From assembly GCF_025869515.1 (NCBI RefSeq), contig NZ_JAOZVR010000091.1, forward strand, positions 1-64,000: a stretch of DNA of 64,000 nucleotides, in the 5' to 3' direction. Of the stretch, positions 1-64,000 are shown in pieces. The stretch comes from Ferrovibrio sp. GTDB lineage: Bacteria > Pseudomonadota > Alphaproteobacteria > Ferrovibrionales > Ferrovibrionaceae. Made by a program: the position numbers and the translations under genes. The notes below the pieces were generated by a model. It was not told the DNA's origin, searched no databases, and saw nothing but the letters and a program-made list of their open reading frames with translations. Each line of letters begins with the position of its first letter. The stretch's first letter is position 1.

Positions 1-875
1 GCTTCGCGGCCCGGCGGACGGCGCAGCAGCAGCGACATCTGGCGGTAGGCGACGGCCTGCTTGGACAGATCATCATACACGATCACGGCATGCATGCCGT
101 TGTCGCGGAAGAACTCGCCCATGGCGCAGCCGGTATAGGGCGCCAGGAACTGCAGCGGCGCCGGCTCGGACGCGGTGGCGGCCACCACGATCGAGTATTC
201 CATGGCGCCGGCTTCTTCCAGGGTCTTCACCACCTGGGCAACCGTCGAACGCTTCTGGCCGATGGCGACGTAGATGCAGAACAGCTTCTTCTTGTCGTCG
301 CCGGTATTGGTGGCCTTCTGGTTCAGGATGGCGTCGATCGCCACGGCGGTCTTGCCGGTCTGGCGATCGCCGATGATCAGCTCGCGCTGGCCGCGACCGA
401 CCGGCACCAGCGCATCGAGCGCCTTCAGGCCGGTCTGCATCGGCTCATGCACCGACTTGCGCGGAATGATGCCCGGGGCCTTCACTTCCACGCGGGCGCG
501 GGTGACGTCCTTCAGCGGGCCCTTGCCGTCGATCGGGTTGCCGAGCGCGTCGACGACGCGGCCCAGCAGACCCTTGCCGACCGGAACGTCCACGATGGCG
601 CCGGTCCGCTTGACGGTATCGCCTTCCTTGATGCCGCGGTCGTCGCCGAAGATCACGACGCCGACATTGTCGGTTTCGAGGTTCAGCGCCATGCCCTTCA
701 CGCCGCCGGGGAACTCGACCATCTCGCCGGCCTGGACCTTGTCGAGACCATGGACGCGGGCGATGCCGTCACCGATGGACAGAACCTGACCGACTTCCGA
801 AACCTCGGCTTCGGCGCCGAAATTCTTGATCTGGCTCTTCAGGATTTCAGAAATCTCTGCGGCGCGGATATCCAT
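1..875 (-). CDS. atpA: F0F1 ATP synthase subunit alpha (5' part, runs off the left edge)
   Basis: This is the first 291 codons of the ATP synthase alpha subunit, which forms the regulatory nucleotide-binding part of the F1 head at the inner membrane. The protein starts [12 protein letters not shown] and has the nucleotide-binding P-loop GDRQTGKT at residues 169-176, followed by the conserved [14 protein letters not shown] stretch. The ATG overlaps the stop of atpH by one base (TGATG), so the two are translationally coupled. The family is about 510 residues long, so the C-terminal 40 percent lies outside the window. The identity is not in doubt. Confidence 0.97.
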
Positions 876-1435
876 CACGCAACACCTTTCATGGCGGTCT
901 TCAGATTATTGAGCTTGGTGAGGACCGACGCATCGATCATGCGCGATCCGAATTTCACGATCAGGCCGCCGATCAGCGAGGGATCGACCTTGGCGTTGAT
1001 CACGACATTGCCGGCGGAAGCCGTCGACAACGAAGACTTGATCTGGGCGAGCTGCGCGTCGTTCAGCGGCACCGCCGAGACGACTTCGGCCAGCGCTTCG
1101 CCGCGATGATGGCTGAGCAGCTTCCGGAAGCCGGCGATCACCTCGGCCAGCACGAAGAGGCGGCGGTTGGCGGCGGCAACACCGAGGAAGCGGCGCACCA
1201 GATCGCTCATGCCGGCCTTTTCGGCGACGGCGGCGATGGCGCGGGCCTGATCCTCGCGGCTGAACACCGGCGAGCGCACCAGGCGCACCAGATCGGCCGA
1301 GCCGGCCAGCATGGCCGAGAGGCTGTCGAGATCCTTGGCGACGGCATCGAGCTGGCCGGCATCGCGCGCCAGATCGAACAGCGCGGTCGCATAGCGGCCG
1401 GCAATGCCGGTAACAAGCGAGGTTTCCTGAGCCAC
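875..1435 (-). CDS. atpH: F0F1 ATP synthase subunit delta
   Basis: The 186-residue OSCP/delta subunit links the F1 head to the peripheral stalk of ATP synthase. The N-terminal helical domain shows [11 protein letters not shown] near residues 13-23, and the C-terminal domain ends with the typical [22 protein letters not shown] stretch and a Leu/Lys-rich tail. The length is normal for the family. It is the first gene of the atp operon here and overlaps atpA by one base. The gene order delta-alpha with subunits a, b and c absent is typical of alphaproteobacteria, where the F0 genes lie elsewhere. Confidence 0.96.
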
Positions 1436-1858
1436 GAAAGCCCCTTCTTCTTCATGGACCGGAGCAGCCGGCCGAGACTCGCCACCAGGATTGGGGGCCA
1501 GCCTCCGGACGCTCCGCTTAAGACATTGACCGACTTAAGGAATTTTCAGGGAGACTATAGCTTTTTTACGGCCCCCCCGGCGCGAAAGCCGCGTTTACCT
1601 AGCATACGGGTCTGGGCGGCGCAACAGCGAGGCCCGCACTGCAAACAAGGCTATTTGCCGCAGTTCCCCGCAACGTCATCATCGGCACGTCAGGCGTGCG
1701 ATCCGCGCACGGATTTGCCGTAAAAAGCGGCCTGCTCCATGCCGGTCTGGCGCCGATGGCAGACCAGGCGGAGCCAATCCGGGCCAACGGGAGCCAACGG
1801 GAGCCAATGCGAGCCAATGCCGGCCAGCGGCAGCCCGCATGGGCGGCGGGCGACGAGT
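1436..1858. other. 423-bp non-coding region before the atp operon
   Basis: No reading frame here looks like a real protein; the short frames are low-complexity and overlap each other. On the minus strand it must hold the atp promoter. A TATAGT hexamer behind a run of six A (near 1556-1570, minus strand) could be a -10 element, but I see no matching -35. Two CTTAAG hexamers lie at 1517-1522 and 1534-1539, 17 bp apart start to start. A run of seven C lies at about 1572-1578. The region also contains the six-copy decamer array annotated separately. Confidence 0.6.
1771..1830. repeat. Six-copy 10-bp tandem repeat (GAGCCAAYGS-like)
   Basis: Six consecutive 10-mers follow one another without gaps: gagccaatcc, gggccaacgg, gagccaacgg, gagccaatgc, gagccaatgc and cggccagcgg. 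Copies 3 to 5 are nearly identical and the outer copies have diverged. The 10-bp period is close to one helical turn. It lies between the 3' end of the HTH-like gene and the atp promoter region, so it could be a phased protein-binding array or simply a small minisatellite. Confidence 0.8.
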
Positions 1859-2443
1859 TTATTTGGGCTTGCCGTTCTGCACGGTCTCGAACCGCGCACT
1901 CAGTTCGCCGGCCGGCCGCGCCCGCAGGCTGCCGAGGCCGACCATGCTGCCCAGCCATTGCAGGGTGCGGACATCCAGTTTGTCGGCGCGCTGCAGATGC
2001 CGCACGGCATGCTCGCCCAGGGCCAGGAACCGCAATTGCGCCGAGAGCCGCAATTCCTCATGTGCCGCTTCGATGCGATGGCGGAAGCGCGAACTGCGCC
2101 GCAGGTTGCGACGGATCACCTGGGCCGGACAGCCGAGCTGGTTGGCGGCCGCCTCGACATCCAGGCCGCGGGCCAGCAATTCGGCCGCCAGGGTCCAGTT
2201 CACCCGCTTGCGGCCCGGCCCCGCCGGCCGCGGCGGTTCAGGGGGCGGCATTTCAGGTGCCAGTCTTTCAGGCACCGATCTTTCAGGGACCGGTTCCGGC
2301 GGGTGCGGGGGTTCGGGCGGATGCGGAGACTGCTGGCCCTGTCGCGCCTGTTTCAGCGCATGATTAAAGGCGTCGCGCGCCTCGGCCAGTTCGGCCTCGG
2401 ACGGCAGCGGGACGGGCGGCGGCGGATCGATCGGGTCGCGCAT
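1859..2443 (-). CDS. Unknown Pro-rich protein with a helix-turn-helix-like segment
   Basis: I do not recognise this 194-residue protein. The start at MRDPIDPPPP is chosen because GGAGG lies seven bases before that ATG; an upstream start would add 12 residues. Residues 1-70 are strongly Pro/Glu-rich, with PEPP-type repeats, and look disordered. Around residues 80-125, WTLAAELLARGLDVEAAANQ followed by LGCPAQVIRRNLRRSSRFR has the spacing of a helix-turn-helix with basic flanks, like small terminase subunits or transposase N-termini. The C-terminal part is helical. A 19-bp AT-rich palindrome lies about 60 bases upstream and could be its own operator. The DNA-binding role is inference. Confidence 0.7.
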   Translation of the reverse strand: MRDPIDPPPPVPLPSEAELAEARDAFNHALKQARQGQQSPHPPEPPHPPEPVPERSVPERLAPEMPPPEPPRPAGPGRKRVNWTLAAELLARGLDVEAAANQLGCPAQVIRRNLRRSSRFRHRIEAAHEELRLSAQLRFLALGEHAVRHLQRADKLDVRTLQWLGSMVGLGSLRARPAGELSARFETVQNGKPK

Positions 2444-2501
2444 GGCGGACCTCCGGAAGGCTGACGTCGAGCAGTCCATACCCTAGCACAAGAATAGGAA
2501 C

Positions 2502-2520
2502 AAATAAAGAACATTTATTT
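2502..2520. promoter_or_regulatory. AT-rich palindrome upstream of the HTH-like gene
   Basis: AAATAAA-gaaca-TTTATTT is a perfect 7-bp inverted repeat with a 5-bp spacer in an otherwise very GC-rich sequence. It lies 59-77 bp upstream of the start at 2443 and 77 bp from the flagellin stop. It could be an operator for the downstream gene or a weak terminator for flagellin. Neither role can be shown from sequence alone. Confidence 0.4.
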
Positions 2521-2588
2521 CCACCAAGACCGCCCGGGGGAACGCCCCCGTTCATGCAATATGTCTGAAAGACAGAGTTAAGTGCGCC

Positions 2589-2608
2589 GCCGGCGCCTAG
2601 GCGCCGGC
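2589..2608. repeat. 20-bp perfect palindrome across the flagellin stop codon
   Basis: GCCGGCGCC-TA-GGCGCCGGC is a perfect 20-bp palindrome, and its central bases form part of the flagellin TAG stop (2597-2599). In RNA it would give a very stable stem at the translation stop. There is no T-tract after it on the minus strand, so it does not look like a standard intrinsic terminator. A second small GC stem (2535-2550) follows. Confidence 0.6.
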
Positions 2609-3472
2609 CTGCAGCAGCAGCAGCGTGACGGCGGCGCCCGAGCCCTGCTGGGAGACCGAAAGCGCCTGCATGGTGAGCTGCTGGGCCACCTGCTTGGACT
2701 GCAGGCGGGCGCTGTCTTCCGCCACATCGGCATCGATCAGCAGGCCAAGGCCCTTCTTCATGGCATCGACCAGATTGTCAACGAAGCCGCGCTGCGCCTC
2801 CATGGCGCGTTTCTGCGACGACACCACCTGGCCGATATCCATCAGCCGCGCCTCGAAGCTGGTGAGCGAGGCGAGCGCGGTGGCGATATCGGGCGGCGCC
2901 CCGCCGACCGCTTCGGTCACGTCGGTGGCGGACGGCACCAGCACCGACGGGCCGAGGAATTCGTCGGCATCGAGATCGAGTTCGTGGCTGACCGAATAGG
3001 ACAGCGACCGGCCGGTGATATCGGCAACGAAGCTGATCGGCGCCGCCGTGGCATCGCCGCGCAGGATGTTGCGGCCGTTATAGGTGGCCTGGCTGATATA
3101 GGCATTGACCTGGCCGACCAGCTGGCTGATGTCGCTGCGATAGGTATCGAGCTGCGGCTGCGCCAGCGACCCGTCGCCCAGACTGGCGATCTTGGCCTTG
3201 ATGTCGCCGATCAGGCTGTTGATGCCGGTGATCCCCGCCAGCGTCACCTCGCCAAGCCCGACGCCAGCCGACAGCGAAGACTGCACGGCGGCATAGGAGC
3301 GCACATCCGAACGCACGCCCTGGGCAATGGAAAAGATCGCGCCGTCGTCGCGCGCGTCGTTCACGCGCAGGCCGGTCTGGATGCGCTTGGAAATCTGATT
3401 GAGTCCGTCGCCGGTCGACCGCAGGGTCGCCAGTGCCACGGAGGCGCCGATGTTTGTATTCGCCGAAAGCAT
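2597..3472 (-). CDS. Flagellin (short, solitary)
   Basis: This is a flagellin of about 291 residues, the filament subunit exported by the flagellar type III apparatus. The N-terminal D0/D1 helices carry MLSANTNIGASVALATLR and the conserved RIQTGLRVNDARDDGAIFSIAQ. The C-terminal helix carries DVAEDSARLQSKQVAQQLTMQ. The central variable region is short, as in many alphaproteobacterial flagellins. I chose the ATG at 3472 because MLSANTN matches the family start; a TTG at 3502 would add ten residues. No other flagellar gene is in the window. Its expression may depend on the GTTAA-rich region upstream. Confidence 0.9.
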   Translation of the reverse strand: MLSANTNIGASVALATLRSTGDGLNQISKRIQTGLRVNDARDDGAIFSIAQGVRSDVRSYAAVQSSLSAGVGLGEVTLAGITGINSLIGDIKAKIASLGDGSLAQPQLDTYRSDISQLVGQVNAYISQATYNGRNILRGDATAAPISFVADITGRSLSYSVSHELDLDADEFLGPSVLVPSATDVTEAVGGAPPDIATALASLTSFEARLMDIGQVVSSQKRAMEAQRGFVDNLVDAMKKGLGLLIDADVAEDSARLQSKQVAQQLTMQALSVSQQGSGAAVTLLLLQAGA

Positions 3473-3547
3473 GGCCCCGATCTCGTTCTGGATCAGCGTC
3501 AACTCCGGTCGTCTCGCCCAACCGCGGCCTTCTGGCTGTCATGGTTA

Positions 3548-3697
3548 TGCTTAACGACACGCGGCGGACTCCTTCCGCTGCGTGCAATTATTTAACCCTG
3601 ATGGGTGGACAACGACAAGGTGTTTTTGCGGTTTACGGGCGCAAGTGCCGGAGATTCGCGCGCGTTAAGGTTAACGGACCCGGTAACGTTAATGCGC
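3548..3697. promoter_or_regulatory. Cluster of GTTAA/TTAAC half-sites upstream of flagellin
   Basis: Between the 3' end of glpK and the flagellin start, TTAAC-type half-sites occur at about 3551, 3592, 3665, 3671 and 3688, including GTTAAGGTTAAC at 3664-3675. They stand out against the GC-rich background. CtrA, a regulator of many alphaproteobacterial flagellar genes, binds TTAA-N7-TTAA, but none of these pairs has exactly that spacing. I therefore treat this as a weak regulatory candidate only. Confidence 0.25.
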
Positions 3698-3702
3698 CCG
3701 CT

Positions 3703-5202
3703 TCAGTCTCTGGTCAGCACGCGCCGCACCGCTTTCTGCCAGCCGGCATAGAGCCGCGCGCGGGTTTCCGCGTTCATGCGCGGCTCGAAGCGGCGTTCGC
3801 AGTGCCAGCCATAGGCCACCGCATCGAGGCCGGCATAGAGCCCGACCGCGAGGCCGGCGAGATAGGCGGCGCCGAGCGCCGTGGTCTCGATCACCTTCGG
3901 GCGTTCCACGGCGACATCGAGCATGTCGGCGAGGAACTGGCAGAGCCAGTCATTCGCCACCATGCCGCCATCGACACGGATGGCCGTCGGCTTCTCGGCG
4001 CCATCCGCCTTCATCGCCGCGGTGAGATCGCGGGTCTGGTAGGCCACAGCTTCCAGTGCCGCGCGCGCGATATGGGCGCGGCCGGTATCGAGCGTGAGGC
4101 CGATCAGAGCGCCGCGCGCATCGGGATCCCAGTAGGGCGCACCGAGGCCGACGAAAGCCGGCACCAGATAGACGCCGTGATTTTCCGGCACGCCCGCCGC
4201 CAGCGTCGCCGTCTCGGCCGCGCCGCCGACGATCTTCAGCCCGTCGCGCAGCCATTTCACGGCGGCACCGGCGACGAAGATCGAGCCTTCCAGCGCATAG
4301 GTCGGCTTGCCGTTCAGGCGATAGGCCACCGTGGTGAGCAGGCGGTGGGTCGACAGCACCGGCTGAGGCCCGATATTGACCAGGGCGAAGCAGCCGGTGC
4401 CGTAGGTGGATTTCACCATGCCGGGCTGGAAGCAGGCCTGGCCGAAGACCGCCGCCTGCTGGTCGCCGGCGATGCCGGTGACCGGGATGGCATGGCCGAG
4501 AATATCGGCGCTGGCGATGCCGAACTCGCCGCTGCAATCCAGCACCCTGGGCAGCATGGCCGGCGGCACATCGAAAATCTTCAGCAGCACCTCGTCCCAG
4601 TCCTGCCTGGTGATATCGAACAGCATGGTGCGCGAGGCGTTGGTGGCGTCGGTGGCATGAATGCCTGTTTTCCCCGGACCCCCGGTCAGGCGGAACAGCA
4701 GGAAACTGTCGATGGTGCCGAAGCACAACTCGCCCTTCTCCGCCCGCGCCCGCGCGCCAGGCACATGGTCGAGCAGCCAGGCGATCTTGGTGGCGGAGAA
4801 ATAGCTGTCGATCAGCAGGCCGGTCTTTTTCTGCACCAGGCTGCCGACGCCGTCGGCGATCTTCTGGCGGCAGATGTCGGCGGTGCGGCGGTCCTGCCAG
4901 ACGATGGCGCGATGGATCGGGCGGCCGCCATCGCGCTCCCAGACCACGGTGGTTTCGCGCTGGTTGGTGATGCCGATGCCGGCGATATCGCTGCCGCGCA
5001 GCCCGGCCTTGGCAACGGCTTCGCGCATCAGGCTCTGCACGTCGCGCCAGATCTCCTCGGCATCATGCTCGACCCAGCCATCGGCCGGGTAATGCTGGGC
5101 GAATTCCTTCTGCGCGGTGGCGACCGGCAGGCCGGCGGCATCGAAGACGATGGCGCGGCTCGACGTCGTGCCCTGGTCGATGGCGAGGATATACTTGGCC
5201 AT
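3703..5202 (-). CDS. glpK: Glycerol kinase
   Basis: A 499-residue FGGY-family kinase that makes sn-glycerol 3-phosphate from glycerol and ATP in the cytosol. The N-terminus has the phosphate-binding [13 protein letters not shown] (residues 8-20). Further on come [26 protein letters not shown] with the substrate-binding Arg-Glu pair, the [10 protein letters not shown] segment and STYGTGCF. The length is normal. It follows a DUF1272 gene by three bases and is the last gene of an apparent eda-DUF1272-glpK operon. No glycerol facilitator or glpD is next to it. Confidence 0.96.
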
Positions 5203-5205
5203 GGC

Positions 5206-5457
5206 CTATTCCGCTGCCGCGGCACAGCCCTCGGCCTTGAAGACACGCTTCTGCGAGGCCGGGTATTTCGCCAGCATCGCCGCCGGCCGCACCGGCCGCG
5301 CCACCAGATTGCCGCGGCAGTTCGGGCAGATGCCTTTCAGCGCAGTCTCGGCACACTCACGGCAGAAGGTGCATTCGAAGGTACAGATCATCGCATCCGT
5401 CGCATCGGGCACGAGATCGCGGTTGCAGCATTCGCAGTTCGGTCGCAGCTCGAGCAT
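5206..5457 (-). CDS. DUF1272 family small Cys-rich protein
   Basis: This 83-residue protein begins MLELRPNCECCNRDL and contains three Cys clusters, CECC (about 8-11), CTFECTFCREC (about 26-36) and CPNC (about 45-48). These could bind one or two zinc ions, as in a treble-clef or RING-like knuckle. This is the usual form of DUF1272, whose function is unknown. The start is set by family length; the longer upstream frame belongs to the end of eda. It is one base downstream of eda and three bases upstream of glpK, so all three are probably co-transcribed. The C-terminal 20 residues are Ala/Lys-rich. Confidence 0.85.
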   Translation of the reverse strand: MLELRPNCECCNRDLVPDATDAMICTFECTFCRECAETALKGICPNCRGNLVARPVRPAAMLAKYPASQKRVFKAEGCAAAAE

Positions 5458-5458
5458 C

Positions 5459-6127
5459 TCAGCTTCCTTTCGCGATGGAGACCGCTTTTTTCGCCAGCGC
5501 GGTAATCCCGGCCCAGTCGCCCTTTTGCAGCAGGTCTTTCGGCGCCAGCCAGGAACCGCCGGCGGCAAACACATTGGGCAGGCTGGTATAGCTGCGCAGG
5601 TTGACCTCGGTGATGCCGCCGGTGGGGCAGAATTTCATCTCCGGGAAAGGACCGCCAAAGGCTTTCAGCGCGGCAATGCCGCCGCTGCTTTCGGCCGGGA
5701 AGAATTTGGCACGGCTGAAGCCGAGCTCCATGGCGCGCATGATGTCGCTGGCGGTCGCCACCGCCGGCAGATAGGGCAGACCGGTATCTTTCGCGGTGAA
5801 ATACAGCGACTCGGTCGCACCCGGCGAAATCACGAAACGCGCACCGGCCAGCTGGGCGGCGGCGAACTGCGCCGGATTGAGCACGGTGCCGGCGCCGACC
5901 ACCGCATCGGGCACCTCGGCGGCGATGCGTTTGATCGCCTCCAGCGCCGCATTGGAGCGCAGGGTGATTTCCAGCACGCTCAGGCCGCCGGCGACCAGGG
6001 CTCTGGCCAGCGGCACGGCATGGGCGGCGTCTTCCACCACCAGCACCGGGATGACCGGGCTGCGGGTCAGGATGGCATCCAGCGTGGCTGTGCGCTCGGT
6101 GGTCTTTTCAGTGGCCTTGTCCGGCAT
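5459..6127 (-). CDS. eda: KDPG/KHG aldolase (2-dehydro-3-deoxy-6-phosphogluconate aldolase)
   Basis: A 222-residue class I aldolase of the Entner-Doudoroff pathway that splits KDPG into pyruvate and glyceraldehyde 3-phosphate. The Schiff-base lysine is K141 in SRAKFFPAE, and the general base is E53 in VLEITLR. GAGTVLN, ISPGATE and CPTGGI are the usual phosphate- and substrate-binding loops. GGGAGGACAC before the ATG is a good ribosome binding site. It heads the eda-DUF1272-glpK group. Its partner edd is not in the window. Sugar-acid pathways such as the one at 20.6-26 kb often end in such aldolases, but a link is only inference. Confidence 0.94.
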   Translation of the reverse strand: MPDKATEKTTERTATLDAILTRSPVIPVLVVEDAAHAVPLARALVAGGLSVLEITLRSNAALEAIKRIAAEVPDAVVGAGTVLNPAQFAAAQLAGARFVISPGATESLYFTAKDTGLPYLPAVATASDIMRAMELGFSRAKFFPAESSGGIAALKAFGGPFPEMKFCPTGGITEVNLRSYTSLPNVFAAGGSWLAPKDLLQKGDWAGITALAKKAVSIAKGS

Positions 6128-6208
6128 GTGTCCTCCCGTTGTTTTGGGAAGGATACGCGCGGGACGGCGCCGGCTTCAAGCCATCCGAACCGGGAAGGGA
6201 AGCCGCGC

Positions 6209-6652
6209 TCAGTCCTGCAGCCGGCCGCGATGGTAGCGGCGCACCACGGTGTCGTCCGGCGGGAAATACTCGGGCTGCATCGGGGTGATCTGCGCCTGGA
6301 TGCAGGACCACAGCCCGTCTTCCAGCAGGTAGGTGTCGGTATAGACGGTCATGCCCGCATTGGCGACGCCATCGCGCCGCCGTGTGTAGCAGTTGGTGGC
6401 GCAGACCAGCGCGACATCGCCGAAGACCTCGATCTTCTCGTCGCGGTAATCCCAGTAGGTGATGACATCGGGATCGAAACCGGTGGCCCAGTATTTCAGA
6501 TAGTCTTCGCGATTGAGCCGCAGGCCGTTGGGCATGATGCAGGTGAAGCGCCTGTGGACGATCGCCGCCTGCGCCGCGACATCGTTGGTGACGAAATTAT
6601 GGATGAATTTTGCATTGAGCCGGCGCAGGGCGACCAGCGTTTTATCGAGCAC
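6209..6652 (-). CDS. NTF2-like (SnoaL/DUF4440-type) protein
   Basis: A 147-residue protein with the order of an NTF2-like fold: an N-terminal helix pair (ALRRLNAKFIHNFVTND), then ANCYTRR and TDTYLLEDGLWSCIQAQITP, which resemble the cone-shaped beta sheet of ketosteroid isomerase-like proteins. No catalytic residue can be assigned. The start is a GTG at 6652 preceded by GAGGGG at seven bases; frames reaching further upstream are GC-rich artefacts. It lies 74 bp downstream of the XRE regulator on the same strand and may be its target. Proteins of this fold include enzymes and small-molecule binders, so the function is open. Confidence 0.75.
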   Translation of the reverse strand: MLDKTLVALRRLNAKFIHNFVTNDVAAQAAIVHRRFTCIMPNGLRLNREDYLKYWATGFDPDVITYWDYRDEKIEVFGDVALVCATNCYTRRRDGVANAGMTVYTDTYLLEDGLWSCIQAQITPMQPEYFPPDDTVVRRYHRGRLQD

Positions 6653-6726
6653 GACATTTCCCCTCGTGGAATGACAGTGCCGTCTGTGTCGCGCATCGCG
6701 CGGCGGTCGCGCAATTACCTGCGGCG

Positions 6727-7572
6727 TCAATCGAAGAGGGAAAGATTCGGCTCCGCCGCCAGCCGGCGCGCCAGCGCTGCCGTCGCCGCGTCGGCGGGGA
6801 AGAAGCATTCGATCTTGATCTGCTGCAGCGTGATGTCGCGCGGCATGGCGAAGGTGGTGAGCGTGACGAAGAAGGAGAGATCGTGCCGCCCGATACGCAG
6901 CTGCATCGGCGCCATCGGATGATCCACCGCCGGCGCACTGAAAGCCGCCGGCATGTCGGGATAGCGCAGCAGCGCCTCGCGCAGTTGCGCCGCCGCATGG
7001 CTGAGACCCTGGGTTGCCTCGCGATGCAGCACCTGCAGATAGGCAGCAACGAACTCCGCCCAGTTCGGCATGAAGCGCCGCATGCCGCCGGGATGACACA
7101 TCGCATGCATGGCATTGTGGGCGAGCGTTTCCGGCACGTCGTAATACGGCCGCAGCGCGCCGAGGATGCGGCCGGCCGCCGTGTTGCGCTGGCGCACCTC
7201 CCAGCCCTCGTCCACCACCAGGGCCGGAAACGGCTCCTGCTGCGCCAGCATGGCATCCAGCGCCTGCTGCACATTGCTGAGTTCCGGCGCGTCGAGGCCG
7301 GTTTCATGGAACAGCGGTGCGAAGCCGGCGGCGACCAGCAGGGCATTCTGGCCGGCGAGCGGGATATCGAGCACCTGAGCCAGCAGCACGACCATTTCCC
7401 GGCTGGGCTGCGAGCGGCCTTTTTCAAGGAAACAGAGATGGCGGGCGGAGATGCCGGCCTCGGTGGCGAGGCCGAGCTGGCTCATGCGCCGTTCGCCGCG
7501 CCAGTGCCGCAGCAGGTCCTGGAAATCCGGGCGGCCTTGCCGCGCCGGCGCGATAGCCAGCATGCCGTTCAT
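6727..7572 (-). CDS. XRE-family regulator with MmyB-like ligand-binding domain
   Basis: A 281-residue transcription regulator. Residues about 20-75 form an XRE helix-turn-helix: RRMSQLGLATEAGISARHL followed by FLEKGRSQPS. The remainder (from about residue 95, ALVVDEGWEVRQRNTAAG) is the MmyB-type PAS-like domain with the usual MCHPGGMR and LRYPD segments. The ATG at 7572 is preferred; an in-frame TTG lies 12 codons upstream. It is separated from ureG by about 85 bp. MmyB-type regulators usually control a neighbouring oxidoreductase or small enzyme, so the NTF2-like gene just downstream is the obvious candidate. Confidence 0.85.
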   Translation of the reverse strand: MNGMLAIAPARQGRPDFQDLLRHWRGERRMSQLGLATEAGISARHLCFLEKGRSQPSREMVVLLAQVLDIPLAGQNALLVAAGFAPLFHETGLDAPELSNVQQALDAMLAQQEPFPALVVDEGWEVRQRNTAAGRILGALRPYYDVPETLAHNAMHAMCHPGGMRRFMPNWAEFVAAYLQVLHREATQGLSHAAAQLREALLRYPDMPAAFSAPAVDHPMAPMQLRIGRHDLSFFVTLTTFAMPRDITLQQIKIECFFPADAATAALARRLAAEPNLSLFD

Positions 7573-7658
7573 GGCCGCAAGCTTACGCCCGGGCGGTAAG
7601 GCCGACAATTACCTCTGAGGTCAATCGGCTGAAAGCAGCGATTTGAACCGCTTAGTGG

Positions 7659-8273
7659 CTATTCCTTGAGCCCGCCGCTTTTCAGGATGAAGTCGGCGAT
7701 CTCGGCGACGCCCTGTTCCGCCTTGAGGTTGGCGAAAATGAACGGCCGCGCACCGCGCATCTTTTTGGAATCGCGGTCCATGACCTCGAGCGAGGCACCG
7801 ACCAGCGGCGCCAGGTCGATCTTGTTGATCACCAGCAGGTCGGAGCGCGTGATGCCGGGGCCGCCCTTGCGCGGAATCTTGTCGCCGGCCGAGACGTCGA
7901 TCACATAGATGGTGAGATCGGCGAGTTCCGGCGAGAAGGTGGCCGCCAGGTTGTCGCCGCCGGATTCGACGAAGATCACGTCGAGGCCGGGGAATTTCTT
8001 CTGCATGTCGGCGACGGCGGCCAGATTGATCGAGGCATCCTCGCGGATCGCGGTATGCGGGCAGCCGCCGGTCTCGACGCCGGCGATGCGCGCCGGATCG
8101 AGCGCACCGGCGCGGGTGAGGAATTCGGCGTCTTCCTTGGTGTAGATGTCGTTGGTGACGACGGCGATATTCCAGTCGTCGCGCAGATGACGGCAGAGCC
8201 GCTCGACCAAAGCGGTCTTGCCGGAGCCGACTGGCCCGCCGATGCCAACGCGAAGGGGGTTTGACGAACTCAT
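7659..8273 (-). CDS. ureG: Urease accessory GTPase UreG
   Basis: A 204-residue SIMIBI-class GTPase that powers nickel delivery to urease. The P-loop is [11 protein letters not shown] (residues 12-22). Next come [15 protein letters not shown], the metal-binding CPH in [20 protein letters not shown], and the guanine-binding NKID. The length is normal. Its ATG overlaps the stop of ureF by four bases (ATGA). It is the last gene of the urea locus. Confidence 0.97.
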
Positions 8274-8953
8274 GAGCGGAACAGCCTCGTATACTGGGTT
8301 TCGTGCATCATAGAGGTGAGATCGATCATCGGCGAGGCCGTGCCGCAGTCGTCCAGCGCACAGGTCAGCGCGCAAGGCACGATGCTCTCGACCACCGGCA
8401 TCAGGGCGGCCAGGGTGCGCTGGCCGTCGGTCTGGCCGAGCGGGATCAGGCGCACGGCGGCCGAGACCAGGTTGGCGGCAAAGGCATGCAGATAGGCGGC
8501 CAGCACAGACTCGATCTCCAGGCTGTGATCGGCGGCGGCGACGCCGACCGCGATGCACAGCGGCACCGGCCTGTCGGCACGGAGCGCGGCGAAGGCATCG
8601 AGCGCCGGACTGTCGCCCCAGGCGGCGCGGGTGACGCTGAGATACGAGCCGCCCTGCTGGCAGCTTTCCAGCGCCATTTCCGCCGTACCGCGCCAGGCGG
8701 ATGCCAGATCGGCCAGATCGCCGAGCTTTGCCGCGTCATCGGCGGCGGCATGCGCCTCCTTCAGCAGCACGGCATCGACCCAGCCGGCGCCGTGGCGCAG
8801 GATATGCGCGATCCATTGGGTGAGCGTGGCGACATTCGTCACCCGGCCGGTTTCGACCGCATATTCGACGCCATGGCTGTAGGAAAAGGCGCCGATCGGA
8901 TAGCTCGGCGAGAACCAGGCCAGCAGGCGATACAGCTCAGTGCTTGTGGTCAT
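8270..8953 (-). CDS. ureF: Urease accessory protein UreF
   Basis: A 227-residue helical protein that joins UreD and UreG in the urease activation complex. It has the family signature [19 protein letters not shown] followed by GVEYAVETG near the N-terminus, and conserved [12 protein letters not shown] and PLGQTDGQ segments. The ATG at 8953 overlaps the 3' end of ureE by 17 bases, and the stop overlaps ureG by four. The longer in-frame extension upstream lies inside the His-rich tail of ureE and is not real. Confidence 0.95.
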
Positions 8954-9527
8954 GGTCGTGGCTGTGATCGTGCTCGTGGCCGGGATCGTCGGCATGGGCA
9001 TGCACATGGGTATGGCCATGGCCGCCATGGCTATGCGCCGGCTCGCCATAGCGCGAGCCCAGCCCGTAGGGATGCGAGGGATCATGGTTATGCTGGCCGT
9101 AGGCGCCGCCTTCGGGATCGAAGGGCGCGTTCACAGCCGCGACGCTGGCGCCAAGGCCTTTCAGCATGTCGACGATCACATGGTCGTCGCGGATCAGGAT
9201 GCGGTCGCCGCGAATCTCGGCCGGCAGATGACGGTTGCCCAGATGCCAGGCGAGCCGCGCCAGCAGTTCGGGCGTCGGCGCCGACACCTCGATGAGCTGT
9301 TCAGGTGCTGCCTGCACCTCGATATAGCCAGCATTGCCGTCGAGTTTCAGTCCGTCGCCATGGCGCAGCACGGTGGCTTCCGCCAGATCGAGCAGGAAGG
9401 CGGTGCCGTCATCGGCGGTGAGCCGGATGCGGCGGCGATGGCGGTCGTGATGCGCCAGCGTCACGGTGGCCTTGCGCTCGGGCAGGGGCCAGTGGCCGGC
9501 GGAAATTACTTGGGCGGCGCGCATCAT
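8937..9527 (-). CDS. ureE: Urease nickel metallochaperone UreE
   Basis: A 196-residue nickel-binding chaperone. The N-terminal domain binds peptide, and the middle domain has HLGNRHLPAEI with the conserved metal-binding His and the RDDHVIVDML helix. The last 50 residues are a His-rich tail with about 17 His in GHGHTHVHAHADD and [13 protein letters not shown], typical of nickel storage. Its start overlaps the stop of the upstream DUF4145 gene by four bases (ATGA), so its translation depends on that foreign-looking gene. Confidence 0.95.
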   Translation of the reverse strand: MMRAAQVISAGHWPLPERKATVTLAHHDRHRRRIRLTADDGTAFLLDLAEATVLRHGDGLKLDGNAGYIEVQAAPEQLIEVSAPTPELLARLAWHLGNRHLPAEIRGDRILIRDDHVIVDMLKGLGASVAAVNAPFDPEGGAYGQHNHDPSHPYGLGSRYGEPAHSHGGHGHTHVHAHADDPGHEHDHSHDHDHKH

Positions 9528-10213
9528 TTCTTTGCCCTCAATGGTGTTTTCTTTTTTACCATTTCCGCTTGGATCGGATGGATATACACCGAGGCAACAA
9601 TACCTTCTAAAACATCCATCAACATCGACAGCACTTCACTCGAAGGATTAAATCCCCGATGAGCCGAAGCACTTCCAGCATTAATTACAATGCTCAAAAC
9701 TTCGTGCTGCTTTTTGGAGATGTACTCCATACGCTCAAATTCTGACAGTTTTTTACCGAAGTCTCCTACATCACTGATTTTCTCCACCATAATCATGTCT
9801 ATGGCAGTTCGAATGCCTGATGCAGCTAAACGCGTTAAATGCGAATGCAATGCTGAGTAAATTTCATCCAAAATATCCCGTAAATCATCCGGAATAGCTT
9901 CGTAGTATTCTGCCGCATCCAACCAATCCGGCCTTCGCCGAGATACAGCCGGAGGGTAATGTTTTACGAATGCGGGATCACCTTTCGGTTTCTTTCTAGA
10001 AGTAACGTCGAGCCAAGTGCTTTGGCGTAATGAGTAGTGACCGCACCCACAACAAGTCAGAAAATCGTATCGATCAATAAAACTGATTATAAGCCTCCCC
10101 TTTTCATCTCGACTGTCATCCATCACATCCCTTGAAAGAAGGACTGTATGATCTCGAATCCCGACGCACTGATTGCAATGTGATTTAACTATTTTTCCGG
10201 TTACGCGCGCCAT
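9524..10213 (-). CDS. DUF4145-like protein with N-terminal zinc ribbon, inserted in the ure operon
   Basis: A 229-residue protein with two Cys pairs near the N-terminus (HCNQC and CCGCGH), probably a zinc ribbon, then a helical C-terminal half with EIYSALHSHLTRLAASGIRTAID and INAGSASAHRGFNP. That arrangement fits DUF4145, a family grouped with HEPN-like helical domains and often met beside restriction or defence genes. I see no clear R-x4-H RNase motif. Base composition is very different from its neighbours: 42 percent GC in 9601-9660 against about 60-65 percent around it, with AT-rich codons. It starts two bases after the ureC stop, and its stop overlaps the ureE start. It has no known role in urease maturation. 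Confidence 0.8.
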   Translation of the reverse strand: MARVTGKIVKSHCNQCVGIRDHTVLLSRDVMDDSRDEKGRLIISFIDRYDFLTCCGCGHYSLRQSTWLDVTSRKKPKGDPAFVKHYPPAVSRRRPDWLDAAEYYEAIPDDLRDILDEIYSALHSHLTRLAASGIRTAIDMIMVEKISDVGDFGKKLSEFERMEYISKKQHEVLSIVINAGSASAHRGFNPSSEVLSMLMDVLEGIVASVYIHPIQAEMVKKKTPLRAKK

Positions 10214-10215
10214 AA

Positions 10216-11979
<1,764 letters not shown>

Positions 11980-11996
11980 TGTTCTCTTCCCTCGCC

Positions 11997-12302
11997 TTAC
12001 AGCTTGCCCATGACGGCCGCGCGGAAACCGTAGACCTCGCGCTTGCCGGCAAAGGACACCAGGTTGACGCTGCGGGTCTGGCCCGGCTCGAAACGCACCG
12101 CCGTGCCGGCTGGAATATCCAGCCGCATGCCGCGGGCTTTGTCGCGGTCGAATTTCAGCGCCGGATTGGTCTCGAAGAAATGGTAATGGCTGCCGACCTG
12201 GATCGGCCGGTCGCCGCTGTTGGCGATCTCCAGCGTGACGGTGGGCCGGCCGGCATTGAGTTCGATCTCGCCGTCGCCTGTGATGATTTCACCGGGAATC
12301 AT
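11997..12302 (-). CDS. ureB: Urease subunit beta
   Basis: A 101-residue structural subunit with the family start [19 protein letters not shown] and the typical [12 protein letters not shown] and [16 protein letters not shown] segments. I set the start at MIPGEI. The 33 residues that could be added upstream are translated from the palindromic repeat at 12326-12405 and are not real. It is separated from ureA by 133 bp that contain this repeat, an unusual gap inside an otherwise tight operon. Confidence 0.96.
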
Positions 12303-12325
12303 GCGGACGCTCCTCTCCCTACTTT

Positions 12326-12405
12326 CGTCACCCGCGGACTTGATCCGCGGGTCCCATTTTGATGGGAAAGAAAATGGGATGCCCGGGTCAAGCCCGGGCA
12401 TGACG
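12326..12405. repeat. Composite palindromic (REP/BIME-like) element between ureA and ureB
   Basis: An 80-bp element framed by CGTCA (12326-12330) and TGACG (12401-12405). It holds two strong hairpins, CCCGCGG-acttgat-CCGCGGG (12331-12351) and GCCCGGG-tcaag-CCCGGGC (12381-12399), plus a central CCCATTTT / AAAATGGG pair (12353-12378). The sequence type is a common intergenic repeat in alphaproteobacteria. Its translation gives the familiar spurious MPGLDPGI peptide. In the ureAB transcript it would form stable stems that could affect processing or the ratio of subunits. Confidence 0.85.
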
Positions 12406-12435
12406 GAGAGAGTTGTGCAAAGTCTCGCATCGCCC

Positions 12436-12738
12436 TCACCGGATTGGATTATGGACAGTCACCAGCTTGGTGCCATCCGGGAAGGTGGCCTCGACCTGGA
12501 TCTCGTGGATCATCTCGGCAATGCCGTCCATCACCTGGGCGCGGGTCAACACGGTGGCGCCGGCCTGCATCAGGTCGGCGACCGAGCGGCCGTCGCGCGC
12601 GCCTTCCACCACAAAATCGGTGATCAGGGCGATGGCTTCCGGATGATTCAGCCTGACGCCGCGTTCCAGCCGGCGCCGGGCAACATTGGCCGCCATGGCG
12701 ACCAGCAACTTGTCCTTCTCGCGGGGCGTCAAATTCAT
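12436..12738 (-). CDS. ureA: Urease subunit gamma
   Basis: A 100-residue structural subunit of urease that starts [13 protein letters not shown]. It contains [19 protein letters not shown] and ends VHNPIR, as in the family. Length is exactly the usual 100. It lies 36 bp downstream of urtE and continues the urt-ure operon. Confidence 0.97.
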
Positions 12739-12773
12739 GCCGCCACCCCTCCCCTGCTGAAACGAACCGAATG

Positions 12774-13466
12774 TCAGACGGTAAGATAACGGCGGACGTC
12801 GTCGGCATCCAGCCGGGAAGCGTCGCCTTCGACCACAACCTCGCCCCGCTGCAGCAGGATAAAGTTGTCGGCAAGCGCCCGGGCGAAGTCGAAATACTGC
12901 TCGACCAGCACGATCGCCATGGTGCCCCGGTTGGCCAGCTCGCGGATCACCCGGCCGATATCCTTGATGATCGAGGGCTGGATGCCCTCGGTCGGTTCGT
13001 CCAGCAGCAGCAGCCGGGGTCGCGTGACCAGGGCCCGCGCAATCGCCAGCTGCTGCTGCTGTCCCCCCGAAAGATCGCCGCCGCGCCGGTTGCGCATTTC
13101 GTGCAGCACCGGGAACAGCGCGAAAATCTCGTCCTCGATCCTGCCGCCGCGCGGCAGCGGGGCGAGGCCGGTTTCCAGGTTCTCGTAGACGGTCAGGCGC
13201 GGGAAGATTTCGCGGCCCTGCGGCACCATGGCGATGCCGCGCCGGGCACGCTCATGCGGTTTCAGCCCGACGATATCCTGGCCTTCCCACATGATTTTCC
13301 CCGACCGCACCGATTGCAGGCCGACCAGGGCCCGCATCAGCGAGGTCTTGCCCACGCCGTTGCGGCCCAGCACGCAGGTAATCTTGCCCGGCTCGGCGGT
13401 GACGCCGACATCGCGCAAAGCATGGCTGGCGCCGTAATAGAGATTGAGGCCTTCGGCGGTCAGCAT
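12774..13466 (-). CDS. urtE: Urea ABC transporter ATPase UrtE
   Basis: A 230-residue LivF-type ATPase of the urea importer. Walker A is [10 protein letters not shown] (about residues 34-43), the signature is [15 protein letters not shown], and Walker B is [13 protein letters not shown]. The EGIQPSI ending after Walker B is typical for UrtE. It starts four bases from the urtD stop and completes the importer at the membrane's cytosolic face. Confidence 0.95.
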
Positions 13467-13469
13467 GGC

Positions 13470-14297
13470 TCAGCGTCCCAGATAGACTTCAATGACGCGC
13501 GGGTCGTTCTGCACATGGTCGACCGTGCCTTCCGACAGCACACTGCCTTCATGCAGCACGGTAACCCTGGCGCCGAGATCGCGCACGAATTCCATGTCGT
13601 GCTCCACCACCACCAGCGTGCGTTCGCCCTTCAGCGTCAGGATCAGCTCGGCGGTCTGCCGGGTTTCGGCGTCGGTCATACCGGCGACCGGCTCGTCCAG
13701 CAGGATTAATTGCGTATCCTGCACCAGCAGCATGCCTATCTCGAGCCACTGTTTCTGGCCATGGCTGAGCGACCCGGCAAAATCGCGGATCCTGGCTTCG
13801 AGGCCGACCGTATGGAGCGCCCAGGCGATGCGGTCGAGCGCCTCGGAATTGAGCCGGCCGAGCAGCGTCTTCCACGCGCCGCGCGCGGATTTCAGCGCCA
13901 GTTCAAAATTCTCGAAAACGGTGAGATTCTCGAACACGGTCGGCTTCTGGAATTTGCGGCCGATGCCCAGATTGGCGATCTCGACCTCGTCCAGCCTGGT
14001 GAGGTCGACGCGGCCAGCGAACATCACCTCGCCGGAATCCGGCTTTGTCTTGCCGGTGATGATATCCATCATCGTGGTCTTGCCGGCACCATTCGGGCCG
14101 ATGATGGTGCGCAGCTCGCCCGGCGCCACCATCAGCGCCAGGTTGTTGATGGCCTTGAAACCGTCGAAGGACACTGAAACGCCATCGAGATAAAGCTGGG
14201 TATCGGATACGCGCGGGCGGTCGACCACATCCGGCGACATACCGGCGGTGGCACGCTGCAGTAACGGCGATGGCAGAGGCATGGCGGGGCGTTTCAT
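13470..14297 (-). CDS. urtD: Urea ABC transporter ATPase UrtD
   Basis: A LivG-type ATPase of about 275 residues. Walker A is GPNGAGKTTMMD, and the signature LSHGQKQWLEIGMLL and Walker B LILLDEPVAGMTD are those of UrtD, which has SHGQ in place of SGGQ. I chose the ATG at 14297, which overlaps the urtC stop (TGATG); a GTG at 14300 is one codon upstream. An N-terminal extension of about 35 residues precedes the ATPase core. Confidence 0.95.
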   Translation of the reverse strand: MKRPAMPLPSPLLQRATAGMSPDVVDRPRVSDTQLYLDGVSVSFDGFKAINNLALMVAPGELRTIIGPNGAGKTTMMDIITGKTKPDSGEVMFAGRVDLTRLDEVEIANLGIGRKFQKPTVFENLTVFENFELALKSARGAWKTLLGRLNSEALDRIAWALHTVGLEARIRDFAGSLSHGQKQWLEIGMLLVQDTQLILLDEPVAGMTDAETRQTAELILTLKGERTLVVVEHDMEFVRDLGARVTVLHEGSVLSEGTVDHVQNDPRVIEVYLGR

Positions 14298-15466
14298 CAC
14301 TCGGCCGCCTTTTCTTTCAAGGGCACTTTTTCATTAAGGGCATAGGCCTGTTTCGCGGCGCGCCAGCCGCGCCACTGGCCGAGCAGCCCCACAATGCCCT
14401 TGGGGAACAGCAGCGTGGAGGCGATGAAGAGTCCGCCGAGTACGAAGAGCCAGAGTTCCGGCGCCGCGCCGGTGAGCCAGGTTTTCACCAGGTTGATCAC
14501 CACGCCGCCGAGGATGGCGCCATAGAGCGTGCCGCGGCCGCCGACCGCCACCCAGATGGCGATCTCGATCGAATTGGCCGGCGAGAATTCGCTCGGGTTG
14601 ATGATGCCGACCTGCGGCACGTAAAGCGCACCGGCGATGCCGGCCAGCAATGCCGAAAGGACGAAGGCAAACAGCTTGGCTGCCGTGGGCGAATAGCCGA
14701 GGAAGCGCACGCGGCTTTCGGCGTCGCGCACCGCCAGCAGCACACGGCCGAGCTTGGACTGCACCACGAAACGGCAGAGCAGGAAACACAGGCCGAGCAC
14801 GATGACCGAAACCACATAGAGGCCGATGCGGGTGCTGGGCGCCTGGATCGGGAAGCCAAGGATGTCCTTGAAGTCGGTCAGGCCGTTATTGCCGCCGAAA
14901 CCCATGTCGTTGCGGAAGAAGGCGAGCAGCAGGGCAAAGGTCATCGCCTGGGTGACGATAGAGATATAGACGCCGGTGACGCGACTGCGGAAGGCGAACC
15001 AGCCCAGCACCAGCGCCAGCAGTCCGGGCGCCAGCAGCACCATCAGCATGGCAAACGGGAAGCTGTCGAAACCCATCCAGTACCAGGGCAGTTCCTTCCA
15101 GTTCAGGAACACCATGAAATCGGGCAGCACCGGATTGCCATAGACGCCACGGGTGCCGATCTGGCGCATCAGGTACATGCCCATGGCATAGCCGCCAAGT
15201 GCGAAGAAGGCACCGTGGCCAAGACTCAGAATACCCGCGTAGCCCCAGACCAGATCGAGGGCCAGCGCGAGAATGGCGTAGCAGGCATATTTGCCGAGCA
15301 GCGGAATCAGGTAGTCCGGCACCTGCATCATGCTGCCGCGGCCCGGCAGCAGGTTGAGCAGCGGCACCACCACGATCAGCACGAAGCCGATGGCGAGGAA
15401 GACGGCCCAGCCGCGGCGATCCAGCAACGGCTTGGGCCTGGCGAGGGTCTGCAGCTGATCAAGCAT
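14297..15466 (-). CDS. urtC: Urea ABC transporter permease UrtC
   Basis: A 389-residue LivM-type permease with eight or more hydrophobic segments. It contains the family motif LDLVWGYAGILSLGHGAFFALGG split around residues 69-92, and the LGYSPTAAKLFAFVLSA segment near the C-terminus. Its start overlaps the urtB stop by eight bases. With UrtB it forms the membrane channel. Confidence 0.95.
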   Translation of the reverse strand: MLDQLQTLARPKPLLDRRGWAVFLAIGFVLIVVVPLLNLLPGRGSMMQVPDYLIPLLGKYACYAILALALDLVWGYAGILSLGHGAFFALGGYAMGMYLMRQIGTRGVYGNPVLPDFMVFLNWKELPWYWMGFDSFPFAMLMVLLAPGLLALVLGWFAFRSRVTGVYISIVTQAMTFALLLAFFRNDMGFGGNNGLTDFKDILGFPIQAPSTRIGLYVVSVIVLGLCFLLCRFVVQSKLGRVLLAVRDAESRVRFLGYSPTAAKLFAFVLSALLAGIAGALYVPQVGIINPSEFSPANSIEIAIWVAVGGRGTLYGAILGGVVINLVKTWLTGAAPELWLFVLGGLFIASTLLFPKGIVGLLGQWRGWRAAKQAYALNEKVPLKEKAAE

Positions 15467-17390
15467 CTGCGGACCTCCCCTTGGCGGCGAAGAGTCCGCG
15501 CGGACGTTTCTGGATGAAGAGGATGATGCAGACCAGCACCACCACCTTGCCCAGCACCGCGCCGGCCACCGGTTCGAGGATCTTGTTCACCACGCCGAGC
15601 GTGAGGGCGCCGACCAGCGTGCCCATCAGGCTGCCGACGCCGCCGAAGACGACGACCAGGAAGCTGTCGACGATATAGATGGTGCCGAGATTGGGCGAGA
15701 CATTGCCGATCTGGCTGAGCGCCACGCCGGCCATGCCGGCGATACCGGAACCGAGCGCGAATGTCATGGCATCGACGCGGGCGGTGGGAATGCCCATCAC
15801 CGCGGCCATCTGGCGGTTCTGCGTCACCGCGCGCATATGCAGGCCGAAGCTGGTGCGCTTGAGGATCAGCGCGATGAGGCCGAGCACGGCGAAACAGAAG
15901 ATGATGATGTAGACGCGGTTCCAGGTGACGGCGAGACCGCCGGCCACCTCGATGGCGCCGGTCATCCAGCCCGGATTGGCGACCTCCTTGTTGGTGGCGC
16001 CGAAAATGCTGCGCACCGCCTGCTGCAGGCAGAGGCTGACGCCCCAGGTGGCCAGCATGGTTTCCAGTGGCCGGCCGTAGAGGAAGCGGATGATACCGCG
16101 CTCGATGGCGACACCGACGATGGCGGCCACCAGGAAGGCGACGGGCAAGGCCGCGAGCAGATAGGCGCCAATCCAGCCGGGCGGCAGCAGCGCGCGGAAG
16201 ATTTCCTGCGTTACATAGGCCGAATAGGCACCCAGCATGATCATCTCGCCATGCGCCATGTTGATGACGCCCATGACGCCGAAGGTGATCGCCAGACCGA
16301 CGGCGGCGAGCAGCAGCACCGAGCCGAGCGAGATGCCCTGCACGAAATTCTCGGCATAGGAATACAGCGTGATCTTGGTCTGCATCCTGTCGAAGGCCTT
16401 GACCAGCGCGGCCTTGACCTCGGTGTCGGTTTCCAGGCTGAGGCGGGCTTGCAGCAACGACCGCACCCGCAGCTCGGCCGCGCCGCTGAGCGTCTGGATC
16501 GCCAGGATGCGCTTGGACTTGTCGGGGTCGCTGAGTTCGGTGGCGGCAAGCGACAGCGCCATCACCGATTTGACACCGGCATTCTGTTCCTTGTCATGCG
16601 CTTCGCGCAGCAGCGCGACCGCTTCGGGCGCCGGGTTTTCCAAAAGAGCGGCCGCCGCCGAGCGGCGCACGGCCGGATCGCTGCTGCCCAGGCCGAGGCG
16701 GCCGACGGCTTCGCGCAGCACGTTACGCAGGTTGTTGTTGACGAACAGCGGGTCGATCTCGCCGGGCGCGACAATGCCGAGCGGCTCGCCGGTGGCCGCA
16801 TTGGTGAGCGCCACGTCGTTGCCGCTGGCAGCGCCGATCACCAGAGCGCTGTCGCTCTTACGGGTGAACAGCCGGCCGGCGGCCAGCGCCTGGAAGGCCG
16901 GCACGGCGCGCGCATCGCCCAGCGCGGTGAGCGCGGCGATGGCCTTGGCCTTGTCGGCGAAGCTGTCGGCCTTCAGGCCCTCGATGGCGGTATTGAAATC
17001 AACCGGGCCGCTCTGCGTATCGGCCGCAGCCACGCCGAGCAGCGACTTGGCATCGTCAGGCACGGCGATGGCCTGCAGCTCCTCGGGCTTGAGCATGTCT
17101 TCAACATCGCCGGTGGCGGCATTGGTGACGACAACCATCTCGCCGTCTTTCTCGCCGATCACCACCGCATTGTCGGATATCCGAATATAGAGATTGCCGG
17201 CGGCCAGCGCGGCGAGCGCGGCCTTGGCCTTGTCGTCGCCGCTCTGGTTGAGCGCGGCAATCGCGGGCTTGGGATCGGCATCTGTCAGGCCGCTCAGGGT
17301 GGCGGCGAGGTCCTGCGCAGCGACCGGGCGGACGACCGCCACCAGCGCCAGCATCAGGGCGATCAGCACAATAGGCAGGAAACGTTGCAT
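15459..17390 (-). CDS. urtB: Urea ABC transporter permease UrtB with a large duplicated N-terminal periplasmic-type region
   Basis: A 643-residue protein. Residues 1-25 look like a signal sequence. Residues about 26-116 and 132-215 are two copies of one module: compare ALAAGNLYIRISDNAVVIG with ALAAGRLFTRKSDSALVIG, and VTNAATG with LTNAATG. Residues about 220-335 are helical and HEAT-like. The LivH-type permease starts near 343 (NFVQGISLGSVLLLAAVGLA, then MGVINMAHGEMIMLGAY). UrtB proteins commonly carry an N-terminal extension, but this one is long and clearly duplicated. The start at 17390 gives a good signal peptide; an upstream in-frame extension looks spurious. Confidence 0.95.
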   Translation of the reverse strand: MQRFLPIVLIALMLALVAVVRPVAAQDLAATLSGLTDADPKPAIAALNQSGDDKAKAALAALAAGNLYIRISDNAVVIGEKDGEMVVVTNAATGDVEDMLKPEELQAIAVPDDAKSLLGVAAADTQSGPVDFNTAIEGLKADSFADKAKAIAALTALGDARAVPAFQALAAGRLFTRKSDSALVIGAASGNDVALTNAATGEPLGIVAPGEIDPLFVNNNLRNVLREAVGRLGLGSSDPAVRRSAAAALLENPAPEAVALLREAHDKEQNAGVKSVMALSLAATELSDPDKSKRILAIQTLSGAAELRVRSLLQARLSLETDTEVKAALVKAFDRMQTKITLYSYAENFVQGISLGSVLLLAAVGLAITFGVMGVINMAHGEMIMLGAYSAYVTQEIFRALLPPGWIGAYLLAALPVAFLVAAIVGVAIERGIIRFLYGRPLETMLATWGVSLCLQQAVRSIFGATNKEVANPGWMTGAIEVAGGLAVTWNRVYIIIFCFAVLGLIALILKRTSFGLHMRAVTQNRQMAAVMGIPTARVDAMTFALGSGIAGMAGVALSQIGNVSPNLGTIYIVDSFLVVVFGGVGSLMGTLVGALTLGVVNKILEPVAGAVLGKVVVLVCIILFIQKRPRGLFAAKGRSADA

Positions 17391-17524
17391 GTTTTCAGCG
17401 ACCGCTTGAGCGATTCTTGGGACGATGACGGAACGGATTTTATGGTGTTGGGCGCTCCGAACCCCTTCCTGCGCAGCTTTGCCGCGAAGGAAGGGGCCGG
17501 ATGCCATGCGTTACGCTTTACCGG

Positions 17525-18814
17525 TTAGTTGGCCAGAGCCGCGTATTTCGGCTTCTCGCAGTTGCCGCAGACCCACGGGAAGGTCCAGTCGGCGGTCAGC
17601 TTGGCGCTTTCCGGGATGTACTTCGACCAGGCATCGGCCTTCACCGGGCCCTTGGTCTGCCAGACGATGTTGAACATGCCGTCGGGGCGGATTTCGCCGA
17701 TCAGCACCGGCTTGGACAGATGGTGGTTGGTGTTCATCACGGCGGTGAAGCCCGACGGCGCCTTGACCTTCTGGCCATACATCGCCTGACGCACGGCATC
17801 CACATTGGTGGTGCCGGCCTGGGCAACGGCCTGGGCCCACATCTTGAAGCCGATATAGGTGGCTTCCATCGGATCGTTGGTCACCCGCTTCGGATCCTTG
17901 ATGAAGGTCTTCCACTGCTTGATGAAGCCGTCGTTGACCGGGCCCTTGACCGACTGGAAGTAGTTCCAGGCGGCCAGATGGCCGACCAGGTTCTTGGTGT
18001 CGATGCCGGCGAGTTCTTCCTCACCGACCGAGAAGGCGACCACCGGGATGTCGGAAGCCTTGATGCCCGCGTTGGCGAGTTCCTTGTAGAACGGCACGTT
18101 GGCGTCGCCGTTGATGGTCGACACCACGGCGGTCTTCTTGCCGGCCGAGCCGAACTTCTTGATATCGGCGACGATCGTCTGCCAGTCGGAATGACCGAAC
18201 GGCGTATAGTTGATCATGATGTCTTCCTGCTTGACGCCCTTGGCTTTCAGGAAGGCTTCCAGGATCTTGTTGGTGGTGCGCGGATAGACGTAGTCGGTGC
18301 CGGCCAGGACCCAGCGCTTCACTTCGCCGCCGTCCTTGCTCATCAGGTATTCCACCGCCGGGATCGCCTGCTGGTTCGGCGCGGCGCCGGTGTAGAACAC
18401 GTTCTTCGAGCTTTCCTCGCCTTCATACTGCACCGGATAGAACAGCATGCTGTTCAGTTCTTCGAAGACCGGCAGCACGGACTTGCGCGACACCGAGGTC
18501 CAGCAGCCGAACACCACCGAAACCTTTTCCTTCGAGATCAGTTCGCGCGCCTTTTCGGCGAACAGCGGCCAGTTGGAAGCCGGATCGACCACCACGGCCT
18601 CGACCTTCTTGCCGAGCAGACCGCCCTTCTTGTTGAGATCGTCGACCATCATCAGGACGGTATCCTTCAGGGTCGTCTCGGAAATCGCCATGGTGCCCGA
18701 CAGCGAATGCAGGACGCCGACCTTGATCGTGTCCTGAGCCTGCGCGCCGGTGCCGGCGGCAACGGCGCCCAGCATGGCGCCTGCCACGGCCATCGTCCGC
18801 ATGAACTTGCTCAT
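17525..18814 (-). CDS. urtA: Urea ABC transporter substrate-binding protein UrtA
   Basis: A 429-residue periplasmic binding protein. The signal peptide MSKFMRTMAVAGAMLGAVAA ends near GAQAQD. The mature part starts TIKVGVLHSLSGTMAISETT, as in the UrtA family, and also shows PASNWPLFAEKARELI, FGCWTSVSRKSVLPVFE and the C-terminal CGNCEKPKYA. The ATG at 18814 has AGGAGAGGAA before it. It is the first gene after the sigma-54 promoter, as expected for a nitrogen-regulated operon. It is 134 bp upstream of urtB. Confidence 0.97.
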   Translation of the reverse strand: MSKFMRTMAVAGAMLGAVAAGTGAQAQDTIKVGVLHSLSGTMAISETTLKDTVLMMVDDLNKKGGLLGKKVEAVVVDPASNWPLFAEKARELISKEKVSVVFGCWTSVSRKSVLPVFEELNSMLFYPVQYEGEESSKNVFYTGAAPNQQAIPAVEYLMSKDGGEVKRWVLAGTDYVYPRTTNKILEAFLKAKGVKQEDIMINYTPFGHSDWQTIVADIKKFGSAGKKTAVVSTINGDANVPFYKELANAGIKASDIPVVAFSVGEEELAGIDTKNLVGHLAAWNYFQSVKGPVNDGFIKQWKTFIKDPKRVTNDPMEATYIGFKMWAQAVAQAGTTNVDAVRQAMYGQKVKAPSGFTAVMNTNHHLSKPVLIGEIRPDGMFNIVWQTKGPVKADAWSKYIPESAKLTADWTFPWVCGNCEKPKYAALAN

Positions 18815-18874
18815 TGGAATTCCTCTCCTGCTTGGGCCATGCCCCCCCGGGCCGGCCATACGGAGATTGGAATG

Positions 18875-18889
18875 GCAAGGAGTGTGCCA
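18875..18889 (-). promoter_or_regulatory. Sigma-54 (-24/-12) promoter of the urtABCDE-ure operon
   Basis: Read on the minus strand the sequence is TGGCAC-ACTCC-TTGC, which matches the sigma-54 consensus TGGCAC-N5-TTGC at every fixed base. It lies 61 bases upstream of the urtA start, giving a leader of about 50 bases. Sigma-54 with NtrC is the known regulator of urea use in many proteobacteria. I could not find a clear NtrC box in the remaining 220 bp up to ureD. The rest of this 293-bp gap shows no gene. Confidence 0.8.
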
Positions 18890-19107
18890 AGCCGCCCATG
18901 TCCTCCCGGCATGGGCCAATGCCACCCTTAATTCGCTGATTCCGCGCCGCAATATGACAAAGACAGATGTCTGCCACTGCAGCGATTCAAAACTCCGTCG
19001 ACGAACAATCACTACGAGCTAATGCTTGTTTTTTAATCACATCATCCTGAAAAAAGTGCAAAGCGTAAAATACGAGCAGAAACCAGAGTCGGATGATTCA
19101 AAGGGAG

Positions 19108-19965
19108 TCAGAATCGCCACAGCCGGGGCATGGCCGGGCGATGCCCCAGCCCCGGCCGCAAGGCCGACCACAGATGGGCGAAGACCCGGCGCAGGCGGGC
19201 CGCATCGCGATCCAGCAGACGGACCAACAGCAGACCATCGATCACGGTGGCGCCCCAGTTACCATTCCCGGGGCCATGTGGCTCGCCGATCTCGAGGCTG
19301 CGCAGGCGGTCGCGCGCCGCGACAGCATCCGGGGCCTGATACAGGATGAGCGCCTGGGCCACCGCACCGGCAAAGCCGGCCGGATGATCCAGCAGTGCGG
19401 CGGTGTCGCCCTCGAGCCGGGTGCTGTCGGTCCAGACCAGCCGGCCATCGCGGCGCACCTGCCAGCGATCGAACAGGCTGCCACCGGCAAAGCGTTCGCC
19501 ATGCGCAGTGCGGCCAAAGACGGTGATATCGCCGGCCAGCAGTCGCGCACCGGCAGCCAGCGCCACGCCGACGCGGCGCTCGAGCCGGGCACCGTCGAAC
19601 AGGATCATTTCCTGCGGCAGCCATTCCAGGGCAGCATTGGCGCCGACCTCAAGCGTGAGATCGATGGCGGCGGCCTGCTGATCGGCGGCGCGATAGATTT
19701 TTTCCGCCGCCTGCGGCGTGCACAGTGCATCGGCACCGGCATCCACCATGGCCGCCAGACGCAGCCGGTCGCCGCCGGTAAGACCGCCAGCGGTGGTGAT
19801 CAGAATGGCGGTGAGCGGTTCGCCGGGGTCGGATGCCGGCAGCAGGGCGCGGCAGGGATCGGACTGGTAGAGATCGGCCAGCCGCGTGGTGCCGGCATCA
19901 TCGGCAAAGCGCAGTCGCAGGGCGCCGTCGGCGCGCTGCAGCCGCGGCGCCGGCGCTGCAGTCAT
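19108..19965 (-). CDS. ureD: Urease accessory protein UreD
   Basis: A 285-residue chaperone that binds apo-urease and recruits UreF and UreG. It carries the family core LITTAGGLTGGDRL, then TPQAAEKIYRA and LPQEMILFDGARLERR. The start at MTAAPAPRL overlaps the stop of the upstream rmlC-like gene by one base (TGATG). It stands before the sigma-54 promoter and so is probably in a separate transcript from urt-ure, in contrast to ureEFG at the far end. Confidence 0.94.
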   Translation of the reverse strand: MTAAPAPRLQRADGALRLRFADDAGTTRLADLYQSDPCRALLPASDPGEPLTAILITTAGGLTGGDRLRLAAMVDAGADALCTPQAAEKIYRAADQQAAAIDLTLEVGANAALEWLPQEMILFDGARLERRVGVALAAGARLLAGDITVFGRTAHGERFAGGSLFDRWQVRRDGRLVWTDSTRLEGDTAALLDHPAGFAGAVAQALILYQAPDAVAARDRLRSLEIGEPHGPGNGNWGATVIDGLLLVRLLDRDAARLRRVFAHLWSALRPGLGHRPAMPRLWRF

Positions 19966-20519
19966 CACAGCAGGTCTTGCTGTCCCGCCAGCAGGGGCTG
20001 GTCGGTATCGGCGATCATCACCTCGGCGACTTCCGGGCTGACCGGCCATTCGATCTTCAGCGCCGGATCGTCCCAGGCGATGCCGCGCATCAGCTCGGGG
20101 CTGGTATTGGCGCTGGTCTTGAGCAGGATCTGCGTTGCATTGTCGAGGCTGCACCAGCCGACCGCAAAACCGGGCATGGCATAAAACTGCTCGCTGCCCA
20201 TGTAACTGATCGTCGCGGTGCCGGCGCGGCCGAAGGTGGACGAGCCGCGCCGCACATCGACAGCAACGACAAACAGCCGGCCATGCAGCACGCGCAGCAG
20301 CGTGGCCTGACTCGCCGGTGCCAGCTGGTAGCGCAGGCCACGCACGTTGCCGGACTTGTCGGCATAGATGATGCGGTCGTCGACAAAGCGGTCATGCACG
20401 CCGACGGCACCGAGCGCGGTTTCGTTATAGACCGCGCTGGTCCAGCCCTGCTGGTCCATCACGGTGTCGGGGCGGATCAGCAGGAGGCCGGGAATGGCAA
20501 GCGGCGTGGCGTGAAACAT
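19965..20519 (-). CDS. RmlC-like cupin (dTDP-4-dehydrorhamnose 3,5-epimerase family), probably not catalytic
   Basis: A 184-residue protein with the RmlC fold: TPLAIPGLLLIRPD at the start, then NVRGLRYQ, VLHGRLFVVAVDVRRGSSTFG, MPGFAVGW and GIAWDDPALKIEWP. In true epimerases the third motif is RGLHYQ with a catalytic His; here that residue is Arg (R63). The usual PGFAHGF and the later Tyr-containing motif are also changed (AVGW and LLKTSAN). The fold is clear but the known epimerase chemistry is unlikely. The start is set by family length. The stop overlaps ureD by one base, so it is co-translated with a urease chaperone. A true-looking rmlC fragment is at the right end of the window. Confidence 0.85.
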   Translation of the reverse strand: MFHATPLAIPGLLLIRPDTVMDQQGWTSAVYNETALGAVGVHDRFVDDRIIYADKSGNVRGLRYQLAPASQATLLRVLHGRLFVVAVDVRRGSSTFGRAGTATISYMGSEQFYAMPGFAVGWCSLDNATQILLKTSANTSPELMRGIAWDDPALKIEWPVSPEVAEVMIADTDQPLLAGQQDLL

Positions 20520-20540
20520 GGCGGACCGGGAATGAGACGA

Positions 20541-20570
20541 GGCGGGCTCCATCATGGCTGGAGGCCCGCC
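20541..20570 (-). terminator. Possible hairpin terminator of the catabolic operon
   Basis: GGCGGGCTCC (20541-20550) pairs with GGAGGCCCGCC (20560-20570) with one bulged base. The hairpin lies 58 bp downstream of the last gene of the catabolic operon on the minus strand. There is no good T-tract after it, so it may be only a partial barrier between this operon and the rmlC-like-ureD pair. Confidence 0.35.
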
Positions 20571-20627
20571 GCCAAATCAAGGCATGGGCCGGAGTTATCC
20601 ACCGGCACTCATACGGAATGGCGACCG

Positions 20628-21467
20628 TCACACCACCGTCGCATGCCGCTCGATGCAAGTGCGCAGCACAGCATCGGCATCCTGTTTCCACCAGTTATTT
20701 GTGGACATGATCTCGACCTCGCAGAAGCCGTGATAACCGACACCCTCCACCATCGTCCGGATCGCCGGAATGTCGATCACGCCATCGCCCATCATGCCGC
20801 GATCCAGCAGCAGGTCGGTGGTCGGCACCAGCCAGTCGCAGATATGGAAGGCCAGCACGCGCCGGCTGGCCCGCCTGATCTGCCGGGCCAGCTGCGGGTC
20901 CCACCAGACATGATAGACATCGACGGCAACACCCAGATGGGTGTCGTCGGCGCCGCTGCCCAGCGCATCGCACAGATCGAGGGCCTGGCCCAGCGTATTC
21001 ACGCAGGCGCGGTCGGCGGCATACATCGGATGCAGCGGCTCGATGGCGAGCGGCACCTTCGCGGCCCTGGCATGCTCCAGCACGGCGGCGATGCCGTCCT
21101 GCACCTGTTGCCGCGCACCGGCGAGATCCTTCGATCCGGCCGGCATGCCGCCGACCACCAGCACCAGGCATTGGGCGCCCAGGGCCGCCGCATCGTCGAT
21201 GGCGCGCTTGTTATCCTCGATGGCAGCCCGGCGGCCGGCAGCGTCAGCCGCCGGGAACATGCCGCCGCGACAGAGGCCGGTCACCGTGAGACCGACATCG
21301 CGGATATGCCGAGCAGCCTTTGCGATCGTGTAGTCCGCCAGCTTGTCGCGCCAGGGCGAAATGCCGGTGATGCCATGGCGCGCACAGCCTTCGATACACT
21401 GCTGCAGCGACCACTGCTCGCGCACCGTGGCGGTATTGAGCGACAGCGGGCCGGGTTTCGTGGTCAT
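20628..21467 (-). CDS. Sugar phosphate isomerase/epimerase-like TIM-barrel protein (AP-endonuclease 2 fold)
   Basis: A 279-residue xylose-isomerase-like TIM barrel. Likely metal ligands are E143 (LAIEPLHPMYAADR), D183 and H186 (VAVDVYHVWWD), H208 (LAFHICDW) and E250 (GFCEVEI). The family includes inosose dehydratases, tagatose epimerases and the beta-eliminating enzymes that act on 3-keto-glycosides. The ATG overlaps the DUF993 stop by four bases, so it is the last gene of the operon. The substrate is unknown. Its neighbours suggest a keto-sugar or sugar-acid intermediate. Confidence 0.85.
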   Translation of the reverse strand: MTTKPGPLSLNTATVREQWSLQQCIEGCARHGITGISPWRDKLADYTIAKAARHIRDVGLTVTGLCRGGMFPAADAAGRRAAIEDNKRAIDDAAALGAQCLVLVVGGMPAGSKDLAGARQQVQDGIAAVLEHARAAKVPLAIEPLHPMYAADRACVNTLGQALDLCDALGSGADDTHLGVAVDVYHVWWDPQLARQIRRASRRVLAFHICDWLVPTTDLLLDRGMMGDGVIDIPAIRTMVEGVGYHGFCEVEIMSTNNWWKQDADAVLRTCIERHATVV

Positions 21468-22627
21468 GCCGCCACCCCATGCACGGCCATGACGGCCTTC
21501 ATGCGCGCCGCCGCCTGTTCCGGATCGGCCAGCAGCCCGGCCGCATCGGCCAGCCGGAACAGCTCGGCCAGGTGCAATGCCGAGCGCGTGCTCTGCTGGC
21601 CGCCGACCATGACGAAATGATCCTGGTGGCCGTTCAGATAGGCCATGAAGACCACGCCGGTCTTGTAGAAGCGCGTCGGCGCCCTGAAAATATGGCGCGA
21701 CAGCGGCACGGTCGGCGCCAGGATATCGTGGAAGGTCTTTTCATCGCCGCGCGTGAGTGCGCCGAGCGCCGCCGAAGCGGCCGGCGCGATGGCGTCGAAA
21801 ATGCCGAGCAGCGCATCGGAATGGCCCTGCGCGTCGCCGGCGATCAGTTCGGCATAGTTGAAGTCGTCGCCGGTATACATGCGCACAGCTTTAGGCAACC
21901 TGCGGCGCATGAGGATTTCCTTGTCCTTGTCGAGCAGGGAAATCTTGATGCCGTCGACCTTGTCGGCATTGGCGGCAATAACCTGCAGGCAGGTTTCCAT
22001 CGCCTGCATGTGGTCGGCATTGCCCCAGTAGCCGGCAAGTGCCGGATCGAACATCTCGCCCAGCCAGTGCATCACCACCGGCTGCTTCACCTGGCTGAGA
22101 ATGCGGCCATAGACCCTGATGTAATCATCCGGCGACTTCGCCGCGGCGGTGAGCGCGCGGCTGGCCATCAGGATGATGCGGCCGCCGAGCTTCTCGATGG
22201 CGCCGCACTGTTCCTCATAGGCGCGGATCACCGCATCGATGGTGACATCCGGGCCTGGCGCCAGATGGTCGGTGCCGGCGCCAGACGCCACCACCGCACC
22301 CGGCACATCCTTTGCCGCATCGAGCGAACGGCGCACCAGTTCCAGCGCATCGTTCCAGTCCAGCCCCATGCCGCGCTGGGCAGTGTCCATGGCTTCGGCC
22401 ACGCCGAAGCCGAGCAACCACAGATGCCGGCGGAAGGCAATCGTGCGGTCCCAGTCGATCGCCGGCGTCAGCCAGGGATCGTGATCGGCCAGCGGATCGG
22501 CCACCACATGGGCAGCGGCATAAGCCACGCGGCTGAATGGCGGCTTCACTGTCGGGAAGGCCTTCGGCGTCTTCAGCGTATAGGGCACCAGTTTGCCGGC
22601 GCCGGCAGGCAGGGTGAGTGTCGTCAT
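21464..22627 (-). CDS. DUF993 family protein (aldolase-like TIM barrel)
   Basis: A 387-residue protein that I recognise as DUF993, which has a dihydrodipicolinate-synthase-like barrel but no assigned reaction. Visible segments are WLTPAIDWDRTIAFRRHLW, GFGVAEAMDTAQRGMGLDW, GGRIILMASRAL, VMHWLGEMFDPALAGYWG and the candidate Schiff-base lysine in VDGIKISLLDK. Late motifs are YTGDDFNYAELI and QDHFVMVGG. DUF993 genes typically sit beside Gfo/Idh oxidoreductases and isomerase-like barrels, as here. I infer a retro-aldol or lyase step late in the pathway. Confidence 0.85.
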   Translation of the reverse strand: MTTLTLPAGAGKLVPYTLKTPKAFPTVKPPFSRVAYAAAHVVADPLADHDPWLTPAIDWDRTIAFRRHLWLLGFGVAEAMDTAQRGMGLDWNDALELVRRSLDAAKDVPGAVVASGAGTDHLAPGPDVTIDAVIRAYEEQCGAIEKLGGRIILMASRALTAAAKSPDDYIRVYGRILSQVKQPVVMHWLGEMFDPALAGYWGNADHMQAMETCLQVIAANADKVDGIKISLLDKDKEILMRRRLPKAVRMYTGDDFNYAELIAGDAQGHSDALLGIFDAIAPAASAALGALTRGDEKTFHDILAPTVPLSRHIFRAPTRFYKTGVVFMAYLNGHQDHFVMVGGQQSTRSALHLAELFRLADAAGLLADPEQAAARMKAVMAVHGVAA

Positions 22628-22644
22628 CTCAGACCTTCAGACAG

Positions 22645-23799
22645 TTAAATTTTCAACTCGGGCAAGTCGATCCAGCGGCGCTCCTTCCAGCTCTTCAGGC
22701 CGGCTTCGGCGAGCTGCACGCCCTTGGCGCCTTCCAGCAGCGTCCATTTGAACGGCTCGTTGTCGACCAGATGGCGGATATACATCTCCCACTGGGCGCG
22801 GAAGCCGTTCGGATAGACGCGATTCTCCGGCACTTCCTGCCAGGTATCGAAGAAATTGATGCTTTGCGGCAGATCGGGATTCCACACCGGCTTGGGCGTG
22901 GCGACGCGCGGCTGTACGAAACATTTATGCAGGCCGGCCACCGCCGAACCCAGCGTGCCATCGACATGGAAGGTGACCAGATCGTCGCGCCGCACGCGGG
23001 TGACCCAGGAGGAATTGATCTGAGCAATCACACCGCCTTCCAGTTCGAAGGTGGCATAGGCGGCATCGTCGGAATCGGCCTTGTAGGGCTTGCCATTCTC
23101 ATCCCAGCGCTTGGGGATATGGGTGGCGCCAAGGCAGGAGACGCTTTTGACGCCGCCGAACAGGTTGTCGAGCACATAGCGCCAGTGGCACAGCATGTCG
23201 AGAATGATGCCGCCGCCATCCTTGGACCGGTAGTTCCAGCTCGGCCGCTGCGCCACCTGCCAGTCGCCTTCGAACACCCAGTAGCCGAACTCGCCGCGCA
23301 CCGAGAGGATCTTGCCGAAGAAGCCACTGTCGATCAGCACCTTCATTTTTTCCAGGCCGGGCAGGAACAGCTTGTCCTGCACCACGCCGTTCTTGACGCC
23401 GTATTTCTTCGCCGCCTTGACCAGATCCATGGCCACAGCCAGCGTCTCGGCTGTCGGTTTCTCGCAGTAGATATCCTTGCCGGCTGCCATCGCCTTTTTC
23501 AGCAGGCCAGCACGGGCTTGGGTGGTGGCGGCATCGAAGAACAGGGTGTCGTCTTTGTTTTTCAGCGCGGCATCGAGATCGTCGGTATAGCGTTCGATGC
23601 CATGAGCCTTGGCCAGACGTGCAACCTTGTCGAGATTGCGGCCGACCAGGATCGGATCGGGCATCACGCGGCGGCCGTTCTTCAGCACCACGCCGCCATC
23701 CTTGCGGATCGCGCAGATCGAGCGGATCAGATGCTGGTTCATGCCCATGCGTCCGGTCACGCCATTCATGATGATGCCGAGACGAATATCCTTGCTCAT
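22645..23799 (-). CDS. Gfo/Idh/MocA family oxidoreductase
   Basis: A 384-residue NAD(P)-dependent dehydrogenase. The N-terminal Rossmann part has IMNGVTGRMGMNQHL, the nucleotide domain ends at the family motif CEKPTAE (E113-K114-P115), and the C-terminal domain has RSKDGGGIILDMLCHWRY, with the Asp and His expected for sugar binding. Members oxidise a sugar or inositol hydroxyl to a ketone. It lies 17 bp from each neighbour, inside the same operon. Together with two isomerase-like barrels it fits an oxidise-then-eliminate route like those for anhydro-sugars or C-glycosides, but the substrate is not known. Confidence 0.9.
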   Translation of the reverse strand: MSKDIRLGIIMNGVTGRMGMNQHLIRSICAIRKDGGVVLKNGRRVMPDPILVGRNLDKVARLAKAHGIERYTDDLDAALKNKDDTLFFDAATTQARAGLLKKAMAAGKDIYCEKPTAETLAVAMDLVKAAKKYGVKNGVVQDKLFLPGLEKMKVLIDSGFFGKILSVRGEFGYWVFEGDWQVAQRPSWNYRSKDGGGIILDMLCHWRYVLDNLFGGVKSVSCLGATHIPKRWDENGKPYKADSDDAAYATFELEGGVIAQINSSWVTRVRRDDLVTFHVDGTLGSAVAGLHKCFVQPRVATPKPVWNPDLPQSINFFDTWQEVPENRVYPNGFRAQWEMYIRHLVDNEPFKWTLLEGAKGVQLAEAGLKSWKERRWIDLPELKI

Positions 23800-23816
23800 G
23801 GTTTCTTGTCCTTCTT

Positions 23817-25259
23817 TCACGAATTCAGTGTCATGGGGGCGAGACTGCCCCAATCGGGTTCGGCTTCGGCGGCAAAGCTGACAGCAGCCATCACGCTGCG
23901 CAGGTCGAGGCTGCCGTTGCGGATGGCGAGCCGCACCCGGCCGTATTTCGGGTCGCGGCTGTAGAGATCGGGATGGGCGGCAAAGAAGGCATCCTGCTCG
24001 ATCTGGGGCGCAGTGCCAAAGCCGTCGACATAATGATGCCCGTTGCGCTCGACATGGCTGAGGCCGAGGGTGGCGACCAGGGCAAGATCCTGCTGCACGG
24101 CAAGGCCGGCCTGGCAGGTGAGGTCTTCGCCGGTGATGAAATAGCCGTTGCCCCACCGGACACACCGCGCCGCGTTCAGCACCGCACGATAAACGCCCTT
24201 GCAGGTCTTGGACGAGATGCCGCGATAGCCGAGGCTGCGTGCCTGCGGGAAGACATCGTAATCGGCATCCGACTCGTCGACGATCAGCGGCGTTTCGGCG
24301 GACAGCGCCTGAACCGATTTCTGCAATGCCGCAGCGCGTTTGATCGGCTGCTCGATATACTGGATGGCAGCACAGAGCCGGCGCAGTTTCGGATCGGCCT
24401 GCATCGTCCGCCACAGGACTGCGATGCCATCGACATCGTCATACTGCTCGTTGCCATCCAGGCTGACGTAATACGGATCCGCCGACTGGTCGAGCACGGC
24501 GGCGATGCCCTGCAGGCGGGCGAGATCGGCTTCGGCATTGCCACCGACCTTGAGCTTGAACCAGCGATGGCCGTATTGCGCGATGGCGCCTTCCAGGCTT
24601 TCCGGCAAGCCGTCGTTGAGTCGCGACCCTGCCGCCACGTCGCTTTCACGCAGCGGATCGATCAGGCCAACCGTATGTCGTGCGGCGATGCGGCGATGCG
24701 GCACCAGATCGGACAGCCAGGCATCGAGACCGAAGCCGGCCAGATCAGGCGTCAGGACTTCGGCCCTGATTCCGAGCAGATTCCTGCCCAGCACGGCATC
24801 GAACGGCAAGCCGCGCAGGCGGCACAGCGCATCGATAACGGCGCGATCCAGCAGGGCCGGGCCATAGGAGGCCACCAGGGCATTCAGGCCGGTTTGCGCA
24901 CCCTGCCGCACCAGCGCTGCATGATGGGCGGCGGAATGACCGAACGCCGTGCGCGCCGCGGTATCGGCGGCATAGGCGTCGGCGGCATGGCGGAGGCTGA
25001 GACGCAGCTGGTCGAAATTCTGCTCGTTCGACAGGGCTGGATTCTTGTCGAACCATTTCGGCGCCATCAGTTCGGCCGAGGCGCCCCAGGCACTGCGCCC
25101 GTCGGATGTCTCGATCCGCAGCCGGGTAAAGGCCTGCGGCGCCTCGGTCAGGGTCACCACTCCGAAGCGGAATGGCAGGCGCAGGGTGACCGGTCGCTCG
25201 AACAGCCGGATCTCGGCCAGCCGGAAGGCAGGTGCGCCATTCTGCGAACGGGCTGTCAT
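23817..25259 (-). CDS. Enolase-superfamily enzyme (muconate-cycloisomerase/mandelate-racemase-like)
   Basis: A 480-residue protein with an N-terminal capping domain and a C-terminal barrel. Metal ligands are D268 (LDGNEQYDD), E303 (YIEQPI) and D328 (IVDESD). Catalytic lysines are K235 and K237 (FKLKVGG) and K351 or K354 (SSKTCKGVY). A Lys on both sides of the barrel is the pattern of the MLE subgroup, which includes cycloisomerases and epimerases; acid-sugar dehydratases are another option. It is longer than the usual 370-400 residues, mostly by insertions before residue 230. Its ATG overlaps the neighbouring barrel gene by four bases. Confidence 0.88.
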   Translation of the reverse strand: MTARSQNGAPAFRLAEIRLFERPVTLRLPFRFGVVTLTEAPQAFTRLRIETSDGRSAWGASAELMAPKWFDKNPALSNEQNFDQLRLSLRHAADAYAADTAARTAFGHSAAHHAALVRQGAQTGLNALVASYGPALLDRAVIDALCRLRGLPFDAVLGRNLLGIRAEVLTPDLAGFGLDAWLSDLVPHRRIAARHTVGLIDPLRESDVAAGSRLNDGLPESLEGAIAQYGHRWFKLKVGGNAEADLARLQGIAAVLDQSADPYYVSLDGNEQYDDVDGIAVLWRTMQADPKLRRLCAAIQYIEQPIKRAAALQKSVQALSAETPLIVDESDADYDVFPQARSLGYRGISSKTCKGVYRAVLNAARCVRWGNGYFITGEDLTCQAGLAVQQDLALVATLGLSHVERNGHHYVDGFGTAPQIEQDAFFAAHPDLYSRDPKYGRVRLAIRNGSLDLRSVMAAVSFAAEAEPDWGSLAPMTLNS

Positions 25260-26083
25260 GCAGCCTCCTGCAGGATCGGGCGCAGGTAGTGGATGGCATG
25301 GGCCGCAACGCCTGGACCATCGGGTTCGTAGATGAAGGGTTCGACGCCGATGTCGCCGGCATAATCGCCGCTTTTGAGCGCGGCGATGATCGGCACGAAA
25401 TCCATCTCGCCCTGGCCGGGACCCTTGCGGTTCGGGTCGTTGACCTGCACATGGGCGATCAGGCCGGTCGGCAGCCAGCGTTTGATCAGCGCCGGCACGC
25501 TTTCGCTTTCCGCCAGGCCAGCCGCACTGCAGTCGATCATGGTCTTGAAGGCATTACTGCCGATGTATTCGACGATGCCGACCGCTTCACCCACCGTATT
25601 GACGAAATTGGTTTCGCGCGGCGCCAGCGGCTCCAGACAATAGGTCACGCCGGCCTTTTCGGCGGCGCGGGCGGCCACGCCGAAGGCTTCGAGCGCCCAG
25701 CCCTTGGCGGCATGAATGTCGCGATCCGGCAGGCGACGCTGTGCCGGCGAGCCATGTACGAGATAGCGCCCGCCGAGATCGGCACAGAGTTCGCAGAGCG
25801 CCTGAATCGCCTCGCGGGTGCGGCGGCGCATGGCCGGGTCGGGATCGGTGAGCGACAACCCCCTGGGCGCCACCAGCAGCCAGTGCAGGCCGGTAACTGC
25901 CAGGCCGGCTTCTTCGACGGCACGGCGGATCACCCGCCGCTCGGCCGCGTTCAGGGTCAGTGGATCGTCCGACAGCGTGAAAGGCGCAATCTCCAGTCCG
26001 TCATAGCCGAGTTCGGCGGCCAGCGCACATTGTGCGACGAACGGCCGGCCGGCGAGAACTTCATTGCAGAGCGAGAGGCGCAT
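25256..26083 (-). CDS. Sugar phosphate isomerase/epimerase-like TIM-barrel protein, first gene of the catabolic operon
   Basis: A 275-residue AP-endonuclease-2-fold barrel. Probable metal ligands are E151 (YCLEPLAPRETNF), D184 (TMIDCSAAG), H211 (IAHVQVND) and the Glu in IGVEPF. The segment AGLAVTGLHWLLVAPRGLSL is typical of the family. It is only distantly similar to the second barrel at 20628-21467. It is the promoter-proximal gene and lies just after a palindromic operator and a sigma-70 type promoter. Substrate unknown. Confidence 0.87.
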   Translation of the reverse strand: MRLSLCNEVLAGRPFVAQCALAAELGYDGLEIAPFTLSDDPLTLNAAERRVIRRAVEEAGLAVTGLHWLLVAPRGLSLTDPDPAMRRRTREAIQALCELCADLGGRYLVHGSPAQRRLPDRDIHAAKGWALEAFGVAARAAEKAGVTYCLEPLAPRETNFVNTVGEAVGIVEYIGSNAFKTMIDCSAAGLAESESVPALIKRWLPTGLIAHVQVNDPNRKGPGQGEMDFVPIIAALKSGDYAGDIGVEPFIYEPDGPGVAAHAIHYLRPILQEAA

Positions 26084-26108
26084 CGTTCGGGTCGGGTTGT
26101 TGGTCCTG

Positions 26109-26128
26109 AAGTAACCAGTCAGTTACTT
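26109..26128. promoter_or_regulatory. TetR-type operator 1 (catabolic operon)
   Basis: AAGTAAC-cagtca-GTTACTT is a perfect 7-bp inverted repeat. Its core GTAAC-N6-GTTAC recurs at 29420-29435 before tctC, next to the TetR gene. Here it overlaps the -10 element and transcription start of the promoter at 26126-26155, so a bound repressor would block initiation. Confidence 0.8.
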
Positions 26129-26155
26129 ATAATGCGATACAGCCGGTTTCGTCAA
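26126..26155 (-). promoter_or_regulatory. Sigma-70 type promoter of the catabolic operon
   Basis: On the minus strand TTGACG (26155-26150) is followed after 18 bases by TATAAG (26131-26126). Transcription would start near 26119, within operator 1, and the first ATG is at 26083. The promoter lies in the 85-bp gap between tctA and the TIM-barrel gene, so the five catabolic genes can be transcribed separately from tctCBA. Confidence 0.65.
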
Positions 26156-26168
26156 TTCGCAGCATGGC

Positions 26169-27689
26169 TCAGGCGCGGCGAAACGGGCGCAGCAACAACG
26201 CGGTCCCCTGCCCCATCACCCGCCGCGCAACCGGGATATTCATCAGCAGGGTAAGCAGCACCAGCAGGAACAGCACGAAGGCGATCGGGCGGCCGAAGAA
26301 GGGTGTGAGATCGCCATCCGACAGGCTGAGGCCGCGACGCAGACTCTTGTCCAGCAGGTCGCCCAGCACGATTCCCAGCACCAGCGGTGCCATCGGATAA
26401 TTCATGCTGCGCATGACCAGGCCGAGGATGCCGAAGACCAGCATGACGAGAATGTCGAAAGGCCGTGAGGCGATGGCATAGGAGCCGACAGCGCAGAGCA
26501 CGAAGATCACCGGCATGATGAGGGCGCGCGGCACCAGCAGAATCTTCACCAGCAGCCTGGTCAGCACCAGGCCGTAAATCAGGATGCCAATGGAGGCGAA
26601 GAACATCATCGCAACGACGTCGTAAACAAAGGTCGGATTCTCAACCATGATCAGCGGACCGGGCCGCACGCCATGGATCAGCATGGCGGCCAGCAGGACA
26701 GCAGCCGGCGCAGAGCCCGGCACCGCCAGCGTCAGCACCGGAATGACAGCGCCGGGTACGCAGGCATTGTCGCCGGTTTCGGCCGCCATCAGACCTTCTA
26801 CCGACCCCTTGCCGAATTTTTCCTTTTCCTTGCTGGCGCGACGCGCGGCGGCATAGGAACTCCAGGCTGCGACATCCTCGCCGACACCGGGCACGATGCC
26901 GATGAAGGTGCCGATCAGGCCGGAGCGGATCACGGTGCGCCAGTATTGCAGCACATCGCGGATTTTCGGGATCACCGTGTCATAGGTATTGATGATGAAT
27001 TTCTGCGGCTTGTCCTTCATCACGTTCAGCACTTCGGCAAAACCGAAGACGCCGACCAGCGCAGGGATCAGCGCGATGCCGCCGGAGAGATCGTGCACGC
27101 CGAAGGTGAAGCGGTCGTAGGCATACATGCCTTCCTGGCCGATGGCGGCGATGAACAGGCCGATGAAACCGGCGATCCAGCCTTTCAGCGGGTCGGTGCC
27201 GGTCAGGTTGCCCGAGATCACCACGCCGAAGACGGCCAGCCAGAAGAATTCGTAGGCGCCGAATTTCAGCGCCATCTCGCCCAGGATCGGCGTGAACAGC
27301 GCCAGGAAGAACATGCCGATCCAGGTGCCGAGGATCGAGCCCGAGGTGGCGATCCCCATGGCACGGCCGGCCAGGCCCTGCTTGGCCAGCGCGTGGCCAT
27401 CGAGGCAGGAGGCGGCCGAGGCCGGCGTGCCCGGAATATTCAACAGGATGGCGCTGCGGCTGCCGCCATAGATGGCACCGACATAGGTGCAGATCAGGAT
27501 CAGCAGCGCCTGGTCGGAGGGCAGCTTGAGTGTCAGGGTGGTCATCAGCGCCACGCCCATGGTGGCGGTCAGGCCCGGCAAGGCGCCGATGATCAGGCCG
27601 ACCAGCGAGCCACCCAAGGCGAAGAGCAGGACTTCCGGCCTGGCAAAATGCCAGATCGAATTCGCAAAACCAATCAGACCGTCAAACAT
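26169..27689 (-). CDS. tctA: Tripartite tricarboxylate transporter large permease TctA
   Basis: A 506-residue membrane protein with about twelve hydrophobic segments. It shows the two family signatures GALPGLTATMGVALM near residues 36-50 and IPGTPASAASCLDGHAL near 85-101, plus the mirrored GIVPGVGEDVAAWSSYAAAR in the second half. With TctB and the binding protein TctC it imports a carboxylate. Its neighbours suggest that the substrate feeds the DUF993/Gfo pathway. It is 15 bp from tctB. Confidence 0.95.
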   Translation of the reverse strand: MFDGLIGFANSIWHFARPEVLLFALGGSLVGLIIGALPGLTATMGVALMTTLTLKLPSDQALLILICTYVGAIYGGSRSAILLNIPGTPASAASCLDGHALAKQGLAGRAMGIATSGSILGTWIGMFFLALFTPILGEMALKFGAYEFFWLAVFGVVISGNLTGTDPLKGWIAGFIGLFIAAIGQEGMYAYDRFTFGVHDLSGGIALIPALVGVFGFAEVLNVMKDKPQKFIINTYDTVIPKIRDVLQYWRTVIRSGLIGTFIGIVPGVGEDVAAWSSYAAARRASKEKEKFGKGSVEGLMAAETGDNACVPGAVIPVLTLAVPGSAPAAVLLAAMLIHGVRPGPLIMVENPTFVYDVVAMMFFASIGILIYGLVLTRLLVKILLVPRALIMPVIFVLCAVGSYAIASRPFDILVMLVFGILGLVMRSMNYPMAPLVLGIVLGDLLDKSLRRGLSLSDGDLTPFFGRPIAFVLFLLVLLTLLMNIPVARRVMGQGTALLLRPFRRA

Positions 27690-27704
27690 CGATGCAATCC
27701 TGAC

Positions 27705-28238
27705 TTACGGCAACCGGACCAGGAAGAGTTCTTCAAAGGCATACTGGATCACCAGTCCGGCCAGCAGGCCATGCACCAGGGCCACGACGATGCCGCGCGG
27801 CACCTGCCGGCTGGCGCGACGCTCGGCATACTGGAAGACGATCACGAAGGTGGTGACGTAGACGGCGGTGACCAGCCAGAACGGCAGCGCGCTGGCGACG
27901 ATGACCAGTGCGTAGACCAGCGACAGGCCCAGACTGAAAATCAGGCGCCAGTGTTCGACCAGCACCAGCGGGCGGCGCCGCCGTGGCCGCAGGGCACCGG
28001 CATTCACCGCGCGCAGCAGCAGGATCGCGCCCATCAGTGCAATGGCAAGGCCGAGCAGGCCCGGCACCAGGCCCGGCGCGGTGTAGATACTGGCCTGGAA
28101 GCGCTCCATCCGGTCCATGCCCAGGCTTATCGCTGCGATGGCAAGACCGAGCGCGATCCAGACGAAGCTGGACCAGAAATCGACACGCGGCGAAACAGCC
28201 GGTTCGGCGGCTGCCGGCGGGGCTTCGGTCTGGTCCAT
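27705..28238 (-). CDS. tctB: Tripartite tricarboxylate transporter small permease TctB
   Basis: A 177-residue protein with four hydrophobic segments in the TctB pattern (FWSSFVWIALGLAIAAIS near residues 21-38, then PGLVPGLLGLAIALMG). The start at MDQTEAPP has GGGAG upstream; an earlier TTG start is less likely. It lies 78 bp downstream of tctC, a gap that holds a hairpin with a T-run. Confidence 0.88.
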   Translation of the reverse strand: MDQTEAPPAAAEPAVSPRVDFWSSFVWIALGLAIAAISLGMDRMERFQASIYTAPGLVPGLLGLAIALMGAILLLRAVNAGALRPRRRRPLVLVEHWRLIFSLGLSLVYALVIVASALPFWLVTAVYVTTFVIVFQYAERRASRQVPRGIVVALVHGLLAGLVIQYAFEELFLVRLP

Positions 28239-28254
28239 CGCGGAAACTCCCTGC

Positions 28255-28301
28255 GAAAAAAGCAAATCGGCCGTCCGGCCCGGTGAGGAGCCAGACGGCC
28301 G
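28255..28301 (-). terminator. Intercistronic terminator or attenuator between tctC and tctB
   Basis: CGGCCGTC (28268-28275) pairs with GACGGCCG (28294-28301). On the minus strand the stem is followed by GATTTGC and a run of six T (28260-28255). This is close to an intrinsic terminator and would reduce the permease transcripts compared with the binding protein, a common design in binding-protein transporters. Confidence 0.65.
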
Positions 28302-28316
28302 CGTGGTGTGCGTGAC

Positions 28317-29336
28317 TTACGGCTTCGGAATGCCCAGCGTGTCGGGCGAGACCTTGGCCTTGCCGCCTTCCTGCAGGATCCAGGCGGCACCCTGGATCGC
28401 CGGGAAGGACGCCTTCTTGGCAGCCTCCCCATATTCAGGCCCGAACAGCGCGCCCTTTTCCGCGGAATATTTCTTGAGGGCGGCGTTGTTCTTGATCTTC
28501 TCCGCCCAGATCTTGTCGAGCGTGGCGATGACTTCCGCCGGCACACCCTTGGGCACGAAGATGCCGAAGTAATTCGCCTCGGTGCGGAAGCCCGGCAGCG
28601 TCTTGGTGATCGGCTCGATCGGCGCGACGCCATCGACTTCCAGCGGCTTGCTGGCCAGCACGGCGAGCGGGCGCAGGCGCTTGCCGCGGATCATCTCGAT
28701 CTGCTCGACGCCCAGCTGGCTGGTCACTTCGGTCTCGCCCGAGACAGTGGCGATCACCGCCGGATTGCCGCCATCGTAGGAGACATGCTTGTAGGTGGCA
28801 CCGGCGGCGCGCGACAGCGCCTCCGAACCGTAATGGCCCGAGGAATTCACGCCGGCGGTGGCGAACGACACCTGGCCCGGCTTGGCCTTCATCGCTGCCA
28901 GCAGGTCGGCGACGCTTTTGTAGGGCGTGTTGGGATTGACGCTGATGACCGCCTGGTTGGCGACGGTGAGATAAAAGTCCCAGTCATTGGCGGTGGTGTT
29001 CAGCAGGCCGGACACGGCATAGGAGCCGACGTCCTTGGCCGCGCCGGCCGCCCAGGTATAGCCATCCTTGCTGCCCTCCAGCACGCTCTTGGTGCCGATC
29101 GAACCGGACGCGCCGGGCTGGTTCACCACCACGACCTTCTGGCCGAGTTCCTTCTCCAGTTCGGCCGCGGTGACGCGGGTGACCTGGTCGGTCGAACCGC
29201 CGGCGGCCCAGGGCACGATGATGGTGATCGGCTTGGTCGGCTTCCACTGCTGGGCGGCAGCCGGCTGAGCGACGAAGCCCAGGGTGCCGGCAACGAACGC
29301 GGCCACAGCGGTACGAATAGCAAGCTTGCCTTGCAT
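28317..29336 (-). CDS. tctC: Tripartite tricarboxylate transporter substrate-binding protein (Bug/TctC family)
   Basis: A 339-residue periplasmic receptor. The signal peptide runs to AAAQQW (about residue 29). The mature start WKPTKPITIIVPWAAGGSTD is the Bug signature, followed by VVVVNQPGASGSIGT. The C-terminal half has VPKGVPAEVIATLDKIW. Ligands of the family are organic acids bound by backbone amides, so the substrate cannot be read from sequence. The ATG has GGAGGAGA upstream. It is the first gene of tctCBA, below operator 2. Confidence 0.94.
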   Translation of the reverse strand: MQGKLAIRTAVAAFVAGTLGFVAQPAAAQQWKPTKPITIIVPWAAGGSTDQVTRVTAAELEKELGQKVVVVNQPGASGSIGTKSVLEGSKDGYTWAAGAAKDVGSYAVSGLLNTTANDWDFYLTVANQAVISVNPNTPYKSVADLLAAMKAKPGQVSFATAGVNSSGHYGSEALSRAAGATYKHVSYDGGNPAVIATVSGETEVTSQLGVEQIEMIRGKRLRPLAVLASKPLEVDGVAPIEPITKTLPGFRTEANYFGIFVPKGVPAEVIATLDKIWAEKIKNNAALKKYSAEKGALFGPEYGEAAKKASFPAIQGAAWILQEGGKAKVSPDTLGIPKP

Positions 29337-29419
29337 GGCGGTCTCCTCCGTTTATGGATCGTCGCGATCCTTGTTATCCGCCCAGCATTCCGATGCCGGA
29401 CGGACTTGTCAACGGAGAA

Positions 29420-29435
29420 GTAACTGACCAGTTAC
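29420..29435. promoter_or_regulatory. TetR-type operator 2 (tctCBA)
   Basis: GTAACTGACCAGTTAC shares GTAAC-N6-GTTAC with operator 1. It lies 84 bases upstream of tctC and 22 bases downstream of the tetR stop. A TTGACA hexamer (29412-29407, minus strand) follows 7 bases after it, with a weak AATGCT 17 bases further on, so the operator abuts a possible promoter. Confidence 0.78.
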
Positions 29436-29456
29436 GAAATTCGACTTTCGGCCGGA

Positions 29457-30119
29457 TCAGGGCCGCAGGTACCCCAGCACCACCGCGATGGAATGGTCGA
29501 GACGGGTTTTCTGCTGCTTCGGACTGAGCAGGTTGCGGCCGAAAATGGTCGAGAGCGTATGGATATTGGAAAAGTAGAAGAATCCGAGCGCGGCGATGGT
29601 GGTATACAGCTCGACCGGATCGACATTCTTGCGAAATACGCCGTCGCGCTGACCGCGTTGCAGCAAATCGGTGATCACCACCAGCAGGGGTGTATATAAC
29701 TCGCGGATTTTCTTCGAGTTCTTGAGAAAACTGGCCTTATGCAGGTTTTCGGCATTCAGCAGGGCGATGAATTCCGGATTGCGCGAACAGAATTTGAAAT
29801 TGAATTCCATCAGATAGCGCATGCCCTCGACGGGCGACATGCGGGCCACGTCGATGGCATGTTCTTCCTCGCGCATGCGCTCATAGGCGCGTTCCAGCAC
29901 GGTCAGCCACAGGCCGTCCTTGTTGCCAAAATACTCGTAGATCATGCGCTTGTTGGAGCCGGACCGCGCGGCAATCTCGTCGACCCGCGCTCCGGATAAG
30001 CCCTTGGCGGCGAACTCGACCAGCGCGGCATCCAGGATATTGCGCCGCGTCACATCGGGCTGGCGGGTGCGGCCCGTGGTTTTCCTGGCATCAGGCTTGG
30101 CAGTCTTGGACTTCGGCAT
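29457..30119 (-). CDS. TetR/AcrR-family regulator
   Basis: A 220-residue regulator. After a basic tail, residues about 24-70 form the TetR DNA-binding domain, with VTRRNILDAALVEFAAKG and then RVDEIAARSGSNKRMIYEYF. The C-terminal domain (NFKFCSRNPEFIALLNAENLH onward) resembles RutR/YcdC-type ligand domains. It lies directly upstream of tctCBA on the same strand. The two GTAAC-N6-GTTAC palindromes before tctC and before the catabolic operon are its likely operators. I found no third copy before tetR itself. Confidence 0.92.
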   Translation of the reverse strand: MPKSKTAKPDARKTTGRTRQPDVTRRNILDAALVEFAAKGLSGARVDEIAARSGSNKRMIYEYFGNKDGLWLTVLERAYERMREEEHAIDVARMSPVEGMRYLMEFNFKFCSRNPEFIALLNAENLHKASFLKNSKKIRELYTPLLVVITDLLQRGQRDGVFRKNVDPVELYTTIAALGFFYFSNIHTLSTIFGRNLLSPKQQKTRLDHSIAVVLGYLRP

Positions 30120-30178
30120 GCAGCACTCCCCTCGCCCAGTCTTGCCGGGCCACGGGGGGCGGCGTCAAGCAGCAGCCG

Positions 30179-31840
30179 TTACGGACAGGTAGCGCCGCTG
30201 GTGAAGCTGACCGTGCCGGTATTGGGGCCGGCGACGATGCTGCAGGCCGTTCCGGCGGTGACCGTGTTGCCGGTCGACCCGGCCAGAGCCGTACCGTTAT
30301 TGAAAACGACGGCACCGAATGTGCCGGCACCGCTACGGGCGACACTGAACGTGTTGTCCGCGACCGTCGCCGAGGAGCCATTCACCTGGATACCCAGGGC
30401 CGTACCAGCAGTGACATTGTTCACCGTAATGGTGTTGCCGCTGACCGTCACATTGCTGGAGCTACTCAAGACATCCACGCCGTGCGTCGTGCCGCCGGCG
30501 GTTGATCTCGCATTGATCGTATTGTTGACGATCCGGGCGCCGCTGACACCATTCGCACTTACGGCAATGGCATTATTGCCGGTGGCATCCGTATTGTTGA
30601 TGGTCAGGCCCATCAAGGTGCTGTTGTTGCCCATCACTATGGTGGCGTTGGCGCCGCCGACATCGCCGGTCAGCGTGGCAGTCGGCGAGGTCAGCGTGGC
30701 GACGCGGCCCGAAGGCGCCCGCACCGCGACACTGCCGCCGCCCATCAGGGTCTGGCCCGACTGCAGCGTCGTGATGCCACTGGCGTTGCTGTTAGCAGTG
30801 AAACTGCCCGACAGGATCACGGTGGAATTGGCGCCGGCATTGGTCACCGCCGTCGGCAGATTGGCGCCGCTGGTGCTGGCGCTGCTCAGCACCGTGATGG
30901 CCTGGCCATTGGCCGTGGTTGTCGCTATTTCTGTGGCGCCGAAGGCACCGGCCTGGGCGACGACGTCGATATCGCGCACCACCGGATCGGCCATGCGGCG
31001 CTCCATCGGCGTCAGCTTCGAGGCAGCGCGACCGTAAATCTGCAGCGGGATGCGCAGCCGCACCGAAAGGAAGCCTTGACCGCCGCGCGGATCGTCATGC
31101 TGCCATTCGGCACCGACGGAGAAACGCGAGCCTTCCCAGGAATTCGGCAGGCTATCGAAGGTCAATTCGGCGCGCAGGCGCGGGCCGGAGATGTCCTCGA
31201 TGCCATTGCCCGAGAAGCGATAGCCGCCGCCATAGACACGCAGCGCCTTTCCGGCATCGGCGTCGAAGACCGGCACGCGCCAACCCAGTTCGGCATCAAA
31301 TCCGCCCTGGCTGCGTTCCTCGCCACCGCGGAAGACGACACTGGTGCCGGACACCTCGGCCGTGTTCAGCGGGTCGACCTGATGGCTGCGGCGGCCGACG
31401 GGAGCGTAATAATTGGCGCGTGCATCCCAATCGATGGAAAGCGCCTCGATGCCGAAGGTTGCCTGGGTGAAGTGGTTGTCATACTCCGTGCGGCGGCGAT
31501 CGAAATAGCCATAGGCGCCGAGGTTCCAGCCGCTTTCCAGCATGTGGCGCACACCGAGGCCGAAATTGCCTTCGGCGCTGTCGTTGTCATCCATGCGGGT
31601 GCGGATACTGGCGAACAGCAAGGTGGCACCGTCCTGCGCCAGCGGCAGGAAGGCATCTACCTCGCCCAGATTACGCTTGGTGCCGAGCTTACCCTCGACA
31701 TCGATATGCGGGCTCCATTTGGGGTCCAGGGCCGATTGTGCGGCAACGGCAAACGACACCAGCATACCGACCAAACACAGAAGTAAGCAGACTACAGGTC
31801 TGCCCTGCCTGCGCGGCACAGCCAGCTGACATGCGTGCAT
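30179..31840 (-). CDS. Inverse autotransporter (intimin/invasin-like beta domain) with beta-helix passenger
   Basis: A 553-residue outer-membrane protein. The start at MHACQL has GGAGG six bases upstream, and a signal peptide ends near VAAQSA (residue 36). Residues about 40-270 match the inverse-autotransporter barrel: HIDVEGKLGTKRNLGEVDAF, GNFGLGVRHML, GAYGYFDRRRT, NYYAPVG, GFDAELGWRVPVF and LRIPLQIYG. After a linker, residues about 350-553 are Asn/Thr/Ser/Gly-rich repeats such as GLTINNTDATGNNAIAVS and TVSGNTITVNNVTAG, which fit a right-handed parallel beta-helix. The C-terminus has a Cys pair. Intimin-type proteins usually carry Ig-like repeats, so this passenger is unusual. Confidence 0.82.
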   Translation of the reverse strand: MHACQLAVPRRQGRPVVCLLLCLVGMLVSFAVAAQSALDPKWSPHIDVEGKLGTKRNLGEVDAFLPLAQDGATLLFASIRTRMDDNDSAEGNFGLGVRHMLESGWNLGAYGYFDRRRTEYDNHFTQATFGIEALSIDWDARANYYAPVGRRSHQVDPLNTAEVSGTSVVFRGGEERSQGGFDAELGWRVPVFDADAGKALRVYGGGYRFSGNGIEDISGPRLRAELTFDSLPNSWEGSRFSVGAEWQHDDPRGGQGFLSVRLRIPLQIYGRAASKLTPMERRMADPVVRDIDVVAQAGAFGATEIATTTANGQAITVLSSASTSGANLPTAVTNAGANSTVILSGSFTANSNASGITTLQSGQTLMGGGSVAVRAPSGRVATLTSPTATLTGDVGGANATIVMGNNSTLMGLTINNTDATGNNAIAVSANGVSGARIVNNTINARSTAGGTTHGVDVLSSSSNVTVSGNTITVNNVTAGTALGIQVNGSSATVADNTFSVARSGAGTFGAVVFNNGTALAGSTGNTVTAGTACSIVAGPNTGTVSFTSGATCP

Positions 31841-31946
31841 ACTCGCCTCCGGAACGCGGTCTTGCACCACATTCTCAGCGCCAGAGGTAGAGGATGCCTA
31901 TTAATCCGTCAAATGACTTCTGAATCCACAACTTATGGGTGATATT

Positions 31947-32720
31947 TCAATTCACCATCTCCGGCAGGGTCACCAGTTTCACCCCGGCCTGCTCCAGCCC
32001 GGCGCGGATATGCCGCGCCATCGACACGGCACCGGCGCTGTCGCCATGCACGCAGATCGAATCGACATTGCAGGGGATGCGCTTGCCGCTGACCAAGACG
32101 ATGGCGCGCTCCTGCACCATGCGCAGCACGTTGCGCAAAGCCTCGTCGTTGTCATGCACCATGGCATGGGGCTGGCCGCGCGGCACCAGGTTGCCGTCGT
32201 CGTCGTAATTGCGGTCGGCGAAGACTTCCTGCGCCACCGGCAGGTTCATCTTCGCTGCCGCCGTCACCATGGCCGAGCCGGCCGGGGCCAGGAAGATCAG
32301 GTCTTTCGACACGCCCGCGATGCCGCGTGCCAGCGCCATGGCGAGATCCATGTCGGTGGCCGCCTTGTTGTTGATCGCGCCATGCGGCTTCACATGCGTG
32401 ACCTTGCCGCCCCTGGTCGCCGCCACACCCATCAGCGCGCCGATCTGATAGGCCATCAGCGCCTCGACTTCCCTGTTGCTCATGGTCATCGGCCGGCGGC
32501 CGAACCCCTGCAGATCGGGATAGGAGGGATGTGCGCCGATCGAGACGCCGTTTTTCACGGCTTCGGTCACGGTGGCCTGCATCACGCTCCAGTCGCCGGC
32601 ATGGAAACCGCAGGCGACATTCGCGGTGCCGACCACGGCCAGCATGGCCGCGTCGTCGCCCATGGTCCAGGCGCCGTAGCTTTCGCCCAGGTCGCTGTTC
32701 AGGTTGGTCTTCACCGTCAT
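31947..32720 (-). CDS. pxpA: 5-oxoprolinase subunit A (LamB/YcsF family)
   Basis: A 257-residue protein that, with PxpB and PxpC, cleaves 5-oxoproline to glutamate using ATP. Motifs are LNSDLGESYGAW, ANVACGFHAGDW, SIGAHPSYPDLQGFGRR and VKPHGAINNKAA, with the terminal VHGDSAGAV. The start is MTVKTNL; a longer frame runs into pxpC. It is the last gene of the operon, 16 bp after pxpC. Confidence 0.95.
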   Translation of the reverse strand: MTVKTNLNSDLGESYGAWTMGDDAAMLAVVGTANVACGFHAGDWSVMQATVTEAVKNGVSIGAHPSYPDLQGFGRRPMTMSNREVEALMAYQIGALMGVAATRGGKVTHVKPHGAINNKAATDMDLAMALARGIAGVSKDLIFLAPAGSAMVTAAAKMNLPVAQEVFADRNYDDDGNLVPRGQPHAMVHDNDEALRNVLRMVQERAIVLVSGKRIPCNVDSICVHGDSAGAVSMARHIRAGLEQAGVKLVTLPEMVN

Positions 32721-32736
32721 GGGAGCCTCGCTTCCG

Positions 32737-33789
32737 TCAGCGCCACTGCCCGCTGGGGGCATCGACGGCGCCGCTGATCAGGTTTTGTGTATATAGCGCG
32801 TTCAGGTCGAGAGTGACATCGGGCATTGCCGTGCGGATGCCGTCGATCAGGCGGCGCACCTGCTTTTCCTGTTCGCGGCGAACCGCCTCGGCCTCGGCTA
32901 CCGTGACAGCGGCAAACTGCAACGTGTCGCCCGGCTTCATGCGGCCGACCCGCGGCAGGTCGGCGGAAATCACCGTGGCAATCTTGGTATAGCCGCCTGT
33001 GGTCTGGCGGTCGGCCATCAGGATGATCGGCTTGCCGTTGCCCGGCACCTGGATCGAGCCGGTGACCACGCCTTCAGAAGCGATGTCGGCGCCGCGCACA
33101 TGCTCGACGGTCTCGCCATCGAGGCGGATGCCCATGCGGTCGGCTTCCTTGGTCACTGTATAAGTGGCCGACAGGAAGGTCTCAATGCCGTTCGGTGTGA
33201 AGCGATCCTCCTGCGGCCCGAGCACGACACGGATCGGGCCGCCGCCGTAGTCGATCTCGTCCGCCAGTTCGCGCTCGTCGCCTTCGGCAGCCACGACATT
33301 CAGCGGCAGACGGTCGCCGGCCTTCAGCGCGCGGCCATCGAAGCCGCCGAGGCCGGAACGCATATAGGTCGAGAAGCTGCCCATGAAGGGTGCGATGGCG
33401 AAGCCGCCGGCCACCGCAAGATAGGCGATGCTGGCCTCTTCAACCGCGCCAATGGCCAGGCGGTCACCGCGTCTGAGCAGCAGCGAGCGCCAGGGTTTGA
33501 GACTACGCGCCTCGCCGCCATCGGCCGGCTGCAGGGTCAGCTTCGCCTTGCCGCCGAGCACGACGCGCACGCCATCCACCGCCGCGACCAGCGTCGGGCC
33601 AAGATAGCCGATCTCCAGCGCTGCCGTGTTCTCCGGGTTGCCGAGCACGGCATTGGCGAGACGAAGCGCAATCGGATCGGTGGCGCCCGCCACCGGCATG
33701 CCGAGCGCCTGCGACCCGAAGCGGCCGAGATCCTGCACCGAGGTCATCAGGCCGGGCGAGACGATTTCGAGAAAACCGGCCGCGTTCAT
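32737..33789 (-). CDS. pxpC: 5-oxoprolinase subunit C (biotin-dependent carboxyltransferase family fold)
   Basis: A 350-residue subunit starting FLEIVSPGLMTSVQDLGRFG, with GMPVAGATDPIALRLAN and the late ILMADRQTTGGYTKIATV. These are the marks of the KipA/PxpC family, whose fold is shared with urea-amidolyase carboxyltransferase domains. The start overlaps the pxpB stop by four bases (ATGA). Length is normal. Confidence 0.94.
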   Translation of the reverse strand: MNAAGFLEIVSPGLMTSVQDLGRFGSQALGMPVAGATDPIALRLANAVLGNPENTAALEIGYLGPTLVAAVDGVRVVLGGKAKLTLQPADGGEARSLKPWRSLLLRRGDRLAIGAVEEASIAYLAVAGGFAIAPFMGSFSTYMRSGLGGFDGRALKAGDRLPLNVVAAEGDERELADEIDYGGGPIRVVLGPQEDRFTPNGIETFLSATYTVTKEADRMGIRLDGETVEHVRGADIASEGVVTGSIQVPGNGKPIILMADRQTTGGYTKIATVISADLPRVGRMKPGDTLQFAAVTVAEAEAVRREQEKQVRRLIDGIRTAMPDVTLDLNALYTQNLISGAVDAPSGQWR

Positions 33790-34514
33790 GGCGTCACCTT
33801 CAACGCGGCATAGTCGAAGCTGCCCTGCTCGATCTGGCGCTGCATGGCGACATAGTCATCGGTGGAGACGGCGAAATAGCTCACTTCGTCGCCGGCCCCG
33901 AGCAGAATCGGCTCGGGTCGCGCGGCATCGAAGAGCTTCAGCGGCGTGCGACCGATCAGATGCCAGCCGCCGGGACTTTCCCACGGATAGATCGTGGTCA
34001 TCGATTCGGCGATGGCAACCGAACCCTGCGGCACCTTGGTACGCGGCGCCGAACGGCGCGGCAGATGCAGTGCCGCATCCAGTCCACCCATATAGGCGAG
34101 GCCCGGCATAAAGCCGAGCATGTAGACGAAAAAACGACCGCCGGTGTGGATCGCGACCACCCGGTCGGTGGTGAGTTTGCACCGTTCGGCGACGTCGGCC
34201 AGATCCGGCGCCAGGTCGGCAGCATAACAGACCGGCAGACGCCAGAGCCGGCCGGCGCGCTGCTGCGGCCGCAGCCCGGCCAGCAGGCCGCGTACCTGCG
34301 ATTCCAGATCGGCGCGCCTCGTCGCCAGCGGGTCGTACTGCACCAGCAGGGCGCGGAAAGACGGAACGGTCTCGACCAGACCGGCCGGTTTCAGATCGCC
34401 GAGCGCGGCATGCAGCGCCATGACCATGGCATTGACGCCGCGGTCGATGCCCTCGCCGAATTCGACGCTGAAGCCGGTATCGCCGAAGGACCGGATCTGT
34501 GGATAGCCGTTCAT
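33786..34514 (-). CDS. pxpB: 5-oxoprolinase subunit B
   Basis: A 242-residue KipI/PxpB-type subunit. It shows FGDTGFSVEFGEGID at the start, VPSFRALLVQYDP, the LPVCYAADLAPDL segment, and FMPGLAYMGGLDAALHLPRR with GSVAIAESMTTIYPWESPGGWHL split over the C-terminal half. It forms the catalytic complex with PxpC. It lies 24 bp from the DUF2848 gene. Confidence 0.94.
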   Translation of the reverse strand: MNGYPQIRSFGDTGFSVEFGEGIDRGVNAMVMALHAALGDLKPAGLVETVPSFRALLVQYDPLATRRADLESQVRGLLAGLRPQQRAGRLWRLPVCYAADLAPDLADVAERCKLTTDRVVAIHTGGRFFVYMLGFMPGLAYMGGLDAALHLPRRSAPRTKVPQGSVAIAESMTTIYPWESPGGWHLIGRTPLKLFDAARPEPILLGAGDEVSYFAVSTDDYVAMQRQIEQGSFDYAALKVTP

Positions 34515-34538
34515 GCCCCTGTCTTACGACCTCGCCAG

Positions 34539-35219
34539 TCAGGCGACAACAGGAAGTGCCTCGATATCGTAGGCATGGCTGAGCTTGCGCTGCAGCACCG
34601 GATCTTCCAGTTCCATCTCGAAGCGGCTGCCCGGGCGGATGCCACCGATGGCACCGATCGTGCCGCCGAACATCAGGCTGCCGGGCGGAAGCGTTGCGGT
34701 ATTGCTGTAGCGCTGCATCAGGTCGGCCGGGCTGCGCAGACCGGAGACCGCACCCTCCTGGTAGAGCACGCGCTGGCCATCAATGGTCGCCCAGGCGCGC
34801 AGGATCAGACTGTCCCAGTGCGGCGCCACTTCGTCGTAACGCCACAGGCCGCTGCCAAGCACTTTCGAACACAGCTGCTTGGACAGGGCGACCCCGGCGG
34901 CTTCTGCCTTGCGGTCGGTATGGTCGGAACCGACCGTAACCCAGAGGCCGTCGGCCAGTGACAGAATCACCGGCTCGACCTCGCCCGAGGTGTCGGAGCC
35001 GAGCACCTGCAGGTGCGCAGTCTGGATCAGCTGCCCGGTGCCAATGCGATAGAACAGCGGCACGCTGCTGGGCCGCGGCACGCCGATGGCGGCCAGTTCC
35101 TCGATATGGTGTTCGATGGCGTGCTGGTCGCGACCGGCCCAGCCGGCAACAATCAGCGTGTCGATCTGCACGGCGACGCGGTCGCGGCGGTCCTGCCAGA
35201 AGCGGTCGAAAGTGAGCAT
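34539..35219 (-). CDS. DUF2848 family protein
   Basis: A 226-residue protein of the DUF2848 type, with no established reaction. Recognisable parts are VAGWAGRDQHAIEHHIEELA, VPLFYRIG, GEVEPVILSLADGLWVTVGSDHTDRKAE and SLMFGGTIGAIGGIRPGSRFEMELEDP. The last stretch recalls fumarylacetoacetate-hydrolase folds, and the HTD motif could bind metal. It sits between the TRAP transporter and pxpBCA with gaps of 18 and 24 bp, so it very probably takes part in the same pathway. Confidence 0.85.
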   Translation of the reverse strand: MLTFDRFWQDRRDRVAVQIDTLIVAGWAGRDQHAIEHHIEELAAIGVPRPSSVPLFYRIGTGQLIQTAHLQVLGSDTSGEVEPVILSLADGLWVTVGSDHTDRKAEAAGVALSKQLCSKVLGSGLWRYDEVAPHWDSLILRAWATIDGQRVLYQEGAVSGLRSPADLMQRYSNTATLPPGSLMFGGTIGAIGGIRPGSRFEMELEDPVLQRKLSHAYDIEALPVVA

Positions 35220-35237
35220 GTCGGGAATCCCTGAAGC

Positions 35238-36521
35238 TTAACCGAAAGTATTGGGCAGCCAGAGCGCCAGGCCCGGGAAGATGGTGAGGATCAGGATGAG
35301 CAGGACCATGATGCCGACGAACGGCACCGAGCCCGCGATCACATCATTCAGCGTGCCATGCGTGCGCAGCGACTGCACGACGAAGAGGTTGAGGCCCACG
35401 GGTGGCGTGATCAGCGCCATCTCGATCAGGATGATGATGATGATGCCGAACCAGATCGGATCGAAACCCAGACCGAACATTACAGGCGCCACAATGGGGA
35501 TCGTGGTGATCATCATCGACAGGGTTTCCATGAAGCAGCCGAGGATGAGGTAGAAGACCACAAGCGCGATCAGCATCTCGAATTTCGACAGGCCAAGGCC
35601 GGCGATGTAATCCGTCAGCATCGTGGTCAGGCCGATGGCCGAAATGACGAAGTTGAGGAAATAGGCCGCAACGATGATCATCATCACCATCGCCGTGGTG
35701 CGCATGGTGTTTTCCATCACCTCTTTCAGCATGGCGATGGACAGGCGGCGATAGAAGGCCGCCAGCCCCAGCGCCGCCACCACGCCAAGCGAGGCGGCTT
35801 CGGTCGGCGTCGCCAGGCCGGCATAGATCGAGCCGACCACGACCAGGAAGATGCCGAGCGGCGGCAGCAGGTCGACCAGGCTGGCAATGCGTTCTGCCCA
35901 GGTGACGCTGACCGTCCGGCCGCCCCAGGCCGGCTTCACCATGCAGCAGATACCGACAAAGACCATGAAGAGGAAAGCCAGACCGAGGCCGGGAATGATG
36001 CCGGCCAGATACAGTTTCGGAATCGAGGTATCGGTCAGCACCGCGTAGATGATGATATTGATCGACGGCGGGATCAGGATGCCGAGCGTGCCGCCGGCAG
36101 CCAGCGTGCCGAGGAACAGGCGCTCGTTATAACCATGCTTCTTGACCAGCGGCAGCGCGACAGTGCCGACGGTGGCGGCCGTGGCCACCGAAGACCCGGA
36201 GGTGGCGGCGAAGATGGCGCAGGCGCCGATATTGGAATGCATCAGGCCGCCGGGAATCCACGCCAGCCACTTCACCATGGCGGCATACATGCGTTCGGCC
36301 ACGCCGGCCCGCAGCAGAATCTCGCCCAGCAGGATGAACATCGGGATCGAGACCAGCAGGAAGTCCTTCGACGACGACCAGGCCACCTCGCCCAGCGCCA
36401 GGCTGAGCGGCATCTTGGAATAGATCTTGTCGAGCAGCAGACCGAGCATGCCGAGCGCACCGGCAACCGGGATGGCGGCGGCCAGCAGGGCGAGCAGGAG
36501 AACGAGTGTCGTGCCGAGCAT
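35238..36521 (-). CDS. TRAP transporter large permease (DctM type)
   Basis: A 427-residue membrane protein with about twelve hydrophobic segments. Typical DctM segments are PMFILLGEILLRAGVAERMY, GACAIFAATSGSSVATAATVG, and GTLAAGGTLGILIPPSINIIIYA, with LITPPVGLNLFVVQ near the end. It is the ion-coupled transport subunit. The start at MLGTTLVLLL lies four bases after the small-permease stop. Confidence 0.95.
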   Translation of the reverse strand: MLGTTLVLLLALLAAAIPVAGALGMLGLLLDKIYSKMPLSLALGEVAWSSSKDFLLVSIPMFILLGEILLRAGVAERMYAAMVKWLAWIPGGLMHSNIGACAIFAATSGSSVATAATVGTVALPLVKKHGYNERLFLGTLAAGGTLGILIPPSINIIIYAVLTDTSIPKLYLAGIIPGLGLAFLFMVFVGICCMVKPAWGGRTVSVTWAERIASLVDLLPPLGIFLVVVGSIYAGLATPTEAASLGVVAALGLAAFYRRLSIAMLKEVMENTMRTTAMVMMIIVAAYFLNFVISAIGLTTMLTDYIAGLGLSKFEMLIALVVFYLILGCFMETLSMMITTIPIVAPVMFGLGFDPIWFGIIIIILIEMALITPPVGLNLFVVQSLRTHGTLNDVIAGSVPFVGIMVLLILILTIFPGLALWLPNTFG

Positions 36522-36525
36522 CGGA

Positions 36526-37125
36526 TCAGTCCTGCGGCTTGATGGTGGCAGTGTGGGCGGCTTCGTCGGCGGCGTCTTCCTCGATGGTGCGCGCCCCGGC
36601 CAGGCTGCGCACCTTGACGAGATCACCGCCCAGCAGCGCGAACAGGCTGCGCAGCAGCAGCGGCAGGATGGTGAAGAGGAAGAACACCAGCCCGATCAGC
36701 CAGAGCGACTGCGGAATCCACAAAGGCGTCGCCAGCGGTGTGGTAGCGCGGGCCTGGAAGGCCAGCGAGGTGTCAAGCACATCCCAGGCCTGCCAGGTCA
36801 ACAGGGCAAGGAAGCCGCCGAAAGCGATCAGGGCCAGGATATCGAGAATGGCGCAAAACGCCTGCGGCAGATGGATATAGAGCGCGTCCACCCGCACATT
36901 GGCGCGGCGCAGCAACGTAAAGGCCAGCGCCCAGGTGGTGCCGATGGCGAAGGCGTAACCGGAAAGTTCGTCGGCGCCGCCGAGCGATACCAGCAGAAGT
37001 TTGCGCAGCACGACGTCGACGGAAACCAGAAAAGCGGAGGCCAGAATCAGGGTTCCGCCCGCCCAGATGGCGTAATGCGAAAGGCGATCGGCAAAGCCGA
37101 GCCAGCGGTCGAGCAGCGCAGTCAT
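36526..37125 (-). CDS. TRAP transporter small permease (DctQ type)
   Basis: A 199-residue protein with four hydrophobic segments. ADELSGYAFAIGTTWALAF followed by RRANVRVDALYIHLP is the DctQ signature. The start MTALLDRW has GGGGGA upstream. It lies 73 bp downstream of the binding-protein gene, in a gap with a hairpin. Confidence 0.9.
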   Translation of the reverse strand: MTALLDRWLGFADRLSHYAIWAGGTLILASAFLVSVDVVLRKLLLVSLGGADELSGYAFAIGTTWALAFTLLRRANVRVDALYIHLPQAFCAILDILALIAFGGFLALLTWQAWDVLDTSLAFQARATTPLATPLWIPQSLWLIGLVFFLFTILPLLLRSLFALLGGDLVKVRSLAGARTIEEDAADEAAHTATIKPQD

Positions 37126-37154
37126 GGTGTCCCCCGAGACTTCAAAGACGGAAC

Positions 37155-37176
37155 GGGGCCGTGCGAGCACGGCCCC
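37155..37176 (-). terminator. Hairpin between TRAP binding protein and small permease genes
   Basis: GGGGCCGTG-cgag-CACGGCCCC is a perfect 9-bp stem with a 4-base loop. On the minus strand it is followed only by a short TCTTT, so it is more likely an mRNA-stabilising or attenuating stem than a full terminator. It matches the position of the tctC-tctB hairpin in the other transporter operon. Confidence 0.55.
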
Positions 37177-37197
37177 GCCCATGGCGGAGAAAGATAA

Positions 37198-38256
37198 TCA
37201 GTTTGCCTTGGCGGTGATACCGACGATCTTGCCGATGCTGTCGTTCCAGGCCGGGACGCAATCGCCCGCGCAACGCGCCGCCCATTTCGGCACGACGGTT
37301 TCAGCCATCGCCTTCTTCAGCAGCGCCTTGTCGGCCTCGGTGACCGGCACAACGGTCATCTTCGCCTTGGTGCCCATGGTGCAATTCGCCTTGCCGGCAT
37401 TGCAGTCATAGCCCTGCTCGGTTTCCTCGGCGGCCGCCTTCCAGATGCGGTCTTCCAGGCCCTTGATCTCGGCCTGCAGGAAGCTGCGCACCTTGGGGTC
37501 GAGCTTGTCCCAGGTCTTGACGTTCACGCCATGCATGACATGGCTCCAGCCGAGCGGCAGGGCATAGATATGCGTTGCCACCTCATACCACTTGGCAGAG
37601 TTGCCCGACAGCGTGCCGGTGATGGCGCAATCGACCACTTTGTTCTGCAGGGCAGGCACCACTTCGTTGAAGGCCAGCGTCACGCCGGTACCACCGAAGG
37701 CCTCAACGAATTCGGCCAGCGTGCGGTTGCCGGTGCGCACCTTCTTGCCCTTCAGGTCGGCCAGTCCCTTGATCTCGCCGTTGCAGAACAGAACCTGGGC
37801 GGAATACGGCCAGATGCCGAGCACCTGCACGCCGAAACGCTCGCGGTAGAACTTGTCATAGACCGGCTTGTAGGCATCCGAAACCTTGCGTGCGGTCGCC
37901 ACATCCGGCGACAGACCGGCAAGATCGACCGCTTCGTTGCGGGCGTCGTCGGCGGCGACATAGCCGAGCACGGTGGAACCGAAGTCGATCACGCCGAGGC
38001 GCATAAGGCGGAAGATTTCCGCACCCTTCAGGCCCATTTCATTGAACGGGGTGATTTCGGCGGTGATGGCGCCTTTGGACTTCTCGGTGATTTCTTTGGT
38101 CCAGAACGGCTGCTCAAAATTCTTGTATTGCGTCAGGTTGCCCCAGGCGCCGACCACTTTCAGCGGCGTCTTCGGCATGTCCTGCGCAATGGCCGCGCCG
38201 GCCAGGCCGGCAGCAAGGGCGCCGGCAATCGCCAGCGTCTTGATCATGGATGTCAT
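37198..38256 (-). CDS. TRAP transporter substrate-binding protein (DctP type)
   Basis: A 352-residue periplasmic receptor. The signal peptide ends near AAIAQDM (residue 26). DctP features include LKVVGAWGNLTQYKNF at the start, the central KGLADLKGKKVRTGNRTLAEF with the ligand-binding Arg, and the VDCAITGTLSGNS loop. Extra Cys residues appear in the C-terminal part (GYDCNAGKANCTMG, RCAGDC), likely as disulfides. DctP-type receptors for pyroglutamate are known from Bordetella, and the pxp genes downstream point to the same ligand here. GGAGGGGAAG precedes the ATG. Confidence 0.94.
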   Translation of the reverse strand: MTSMIKTLAIAGALAAGLAGAAIAQDMPKTPLKVVGAWGNLTQYKNFEQPFWTKEITEKSKGAITAEITPFNEMGLKGAEIFRLMRLGVIDFGSTVLGYVAADDARNEAVDLAGLSPDVATARKVSDAYKPVYDKFYRERFGVQVLGIWPYSAQVLFCNGEIKGLADLKGKKVRTGNRTLAEFVEAFGGTGVTLAFNEVVPALQNKVVDCAITGTLSGNSAKWYEVATHIYALPLGWSHVMHGVNVKTWDKLDPKVRSFLQAEIKGLEDRIWKAAAEETEQGYDCNAGKANCTMGTKAKMTVVPVTEADKALLKKAMAETVVPKWAARCAGDCVPAWNDSIGKIVGITAKAN

Positions 38257-38278
38257 CTCTTCCCCTCCGTGGTTGAAC

Positions 38279-39082
38279 TCAAAGAATGGCTAAGCGGCTG
38301 TTTTTCAGGTCAGTCACCAGCATGTGCCCCGGCGCATGGGTGATGCAGAAATCCGGTTTCACCGTGGCGATCACCGATTGCGGCGTGACACCGCAGGCCC
38401 AGAAAACCGGCAGTTCGTCGGCTTTCACCTCGACGGGATCGCCATAATCGGGCTCGGCGAGATCCTTGATGCCAAGCAGTTCGGGCTTGCCGATATGCAC
38501 CGGCGCGCCATGCACGGCCGGGAAGCGCGAGGTGATCTGCACCGCGCGGATCGCATCGGCCGGCTTCAGCGGTCGCATCGAGACTACCAGCGGGCCATGG
38601 AACGGTCCGGCCGGCATAGTTTCGATATTGGTGCGATACATCGGCACGTTGGTACCGCAGCTGATATGGCGCAGGTCGATGCCATCTTCGATCAGCGCTT
38701 CCTCGAAAGAGAACGAGCAACCGATCAGGAATGCCACCAGATCTTCACGCCACACGGCTTTCAGGTCGGGCACTTCCTCGACCAGCCGCCCGTCGCGCCA
38801 GACGCGGTAGAGCGGAATGTCGGTGCGGATGTCGAGATCCTCGCCCAGGCTGGGCAGATGTGGATCACCAGGCTCGCTGGCGGCGAGCAATGGGCAGGGT
38901 TTCGGATTGAAGTGGCAGAAGCGGAAGAAATCGTCGGCCAGTGCTCTGGGCAGGATGGCGAGATTGCCCTGCACGAAGCCGGGCGCGATGCCGGCGGTGG
39001 GGCCGCGATGATCGCCGCGCCGGATCGCCTGTCGTGCCTCGCGACCGCTTGCATATATTTTACCGGCAGATACTGCGTTCAT
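38279..39082 (-). CDS. DUF1445 family protein (D-glutamate cyclase-like / putative hydro-lyase)
   Basis: A 267-residue protein of the DUF1445 (YcsI) family. Motifs include [79 protein letters not shown] and the late [11 protein letters not shown] and [11 protein letters not shown]. The mammalian D-glutamate cyclase combines this domain with another and links D-glutamate to 5-oxo-D-proline. Next to 5-oxoprolinase genes this suggests a D-glutamate or 5-oxoproline interconversion step. GAGGGGGAC precedes the ATG. It is the first gene of the operon. Confidence 0.88.
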
Positions 39083-39167
39083 GTCCCCCTCGCGAGCCTG
39101 AAACAAAGGCGACGCATTATCGCAATACAGGCGGCAAGTCTGTCCAATCGGGAGTTCGCATGGAAGC

Positions 39168-39187
39168 CTATAAGAAATTCTTATCGG
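39168..39187. promoter_or_regulatory. LysR-type box B (5-oxoproline operon)
   Basis: CTATAAG-AAATT-CTTATCGG contains the 15-bp palindrome ATAAG-N5-CTTAT (T-N11-A type). The same 15 outer bases occur at 40151-40170 in front of the lysR gene. It lies 86 bp upstream of the first gene of the operon, just after the lysR stop, which is the usual distance for LysR activation sites. Confidence 0.8.
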
Positions 39188-39212
39188 TTAAAATTGAGGC
39201 GTTGCGCCGGAT

Positions 39213-40121
39213 TTATTGGCGCTTCTGCCGGCGCTTAGCCTCGGCCTGCGCCACCGTGCGGGCGATTTCAGTCACGGCCTCGGCCAGATAACTGTCCGGC
39301 TTGACCGAATAGGTGGCGGTAAAGTTCAGATCGGGCAGGCTTTGTTCCGCGCGCACCAGGCGCAGGCGTTTCTCGGCCAGCTCACGACGAATCACCACCG
39401 GCGGAATCGCGCTGATGCCGATGCGGTCCAGCGTCATGCGCACGATGGTGCTGAGCGAGGCATTGCCATACATGCGCAGGTTGGGCAGATCGGAGCGCGT
39501 CATCATTTCCCGGATGGTAATGAAGGGCCGGGTGTTGCGCGGATAGGTAATGATCGGCCAGCGCGCCAGCACCGGCAGCGGGACAGGCTCCGGGCCGAGA
39601 TCGAGATCCGGGCTGGCTACCCAGGCCAGCGGATAACTCGATAAAGCCACGTTTTTCGTGCGTGGTTCGCTGACCGGACCGAGGAGAAAGGCAACGTCGA
39701 GCTGATGCGCCAGCAGCCGCTCGCGCAGCAGCGGCGAAGTATCGACCTCGATCTCCAGCGTCAGTGCCGGATAATCGGCATGCATACGCTCGATCAGTTT
39801 GGAGAGCCATGTGTGCACGATGGTTTCGGCGACGCCGAGCCGCACCACGCCGCGCATGGCCCGCTTTTCGCGCGCTGCCTGCAGCAGATCGGCACGCAAC
39901 TGCAACATGCGTTCAGCATAGGGCAGCAGCTCATTGCCCTTTGTCGTCAGCGCGATACCGCGCGGCTCGCGGTCGAACAGTTTCACGCCGAGTTCGGATT
40001 CGAGCAGAGCAATGCGCTGCGACACGGCCGGTTGCGTGGTGTTGAGCTTGTCGGCGGCAGCGCGGAAGCCGCCAAGATGGGCGACCCAGACAAAAGTTTC
40101 GAGATTGCGCAGATCGGCCAT
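39213..40121 (-). CDS. LysR-family regulator of the 5-oxoproline operon
   Basis: A LysR regulator of about 302 residues. The helix-turn-helix lies at residues 2-60: LETFVWVAHLGGFRAAADKL, then NTTQPAVSQRIALLESELG and LFDREPRGIALTTKG. The remainder is the periplasmic-binding-protein-like effector domain. Either of two ATGs (40127 or 40121) may be used; the second has better spacing from GGAG. It is co-directional with the operon 130 bp downstream. Two copies of the same palindromic box flank it, one in its promoter and one before the operon. Confidence 0.92.
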   Translation of the reverse strand: MADLRNLETFVWVAHLGGFRAAADKLNTTQPAVSQRIALLESELGVKLFDREPRGIALTTKGNELLPYAERMLQLRADLLQAAREKRAMRGVVRLGVAETIVHTWLSKLIERMHADYPALTLEIEVDTSPLLRERLLAHQLDVAFLLGPVSEPRTKNVALSSYPLAWVASPDLDLGPEPVPLPVLARWPIITYPRNTRPFITIREMMTRSDLPNLRMYGNASLSTIVRMTLDRIGISAIPPVVIRRELAEKRLRLVRAEQSLPDLNFTATYSVKPDSYLAEAVTEIARTVAQAEAKRRQKRQ

Positions 40122-40150
40122 AACCATAAGCTCCGGAATTTCCCGGCAGA

Positions 40151-40170
40151 CTATAAGCCGGGCTTATCGG
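40151..40170. promoter_or_regulatory. LysR-type box A (upstream of lysR)
   Basis: CTATAAG-CCGGG-CTTATCGG is identical to box B (39168-39187) outside the five central bases, and is in the same orientation. It lies 24-50 bp upstream of the lysR start, which fits autoregulation. Confidence 0.8.
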
Positions 40171-40282
40171 TCCGGGGCAAGCCGATATCGCGGATGGAAA
40201 ATCTAATGAAACATTCGTATCATTTTTAAATACCACAGAATCAATTGTTGCATTCCTCGCGGGCCTGCGCTTCAATCAGCCC

Positions 40283-41215
40283 ATGTCCCTCCCTGCCTCA
40301 CCGGACGCCCCCCAGACCGCCCTGTCATTGGGCGATCGCATCGCCCAGGCTTTCGCCAGCCTGCCGCCGCAGTTGCAGACAGCCGCGCAATTCGTGCTCG
40401 ATCATCCCGACGATGTGGCCCTGCTATCGATGCGCGAACAGGCCCGCCGCGCCGGCGTGCCGCCGGTGACGATGACGCGCCTGGCGCGCCAGCTCGGTTT
40501 TGCCGATTACGCCGCCTTCCGGGATGTGCAGGCCAGTGCCCTGCGTCGCCCAATTCATACGGCCGAGTTCAGTCATCGCGCCGGCCGGCTGCAAAAGCAT
40601 CAGCAGCAGAGCGGCGACGGCGCGCTGGCCGCCCAGATCGGCTGGACCATGGCCGACCATATCGCTGGCAGTCACGATGAAGCCGGGATCGCGGCGCTGA
40701 TCGCCGCCGCCGCCCTGATCGAGGGTGCGCGGCGGGTCTATTTCCTCGGCCTGCGTTCCTGTCATGCCGTCGCCTTCCACGCTCATTACGTCCACGGCCT
40801 GTTCCGCGATAACGGCGTGCTGCTGGATGGCGCCGGCGATACCGGCTTCGATGCCCTGCGCCATGCCGGTACGAAAGACGTGCTGCTGGTGGTCAGCGTG
40901 GCGCCCTATACCACGGCAGCCGTCGAGCGGGCGGCCTATGCGGCCAAGCACGGGGTCGCCGTCGTGGCGATCACCGACAGCCGGGTTTCGCCGGTCGCCG
41001 CCATCGCACGCAATTGCACCCTGGTGCCGACCGAGACACCGTCATTCTTCCATGCCATCACACCTGCATTTTCCGTCGCCGAAACACTGATCGCCCTGGT
41101 GGCGGCACGCGGTGGGGAGCAGGCGCTGAGCGCCATCCGCAATGCCGAGCATCAGCTCGACGCCTTTTCCACCTACTGGTCCCGCCGGCCGCAACGCAGA
41201 AAGCCAAAGTCATGA
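40283..41215 (+). CDS. MurR/RpiR-family regulator
   Basis: A 310-residue regulator with an N-terminal RpiR helix-turn-helix (LSMREQARRAGVPPVTMTRL then ARQLGFADYAAFRD, residues about 50-85) and a C-terminal SIS sugar-isomerase-like domain (RRVYFLGLRSCHAVAFHAHY and VLLVVSVAPYT). It is divergent from the lysR gene, with 155 bp between them. Its stop overlaps the start of the aminotransferase by four bases, so regulator and enzymes share a transcript. RpiR members near aminotransferases often sense amino acids or amino sugars; the effector here is unknown. Confidence 0.92.
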   Translation: MSLPASPDAPQTALSLGDRIAQAFASLPPQLQTAAQFVLDHPDDVALLSMREQARRAGVPPVTMTRLARQLGFADYAAFRDVQASALRRPIHTAEFSHRAGRLQKHQQQSGDGALAAQIGWTMADHIAGSHDEAGIAALIAAAALIEGARRVYFLGLRSCHAVAFHAHYVHGLFRDNGVLLDGAGDTGFDALRHAGTKDVLLVVSVAPYTTAAVERAAYAAKHGVAVVAITDSRVSPVAAIARNCTLVPTETPSFFHAITPAFSVAETLIALVAARGGEQALSAIRNAEHQLDAFSTYWSRRPQRRKPKS

Positions 41216-42546
41216 CGAGTCGCATCCTTCATCGCGCCATCAATCATACCTACCCGGTCGCCGTGGGCGGCGAAGGCATCCACATCATCGATGCCGAGGG
41301 TAAGCGCTATATCGATGCCTCGGGCGGCGCAGCCGTGAGCTGCCTCGGCCATGGCCATCCTGACATCACGCGCGCCATGCATGAGCAGGCCGACAAGCTG
41401 GCCTTCGCCCATACCAGCTTTTTCACCACCGAGCCGGCTGAGAAACTGGCCGACAAGCTGATTGCCAATGCACCGAAGGGCATCAGCCATACCTATTATG
41501 TGTCCGGCGGATCGGAAGCCATCGAAGCCGCCCTGAAGATGGCGCGGCAGTATCATGTTGAGCGCGGCGAGCCGCAACGCCAGCATTTCATCGCCCGACG
41601 CCAGAGCTATCACGGCAACACGGTGGGTGCGCTGTCGGTCGGCGGCAATGCCTGGCGACGCCAGCAGTTCGCGCCCATGCTGATCGATGCGCACCACATT
41701 TCGCCCTGTTTCGACTATCGCGACCGTCGTCCCGACGAAACGCCGGAAGACTATGGCCAGCGCGTGGCCGAGGAACTGGAAGTCAAGATTCTCGAACTCG
41801 GCAAGGACAGTGTGATTGCCTTCATCGCCGAGCCGGTGGTCGGCGCCACACTGGGTGCCGTCACCGCCGTGCCGGGTTATTTCAAGCGCATCCGCGAAAT
41901 CTGCGACACCTACGGCGTGCTGCTGATCCTTGACGAGGTGATGTGCGGCATGGGCCGGACCGGCACGCTGCATGCCTGCGAGCAGGAGGGCATTTCGCCC
42001 GACATCATGACCATCGCCAAGGGCCTGGGCGGCGGCTACCAGCCAATCGGCGCCGTGCTGCTCGGCCAGCATATCTTCGACGCTTTCAGGAATGGCTCCG
42101 GCTTCTTCCAGCACGGCCATACCTATCTTGGGCATCCGATGGCCTGCGCCGCCGCACTGGCCGTGCAGGAGGTGATCGAGCGCGACCACCTGCTGGACAA
42201 CGTGAAGGCGATGGGCGCACATCTGATGGACCGCCTGCAGGACCGCTTCGGCAACCACCGCCATATCGGCGATATCCGCGGTCGCGGCCTTTTCCAGGCC
42301 ATTGAGCTGGTGCAGGACCGCGCCAGCAAGGCGACCTTTGATCCGGCCCTCAAGCTGCATGCCCGCATCAAGAAGGAAGCGATGAACCGCGGCCTGATGG
42401 TCTATCCGATGGGCGGCACCATCGACGGTCTGCATGGCGATCATGTGCTGCTGGCCCCGCCTTTCATCTGCCGCAAGGACGACATCAGCCAGATCGTCGA
42501 ACTGCTTGGCGATACCGTCGACACCGCACTGAAGAGCGTCGCCTGA
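41212..42546 (+). CDS. Class III PLP-dependent aminotransferase
   Basis: A 444-residue omega-type aminotransferase. It has YVSGGSEAIEAALKMARQYH for cofactor phosphate binding, SYHGNTVGALS, IAEPVVGATLGAV, the pyridine-N contact D241 (LILDEVMCGMGRTG) and the PLP lysine K270 (MTIAKGLGGGYQPIG). The start overlaps the rpiR stop and the end overlaps the BKACE gene. Its substrates are probably beta- or omega-amino acids or amines, which would give a keto acid for the next enzyme. Confidence 0.93.
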   Translation: MTSRILHRAINHTYPVAVGGEGIHIIDAEGKRYIDASGGAAVSCLGHGHPDITRAMHEQADKLAFAHTSFFTTEPAEKLADKLIANAPKGISHTYYVSGGSEAIEAALKMARQYHVERGEPQRQHFIARRQSYHGNTVGALSVGGNAWRRQQFAPMLIDAHHISPCFDYRDRRPDETPEDYGQRVAEELEVKILELGKDSVIAFIAEPVVGATLGAVTAVPGYFKRIREICDTYGVLLILDEVMCGMGRTGTLHACEQEGISPDIMTIAKGLGGGYQPIGAVLLGQHIFDAFRNGSGFFQHGHTYLGHPMACAAALAVQEVIERDHLLDNVKAMGAHLMDRLQDRFGNHRHIGDIRGRGLFQAIELVQDRASKATFDPALKLHARIKKEAMNRGLMVYPMGGTIDGLHGDHVLLAPPFICRKDDISQIVELLGDTVDTALKSVA

Positions 42547-43379
42547 TGAACAGCATGACCACCGCCATCATCGCCGTCGCCCCGAACGGCGCGCGCAAAC
42601 TGAAGCCCGATCATCCCGCCGTACCGCTCAGCGCCGACGAACTCGGCGCCTGCGCTGCGCAGTGCCTGGATGCGGGCGCCGCGATGATCCACCTGCATGT
42701 CCGCGAACCGGGCAGCGGCAGGCACTCGCTGGATGCCGGACTGTATCGTGAGGCGATCCGGGCGGTGCGGCGCGAGGCCGGCGACGATCTGATCATCCAG
42801 GCCACCTCCGAAGCAGCCGGCTTATACGACCGCCATCAGCAGATGGCGGCGATGCGCGCCCTGATTCCGGAAGCCTGTTCGCTGGCGGTGCGCGAAATCT
42901 TGCCCGATGCCGAGGCCGAAGCGGAAGGCGCCGCCTTCCTGACCGAACTCTACAAGGCCGGCGTGATGATGCAGTACATCCTCTATGCCGACACCGACGT
43001 ACAGCGTTTCCACGAACTGAAGGCGCGCGGCGTCATTCCGGGCGACAAACATTTCGTGCTGTTCGTGCTCGGCCGCTATACCGCCGGCCAACGTTCGGAG
43101 CCGGCCGATCTGCTGCCCTTCATGCATGACTGGAGCAGCAGCGACGGTGCCTTTGCGGTCTGCGCCTTCGGGCCGAAAGAATCGGCCTGCGCGCTGACCG
43201 CGCTCGGCCTCAACGGCCATGCCCGGCTGGGCTTCGAGAACAATACGCTGCTGAGCGACGGCAGCACGGCACCCGACAATGCCGCGCTAATCCGCCAGAC
43301 CGTGCAGGTCGCCGGCGTGATGGGCCGCAGCATCGCCGATGCAAAAACCGCGCGCGCCTATCTGGCAGCGCTGCGCTAG
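42546..43379 (+). CDS. Beta-keto acid cleavage enzyme (BKACE, DUF849)
   Basis: A 277-residue zinc-dependent TIM barrel of the Kce family, which transfers the acetyl part of a beta-keto acid to acetyl-CoA. It begins AIIAVAPNGARKL and has the zinc ligands H49 and H51 in MIHLHVREPG, then LIIQATSEAAG, FVLFVLGRY and HARLGFENN with the third ligand Glu. It starts within the stop of the aminotransferase (TGATG), which suggests that amino transfer yields its beta-keto substrate. It overlaps the convergent oxidoreductase by four bases at the stop. Confidence 0.92.
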   Translation: MNSMTTAIIAVAPNGARKLKPDHPAVPLSADELGACAAQCLDAGAAMIHLHVREPGSGRHSLDAGLYREAIRAVRREAGDDLIIQATSEAAGLYDRHQQMAAMRALIPEACSLAVREILPDAEAEAEGAAFLTELYKAGVMMQYILYADTDVQRFHELKARGVIPGDKHFVLFVLGRYTAGQRSEPADLLPFMHDWSSSDGAFAVCAFGPKESACALTALGLNGHARLGFENNTLLSDGSTAPDNAALIRQTVQVAGVMGRSIADAKTARAYLAALR

Positions 43380-44635
43380 GCGGCGGCGAGCGAGAAATCG
43401 TCGGTCGGTACCGGCGACGACCGGCCGGCGAGGGCTGCGGCAATTACCTCGGCCGAACCGAAGGCCAGCGTGAATCCAAGCGCACCATGGCCAACATTCA
43501 GCAGCAGGTTGTCGATGCCGCTGGTATTGAGAATCGGCAGGCCCCGGGGCGTCGCCGGCCGCAGGCCGGTCCAGGGCTCCATCTGCTGCCAGGTGGAAGC
43601 CAACGGGAAGGTTTCGCGCGCCTGCGCGACCAGTTGGCCAAGCCGGCGCGGATCAATGCTCTCATCCGTACCGACGATATCGGCCATGCCGGCGACGCGC
43701 AGCTTTGCACCCAGCCTGGCATAGACCACCTTGTATTCGGTGTCAGTGACCGAGACGCGCGGGGCCGCATCGTCATTGGCAATCGGCAATGACAGGCTAT
43801 AGCCCTTGATCGGATAGATCGGCAGATCGAGGCCGGCGGTGAGACCGAGCCGCCGGCTGGCCGCGCCGGCCGCCAGCACATAGGCATCGGCTTCCAGCAC
43901 ATTGCCATCCGCGGTTTCAACACCGAGCAGGCGGCGACCGCTCCGCAGCAGGCGGCGTACCCTGGCACCATAGACGAAGCGCACATCGCTGTTGTCGCCC
44001 GACAGCAGCCCCTCGATACCCTGACACAGCCGGTAGGGATCAGCGGCTTCCTCGTCTACGGTATAGACGCCGCCGACGATGCGATGCGCGATGCCCTTCA
44101 GCGCCGGTTCCAGCCTGATGCAGGCGTCGCGATCCAGCACCTGCTGCACGCTGCCCAGACGGCTCTGATATTCGACCTGCGCCTGCGCTCCGGCCAGACC
44201 GGCAGCGTTGCCCTGCACCACCAGCTTGCCGGCCTTATTCCAGGCAAAATCCAGGCCGCGGATATCGGATGCCGCATGCAGCACGTCGCGGCTCAGATAC
44301 GCCAGGCGCAGCAGCTTGTCAGTGGTGGCCAGTGCTTCCTGCTGCGTGCAGGCGCCCATGAACCTCAGCAGCCAGCGATACTGAAACAATTCGAAGGTGG
44401 GACGGAAACGCATCGGCGAGTTGCGGCCGAACAGGTATTTCGGCAGATCGAACCACACGGATGGACCGGCCAGCGGCGCGACATAGGAATAACTGAGCTG
44501 CGCACCATTGGCATGACTGGCGCCCTGCGCCGTAGCGGGTGCACGATCCACCACGGTGACGCGATGGCCGTCGCGCGCCAGCCGCCAGGCCGTCGTCATC
44601 CCCACCACGCCAGAACCGATCACCACGATATCCAT
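43376..44635 (-). CDS. FAD-dependent oxidoreductase, DadA-like (D-amino acid dehydrogenase family)
   Basis: A 419-residue flavoprotein. The FAD-binding Rossmann motif is VVIGSGVVGMTTAW (residues 4-17), then TVVDRAPATAQGASHANGAQ, with the DAO-type C-terminal GLRPATPRGLPILNTSGI and NVGHGALGFTLAFGSAE. This architecture is that of D-amino acid dehydrogenase (DadA), which acts on the inner face of the membrane. The start at MDIVVIG has GGAG upstream. It is divergent from a lysR gene, with a palindromic box between them. Confidence 0.9.
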   Translation of the reverse strand: MDIVVIGSGVVGMTTAWRLARDGHRVTVVDRAPATAQGASHANGAQLSYSYVAPLAGPSVWFDLPKYLFGRNSPMRFRPTFELFQYRWLLRFMGACTQQEALATTDKLLRLAYLSRDVLHAASDIRGLDFAWNKAGKLVVQGNAAGLAGAQAQVEYQSRLGSVQQVLDRDACIRLEPALKGIAHRIVGGVYTVDEEAADPYRLCQGIEGLLSGDNSDVRFVYGARVRRLLRSGRRLLGVETADGNVLEADAYVLAAGAASRRLGLTAGLDLPIYPIKGYSLSLPIANDDAAPRVSVTDTEYKVVYARLGAKLRVAGMADIVGTDESIDPRRLGQLVAQARETFPLASTWQQMEPWTGLRPATPRGLPILNTSGIDNLLLNVGHGALGFTLAFGSAEVIAAALAGRSSPVPTDDFSLAAA

Positions 44636-44750
44636 GCGACGCTCCACGTTACACAACGCTTGGGCGCGCCGCAGGGATGCATGGCCCGGCAGCGGTCATC
44701 CCAAGCTAGGCAGCCCTGCCACCGGCTGCCACTGCCGATCCGGCGGTTGC

Positions 44751-44768
44751 CCATAACATTGCGTTATG
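44751..44768. promoter_or_regulatory. LysR-type box 1 between dadA-like and lysR
   Basis: CATAAC-attgc-GTTATG is a perfect 17-bp palindrome (44752-44768) and is preceded by C. Extended as CCATA-N8-TTATG it recurs at 45777-45794. It lies in the divergent promoter region, 64-81 bp upstream of lysR and 116-133 bp upstream of the dadA-like gene. Confidence 0.8.
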
Positions 44769-44831
44769 CCATGTCTTGCCCGGTATTCCTTCCTGGCTCG
44801 CCATCCGGCGCCGCCTGTATCCGGACCAACC

Positions 44832-45755
44832 ATGCAACTGCGCCATCTCGAAGTTTTCCACGCCATCATGCTGACCGGCACGATCACCGCGGCCGCCAAG
44901 CTGCTCAGTATCTCGCAACCGGCCGCCACGCGGCTGCTGCTGCGCGCCGAAGATCAGCTCGGCTACAAGCTGTTCGACCGCGTGAAGGGCCGCCTGCTGC
45001 CGACCCGCGAGGGCCAGATTCTGCATGCTGAAAGCGAACGCATCATCAGCGGGCTGGACAACCTGCGCAAACTGTCGCGCAATCTCGGTGCCGCCACCAG
45101 CGGGCATCTGCGCATCGCGGCGGCCCCCGCGCTTTGCGTCGATCTCATCCCGCTGGCGATCACCCGCTTCCGCCAGAAACATGCCGATGTCAGCTTCGAG
45201 GTCGAAAGCCGGCAATATGCTGATCTGGTTCGCGTGGTGCTGAACCACGAAGTCGATCTCGGCATCGGCTTCGACATCCAGGCGCATCCCGGCCTGGATA
45301 TCCAGACTCTGGCGCCAGCGCAGTTCTACGGCATTTTCCCGAAGGCAATGGAAACACAGCTGCCGGCGACGGTGAAGATCGACTGGTTCCGCAAGCATCC
45401 CTTTATCGGCCTGCGCAGTGACGATCCGCTGGGTGCCGCTTTCAGCGCCGCAGTCAAGCTATCCGGCGTCGAACTGCAACCGATCGTCGAGGTCAAAACG
45501 AACCAGATCGCTTTGGCCCTGGTATCGCGCGGGGCCGGCGTGGCGATCGTTGACCAGTATACCGCAGCCTCCCATGATCCGGCGCTGGTTGTGGCCCGCC
45601 CGCTATCACCACGAATTGATTTCACGGTGCATACCATGCGCGCTAAGCACCAGCCCGCCTCGGTTCTGGCGCGGAAATTCAGTGCCATGCTGGCCCTGAC
45701 TGAAAAGGCCATTTCCGGGGTGCTCGGCCCTGCCGAAAAGGCATATCGGGCTTGA
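44832..45755 (+). CDS. LysR-family regulator
   Basis: A 307-residue LysR protein. The start MQLRHLEVFHAIMLTGTITA is followed by AAKLLSISQPAATRLLLRAE and YKLFDRVKGRLLPTREG, the DNA-binding domain. The effector domain includes GVAIVDQYTA. It resembles regulators of opine or amino acid uptake and degradation. It is divergent from the dadA-like gene and lies upstream of the TAXI-TRAP genes. Matching boxes before both sides suggest that it controls them all. Confidence 0.92.
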   Translation: MQLRHLEVFHAIMLTGTITAAAKLLSISQPAATRLLLRAEDQLGYKLFDRVKGRLLPTREGQILHAESERIISGLDNLRKLSRNLGAATSGHLRIAAAPALCVDLIPLAITRFRQKHADVSFEVESRQYADLVRVVLNHEVDLGIGFDIQAHPGLDIQTLAPAQFYGIFPKAMETQLPATVKIDWFRKHPFIGLRSDDPLGAAFSAAVKLSGVELQPIVEVKTNQIALALVSRGAGVAIVDQYTAASHDPALVVARPLSPRIDFTVHTMRAKHQPASVLARKFSAMLALTEKAISGVLGPAEKAYRA

Positions 45756-45776
45756 CGAAATCCCCCTAAATCGTCT

Positions 45777-45794
45777 CCATACCCTTGGGTTATG
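45777..45794. promoter_or_regulatory. LysR-type box 2 upstream of the TAXI-TRAP genes
   Basis: CCATA-cccttggg-TTATG has the same CCATA-N8-TTATG pattern and orientation as box 1, and both also read CATAMC-N5-GTTATG. It lies 22 bp after the lysR stop and 259 bp before the TAXI binding-protein gene. The remaining part of this 297-bp gap holds no gene that I can support, so a long leader or a promoter further down is likely. Confidence 0.7.
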
Positions 45795-46052
45795 GACATG
45801 GCACCGATACGCATGGCAGAAAAGCTGTACGGTTCAGCTATCACAGGGCTCAGGAACTGACCGACGCCGCTACGGGGAGCGGCCCCGGTTCATGGTCTGC
45901 CAGGGAATTCGGAAATCCGAAACCGGCAGCCCCGGTCCCGCGTCTGTCCCGATACTGCCGTTCCTGGACTTCCGCAGTCCCTGAACGGCGTCAGCAGTAA
46001 AGCCTGGCCCCGCCAATCTCGGTAGTCGGCCACTCACGGAGGAGAAGTTATC

Positions 46053-47030
46053 ATGCTGTTTGAAACCAAGCGCCTCGCGATCGGTGCACTCGGCGCGGCC
46101 CTGCTGGCCGCCCTGCCCGGCGCCAGCATGGCGCAGCAGAAATTCGTCACCATCGGTACCGGCGGTGTGACCGGCGTGTATTACGCGGCTGGCGGCGCGA
46201 TCTGCCGCCTGCTCAACAAGGACCGCAAGGCCCATGGTATCCGCTGCTCGGTCGAATCGACCGGCGGCTCGTCCTACAACATCAACACCATCAAGGCCGG
46301 TGAACTCGATTTCGGCGCCGCCCAGTCGGACGTGCATTACCAGGCCTTCAAGGGCGTCGGCTCGTTCAAGGATGCCGGCGCATTCACCGAACTGCGTTCG
46401 GTGTTCTCGGTCCATCCGGAGCCCTTCACGGTGCTGGCCCGCAAGGAAGCCAACATCGCCAAGTTCGAGGATTTCAAGGGCAAGCGCTTCAACGTCGGCA
46501 ACCCCGGTTCGGGTACCCGCAACTCGATGGAAGAGCTGCTCGGCGCGATGGGCTGGAAGCTGACCGACTTCGCGCTGGCATCCGAGCTGAAAGCTGACGA
46601 GCATGGCCCGGCGCTGTGCGACAACAAGATCGACGGCTTCTTCTATGCCGTCGGCCATCCGTCGGCCAACATCCAGGATCCGACCACGACCTGCGGGGCC
46701 AAGCTGGTTTCACTGACCGGCCCGGCGGTCGACAAGCTGGTCGCGGCGAATTCGTACTACGCCAAGGCGACGATCCCGGCCGGCCTGTACAACAACAATC
46801 CGCAGCCGACCCAGACCTACGGCGTGCTCGCCACCCTGGTCAGCTCGACCAAGGTTGACAACGAGACCGTCTATCAGCTGGTCAAGGCCGTGTACGAGAA
46901 CTTCGACGAGTTCAAGAAGCTGCACCCGGCCTTCGCCAGCCTGGATCAGAAGGCGATGATCAAGAACGGCAACTCGGCCCCGCTGCATGACGGCGCCGTG
47001 AAGTACTACAAGGAAAAGGGCCTGATGTAA
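46053..47030 (+). CDS. TAXI-family TRAP transporter substrate-binding protein
   Basis: A 325-residue periplasmic receptor. The signal peptide ends near ASMAQQ (residue 28). TAXI-family segments follow: [20 protein letters not shown], then [26 protein letters not shown] and [17 protein letters not shown]. Two Cys pairs are possible (CRLL with IRCSVE, and the pair in LCDNK/TTTCG). GGAGGAGAAG precedes the ATG. Known TAXI ligands include glutamate and related amino acids. A strong terminator separates it from the permease gene. Confidence 0.93.
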
Positions 47031-47049
47031 GCCCGAGGCATGCAGGCTG

Positions 47050-47086
47050 AGCCGGCCCGTTTCCAGGAACGGGCCGGCTTTTTTTT
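47050..47086 (+). terminator. Strong intrinsic terminator between TAXI binding protein and TRAP permease
   Basis: AGCCGGCCCGTT (47050-47061) pairs with AACGGGCCGGCT (47068-47079), a 12-bp stem with a 6-base loop, and is followed by a run of eight T. This is a textbook rho-independent terminator inside the operon. It should give far more binding protein than permease. Confidence 0.88.
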
Positions 47087-47122
47087 AAGTAGAAGACCGC
47101 ACTGAATTTTCCGGGGATTGCC

Positions 47123-49714
47123 ATGACCGCCAGCACAACCAACCGGCCCGCCACCGAGCAGGAGCTGCAGGAGCTTGTGAAGGAAGCCGATCTCGGCGGC
47201 CGGAATCCACAAGGCGGCGTTGCCCGCATTATCCTGGCGGTTGCCGTCGCCTGGTCGGTATTCCAGGTCTGGTATGCCTCGCCGCTGCCCTTTCTGCTGG
47301 GCGCCTTCATCCTCAACGACACCGAAGCCCGCGCCATCCACCTCGGCTTCTCGGTCTTCCTGGCTTTCACCTGTTATCCCGCCTTCAAGCGCTCGCCGCG
47401 CAGCTACATTCCCCTCTTCGACTGGATCTTTGCCCTGGCCGGCGCCTTCGCCGCCGCCTACCTGTTCCTGTTCTACCGTGACCTGGCGCTACGGCCTGGC
47501 CAGCCCACCTGGTACGATCTCGTCGCCTCGGGCGTAGGCCTTCTGCTGCTGCTGGAAGCCACCCGCCGCTCGCTCGGCCCACCGATGGTGATCGTCGCTG
47601 CGGTCTTCATCACCTTTACCTTCGCCGGCCCCTGGATGCCGGATGTGATCCAGCATAAAGGCGCATCGCTCACCAAATTCCTGCAGCATCAGTGGCTGAC
47701 CACCGAAGGTGTATTCGGTGTCGCGCTCGGCGTTTCCACCGGTTTCGTCTTCCTGTTCGTGCTGTTCGGATCGCTGCTGGAAAAGGCCGGCGGCGGCAAC
47801 TGGATGATGCAGATTTCCGTTGCCCTGCTGGGCCACCTGCGTGGCGGCCCGGCCAAGGTCGCGGTGGTTTCATCGGCACTGAACGGCGTGGTCTCCGGCT
47901 CGTCGGTATCCAACGTGGTATCCGGCGGCATCTTCACCATCCCGATGATGAAGCGCACCGGACTGTCCGGGGTGAAGGCCGGCGCCATCGAAACGGCGTC
48001 TTCAGTCAACGGCCAGATCATGCCGCCGGTGATGGGGGCCGCCGCCTTCCTGATGACGGAATATGTCGGCCTGCCCTATTCCGATATCGTCAAGCACGCC
48101 TTCCTGCCCGCCGTAATCTCTTATATCGCGCTGTTTTATATCGTCGATCTGGAAGCGCAGAAGATCAACGCCAAGCCGCTGGAACGTGCGGTGAACCGGC
48201 CGCGCGGTGAATTCTGGCTGCGTCAGATGCTTGGCTGGAGCGGCACCGTCGCCTTCATCTGCGCATTGTATTACGCCATTCTCGGCATTCAGGCGCTGTT
48301 CGGCGCTGCCGCACCGTGGCTGCTCGGCATCGGCGGCATCGGTTTGTATCTTGTATCGCTGTGGTATGCCGCCAGGTTCCCCGACCTGGAACTCGACGAC
48401 GCCAGCAATCCGAACATCAAGATTCCTGAAGCCTGGACCGTGGCCCGCACCGGCCTGCATTTCACTCTGCCGATCATTGTGCTGCTGTGGTGCCTGATGG
48501 TTGAGGAATTGTCGCCGGGCCTGTCGGCCTTCTGGGCCACCGCATCGGTGATGGCCATTGTGGTGACGCAGCGTCCGATCATTACGGTCTTCCGCAGCAG
48601 CCACGAGATCGCCACAGCCCTGAAGCAGGGCCTGGTCGACCTGGTCGACGGCTTCAATCTCGGTGCCCGAAACATGATCGGCATCGGCATCGCCACGGCA
48701 ACAGCAGGCATCATTGTCGGCACCGTGACGCTGACCGGCATGGGCCTGATGATGACCGACTTCGTCGAGTTCCTGTCGGGTGGCAATGTCATGATCATGC
48801 TGTTCCTGACGGCCTTCATCTGCCTGATCCTCGGCATGGGTATTCCGACCACGGCGAATTACATCCTGGTTGCCACCCTGATGGCGCCGGTGATCGTCGA
48901 GCTCGGCGCCCAGGCCGGCCTCGCCATTCCGCTGATCGCCGTCCATATGTTCGTGTTCTATTTCGGCATCATGGCGGACGTGACACCGCCGGTGGGGCTC
49001 GCCTCGTTTGCGGCCGCCGCGATCTCAGGCGAAGACCCGATCAAGACAGGCTTGCAGGGCACCATCTATTCGATGCGCACCGCAGTACTGCCCTTCGTGT
49101 TCATCTTCAATCCGCAGCTGCTGCTGATCGATATCGACCATGGTGCCGAAGCCGCGCTGGTGGTGGTCGTTTCGACCGTCGCCATCCTGCTGTTTTCCGC
49201 CGGGACCATGGGTTGGTTCCTGATCCGCAGCAAATTGTGGGAATCCGTCGCATTGTTGCTGATCTGCTTCGCCATGTTCCGGCCCGGCTTCTTCATGGAC
49301 AAGCTCTATGAGCCCTACACGCAGGCGCCGGCCAAACAGATCTACGAGCTCGCCGGCCGTCAGGCGGCAGACAGTCGCATCCTGCTGGTGGTGGCCGGCA
49401 CCACGCTGGAAGGGGAGGATGTCACCAAAACCATCAGCCTGCCGCTGGCCGCCCCGGGTGACGGCCGCAAGCGGCTGGCCGATGCCGGTCTCACTCTGGT
49501 GCCGATGGCCGACCGCCTGCAGGTTGGTGCCATCAAATTCGGCTCGGCCGCCAAGCGCGTCGGCCTGGAAAGCGGTTTCACCATCGAGCATGTGCTGCTG
49601 CCGGCTGATCGCCCCAGCAAGCACCTGATCTACATCCCGGCCTTCGTCCTGCTCGCTACGGTCACGCTGCTGCAACTGCGGCGACGCAAGACTGGCCGGC
49701 TGGCCACCGCATGA
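47123..49714 (+). CDS. TRAP transporter fused permease (4TM/12TM) with C-terminal DUF3394 region
   Basis: An 863-residue protein that joins small and large TRAP permeases, as is usual for TAXI systems. The N-terminal part (about residues 30-190) has the small-permease segments. The rest has DctM-like motifs such as KVAVVSSALNGVVSGSSVSN, ETASSVNGQIMPPVMGAAAF, LILGMGIPTTANYILVATLM and ADVTPPVGLASFAAAA. Residues after about 690 form an extra C-terminal domain of the DUF3394 kind, which explains the length. Its stop overlaps queC by four bases. Confidence 0.93.
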   Translation: MTASTTNRPATEQELQELVKEADLGGRNPQGGVARIILAVAVAWSVFQVWYASPLPFLLGAFILNDTEARAIHLGFSVFLAFTCYPAFKRSPRSYIPLFDWIFALAGAFAAAYLFLFYRDLALRPGQPTWYDLVASGVGLLLLLEATRRSLGPPMVIVAAVFITFTFAGPWMPDVIQHKGASLTKFLQHQWLTTEGVFGVALGVSTGFVFLFVLFGSLLEKAGGGNWMMQISVALLGHLRGGPAKVAVVSSALNGVVSGSSVSNVVSGGIFTIPMMKRTGLSGVKAGAIETASSVNGQIMPPVMGAAAFLMTEYVGLPYSDIVKHAFLPAVISYIALFYIVDLEAQKINAKPLERAVNRPRGEFWLRQMLGWSGTVAFICALYYAILGIQALFGAAAPWLLGIGGIGLYLVSLWYAARFPDLELDDASNPNIKIPEAWTVARTGLHFTLPIIVLLWCLMVEELSPGLSAFWATASVMAIVVTQRPIITVFRSSHEIATALKQGLVDLVDGFNLGARNMIGIGIATATAGIIVGTVTLTGMGLMMTDFVEFLSGGNVMIMLFLTAFICLILGMGIPTTANYILVATLMAPVIVELGAQAGLAIPLIAVHMFVFYFGIMADVTPPVGLASFAAAAISGEDPIKTGLQGTIYSMRTAVLPFVFIFNPQLLLIDIDHGAEAALVVVVSTVAILLFSAGTMGWFLIRSKLWESVALLLICFAMFRPGFFMDKLYEPYTQAPAKQIYELAGRQAADSRILLVVAGTTLEGEDVTKTISLPLAAPGDGRKRLADAGLTLVPMADRLQVGAIKFGSAAKRVGLESGFTIEHVLLPADRPSKHLIYIPAFVLLATVTLLQLRRRKTGRLATA

Positions 49715-50448
49715 GCAAGACCGTCGTTCTTTGCTCCGGCGGGATTGATTCCGTCACGCTGGCCTACAAGGTGGCGGCCGAGCGCAGGCTCGATCGCCTG
49801 ATTTCCTTCGACTACGGGCAGCGGCACCGGCGTGAAATCGAGCATGCGGCACGGATCGCCCGCGAACTTGGCGCCCGCCACGATGTGGTGGATATCACGG
49901 CACTTGGCCGCTTCCTGACCTCAAGCTCGCTGATCAGTGGCGGAGATGCGGTGCCCGATGGGCATTACGCACAGGACAACATGAAGTCCACCGTGGTGCC
50001 GAACCGCAATGCCATCATGCTCAGTATCGCTTTCGGCATTGCCGCCGGCGCCCAGGCCGACGCAGTGGGGATTGCCGTCCATAGCGGCGACCATTTCATC
50101 TATCCCGACTGCCGCCCCGCCTTCGTCGAGGCTTTCCGCATCATGCAGGCCTGCGCACTGGAAGATATGTGGGAGATCGAGCTGTATGCGCCTTTCACTG
50201 GTACCGACAAGGCCGGCATCGTGGCCGAGGGCGTACGGCTCTGCGTGCCCTACCATCTCACCTGGAGCTGCTACAAGGGCGGCGAGCAGCATTGCGGGCG
50301 CTGCGGCACCTGTGTGGAACGGCGTGAGGCATTCCACCTCGCCGGCGTGTCCGACCCAACGCAATACGAGGATACCGAATACTGGCTGCAGGCCATCGCC
50401 GAGATGAAAGCCGAAAAGGCAAACAGCAAAGAAAAAGGCGGCTCGTAA
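49711..50448 (+). CDS. queC: 7-cyano-7-deazaguanine synthase
   Basis: A 245-residue enzyme that makes preQ0 from 7-carboxy-7-deazaguanine, ammonia and ATP for queuosine tRNA modification. The PP-loop is SGGIDSVT (residues 9-16), with FDYGQRHRREIEHA, VVPNRNAIMLSIA and the zinc-binding Cys187, Cys195, Cys198 and Cys201 (SCYKGGEQHCGRCGTC). Its ATG overlaps the TRAP permease stop, an odd partner. queD, queE and queF are not in the window. The stop codon lies in the loop of a bidirectional terminator. Confidence 0.96.
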   Translation: MSKTVVLCSGGIDSVTLAYKVAAERRLDRLISFDYGQRHRREIEHAARIARELGARHDVVDITALGRFLTSSSLISGGDAVPDGHYAQDNMKSTVVPNRNAIMLSIAFGIAAGAQADAVGIAVHSGDHFIYPDCRPAFVEAFRIMQACALEDMWEIELYAPFTGTDKAGIVAEGVRLCVPYHLTWSCYKGGEQHCGRCGTCVERREAFHLAGVSDPTQYEDTEYWLQAIAEMKAEKANSKEKGGS

Positions 50449-50463
50449 AGGCCGCCTTTTTTT
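50432..50463. terminator. Bidirectional terminator between queC and yhhQ
   Basis: AAAAAGGCGGC (50432-50442) pairs with GCCGCC plus seven T (50451-50463), so a GC stem flanked by A and T runs works in both directions. It serves the convergent queC and yhhQ genes, whose stop codons lie inside or next to it. Confidence 0.85.
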
Positions 50464-50464
50464 G

Positions 50465-51022
50465 TTATGCCGCGGCGATGCCGAGCCGCTGGTCGCGATC
50501 GCGCAAGAGCCGGATCACCGGAATGCTGAGCAGCACCATCCAGGCTTTGCCGATGATCTGGCCAGCCAGATAGTCGAGGCTGCCGAAAGCCAGATAGAGG
50601 AAGACGACGGAGTCAACGCAAAGGCCGGCCAGGCTGGACAACACCACGGCGCGGATCAGGCCGCGCTTTTGCAGCGGCGTATAGACTGCGAAATCCGCCA
50701 GTTCCGACAGCAGGAAGGCGACTGCGGACGCGAGTACCAGCGCCGGCGGCGCCACCAGCCCCGACAGCGCTGCGCCGACCAGAATGGCGCCCAGCGTCCA
50801 GCTCTTGCCGAGGCGACGCTGCACCAGATCGCGCAGCACCAGTGCCAGGCCGATCATCAGCACGCCGCTCGGGGCTGTGATCCCGAACGGGGCGACCGGA
50901 ATCAGGCACGGCCCCTGCGGCACACAGACGGTACCGACATTGCCGATCAGCCAATTGGCGGCGGGCACGCAGGCAATAAAACCGGCGAGATAGATAAAAC
51001 CTTCGAAACGCTGGCGGTCCAT
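50465..51022 (-). CDS. yhhQ: Queuosine precursor transporter (YhhQ/VUT family)
   Basis: A 185-residue inner-membrane protein with about six hydrophobic segments that imports queuosine precursors. Family motifs are PAANWLIGNVGTV, APSGVLMIGLALVLRDLVQRR and FLLSELADFAVYTPLQKR, with SSLAGLCVDSVVFLYLAFGS near the end. The start at MDRQRFEG has AAGGAG upstream. It converges on queC, so synthesis and salvage genes for the same modification are side by side. Confidence 0.92.
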   Translation of the reverse strand: MDRQRFEGFIYLAGFIACVPAANWLIGNVGTVCVPQGPCLIPVAPFGITAPSGVLMIGLALVLRDLVQRRLGKSWTLGAILVGAALSGLVAPPALVLASAVAFLLSELADFAVYTPLQKRGLIRAVVLSSLAGLCVDSVVFLYLAFGSLDYLAGQIIGKAWMVLLSIPVIRLLRDRDQRLGIAAA

Positions 51023-51107
51023 GCGAAAGCTCCTTCGGCGCCGGGATATACGGCGCCGCCGGGTTTCAGGCAACCCCGCAAGTATTAATTCCGGAATTCC
51101 GGGATAA

Positions 51108-52655
51108 TCAGGCTGCTGAAACGCTCGCCCAAGGCTGCGCGATCTCGACCATGCCGCTGCAAAGGCCGTCAGAACCGAACATCACGGCGCTGGGGCAGGC
51201 ATAATGCAATGGCAGCGGATCGCGCCGCTTGGGCAGCGCGCCGGGGAAGCGGGCCCTGATCGCCTCCTGTATGGCCGGGTCATGCTGCGGATCGAACCAG
51301 GGCTGCCCCAGCACGCTGGCATCGATACGCGGCTGGTGGAAGGCGGCCTCCAGCGGCAGCTTGTAGTCGATCAGGAAGGACAGTATCTGCATTACCGCCG
51401 GCATGATGCGGCGGCCGCCTGAGGCGCCGGCGGCCAGCCAGGGCCGGTCGCCATCCAGCACCAGGGTCGGCAGCATATTGCTTAAGGGCCGTTTGCCCGC
51501 ACCGATGGAATTAGGCCGGCCGGGCCGGGTGTCGAACCACATGATGCCGTTGTTCATGGTGATGCCGCTGCCCGGCAGCATCGTGCAGCTGCCGAAGGCG
51601 GCGAGCAGCGTCTGGGTTACCGCCACCATATTGCCATCGCCATCGACCACGCAGAAATGACTGGTGCAGCTCTTGCCATTGTCGGCATCGCCCATGCCGG
51701 CCAGACGTTTTTCATAAGCCTCCGTCAGGCCTTCGATATAGGCGATATAGCTCTGCGCACCCAAGCCTGTGCGATCCAGTTTCGGGCCGGCGACTTCAAA
51801 GGCATCGCGCAAAGACGGTCCGGCGGTAAGATTGGGTGGCAGCAGCAGCGTCTTGCCGCCGTAGTCATAACGCAATGGTTCGGTCAGGCGGGCGCGATAG
51901 CCGCTGAGGTCAACGGCATCGATTTTCGAGCCGCCTTCGGCCAGATCGCCGGCGATGCCCTTTGCCAGTTCACCTTCGTAGAAATCGCGGGCACCTGCCT
52001 TGGCCAGGCGCTGCAGCGTCGCCAACAGCGCATCGTTCTTAAGATAGACACTGGCTTCAGCCACCGGTGGAAAGCCATCGGCCAGGAAAACCGCCTTTGC
52101 CGCTGGCGACTTCGCCAGATGCCGCGCCGCATTGGTCACCTGCAGGCTGAGGAACCAGTCGGTTTCCATACCACGCTGCGCCAGCGCGATGGCCGGCGCC
52201 AGGCTGGCGGCCCAACTGCGGGTGCCAAAGGTTTCCAGCGCCAACCGCATGCCATCCACGAGGCCCGGCACGGCCATGGAGGGATAGCCGAAGATGTTGC
52301 GATCCTCCAAGACGGTTGGCCAGCCGAACATACTGTCGTCCTGGCCACCCAGCAGCGGATAGTCGGCCGGATCGAGCTTGGCCGCGCTGATCGCGCTGAA
52401 GTCTATTACATGGGCTTTTTTCTTTTTTGCATCCCAGACCTGCATGTAACCGATACCGCCGATGCCGCTCATCCACGGCTCCAGCACACCCAGCGCAAAA
52501 GAGGTGGCAACGGCCGCATCGATAGCGTTGCCGCCATCACGCAGCACGGCAGCACCGACATCGGCGGCCGCCTGGTTCTGTGCCGCCACAACGCCGCGGC
52601 GGCTGCTGGCAGCGGATTTACGGAATTGCAGCGTACGATTCAGATTCGAGGACAT
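51108..52655 (-). CDS. Gamma-glutamyltransferase-like Ntn hydrolase
   Basis: A 515-residue member of the GGT family, which cleaves itself before a Thr nucleophile. The likely nucleophile is T331 in SCTSHFCVVDGDGNMVAVTQ. GGNAIDAAVATSFALGVLEP near the N-terminus and PGSGITMNNGIMWF, GKRPLSNMLPTLV and GASGGRRIMPAVMQ after the cleavage site are typical. The classical DFREKAP-type motif, whose Arg binds the glutamyl carboxylate, reads DFSAISAAKL here, so the Arg is missing. I see no clear signal peptide. A different acyl or amide substrate is likely. It follows the MlrC-like gene by 25 bp. Confidence 0.85.
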   Translation of the reverse strand: MSSNLNRTLQFRKSAASSRRGVVAAQNQAAADVGAAVLRDGGNAIDAAVATSFALGVLEPWMSGIGGIGYMQVWDAKKKKAHVIDFSAISAAKLDPADYPLLGGQDDSMFGWPTVLEDRNIFGYPSMAVPGLVDGMRLALETFGTRSWAASLAPAIALAQRGMETDWFLSLQVTNAARHLAKSPAAKAVFLADGFPPVAEASVYLKNDALLATLQRLAKAGARDFYEGELAKGIAGDLAEGGSKIDAVDLSGYRARLTEPLRYDYGGKTLLLPPNLTAGPSLRDAFEVAGPKLDRTGLGAQSYIAYIEGLTEAYEKRLAGMGDADNGKSCTSHFCVVDGDGNMVAVTQTLLAAFGSCTMLPGSGITMNNGIMWFDTRPGRPNSIGAGKRPLSNMLPTLVLDGDRPWLAAGASGGRRIMPAVMQILSFLIDYKLPLEAAFHQPRIDASVLGQPWFDPQHDPAIQEAIRARFPGALPKRRDPLPLHYACPSAVMFGSDGLCSGMVEIAQPWASVSAA

Positions 52656-52680
52656 GGAGAGACTCTTTTTGCTGGCGGTG

Positions 52681-54147
52681 TTATTCGGCGGCGAACGGAT
52701 CGGCGACGCGCGGCCAATACGGTCCACGCACCTTCTGGAACGGGATATCGGCAAAATCCGAGCGCATCGCACCCGGTGCCTGCACATGCAGAATCTCGCC
52801 CGCAATCGGCGCGAAGCCGGCATGGAAGTGCTGCGTCGACTTGACCACGATGATCGCTTTGCCGGCAACATCGATGCCGAACTGGCCGAAGGCATCCGGA
52901 TGGAAGGTCTGCGTGCGAGTCGAGATCAGCACCAGGTCGCGATCCCCCTCCATCTGCAGCCAGACGGCATCTCCGATCGGTACCGCCCCGCTCAAGGCCG
53001 GCTGCATGCCATCCTTGATGATCCGCTTCACCGTCACCTTCAGGTCGAGCGGATCGCCCGAACTCGGCCCGCATTTGCCACCGACACGGAGATCAAAGAC
53101 GGCACCTTCGCCGGCATCGCAGCAGAAGCGTACCGCCATCGGATCCCAGTATAGGCCGCTCACCACATTTCCGATGCCCCGTTCGATGATGCGGCGCAGA
53201 ATGAATGTGGCATCGCCGGGCGCGCCGCCACCAGGATTGTCGGTGACATCGGCCAGCACCACCGGGCGCTTCGCCGTTTCCGCCGAGGCACGGTCAAGAG
53301 CGGCATCGATGCTCAGATTTTCCGTCGCCGTCTGCTCGCGCAGGCTCCATATCTTGCGGCCGAACTTTTCCGCCACCGCAGCTGCCCTGGCGCCATCGCC
53401 ATCCGCGATCACGATCATCTTGGCGGTAGCATCAGGCACATCCTGCATCGGGAAACCATGTGCAAACGAGACCGAAAGAATGCCATCCCTGCCTTCCTGG
53501 GCCTGCATTTCGCGCACAAAGGAGGTCATCGGCTCGACCGGTGTGCGCCAGAGGTTGATCATGCGGGTATCGAACACGGCCATCACCGGCTTCGCCACGC
53601 CCTGATGTTTGGCCAGCAGGATATTGTAAAGCTCCTGCGCCCGTTCCTTGCTGTCGGTATGTGGATATTCCTTGAAGGTGATCAGCGCATCGGCACTGGT
53701 CAGCATTTTTTCAGTAATGGAACAATGCAGATCGAGTTCGGCGCCGACCGCGGCCTTTGGTCCAACAATGGTTCGGATCTTTTCCAGCAGGTCGCCTTCG
53801 CAGTCATCATAGCCATCGGCCACCATGGCACCGTGCAGGCTGAGCAGCACAATATCCACCGGCATTGCGGCCTTGAGATCAACCAGAATCTCGTCGCGAA
53901 AGCCTTCATAGACCTTGCGAACCGTCACGCCGGCCGGCTGGGCAAAAGCCGAGAGGCTTTCACTGACAGTGGCCTGCTGCGCCTCGGCCGCACGCCGCCA
54001 GACATGCAACGGAGCCGAGAAAAGGTTCTCGGGCCGTTTGGTTGCATCGCCCCGATACAGCATCCATTCCCGGAAGCCGGCTTCAGCCGTTGGCAGCGGC
54101 GAAAAGGTGTTGGTCTCTGTGCCCAGGCAGGCAATGAAAACATTCAT
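52681..54147 (-). CDS. M81 family metallopeptidase (MlrC-like)
   Basis: A 488-residue protein of the MlrC/microcystinase C family. The N-terminus IACLGTETNTFSPLPT is characteristic. Putative zinc ligands lie in LLSLHGAMVADG (H105), AELDLHCSIT (H141) and YPHTDSKERA (H163). DVTDNPGGGAPGDATFILR is the conserved C-terminal motif. Members hydrolyse linear peptides or act on small amides, and many have no known substrate. It is transcribed with the GGT-like gene and divergent from the dipeptide-type ABC transporter, with 224 bp between. Confidence 0.9.
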   Translation of the reverse strand: MNVFIACLGTETNTFSPLPTAEAGFREWMLYRGDATKRPENLFSAPLHVWRRAAEAQQATVSESLSAFAQPAGVTVRKVYEGFRDEILVDLKAAMPVDIVLLSLHGAMVADGYDDCEGDLLEKIRTIVGPKAAVGAELDLHCSITEKMLTSADALITFKEYPHTDSKERAQELYNILLAKHQGVAKPVMAVFDTRMINLWRTPVEPMTSFVREMQAQEGRDGILSVSFAHGFPMQDVPDATAKMIVIADGDGARAAAVAEKFGRKIWSLREQTATENLSIDAALDRASAETAKRPVVLADVTDNPGGGAPGDATFILRRIIERGIGNVVSGLYWDPMAVRFCCDAGEGAVFDLRVGGKCGPSSGDPLDLKVTVKRIIKDGMQPALSGAVPIGDAVWLQMEGDRDLVLISTRTQTFHPDAFGQFGIDVAGKAIIVVKSTQHFHAGFAPIAGEILHVQAPGAMRSDFADIPFQKVRGPYWPRVADPFAAE

Positions 54148-54237
54148 CGGACGATCCCTCCACCCATACGATAAAGCCCGGAACAGTCACGAGTCTTCGA
54201 CATGGACCAATGTCTCCTGGTTATACGATGGACGCCA

Positions 54238-54253
54238 TGGCAACGGGCATGCT
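54238..54253 (+). promoter_or_regulatory. Possible sigma-54 promoter upstream of the peptide transporter
   Basis: TGGCAACGGGCATGCT keeps the invariant GG-N10-GC and differs from the sigma-54 consensus at two less conserved positions. It lies about 120 bp before the binding-protein start, within the 224-bp divergent region. The match is weaker than that before urtA and could be chance. Confidence 0.3.
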
Positions 54254-54371
54254 GCACAGCGAAAGGGCATTGCCGCAACTGCCTGACAGAAAGGCAAACT
54301 CCTTCTTGACCGAAGCCTACATACCATGATCAGCTTTCATTAGCGGTCAAACAATGACAAGGGGGAGTGCT

Positions 54372-55976
54372 ATGCGTACGCGTCGATTCCATATGCTCGT
54401 TTCAGCCATCGGTCTGAGCATCGGCCTGGGCCTGCTGGCGGGCGCCGCCACGGAGGCCGTCGCGCAGGACAACAAGAAGGTGCTGCGCTTCATCCCGCAT
54501 GCCGGCCTGCGCATTACCGATCCGATCCTGACCACCGCCTTTATGTCGCGCAATCATGGCTACATGATTTACGACACGCTCTTTGCGGTCGACGACAAGA
54601 TGCAGGTCAAGCCGCAGATGGTCGACAAGTACGAGATCAGCGGCGACAAGCTCACCTATACCTTCACCCTGCGCCCCGGCCTGAAGTTCCACGACGGCGC
54701 TCCGGTCACCTCGGCCGACGTGGTCGCCTCGCTGACCCGCTGGTCGAAAAACGACACGATGGGCCAGAAGCTGTTTACCTATACCAAGGAGCTGAAGGCG
54801 GTGAACGACACCACCTTCCAGCTGGTTCTGAAAGAGCCCTACGGCTTGGTGCTCGATTCGCTGGGCAAGCCCAGCTCGAACGTGCCCTTCATCATGCCCA
54901 AGCGCATGGCCGATACTCCGGCGAGTCAGAACGTGCCGGAAGAGATCGGCTCGGGTCCTTATCGTTTCATCAAGGCCGAGTTCCAGCCCGGTGTGAAGGT
55001 GGTTTACGAGAAGAACCCCGACTACAAGCCGCGCAGCGAGCCGGCCAGTTTCACCAGCGGCGGCAAGGTCGTGAAGGTCGACCGCGTCGAATGGACGACC
55101 ATCGCCGATCCGCAGACCGCCATGAACGCCCTGATTAAGGGTGAGGTCGATATCTGGGAACAGCCAGCCTTCGACCTGCTGCCGGAACTGAAGAAGCAGA
55201 AGGACATCGAAATCCGCAACCTGCAGCCGCTCGGCATGAACTACATGCTGCGCATGAACTGGCTGCAGCCGCCGCTGGATAACGTCAAGGTGCGCCAGGC
55301 CATCCTGCATGCCGTGCAGCAGGAGGATTATCTGGCCGCCCAGGTCGGCGATCCGGAATATTACAAGGTCTGCGGCGCGATCTTCGGCTGCTCGACTCCG
55401 CTGGCCACCACTGCCGGCGCTGTCGGCACCAAAAAGGCCGATGTCGCCAAGGCCAAGAAGATGCTCGCGGAAAGCGGCTACAAGGGCGAGAAGATCGTCA
55501 TCATGGCGCCGACCGACCTGAACAGCATCAACCAGCTGCCGCTGGTTTCGGCCCCCCTGCTGCGCGCCATCGGCATGAATATCGAAGTGCAGTCGATGGA
55601 CTGGCAGACGCTGGTCGGCCGCCGCGCCAAAATGGATCCGATCGACCAGGGCGGCTGGCATATCTTCCACACCGCCTGGGGCACTGCCGACATGATGAAC
55701 CCCATCGCCAATGCCGGCACCAAAGGTCTGGGCAAGCAGGGCGGCTTCTTCGGCTGGACCGAAGACGCCGAAATGGAAAAGCTGCGCGATTCCTATGCCC
55801 GCGAACCCGATCCGGCCAAGCAGAAGGCCATCGCGGAAGCCGTGCAGAAGCGCCTTTATGAAATGGTGCACTACATCCCGCTCGGCGAATACTTCCAGCC
55901 GTCTGCCGTGCGCAAGAACATCAAGGGGATGTTGCCGAGCCCGGCCTACGTACTCTGGAACATCGAAAAGCAGTAG
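54372..55976 (+). CDS. ABC transporter substrate-binding protein, peptide/nickel/opine type (family 5)
   Basis: A 534-residue periplasmic receptor with a signal peptide ending near AVAQDN (residue 32). Family-5 motifs are LRITDPILTTAF, LRPGLKFHDGAPVTSADVVAS, IGSGPYRFIKAEFQPG, VKVRQAILHAVQQEDYL and the terminal IPLGEYFQPSAVRK. GGGGGAG five bases upstream sets the start at MRTRRF rather than the ATG six codons earlier. It is the first gene of a transporter-hydrolase operon that continues to 62180. Confidence 0.93.
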   Translation: MRTRRFHMLVSAIGLSIGLGLLAGAATEAVAQDNKKVLRFIPHAGLRITDPILTTAFMSRNHGYMIYDTLFAVDDKMQVKPQMVDKYEISGDKLTYTFTLRPGLKFHDGAPVTSADVVASLTRWSKNDTMGQKLFTYTKELKAVNDTTFQLVLKEPYGLVLDSLGKPSSNVPFIMPKRMADTPASQNVPEEIGSGPYRFIKAEFQPGVKVVYEKNPDYKPRSEPASFTSGGKVVKVDRVEWTTIADPQTAMNALIKGEVDIWEQPAFDLLPELKKQKDIEIRNLQPLGMNYMLRMNWLQPPLDNVKVRQAILHAVQQEDYLAAQVGDPEYYKVCGAIFGCSTPLATTAGAVGTKKADVAKAKKMLAESGYKGEKIVIMAPTDLNSINQLPLVSAPLLRAIGMNIEVQSMDWQTLVGRRAKMDPIDQGGWHIFHTAWGTADMMNPIANAGTKGLGKQGGFFGWTEDAEMEKLRDSYAREPDPAKQKAIAEAVQKRLYEMVHYIPLGEYFQPSAVRKNIKGMLPSPAYVLWNIEKQ

Positions 55977-56015
55977 AGTGATTTCGCTGGCATGATTGTT
56001 GCGTATTAGTTTTCC

Positions 56016-56957
56016 ATGCTGCGTCTCATTCTTTCACGTCTGGTGGCCGCCATCCCCGTCATGGGGGTGGTGGCCATTTTCGTTTTCCTGCTGCTGCGCC
56101 TGAGCCCGGGCGACCCGGCCGCGATCCTGGCCGGCGACACGGCAACACCCGAAGCCATCGCCGCCATTCGCGCCGATCTGGGCCTGGATCGCCCGATTCC
56201 GGAACAGTTCATCACCTGGATCGGTCAGCTTGCGCAGGGCGATCTCGGCAAGTCTGTGCTGTCCAAACAGCCAGTTGCCACGATGATCGGCCAGCGCGTC
56301 GAACCCACCATGTCGCTGGCGCTGACCACACTGATCTTCGCTATCGCCGTCGCCGTTCCGATGGGCATTCTGGCTGCCTGGAAACAGGGCAGCTGGTTCG
56401 ATCGCGGCATCATGGCCCTGTCGGTGGCCGGGTTCTCGATCCCGGTCTTCGTGCTCGGCTACATCATGGTGTTCTTCTTCTCGATGAAGCTCGATCTGTT
56501 CCCGGCCCAAGGTTTTGCCCCGCTGCGCGATGGCCTGCCGGCCTTCCTGGAACGCATTGCCCTGCCCACGGTGACACTCAGCTTCATCTACATCGCTCTG
56601 TTTGCCCGCATCACCCGCACTGCGATGCTGGAGGTGCTGAACGAGGATTATATCCGCACCGCCCATGCCAAAGGCCTGAAGGAGCATGTGGTGCTGGTGC
56701 GCCACGCCCTGCGCAATGCCGCCATCCCGATCGTTTCGGTAATCGGCATCGGCTTTGCCCTGCTGATCGGCGGCGTGGTGATCACCGAAACCGTGTTCAA
56801 CATCCCCGGCATCGGCCGCCTGGTGGTCGATGCCGTCCTTGGTCGCGACTATCCGATCATCCAGGGCGTGATCCTGGTTTTCTCCGGTGTCTACGTACTG
56901 ATCAACCTGGCGATCGACGTCGCCTATGTGCTGCTCGACCCCAGGATTCGTTACTGA
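56016..56957 (+). CDS. ABC transporter permease (DppB type)
   Basis: A 313-residue permease with six hydrophobic segments. It starts LRLILSRLVAAIPVMGVVAI and has LSPGDPAAILAG, RADLGLDRPIPEQF and the EAA-like loop RTAMLEVLNEDYIRTAHAKG followed by LKEHVVLVRHALRNA. No clear ribosome binding site precedes the ATG. It lies 39 bp after the binding-protein gene and two bases before the next permease. Confidence 0.93.
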   Translation: MLRLILSRLVAAIPVMGVVAIFVFLLLRLSPGDPAAILAGDTATPEAIAAIRADLGLDRPIPEQFITWIGQLAQGDLGKSVLSKQPVATMIGQRVEPTMSLALTTLIFAIAVAVPMGILAAWKQGSWFDRGIMALSVAGFSIPVFVLGYIMVFFFSMKLDLFPAQGFAPLRDGLPAFLERIALPTVTLSFIYIALFARITRTAMLEVLNEDYIRTAHAKGLKEHVVLVRHALRNAAIPIVSVIGIGFALLIGGVVITETVFNIPGIGRLVVDAVLGRDYPIIQGVILVFSGVYVLINLAIDVAYVLLDPRIRY

Positions 56958-56959
56958 CC

Positions 56960-57802
56960 ATGCAGCAAATTTTCCGTCATGCGGCCTTCCGCAACCCGTC
57001 CGTATTGATTGGCGGCGGCATCCTTCTGCTGCTGCTGGTCGTGGCCCTGCTGGCGCCGCTGCTCACCGGACATGACCCCGGCAGCATCGCGCCGCGGTTC
57101 CGCCTGCGCGGCCCCTCGGACGAGTTCCTGATGGGCACCGACATGCTGGGCCGCGATGTCTGGACCCGCGTGGTACATGGGGCGAGGATTTCGCTGCTGG
57201 TCAGCACCGTGGTGGCGACCATCGCCATCTCGATCGGTCTGGTCATTGGCCTGACTGCGGGCTACATCCGCTGGCTCGACGGCCCCATGATGCGCGCCAT
57301 GGATGGCGTGATGGCCATCCCGGGCATCCTGCTGGCTATCGCGCTGGTGTCGCTGTCGGGCGCCTCGCTGATCACCGTGATCGTCGCCATCGTGATTCCG
57401 GAAATTCCGCGCGTTGCCCGTCTGGTACGCGGCGTGGTGCTGTCGATCCGCGAAGAACCCTATGTCGAAGCCGCCGTCGGCCTTGGCACACCGACCGTGA
57501 AAATCCTGATCCAGCATATCCTGCCCAACACCATCGCGCCGCTGATCGTGCAGGGCACCTATATCTGCGCCTCCGCCATCCTGGTCGAAGCCATCCTGAG
57601 CTTCCTGGGTGCCGGCCTGCCACCGGAAATTCCGACCTGGGGCAACATCATTGCCGAGGGGCGCGGCGTATTTCAGCGCGCACCCTGGATCATTCTCTTC
57701 CCAGGCGGCTTCCTGGCCGTCACCATCCTGGCGGTCAACATCCTCGGCGACGGCCTGCGCGATACGCTGGACCCGCGCATGAAAAAGCGGCTGGGAGCAT
57801 AA
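56960..57802 (+). CDS. ABC transporter permease (DppC type)
   Basis: A 280-residue permease with HDPGSIAPRFRLRGPSDEFL and MGTDMLGRDVWTRVVHGARI, the DppC N-terminal signature, then six membrane segments and the EAA loop REEPYVEAAVGLGTPTVKI. It ends ILGDGLRDTLDPRMKKR. It pairs with the DppB-type permease and is followed after three bases by the ATPase gene. Confidence 0.94.
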   Translation: MQQIFRHAAFRNPSVLIGGGILLLLLVVALLAPLLTGHDPGSIAPRFRLRGPSDEFLMGTDMLGRDVWTRVVHGARISLLVSTVVATIAISIGLVIGLTAGYIRWLDGPMMRAMDGVMAIPGILLAIALVSLSGASLITVIVAIVIPEIPRVARLVRGVVLSIREEPYVEAAVGLGTPTVKILIQHILPNTIAPLIVQGTYICASAILVEAILSFLGAGLPPEIPTWGNIIAEGRGVFQRAPWIILFPGGFLAVTILAVNILGDGLRDTLDPRMKKRLGA

Positions 57803-57805
57803 CCG

Positions 57806-59431
57806 ATGACCGAGACCATGCCGGCGCCGGTTCTCAGCGTCACAAACATGTCGGTCGCGCTGCCCAGGGGCGGCGACCGCAGCCTAGCCGTTCAGAATGT
57901 CAGCTTCGAGGTCATGCCGGGCGAAATCGTTTGCCTGGTGGGTGAGTCGGGCTCCGGCAAGTCGGTCACCGCCAGCACAGTGATGGGGCTGGGCAGCCTG
58001 CCCGTGGTCAGTGGCGACATCCGGCTGGAAGGCGAAGACCTGCGCAAGGCTTCGAAGGCGCGGCTGCGCGATTTGCGTGGCAGCCGCATGTCGATGATCT
58101 TCCAGGAGCCGATGACGGCGCTCAACCCGGTGCACCGGGTTGGCGACCAGGTCGTCGAACTCCTGAAGGCGCACCACTGGAAAGGACGCGGCGTCAGCGC
58201 CGAAGAACGCGTGCAGCAGCTGTTTGCCGACGTGCATCTACCCGATCCAGAGCGCCTGATGAATGCCTATCCGCACCAGCTGTCCGGCGGTCAGCGCCAG
58301 CGCGTGATGATTGCTATGGCGCTGGCGCTTGAGCCGGCCCTGCTGATCGCCGACGAGCCGACCACGGCGCTCGACGTGACCACACAAGCGCAGATTCTCC
58401 TGTTGCTGCGCGAACTGCAGCAGAAGCGCGGCACCGGCGTTCTGTTCATCACGCACGATTTCGGCGTTGTCGCCGATATTGCCGACCGCGTGGTGGTGAT
58501 GCGGTATGGCGAAGTGGTCGAAAGCGGTAAGACCGATGACGTGCTGTATCGGCCGCAGCATGACTACACCAAGATGCTCATCAATGCAGTGCCGCGCCTG
58601 AAACCGCGCGAGGCCACACCGATCACCGCCGAACCGGTACTGAGTGCGGAAAATCTTAGCAAGCTTTACGTCACCCGCAGCATGTTCAAGGGCACCCGCG
58701 AGGTGCGCGCCGTCGACGGGATCGAACTGAAGCTCTACAAAGGCCAGACCCTTGGCATTGTCGGCGAGTCCGGATCGGGCAAATCGACCGCGGCCCGCTG
58801 TGTCGCCCGCCTGATCGACCCGACCGGCGGCCAGGTGATCCTGGACAATACCGATATCGCTCATCTGAATGTGCGGCAGCTGCATCCTTTCCGCCGCCGT
58901 ATCCAGGTGGTGTTCCAGGACCCGTATCGTTCGCTCAATCCGCGCCGTACGGTGGCCCAGTCGATTATCGAAGGTCCGCTGAATTACGGAATCAAGCAAG
59001 CCGAGGCGCTGGAGCGCGCCCGCAATCTACTCAAGATCGTCGGCATCGACGTCAATGCGCTCGACCGCTATCCGCATCAGTTCTCCGGCGGCCAGCGCCA
59101 ACGCCTGGCGATTGCTCGTGCACTGGCCATGGAACCCGAAATCCTGGTGGCCGACGAGGCCGTATCCGCGCTGGATGTCTCGGTGCAGGCTCAGGTGCTC
59201 GACCTGCTGGAACATATCCGCGATCAGTTCGGCATCGCCATCCTCTTCATCACTCACGACCTGCGCGTGGCGGCGCGGCTCTGCGACCGCATCGCCGTCA
59301 TGCAACGCGGTAAGATCGTCGAATTCGCCGAAACGGCGAAGCTCTTTGCCGCACCACAGCACGAATATACTCAACAGCTCTTCGCGGCCCTGCCCGGACG
59401 CCACTGGCTTGAGGCCGAACGGGCAAGTTAG
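57806..59431 (+). CDS. Fused dual-ATPase subunit of the peptide-type ABC transporter (DppD-DppF type)
   Basis: A 541-residue protein with two complete ATPase domains. Domain 1 has Walker A GESGSGKS at residues 46-53, signature LSGGQRQRV and Walker [15 protein letters not shown]. Domain 2 has Walker A at about 320-327, signature [15 protein letters not shown] and Walker [17 protein letters not shown]. In the second Walker B the usual Pro of DEPVS is Ala (DEAVS), seen in other members. The fused form supplies both ATPases from one gene. Confidence 0.94.
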
Positions 59432-59465
59432 GTCGACCATCTAAAATCTGTCAGTGGAGAATGCG

Positions 59466-60755
59466 ATGTCAGCGCTTCTGGATCAGGCCGATGTGACGGA
59501 CATCAAGCGCGCGGTCGACAGCCTGCGAGACGAAGCCACCGATCTGCTGGCCGATATGGTACGCTGTCCGTCGCTGCTTGGCGCTGAAAAAAGCGCCCAG
59601 GACCTGGTCCGCGGCGTTTTCGAGGGCATGAGTCTTGAAGTCGATGAATTCGCCATCGACGAAGCCAAACTGAAAGATCACCCCGGCTACTCACCGTCCA
59701 TCGTTTCCTATGATGGCAGACACAATATCGTCGGCGTGCACCGGCCGCGCGGAGCGACGCGCGGAAAATCCCTGATCTTCAATGGCCATATCGATGTGGT
59801 GCCGGTCGGCGCCGAAGCCCTGTGGACCAAGCCGCCATTCGAGCCATGGATCGATGGCGACAAGCTCTATGGCCGCGGCGCCGGCGATATGAAGGCAGGC
59901 ATTGTCGCCTATATCATGGCGATGAAGGCATTGAAGACTCTCGGCCTCGAACCTGCCGCAGATGTGATTCTGCAATCGGTGGTCGAGGAAGAATGCACCG
60001 GCAACGGAGCCCTGGCCTGCCTGGTGGAAGGCTATCGCGCCGATGCCGCCATCATCCCTGAGCCGTTCAACGGCATCATGCATGCCCAGATGGGCGTGAT
60101 GTGGCTGGCGCTCGAAGTGGCCGGTAAGCCAGTGCACGCCTCGGTGGCCCACACTGGGGTCGCCGCCATCGATTTTGCCCTCTACATGTTCGGCGAACTG
60201 AAGAAACTGGAGCATCAGTGGAATGCGCCAGGCGGCCGCCATGCCGAGTATCATTCTCACGAGCATCCGGTGAACTTCAATCTCGGCAAGATCCAGGGCG
60301 GCGAATGGGCCTCGTCTGTGCCGACCGCCTGTCGTGCCGACATCCGGCTGGGATTCTACCCAGGGGTCAGCCCGGCCGACGTGCGCGAAATTGTCGAAAA
60401 GCTTTTCGCTGAGGCACATCGGAAACACCCGCAGAACAACAGCATCGAATACAAAGTCATTTACGAGGGCTTCCAGGCCGAAGGTTTCGTGCTTGATCTC
60501 AACACGCCCATGGTCACCACCCTAGCCGACTGCCATCGCAGCGTCGCCGGCAGCGACGTTGCCTTCAACGCCTTCACCGGCACCACCGATGCCCGCTTCT
60601 TCAATCTCTACGGCAATATTCCGGCCACCTGCTATGGCCCCACAGCCGCCAATATCCACGGCATCGACGAATGGGTGTCGATCGACAGCATGATGGAGGT
60701 CGCGAGCGTTCTGGCGACATTCACCGCGCGCTGGTGCGGCGTCAACCGGCTCTAA
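59466..60755 (+). CDS. M20 family amidohydrolase (ArgE/DapE type)
   Basis: A 429-residue di-zinc hydrolase. Metal ligands and catalytic residues are H108 and D110 (FNGHIDVVP), D141 (GRGAGDMKAG), E174-E175 (VVEEECTG) and E199 (IIPEPFNG). The inserted dimerisation domain begins around VAGKPVHASVAHTGV. Such enzymes remove acyl groups from N-acyl amino acids or cleave dipeptides. The start at MSALLDQ has GGAG seven bases upstream; a GTG four codons earlier is possible. It lies 34 bp after the transporter and probably acts on the imported compound. Confidence 0.92.
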   Translation: MSALLDQADVTDIKRAVDSLRDEATDLLADMVRCPSLLGAEKSAQDLVRGVFEGMSLEVDEFAIDEAKLKDHPGYSPSIVSYDGRHNIVGVHRPRGATRGKSLIFNGHIDVVPVGAEALWTKPPFEPWIDGDKLYGRGAGDMKAGIVAYIMAMKALKTLGLEPAADVILQSVVEEECTGNGALACLVEGYRADAAIIPEPFNGIMHAQMGVMWLALEVAGKPVHASVAHTGVAAIDFALYMFGELKKLEHQWNAPGGRHAEYHSHEHPVNFNLGKIQGGEWASSVPTACRADIRLGFYPGVSPADVREIVEKLFAEAHRKHPQNNSIEYKVIYEGFQAEGFVLDLNTPMVTTLADCHRSVAGSDVAFNAFTGTTDARFFNLYGNIPATCYGPTAANIHGIDEWVSIDSMMEVASVLATFTARWCGVNRL

Positions 60756-60782
60756 CCACAAAACGTCCGCCACGAGGCTGCC

Positions 60783-62180
60783 ATGACCGACCTGCACAAT
60801 CTGAGCGCCTATGATCTATGGATGGGCTATCGCACCGGTGCCATCTCGCCGGTGGAGGCGACCAAGGCCGCTCTCAAGCGGATCGAACTCTGGGAACCCA
60901 AGATCAACGCCATGTATGTCATCGACGCCCAGGGCGCATTGGCGCAGGCCAAGGCCTCCGAGCAGCGCTGGCGCAAGGGTCAGCAGCTCGGCCCGCTGGA
61001 CGGCGTGCCGATCACACTGAAAGAAAATATCGCCAGCAAGGGCGTCCCGACCCCGGTGGGCACTGCCGCCACAATCCTCACCCCGAGCGCCGTGGATGCC
61101 CCGCCGGCCGCCCGCGTGCGGGAAGCCGGCTGCGTCTTCCTTGGCAAGACAACCATGCCGGATTTCGGCATGCTGGCCTCGGGCGTTTCGAGCCTGCATG
61201 GCACGACACGCAATCCATGGAATCTGAAGCGCAATACCGCCGGCTCCTCGTCCGGCGCCGGGGCCGCCATTGCCGCCGGCTATGGTCCGCTGGCGCTGGG
61301 CACCGATATCGGTGGCTCCGTGCGCCTGCCTGCGGCCTATAACGGCATCTTCGCGCTGAAGCCCAGCCTGGGCCGCATCCCGATCAATCCGCCCTATCTC
61401 GGCCGTGTCACCGGCCCGATGACGCGCACGGTGATGGACAGTGCTCTGCTGATGAACCACCTCACCCTGCCGGACGGCCGGGATTACATGTCGCTGCCGT
61501 ATCTTGAGCAGGATTATCCCAGGCTTCTGGATGGCGAGGTGAAAGAGCTGAAGATCGGCCTGCTGCTGGATGCCGGTCTCGGCATTCCGGTACAGCCGGC
61601 GGTGCAGGATGCGGTCGAACGGGCTGCCAAACTGTTTGAGTCCGCCGGCGCCCGTATCGAACCGGTCAGACCTTTCATGACCCAGGATATGGCCAATGGC
61701 CTGAACACCTTCTTCCAGTCGCGCGCCTATACCGATTTCGCCGCCATGTCACCCGAACGCCAGGCCAAGGTTCTGCCCTACATCGCCAAATGGTGCGGCA
61801 TGGCGGCCGGCTATACCGCTGTGGATGCCATGCGCGCACTCGGTCAGGTCTTCGCGTTGCGCGAGGCCACCGTGGCCGCCACCCTGCCCTACGACTACGT
61901 ACTGTCGCCGACTTCGCCGATCACAGCCTACGATGCCGAGGAGGCCGCCCCTGGCAACGATCCGCAATATAAGTCAGAACACATCCGTTTTACCGCACCC
62001 TTCAATATGTCGGAGCAGCCGGCCGCCTCGATCTGTGCGGGCTATGACGGCGACGGGCTGCCGATCGGCCTGCAGATTGTCGGGCGGCGCTTCGACGATG
62101 CCGGCGTGCTGCGCATGGCCCATATTTACGAACAGATGCGCCCGGCGCTGCGGCCCTGGCCTGAGCCCCCGACAAGCTGA
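60783..62180 (+). CDS. Amidase signature family amidase
   Basis: A 465-residue amidase with the Ser-cisSer-Lys triad: K80 (PITLKENIASKG), the cis-Ser around S156 (NTAGSSSGAGAA) and the nucleophile S179 (GTDIGGSVRLPAAYNG). It hydrolyses a carboxamide to acid and ammonia in the cytosol; the substrate cannot be told. It is 27 bp after the M20 gene and ends the transporter-hydrolase operon. Confidence 0.94.
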   Translation: MTDLHNLSAYDLWMGYRTGAISPVEATKAALKRIELWEPKINAMYVIDAQGALAQAKASEQRWRKGQQLGPLDGVPITLKENIASKGVPTPVGTAATILTPSAVDAPPAARVREAGCVFLGKTTMPDFGMLASGVSSLHGTTRNPWNLKRNTAGSSSGAGAAIAAGYGPLALGTDIGGSVRLPAAYNGIFALKPSLGRIPINPPYLGRVTGPMTRTVMDSALLMNHLTLPDGRDYMSLPYLEQDYPRLLDGEVKELKIGLLLDAGLGIPVQPAVQDAVERAAKLFESAGARIEPVRPFMTQDMANGLNTFFQSRAYTDFAAMSPERQAKVLPYIAKWCGMAAGYTAVDAMRALGQVFALREATVAATLPYDYVLSPTSPITAYDAEEAAPGNDPQYKSEHIRFTAPFNMSEQPAASICAGYDGDGLPIGLQIVGRRFDDAGVLRMAHIYEQMRPALRPWPEPPTS

Positions 62181-62220
62181 CCGGCTTCCACTGCCCGGAA
62201 AAAAACGCTAAGCATCCAGC

Positions 62221-63093
62221 ATGACTGTCGTGGTGTCAGGCGGTACCGGCTTCGTTGGCCGGCATCTGGTGCAGCGGCTTGCCGAGAGTGGCGAGGCCGT
62301 GCATGTGCTCGTGCGCCCTGAATCTCAGGCAGATCATTTGCCGGCAGGCGTTGCCCGGCACCGGATCAATGATCCGCTTGCACTGGGTGACCTGCTGCTG
62401 CAGCTGCGCCCAGCCACCTGTTTCCATCTGGCCACCCGCTACAGCCACGAGGCGACCCCGGCCGACATTCCCGCCCTGCTGGCCGTCAATCTCGGCTTCG
62501 CCACGATGTTTGCCGACGCGGCAGCCCGCAGCGGCTGCGCCGCTTTCGTCAATGTCGGCACGGCATCGCAGCTGAATGTTCGCGGTGCTTACATGCCGGC
62601 TTCGCTGTATGCCGCCACCAAGCACGCTTTCGAAGACCTGCTGGTCTATTTCGATCGCCGCGCCGGCCTGCCCTGCGGCACCGTGCTGCTGTTCGATACC
62701 TATGGCTCCAACGACCCGCGCAACAAGCTGCTGATGCAGTTGGTCGCTGCCGCGAAAAGCGGCAGCGAAATTGCCCTCAGCCCCGGCGAGCAGGAAATCG
62801 ATCTGCTGCATATCGACGATGCCGTAACCGGACTGATAGCAGCGGCGCAGGCGCTCCATAACGGAGCCGCGCATCCGGCGTATTATGTCCTGTCCTCGGG
62901 ACGACCGCTCACGATCCGCGGGCTGGCCGGCCTGATCGAAGCCAGCAGCGGCCAGAACCTTCATGCCAAATGGGGAGCACGTCCTTATCGGGATGGGGAA
63001 GTAATGCAGACCTGGAAAGGTGGTACACCACCGCCGGCCTGGAGACCGCAGCGCCGGCTGGAGGATTTCCTGCGCGATGCGATGAAGGCTTAA
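62221..63093 (+). CDS. NAD-dependent epimerase/dehydratase (extended SDR)
   Basis: A 290-residue extended short-chain dehydrogenase. The cofactor motif is [11 protein letters not shown] (residues 6-16), the catalytic Tyr-Lys pair is in [14 protein letters not shown], and VGTASQLN holds the Ser/Thr. [16 protein letters not shown] and [12 protein letters not shown] match nucleotide-sugar epimerases such as CDP-paratose or CDP-abequose synthases. It begins 40 bp after the amidase and overlaps the convergent acetyltransferase by four bases. With its neighbours it looks like part of a cell-surface sugar cluster. Confidence 0.9.
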
Positions 63094-63665
63094 GCCTTCA
63101 CCTTGGCGATGAAATCCTCGATCGGACCGTAGAACGCCGCCTCGAAGCGGCGGATTTTCTCATCCGGCCACTCCCACCAGCGGATGTCCAGCAGGGCGTC
63201 AATAATTTCAGGCGCGAAGCGATACTTGATCAGCCGCGCCGGATTGCCGGCAACCATGCCGTAGGCCGGCACGTCGCGAGACACCACAGCCCCGGCGGCA
63301 ATGATCGCACCATCTCCCACTGTTACGCCGGACAGAATCATGGCGCGCGCACCAATCCAGACATCGCTGCCAATCCACACCGAACCCTTTGTCACCGCAT
63401 CGGCATTGCCTGCCTCCGGATGCAGCAGCTTGGTGCGAAAGGGATAGGTGGAAACCAGCCCGGTCGGATGATCAGCCCGGCCGAAAATCAGAACATCCGG
63501 TCCGATCGAGCAGAAGGCACCCACCGAGATAGGTGCTACAGCATGCGGTTGCACGAAATTCCGCTTCGACAAACCGTAAGTATGGCGGCCGACCGAAACA
63601 TACGCCGGCCAGGCTTCCATCTTTCGCAGACCAAGCATTTCCCGCAGACGGCGGAATCCGGCCAT
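63090..63665 (-). CDS. CatB-related O-acetyltransferase (left-handed beta-helix)
   Basis: A 191-residue hexapeptide acyltransferase. The hexapeptide turns are visible in [34 protein letters not shown] and [20 protein letters not shown], and the family ends [12 protein letters not shown]. The His in GRADHPT is the likely catalytic base. The start MAGFRRLRE is taken because the rmlC stop lies two bases upstream. It probably acetylates a sugar of a surface polysaccharide. Confidence 0.9.
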
Positions 63666-63667
63666 AT

Positions 63668-64000
63668 TCACGTTCTCCGATAGTCGGGCCAGCCGGCATC
63701 GCGGATATTGACGACAATCGGTGCCAGCGGCCAGGCAACCCCGAAGGCCGGATCGTTCCAGCGGACGCCTGCAGCACAATCACTCTGTTCCGCGGCACCG
63801 AGTTCGTAAAGCACGTCGGTGTTATCGGCCTGCGTAATGAAGCCATGAGCAAAGCCAGACGGGATAAACAGCGCCATATTATTTTCTGCGGTCAGTTCGA
63901 TGCCGAACCAGCGGGTATAGGTGGTCGATTCCGGTCGCAGATCGATGGCGACATCGAAGATCGTCCCAGTCAGACAGCGCACCAGCTTTGCCTGCTTTAC
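63668..64000 (-). CDS. rmlC: dTDP-4-dehydrorhamnose 3,5-epimerase (3' part, runs off the right edge)
   Basis: The last 110 codons of an RmlC-type cupin. Visible motifs are [59 protein letters not shown] and [13 protein letters not shown]. Unlike the copy at 19965-20519 it keeps GFAHGF and a Tyr in DVLYEL. The N-terminal part with the catalytic His lies beyond the window. It could also be a nucleotide-sugar 3-epimerase. It is two bases upstream of the acetyltransferase start. Confidence 0.88.

Follow-up and report, generated by a model that had tools for sequence, protein, structure and literature searches.

Among the described systems closest to the operon reported here is the 'ch' carbohydrate operon on pAO1 of Paenarthrobacter nicotinovorans, in which, as in Ferrovibrio sp., the genes for a Gfo/Idh/MocA dehydrogenase (GFO) and a DUF993 protein are adjacent, a glycerate kinase gene then following. 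A D-xylose oxidation route has reportedly been proposed for it, and its aldh neighbour carries a D-xylose GO term. Its GFO and DUF993 are 57.7% and 51.8% identical to their nearest relatives in our set, and its DUF993 is 50.1% identical to that of Ferrovibrio. The pAO1 operon differs in having an importer annotated as sugar ABC, a GMC oxidoreductase and an aldehyde dehydrogenase, while the stretch viewed has no TIM2, ENO, TIM1, TetR or Tct annotated (for these names, see Table 1). Open-licence literature yielded no title on the pAO1 carbohydrate operon among the matches listed, and the main text of PMC10494377 does not contain 'xylose'.

Two systems of S. meliloti are also related. SMc04130 (structure 3ju2) is a TIM2 homologue and SMc04132 (4dnh) the solved DUF993 relative. 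SMc04132 and SMc04133 appear in the gene table of a PhaR study (PMC12542648), and SMc04135, close in number, is annotated there as an amino-acid/peptide ABC binding protein; the portions available of this study and of other open-licence literature on SMc04130–SMc04135 give no enzyme function. A pSymA cluster (L115) shares DUF993 (58.7%), a TIM2-like barrel (44.9%) and two operator-like sites and has a MOFRL glycerate kinase, but differs in its acyl-CoA dehydrogenase, CoA-transferase, enoyl-CoA hydratase, GMC oxidoreductase and aldehyde dehydrogenase, and gives no GFO match at 1e-6.

The Ferrovibrio operon lies in a window (the whole stretch analysed) of 64,000 nucleotides and comprises nine genes, all on the minus strand (Table 1). 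Coordinates and Pfam matches confirm the predicted set of five enzyme genes beside tctABC and a TetR gene. From TetR to TIM2, in transcription order, the intergenic gaps are 120, 51, 15, 85, −4, 17, 17 and −4 bp. In each of the five enzymes the putative catalytic residues do not vary among the aligned relatives, and three of the enzymes have close solved homologues, all without an assigned reaction. The view of the locus as an uncharacterised catabolic operon is supported. A search of open-licence literature revealed no characterised system closely homologous to the cluster as a whole.

Table 1. Genes and putative operators of the Ferrovibrio operon, in transcription order
Feature	Position	Strand	Evidence or remark
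TetR-family regulator (TetR_N + TetR_C_29)	29457-30119	-	Pfam TetR_C_29 2.1e-40
Putative TetR operator 1, perfect palindrome GTAACTG-N2-CAGTTAC	29420-29435		upstream of tctC
TctC, periplasmic solute-binding protein	28317-29336	-	Pfam TctC 1.7e-27
TctB, small membrane subunit	27705-28265	-	Pfam TctB 7.9e-9; start uncertain, gene caller chose 28238
TctA, large membrane subunit	26169-27689	-	Pfam TctA 4.6e-139
Putative TetR operator 2, GTAACCAGTCAGTTAC	26111-26126		inside tctA-TIM1 gap
TIM1, xylose-isomerase-like TIM barrel, putative metal-dependent epimerase/isomerase	25256-26083	-	Pfam AP_endonuc_2 1e-36
ENO, enolase-superfamily protein, MLE-type catalytic pattern	23817-25259	-	Pfam MR_MLE_C 3.4e-8
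GFO, Gfo/Idh/MocA dehydrogenase	22645-23799	-	Pfam GFO_IDH_MocA_C3 2e-24
DUF993, putative Schiff-base lyase, DHDPS superfamily	21464-22627	-	Pfam DUF993 4.5e-189
TIM2, xylose-isomerase-like TIM barrel	20628-21467	-	Pfam AP_endonuc_2 1e-39

DUF993 and the conserved core

DUF993 (PF06187) is matched over its full length with 628.7 bits against a curated cut-off of 24. The family runs to hundreds of proteins: of 404 pattern matches in one scan, 388 were relatives. The protein appears to resemble Schiff-base lyases from the DHDPS/N-acetylneuraminate lyase superfamily of class-I aldolases, keeping the lysine (K228) but lacking their pyruvate-binding motif. The aldolase-like fold of the original prediction is supported as a probable relation of DHDPS type, from the Foldseek neighbours of a mediocre model (pLDDT 72.5): 4dnh comes first (TM 0.54, rmsd 11.9), followed from E 5e-7, at TM about 0.4–0.5, by DHDPS-type entries that include DHDPS, aldolases and keto-deoxy-sugar-acid dehydratases. 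K228 is invariant in 81 of 81 aligned relatives and in a broader set (n = 49) that includes the pAO1 and CoA-type clusters, and falls opposite the DHDPS Schiff-base lysine by eye and in a weak profile alignment, made with a script that missed 4 of 6 DHDPS loci. Since Pfam DHDPS gives no match to DUF993 at E 0.001, the profile similarity is weak and the model mediocre, we treat K228 as a putative Schiff-base residue; a search of the PDB with the DUF993 profile (hmmsearch) placed 4dnh alone above noise.

In DHDPS, GTTGE is the motif that binds pyruvate or the 2-oxo carboxylate, and the tyrosine of YNxP is likewise a superfamily motif. By-eye strand alignment shows MDTAQ for GTTGE and HWLG for YNxP in DUF993, His-Trp taking the Tyr-Asn position, in which it differs from DHDPS and N-acetylneuraminate lyase; the best DHDPS match in the same genome (presumed DapA) has GTTGES and YNIP. 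These replacements make a 2-oxo acid substrate of DUF993 less likely. They therefore also speak against an alternative in which DUF993 is a hydro-lyase or, as with 5-keto-4-deoxyglucarate dehydratase, a dehydratase that also decarboxylates; its product would be a semialdehyde and the remaining pathway unchanged. This alternative draws on two Foldseek neighbours, the keto-deoxy-D-galactarate dehydratase 4ur7 and the L-2-keto-3-deoxyarabonate dehydratase 3fkk. An aldehyde dehydrogenase shares the DUF993 cluster in pAO1, pSymA and Peteryoungia, as such a reaction would suggest, but Pfam finds none in the Ferrovibrio operon, and we consider a dehydratase unlikely.

In a sample of 398 genomes, 36 carry DUF993. 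GFO orthologues occur in 19 of these 36 and TIM2 orthologues in 20, and because every one of them adjoins DUF993 (19/19 and 20/20), the clustering is beyond chance. On Nitratireductor and Paroceanicella plasmids the genes keep the order TctCBA-TetR-TIM1-ENO-GFO-DUF993-TIM2, and the GFO-DUF993-TIM2 core is also found in one actinomycete and one gemmatimonad, three phyla in all. The build is modular, with ENO and TIM1 added to this core; since many loci have the core without them, ENO and TIM1 may serve a side branch.

Within the core, GFO (close solved relative 3oqb, 4e-184) keeps K114, D201 and H205 in 72 of 72 aligned relatives, matching the EKP lysine and the D-x3-H catalytic pair of Gfo/Idh/MocA sugar dehydrogenases. 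TIM2 (solved relatives 3ju2, 3qc0 and 7vpf) keeps E143, D183, H186, H208 and E252 in 64 of 64, and, outside the core, TIM1 keeps E151, D184, H211 and E248 in 20 of 20; matched by eye, E143/D183/H208/E252 of TIM2 and the four TIM1 residues correspond to the Glu/Asp/His/Glu metal site of IolO and D-psicose 3-epimerase. This combination of Gfo/Idh dehydrogenase and TIM-barrel epimerase shares the superfamily logic of inositol, levoglucosan and 3-keto-glycoside routes, and in NCBIfam GFO matches IolG best, while each barrel has its best match in IolO. The scores, however, lie far below the cut-offs: 61 bits vs 355 (IolG) and 59 vs 650 (levoglucosan dehydrogenase, LevoglcsnDh) for GFO, 89 (IolO) and 71 (psicose epimerase) vs 300 for TIM1, and 46 vs 300 (IolO) for TIM2. 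To our knowledge none of these routes uses DUF993. That diverged enzymes run such a known route is highly improbable; a plain inositol or levoglucosan pathway was rejected on the scores, which do not support membership in those families.

Related clusters have glycerate kinase genes in the vicinity of DUF993: those of pAO1 and Embleya belong to PF02595, those of CoA-type clusters to PF13660/MOFRL. The CoA-type clusters also contain acyl-CoA enzymes, which would be superfluous for a plain sugar-acid route and count against it. In the Ferrovibrio operon itself we recognised no glycerate kinase, the genome's sole PF13660 match being on another contig (C55), and a search with PF13660 gave no match within 20 kb of any GFO-linked DUF993.

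ENO and the exchangeable importer

ENO is a divergent protein of 480 aa, in both respects unlike the usual MLE subgroup. Its best solved relative has E = 0.006 by single-sequence search, and its profile matches (E 0.0014 and weaker) are muconate cycloisomerases and dipeptide epimerases. Its predicted model (pLDDT 90.8) finds MR/MLE proteins in Foldseek, and the predicted K-x-K and Lys pattern is real: all 25 aligned relatives retain K235 and K237, the Asp/Asn, Glu and Asp metal ligands D268, N270, E303 and D328, and the second-side K351, as in the MLE subgroup.

Of 15 ENO-bearing genomes, 13 have ENO no more than about 3 kb away from DUF993. ENO occurs with no DUF993 in one genome (G139) and in each of the three regions of Rhizobium plasmids that were viewed. 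The Rhizobium neighbours of ENO in these three regions comprise KduI/IolB, GH39 and a D-2-hydroxyacid dehydrogenase, joined in L162 by IlvD/EDD and RraA, a separate setting that looks like sugar-acid catabolism. No ENO was found in the viral contigs searched. This separate occurrence, the core loci devoid of ENO and TIM1, and the often divergent ENO-TIM1 of Roseomonas-type relatives would fit two independent neighbouring modules, Tct-TIM1-ENO for an acid of its own and GFO-DUF993-TIM2 for another substrate. Against this, ENO, GFO, DUF993 and TIM2 are spaced by only −4 to 17 bp in Ferrovibrio, and ENO-GFO-DUF993-TIM2 form one run with a different importer in six loci (L131, L137, L141, L142, L147, L149), so that we regard independent modules as decidedly unlikely.

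TctA, TctB and TctC together make up a complete tripartite tricarboxylate transporter. In other loci the core is accompanied by an NMT1-type ABC importer, by a CUT1-like sugar ABC system (L132, L143, L161) or, in one case, apparently by an MFS protein (labelled by eye). This comparison rests on loci in which importer and enzymes form one run, since in a tree labelled by importer some 'NitT' labels stem from a TauB-like gene lying far off, and short contigs account for some of the 'none' labels. Because importer type swaps between loci, Tct alone cannot fix the substrate, and we rejected it as proof of an acid. The claim that carboxylate-type uptake implies an acidic substrate is weakened accordingly; an acidic intermediate is still likely, because enolase-superfamily enzymes act next to a carboxylate.

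The substrate might also be a cyclic or aromatic-derived acid (quinate- or dihydrodiol-like), with GFO as diol dehydrogenase, ENO as cycloisomerase and a TIM barrel resembling dehydroshikimate dehydratase. PDB relatives of TctC include, besides 2dvz and 5oei, the terephthalate-binding protein 8hkb; NMT1-type binding proteins also serve aromatic acids; muconate cycloisomerases are the nearest solved ENO relatives by profile; and GFO weakly matches dihydrodiol dehydrogenase (1.4e-6). The CUT1-like sugar importers, the glycerate kinases of related clusters and the KduI/IolB and GH39 genes beside Rhizobium ENO all argue the other way, and no ring-cleavage gene was recognised among the 11 extra neighbour families listed (most assigned by eye). 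An aromatic-derived substrate thus seems quite improbable.

Operator-like palindromes

The palindrome TAACTG-N2-CAGTTA stands upstream of both tctC and TIM1, that is, ahead of importer and enzyme block alike, which also argues against two independent modules. A TTGACA hexamer, spotted by eye, follows immediately downstream of operator 1; a promoter scan of the operon strand gave no sigma-70-like site at its threshold. Sites upstream of TctC recur in L002, L003, L004 and L008, and upstream of TIM1 in L004 and L008. Across 110 loci, 51 of 61 palindrome sites lie upstream of cluster-family genes, the best of 179 permuted palindromes reaching 10. This positional contrast is stronger than that of an earlier scan of all loci (2.6 Mb, duplicates included), with 69 sites vs 32 in one mononucleotide shuffle. 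Of the 110 loci, 64 have a TetR relative (≥40% identity) no further than 9.5 kb from DUF993; 26 of these 64 have no operator-like site, and a relaxed search of six NitT-type loci and L143 found none. Judged from sequence, the operon is probably TetR-repressed via the putative operators. The palindrome sites, the modular build and the glycerate-kinase link of related clusters are additions to the original prediction.

Proposed pathway and its significance

We propose, with about even confidence, a dedicated and probably TetR-repressed operon that takes up and degrades a polyhydroxylated carboxylic acid via import, oxidation, epimerisation or dehydration, and aldol cleavage. The substrate would be an aldonic or uronic acid, or else a glycoside or a cyclitol acid from which such an acid is released. 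TctABC would import the polyhydroxy acid and GFO, probably with NADP, convert a secondary hydroxyl into a ketone. TIM1 and TIM2, the metal-dependent barrels, would shift or epimerise the keto-sugar, and ENO, when present, could remove the proton beside the carboxylate with the help of its Lys/Lys pair and Mg, leading to epimerisation or loss of water. DUF993 would then form a Schiff base through K228 and cleave the keto compound by retro-aldol reaction; of the resulting small (C3) fragments, one or more may enter central metabolism at the glycerate level. Of the original reading as sugar or sugar-acid catabolism, the operon, a probable DHDPS-type fold and the MLE-type ENO are supported, the Tct-based argument for an acid is weakened, and the scores do not support membership in the levoglucosan family. 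The 26 TetR loci lacking the palindrome, the Ferrovibrio operon's lack of a glycerate kinase and the core loci missing ENO/TIM1 count against the pathway.

More tentatively still, DUF993 might be a new class of Schiff-base aldolase without a 2-oxo-acid pocket, cleaving a keto-sugar acid supplied by GFO (a 5-keto-aldonate, for instance, into dihydroxyacetone and tartronate semialdehyde); the pathway would be kept in Pseudomonadota, Actinomycetota and Gemmatimonadota. Around the lyase, importers would be swapped, and so would entry modules, which are ENO/TIM1 or, in CoA-type clusters, acyl-CoA enzymes.

In open-licence literature we found no paper containing the term DUF993, PF06187 or IPR009334, none combining the pathway's terms, and nothing relevant on structures 7VPF, 3JU2, 3QC0, 3OQB or 4DNH; the family is thus absent by name there, despite its solved structure and its size. 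Four to five defined enzymes, two candidate operators for the regulator and a range of alternative importers make the function of DUF993 directly testable, and the operon could prove to be a further route by which root-nodule and soil bacteria use sugar acids derived from plants or soil.

Operon layout and recurrence

The gene content given in the original prediction holds in the window, where nine minus-strand genes run in the order TetR (the putative regulator), tctC, tctB, tctA (together a tripartite tricarboxylate transporter, TTT), TIM1, ENO, GFO, DUF993 and TIM2. Here TIM1 and TIM2 are xylose-isomerase-like TIM barrels, ENO is an enolase-superfamily protein, GFO a Gfo/Idh/MocA dehydrogenase and DUF993 a PF06187 protein that we read as a putative Schiff-base lyase of the DHDPS superfamily. 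The run from TIM1 to TIM2 is spaced by −4, 17, 17 and −4 bp, and the longer ORF of GFO contains its likely start, the ATG at 23799. Upstream lie genes that we take to resemble 5-oxoprolinase pxpABC (31947–34514, minus strand) and downstream presumably those of a urea ABC importer (10216–18815, minus strand). An IAT_beta inverse-autotransporter protein (3.8e-14; 30179–31870, minus strand) sits between the gene at 31947–32762 and tetR; L003 and L008 have tetR immediately after a relative of that gene.

A sample of 398 genomes of the phylum includes 36 with PF06187, which is absent from all 14 control genomes. A neighbourhood survey of DUF993 in these 36 genomes (in one of which, G107, the gene is split across contigs) found orthologues of GFO (E ≤ 1e-60) in 19 and of TIM2 (E ≤ 1e-30) in 20, every copy adjoining DUF993. 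Fifteen of the 398 genomes have ENO, and in 13 of them it lies no more than ~3 kb from DUF993; in the other two, ENO is on another contig than DUF993 (G253) or DUF993 is absent (G139). A set of 115 DUF993 loci, which takes in near-copies and loci truncated at contig ends, has GFO nearby in 90 (counting L144, where the match is only 30%) and TIM2 in 94. For ENO the figure is 34 or more, gene calling having missed some genes such as the ENO of L002, found by tblastn. The cluster is more than a chance association. Ferrovibrio-named loci are among the closest DUF993 relatives (84–89% identical to the window protein). The window's layout is also found in L002, L003, L004 and L008 and recurs on Nitratireductor and Paroceanicella plasmids, where TIM1 is 47–48% and ENO 43–44% identical to the closest counterpart in the first set. 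Nine loci have a DUF2585 protein near the cluster (e.g., L019 12991–13554), the assignment coming from a scan of one of the nine family members.

Putative catalytic residues and the DUF993 fold

GFO, of which 3oqb is a close solved relative, has K114, D201 and H205 invariant in 72/72 aligned relatives, and Arg54 after its second strand suggests NADP as cofactor. The Glu/Asp/His/Glu sites are complete in all relatives of TIM1 (20/20) and TIM2 (64/64). The predicted ENO model (pLDDT 90.8) finds MR/MLE proteins as best Foldseek matches, and its profile matches are muconate cycloisomerases and dipeptide epimerases, with which the K-x-K motif and metal ligands align; K235, K237 and K351 are invariant (25/25), in agreement with the predicted MLE-type lysine pattern.

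The aldolase-like fold proposed for DUF993 finds tentative backing from a mediocre model (pLDDT 72.5): its top Foldseek neighbour is 4dnh (SMc04132; 72% identical, TM 0.54), followed by DHDPS, keto-deoxy-sugar-acid dehydratases, KDG aldolase and N-acetylneuraminate lyase. We compared its strands, read in order, with those of L150, the best DHDPS match in the window's own genome and presumed DapA, giving the pairs VDGIKISLLD/IKGVKDATG, PVVMHWLGEM/IPIFIYNIPP, GVAEAMDTAQRG/GLVPVGTTGES and RMYTGDDFN/CQLDGDDTT. Weak backing for this comparison comes from hhalign with DHDPS (global E = 0.0026). K228 is invariant in 81/81 relatives and in 49/49 of a broader alignment, and our strand comparison weakly suggests that it retains the Schiff-base Lys position while the pyruvate-carboxylate motif is replaced. 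Solved structures of close TIM2, DUF993 and GFO homologues carry no more specific titles than 'uncharacterized protein', 'sugar isomerase', 'Xylose isomerase' or 'Oxidoreductase'.

Importer exchange and operator-like palindromes

The GFO-DUF993-TIM2 core occurs with TctABC in the window's relatives, Nitratireductor, Palleronia and Paroceanicella. In six genomes (families f44 and f8, the latter Bradyrhizobium-like by appearance; L131, L137, L141, L142, L147 and L149) an NMT1-type ABC importer replaces TctABC, in the order TetR, permease, binding protein (Pfam NMT1 in L142), ATPase, ENO, GFO, DUF993, TIM2. L132, L143 and L161 (Sinorhizobium chiapasense), of which L161 alone has ENO, combine the core with a CUT1-like importer, a label we assigned (the L132 binding protein is SBP_bac_1/8), and in Gemmatirosa a putative MFS-like protein, by appearance, precedes it. 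The distribution of the TTT label on a tree of 66 rows requires four or more changes over starred branches, of which some may be losses or short contigs. Because importers are exchanged around the core, Tct alone says little about the substrate, and the step from a Tct importer to an acidic substrate is weakened.

Operator-like sites and a separate ENO cluster
Feature	Sequence or type	Position	Context
Putative operator 1	perfect palindrome GTAACTGACCAGTTAC	29420–29435	between tetR and tctC
Putative operator 2	related site GTAACCAGTCAGTTAC	26111–26126	directly ahead of TIM1
Weak third operator-like site	GTAACCGCGCGGTTCC	G000 C3:15103–15118	
Separate ENO cluster		L157 5332–11386	Rhizobium leguminosarum p5

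A scan of the window's whole genome (G000, 4.89 Mb, with the window on contig C91) for GTAACYGNNCRGTTAC (≤1 mismatch) returned the three operator-like sites of the table and no others; this count is no higher than that of the backwards control and is therefore not significant alone. A search of 110 loci (2.09 Mb) for the core TAACTGNNCAGTTA, with ≤2 mismatches allowed, gave 61 sites. Fifty-one of these sites, in 44 loci, lie ≤250 bp upstream of a cluster-family gene (GFO 20, DHDPS-like 11, TctC 9, others), in stretches making up 6.9% of bases, the family list having been made after the first sites were seen and related loci not being independent. The reversed pattern gave 13 sites, none upstream of such genes, and none of 179 half-site-permuted palindromes reached 51 placed sites (mean 1.3, maximum 10). 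Sites occur in 38/64 loci with a TetR relative versus 11/46 without (nominal Fisher p = 0.0002); they are missing from 26 of the 64, including the six NMT1-type loci, where a relaxed palindrome search found none. A second DHDPS-family protein stands shortly before GFO in 31 loci of Roseomonas type (e.g., L058 7787–8827; PF00701, 28 bits), with an operator-like site ahead of it in 11.

Related clusters and a proposed route

A second, CoA-type DUF993 cluster (~57–60% identical to the window DUF993; S. meliloti pSymA, Paracoccus, Sagittula, Peteryoungia, Roseateles), which does not form one clade on the tree, has varying gene sets: GMC and aldehyde dehydrogenases, CoA-transferase, enoyl-CoA hydratase, acyl-CoA dehydrogenase, ABC importer and often an annotated glycerate kinase, of confirmed MOFRL type in L115 (pSymA). 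L114, L115, L117, L118 and L167 are clusters of this type that have CoA-transferase, enoyl-CoA hydratase, GMC or related genes; acyl-CoA dehydrogenase and annotated glycerate kinase are found in most of them, and operator-like sites in L115 and L117. Those of L115 also stand ahead of its CoA-transferase and acyl-CoA dehydrogenase genes, which ties the pSymA cluster type to that of the window.

PF13660, the family of the MOFRL-type glycerate kinase, is somewhere in 35/36 DUF993-bearing genomes and lies ≤3 kb from DUF993 in five (all family f13) and ≤20 kb in two more; in none of the 36 does a match come as close as 20 kb to a GFO-linked DUF993. In pAO1 and Embleya a PF02595 kinase shares the run of GFO-DUF993. 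These two glycerate kinase families are taken as unrelated, and their presence for the same acid near the same lyase points to a product at glycerate level.

ENO, which has matches in 92 Rhizobium plasmid records, stands without DUF993 in the three regions viewed (L157, L158, L162), beside KduI/IolB, GH39, a TIM barrel, a D-2-hydroxyacid dehydrogenase and an oligopeptide-type ABC importer, with IlvD/EDD and RraA additionally in L162; this cluster may represent an oligosaccharide or uronate route in its own right. On haloarchaeal plasmids a GFO orthologue (57%) adjoins a frame-broken ENO (Haladaptatus, L160 5062–11390), and an ENO relative lies amid sulfatases and heparinase II/III (Halomontanus, L159 1803–20282).

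In the manner of some sugar-acid routes, the operon pairs a Gfo/Idh enzyme with putative TIM-barrel epimerases, but its enzymes score below the membership cut-offs of the inositol, levoglucosan and IolO families. Of the relatives that have been studied in part, the pAO1 carbohydrate operon, for which a xylose route has reportedly been proposed, is the nearest. We give an even chance to a general scheme in which GFO would oxidise the imported compound, TIM2 (and TIM1) would epimerise or isomerise it with the aid of a metal, and DUF993 would split it into C3 units by class-I aldol cleavage; where the entry compound requires it, ENO would act at the carbon that adjoins the carboxylate. That DUF993 represents a new aldolase class seems to us rather doubtful. 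As a guess, a six-carbon 5-keto-aldonate would yield dihydroxyacetone and tartronate semialdehyde, products in keeping with a glycerate kinase.
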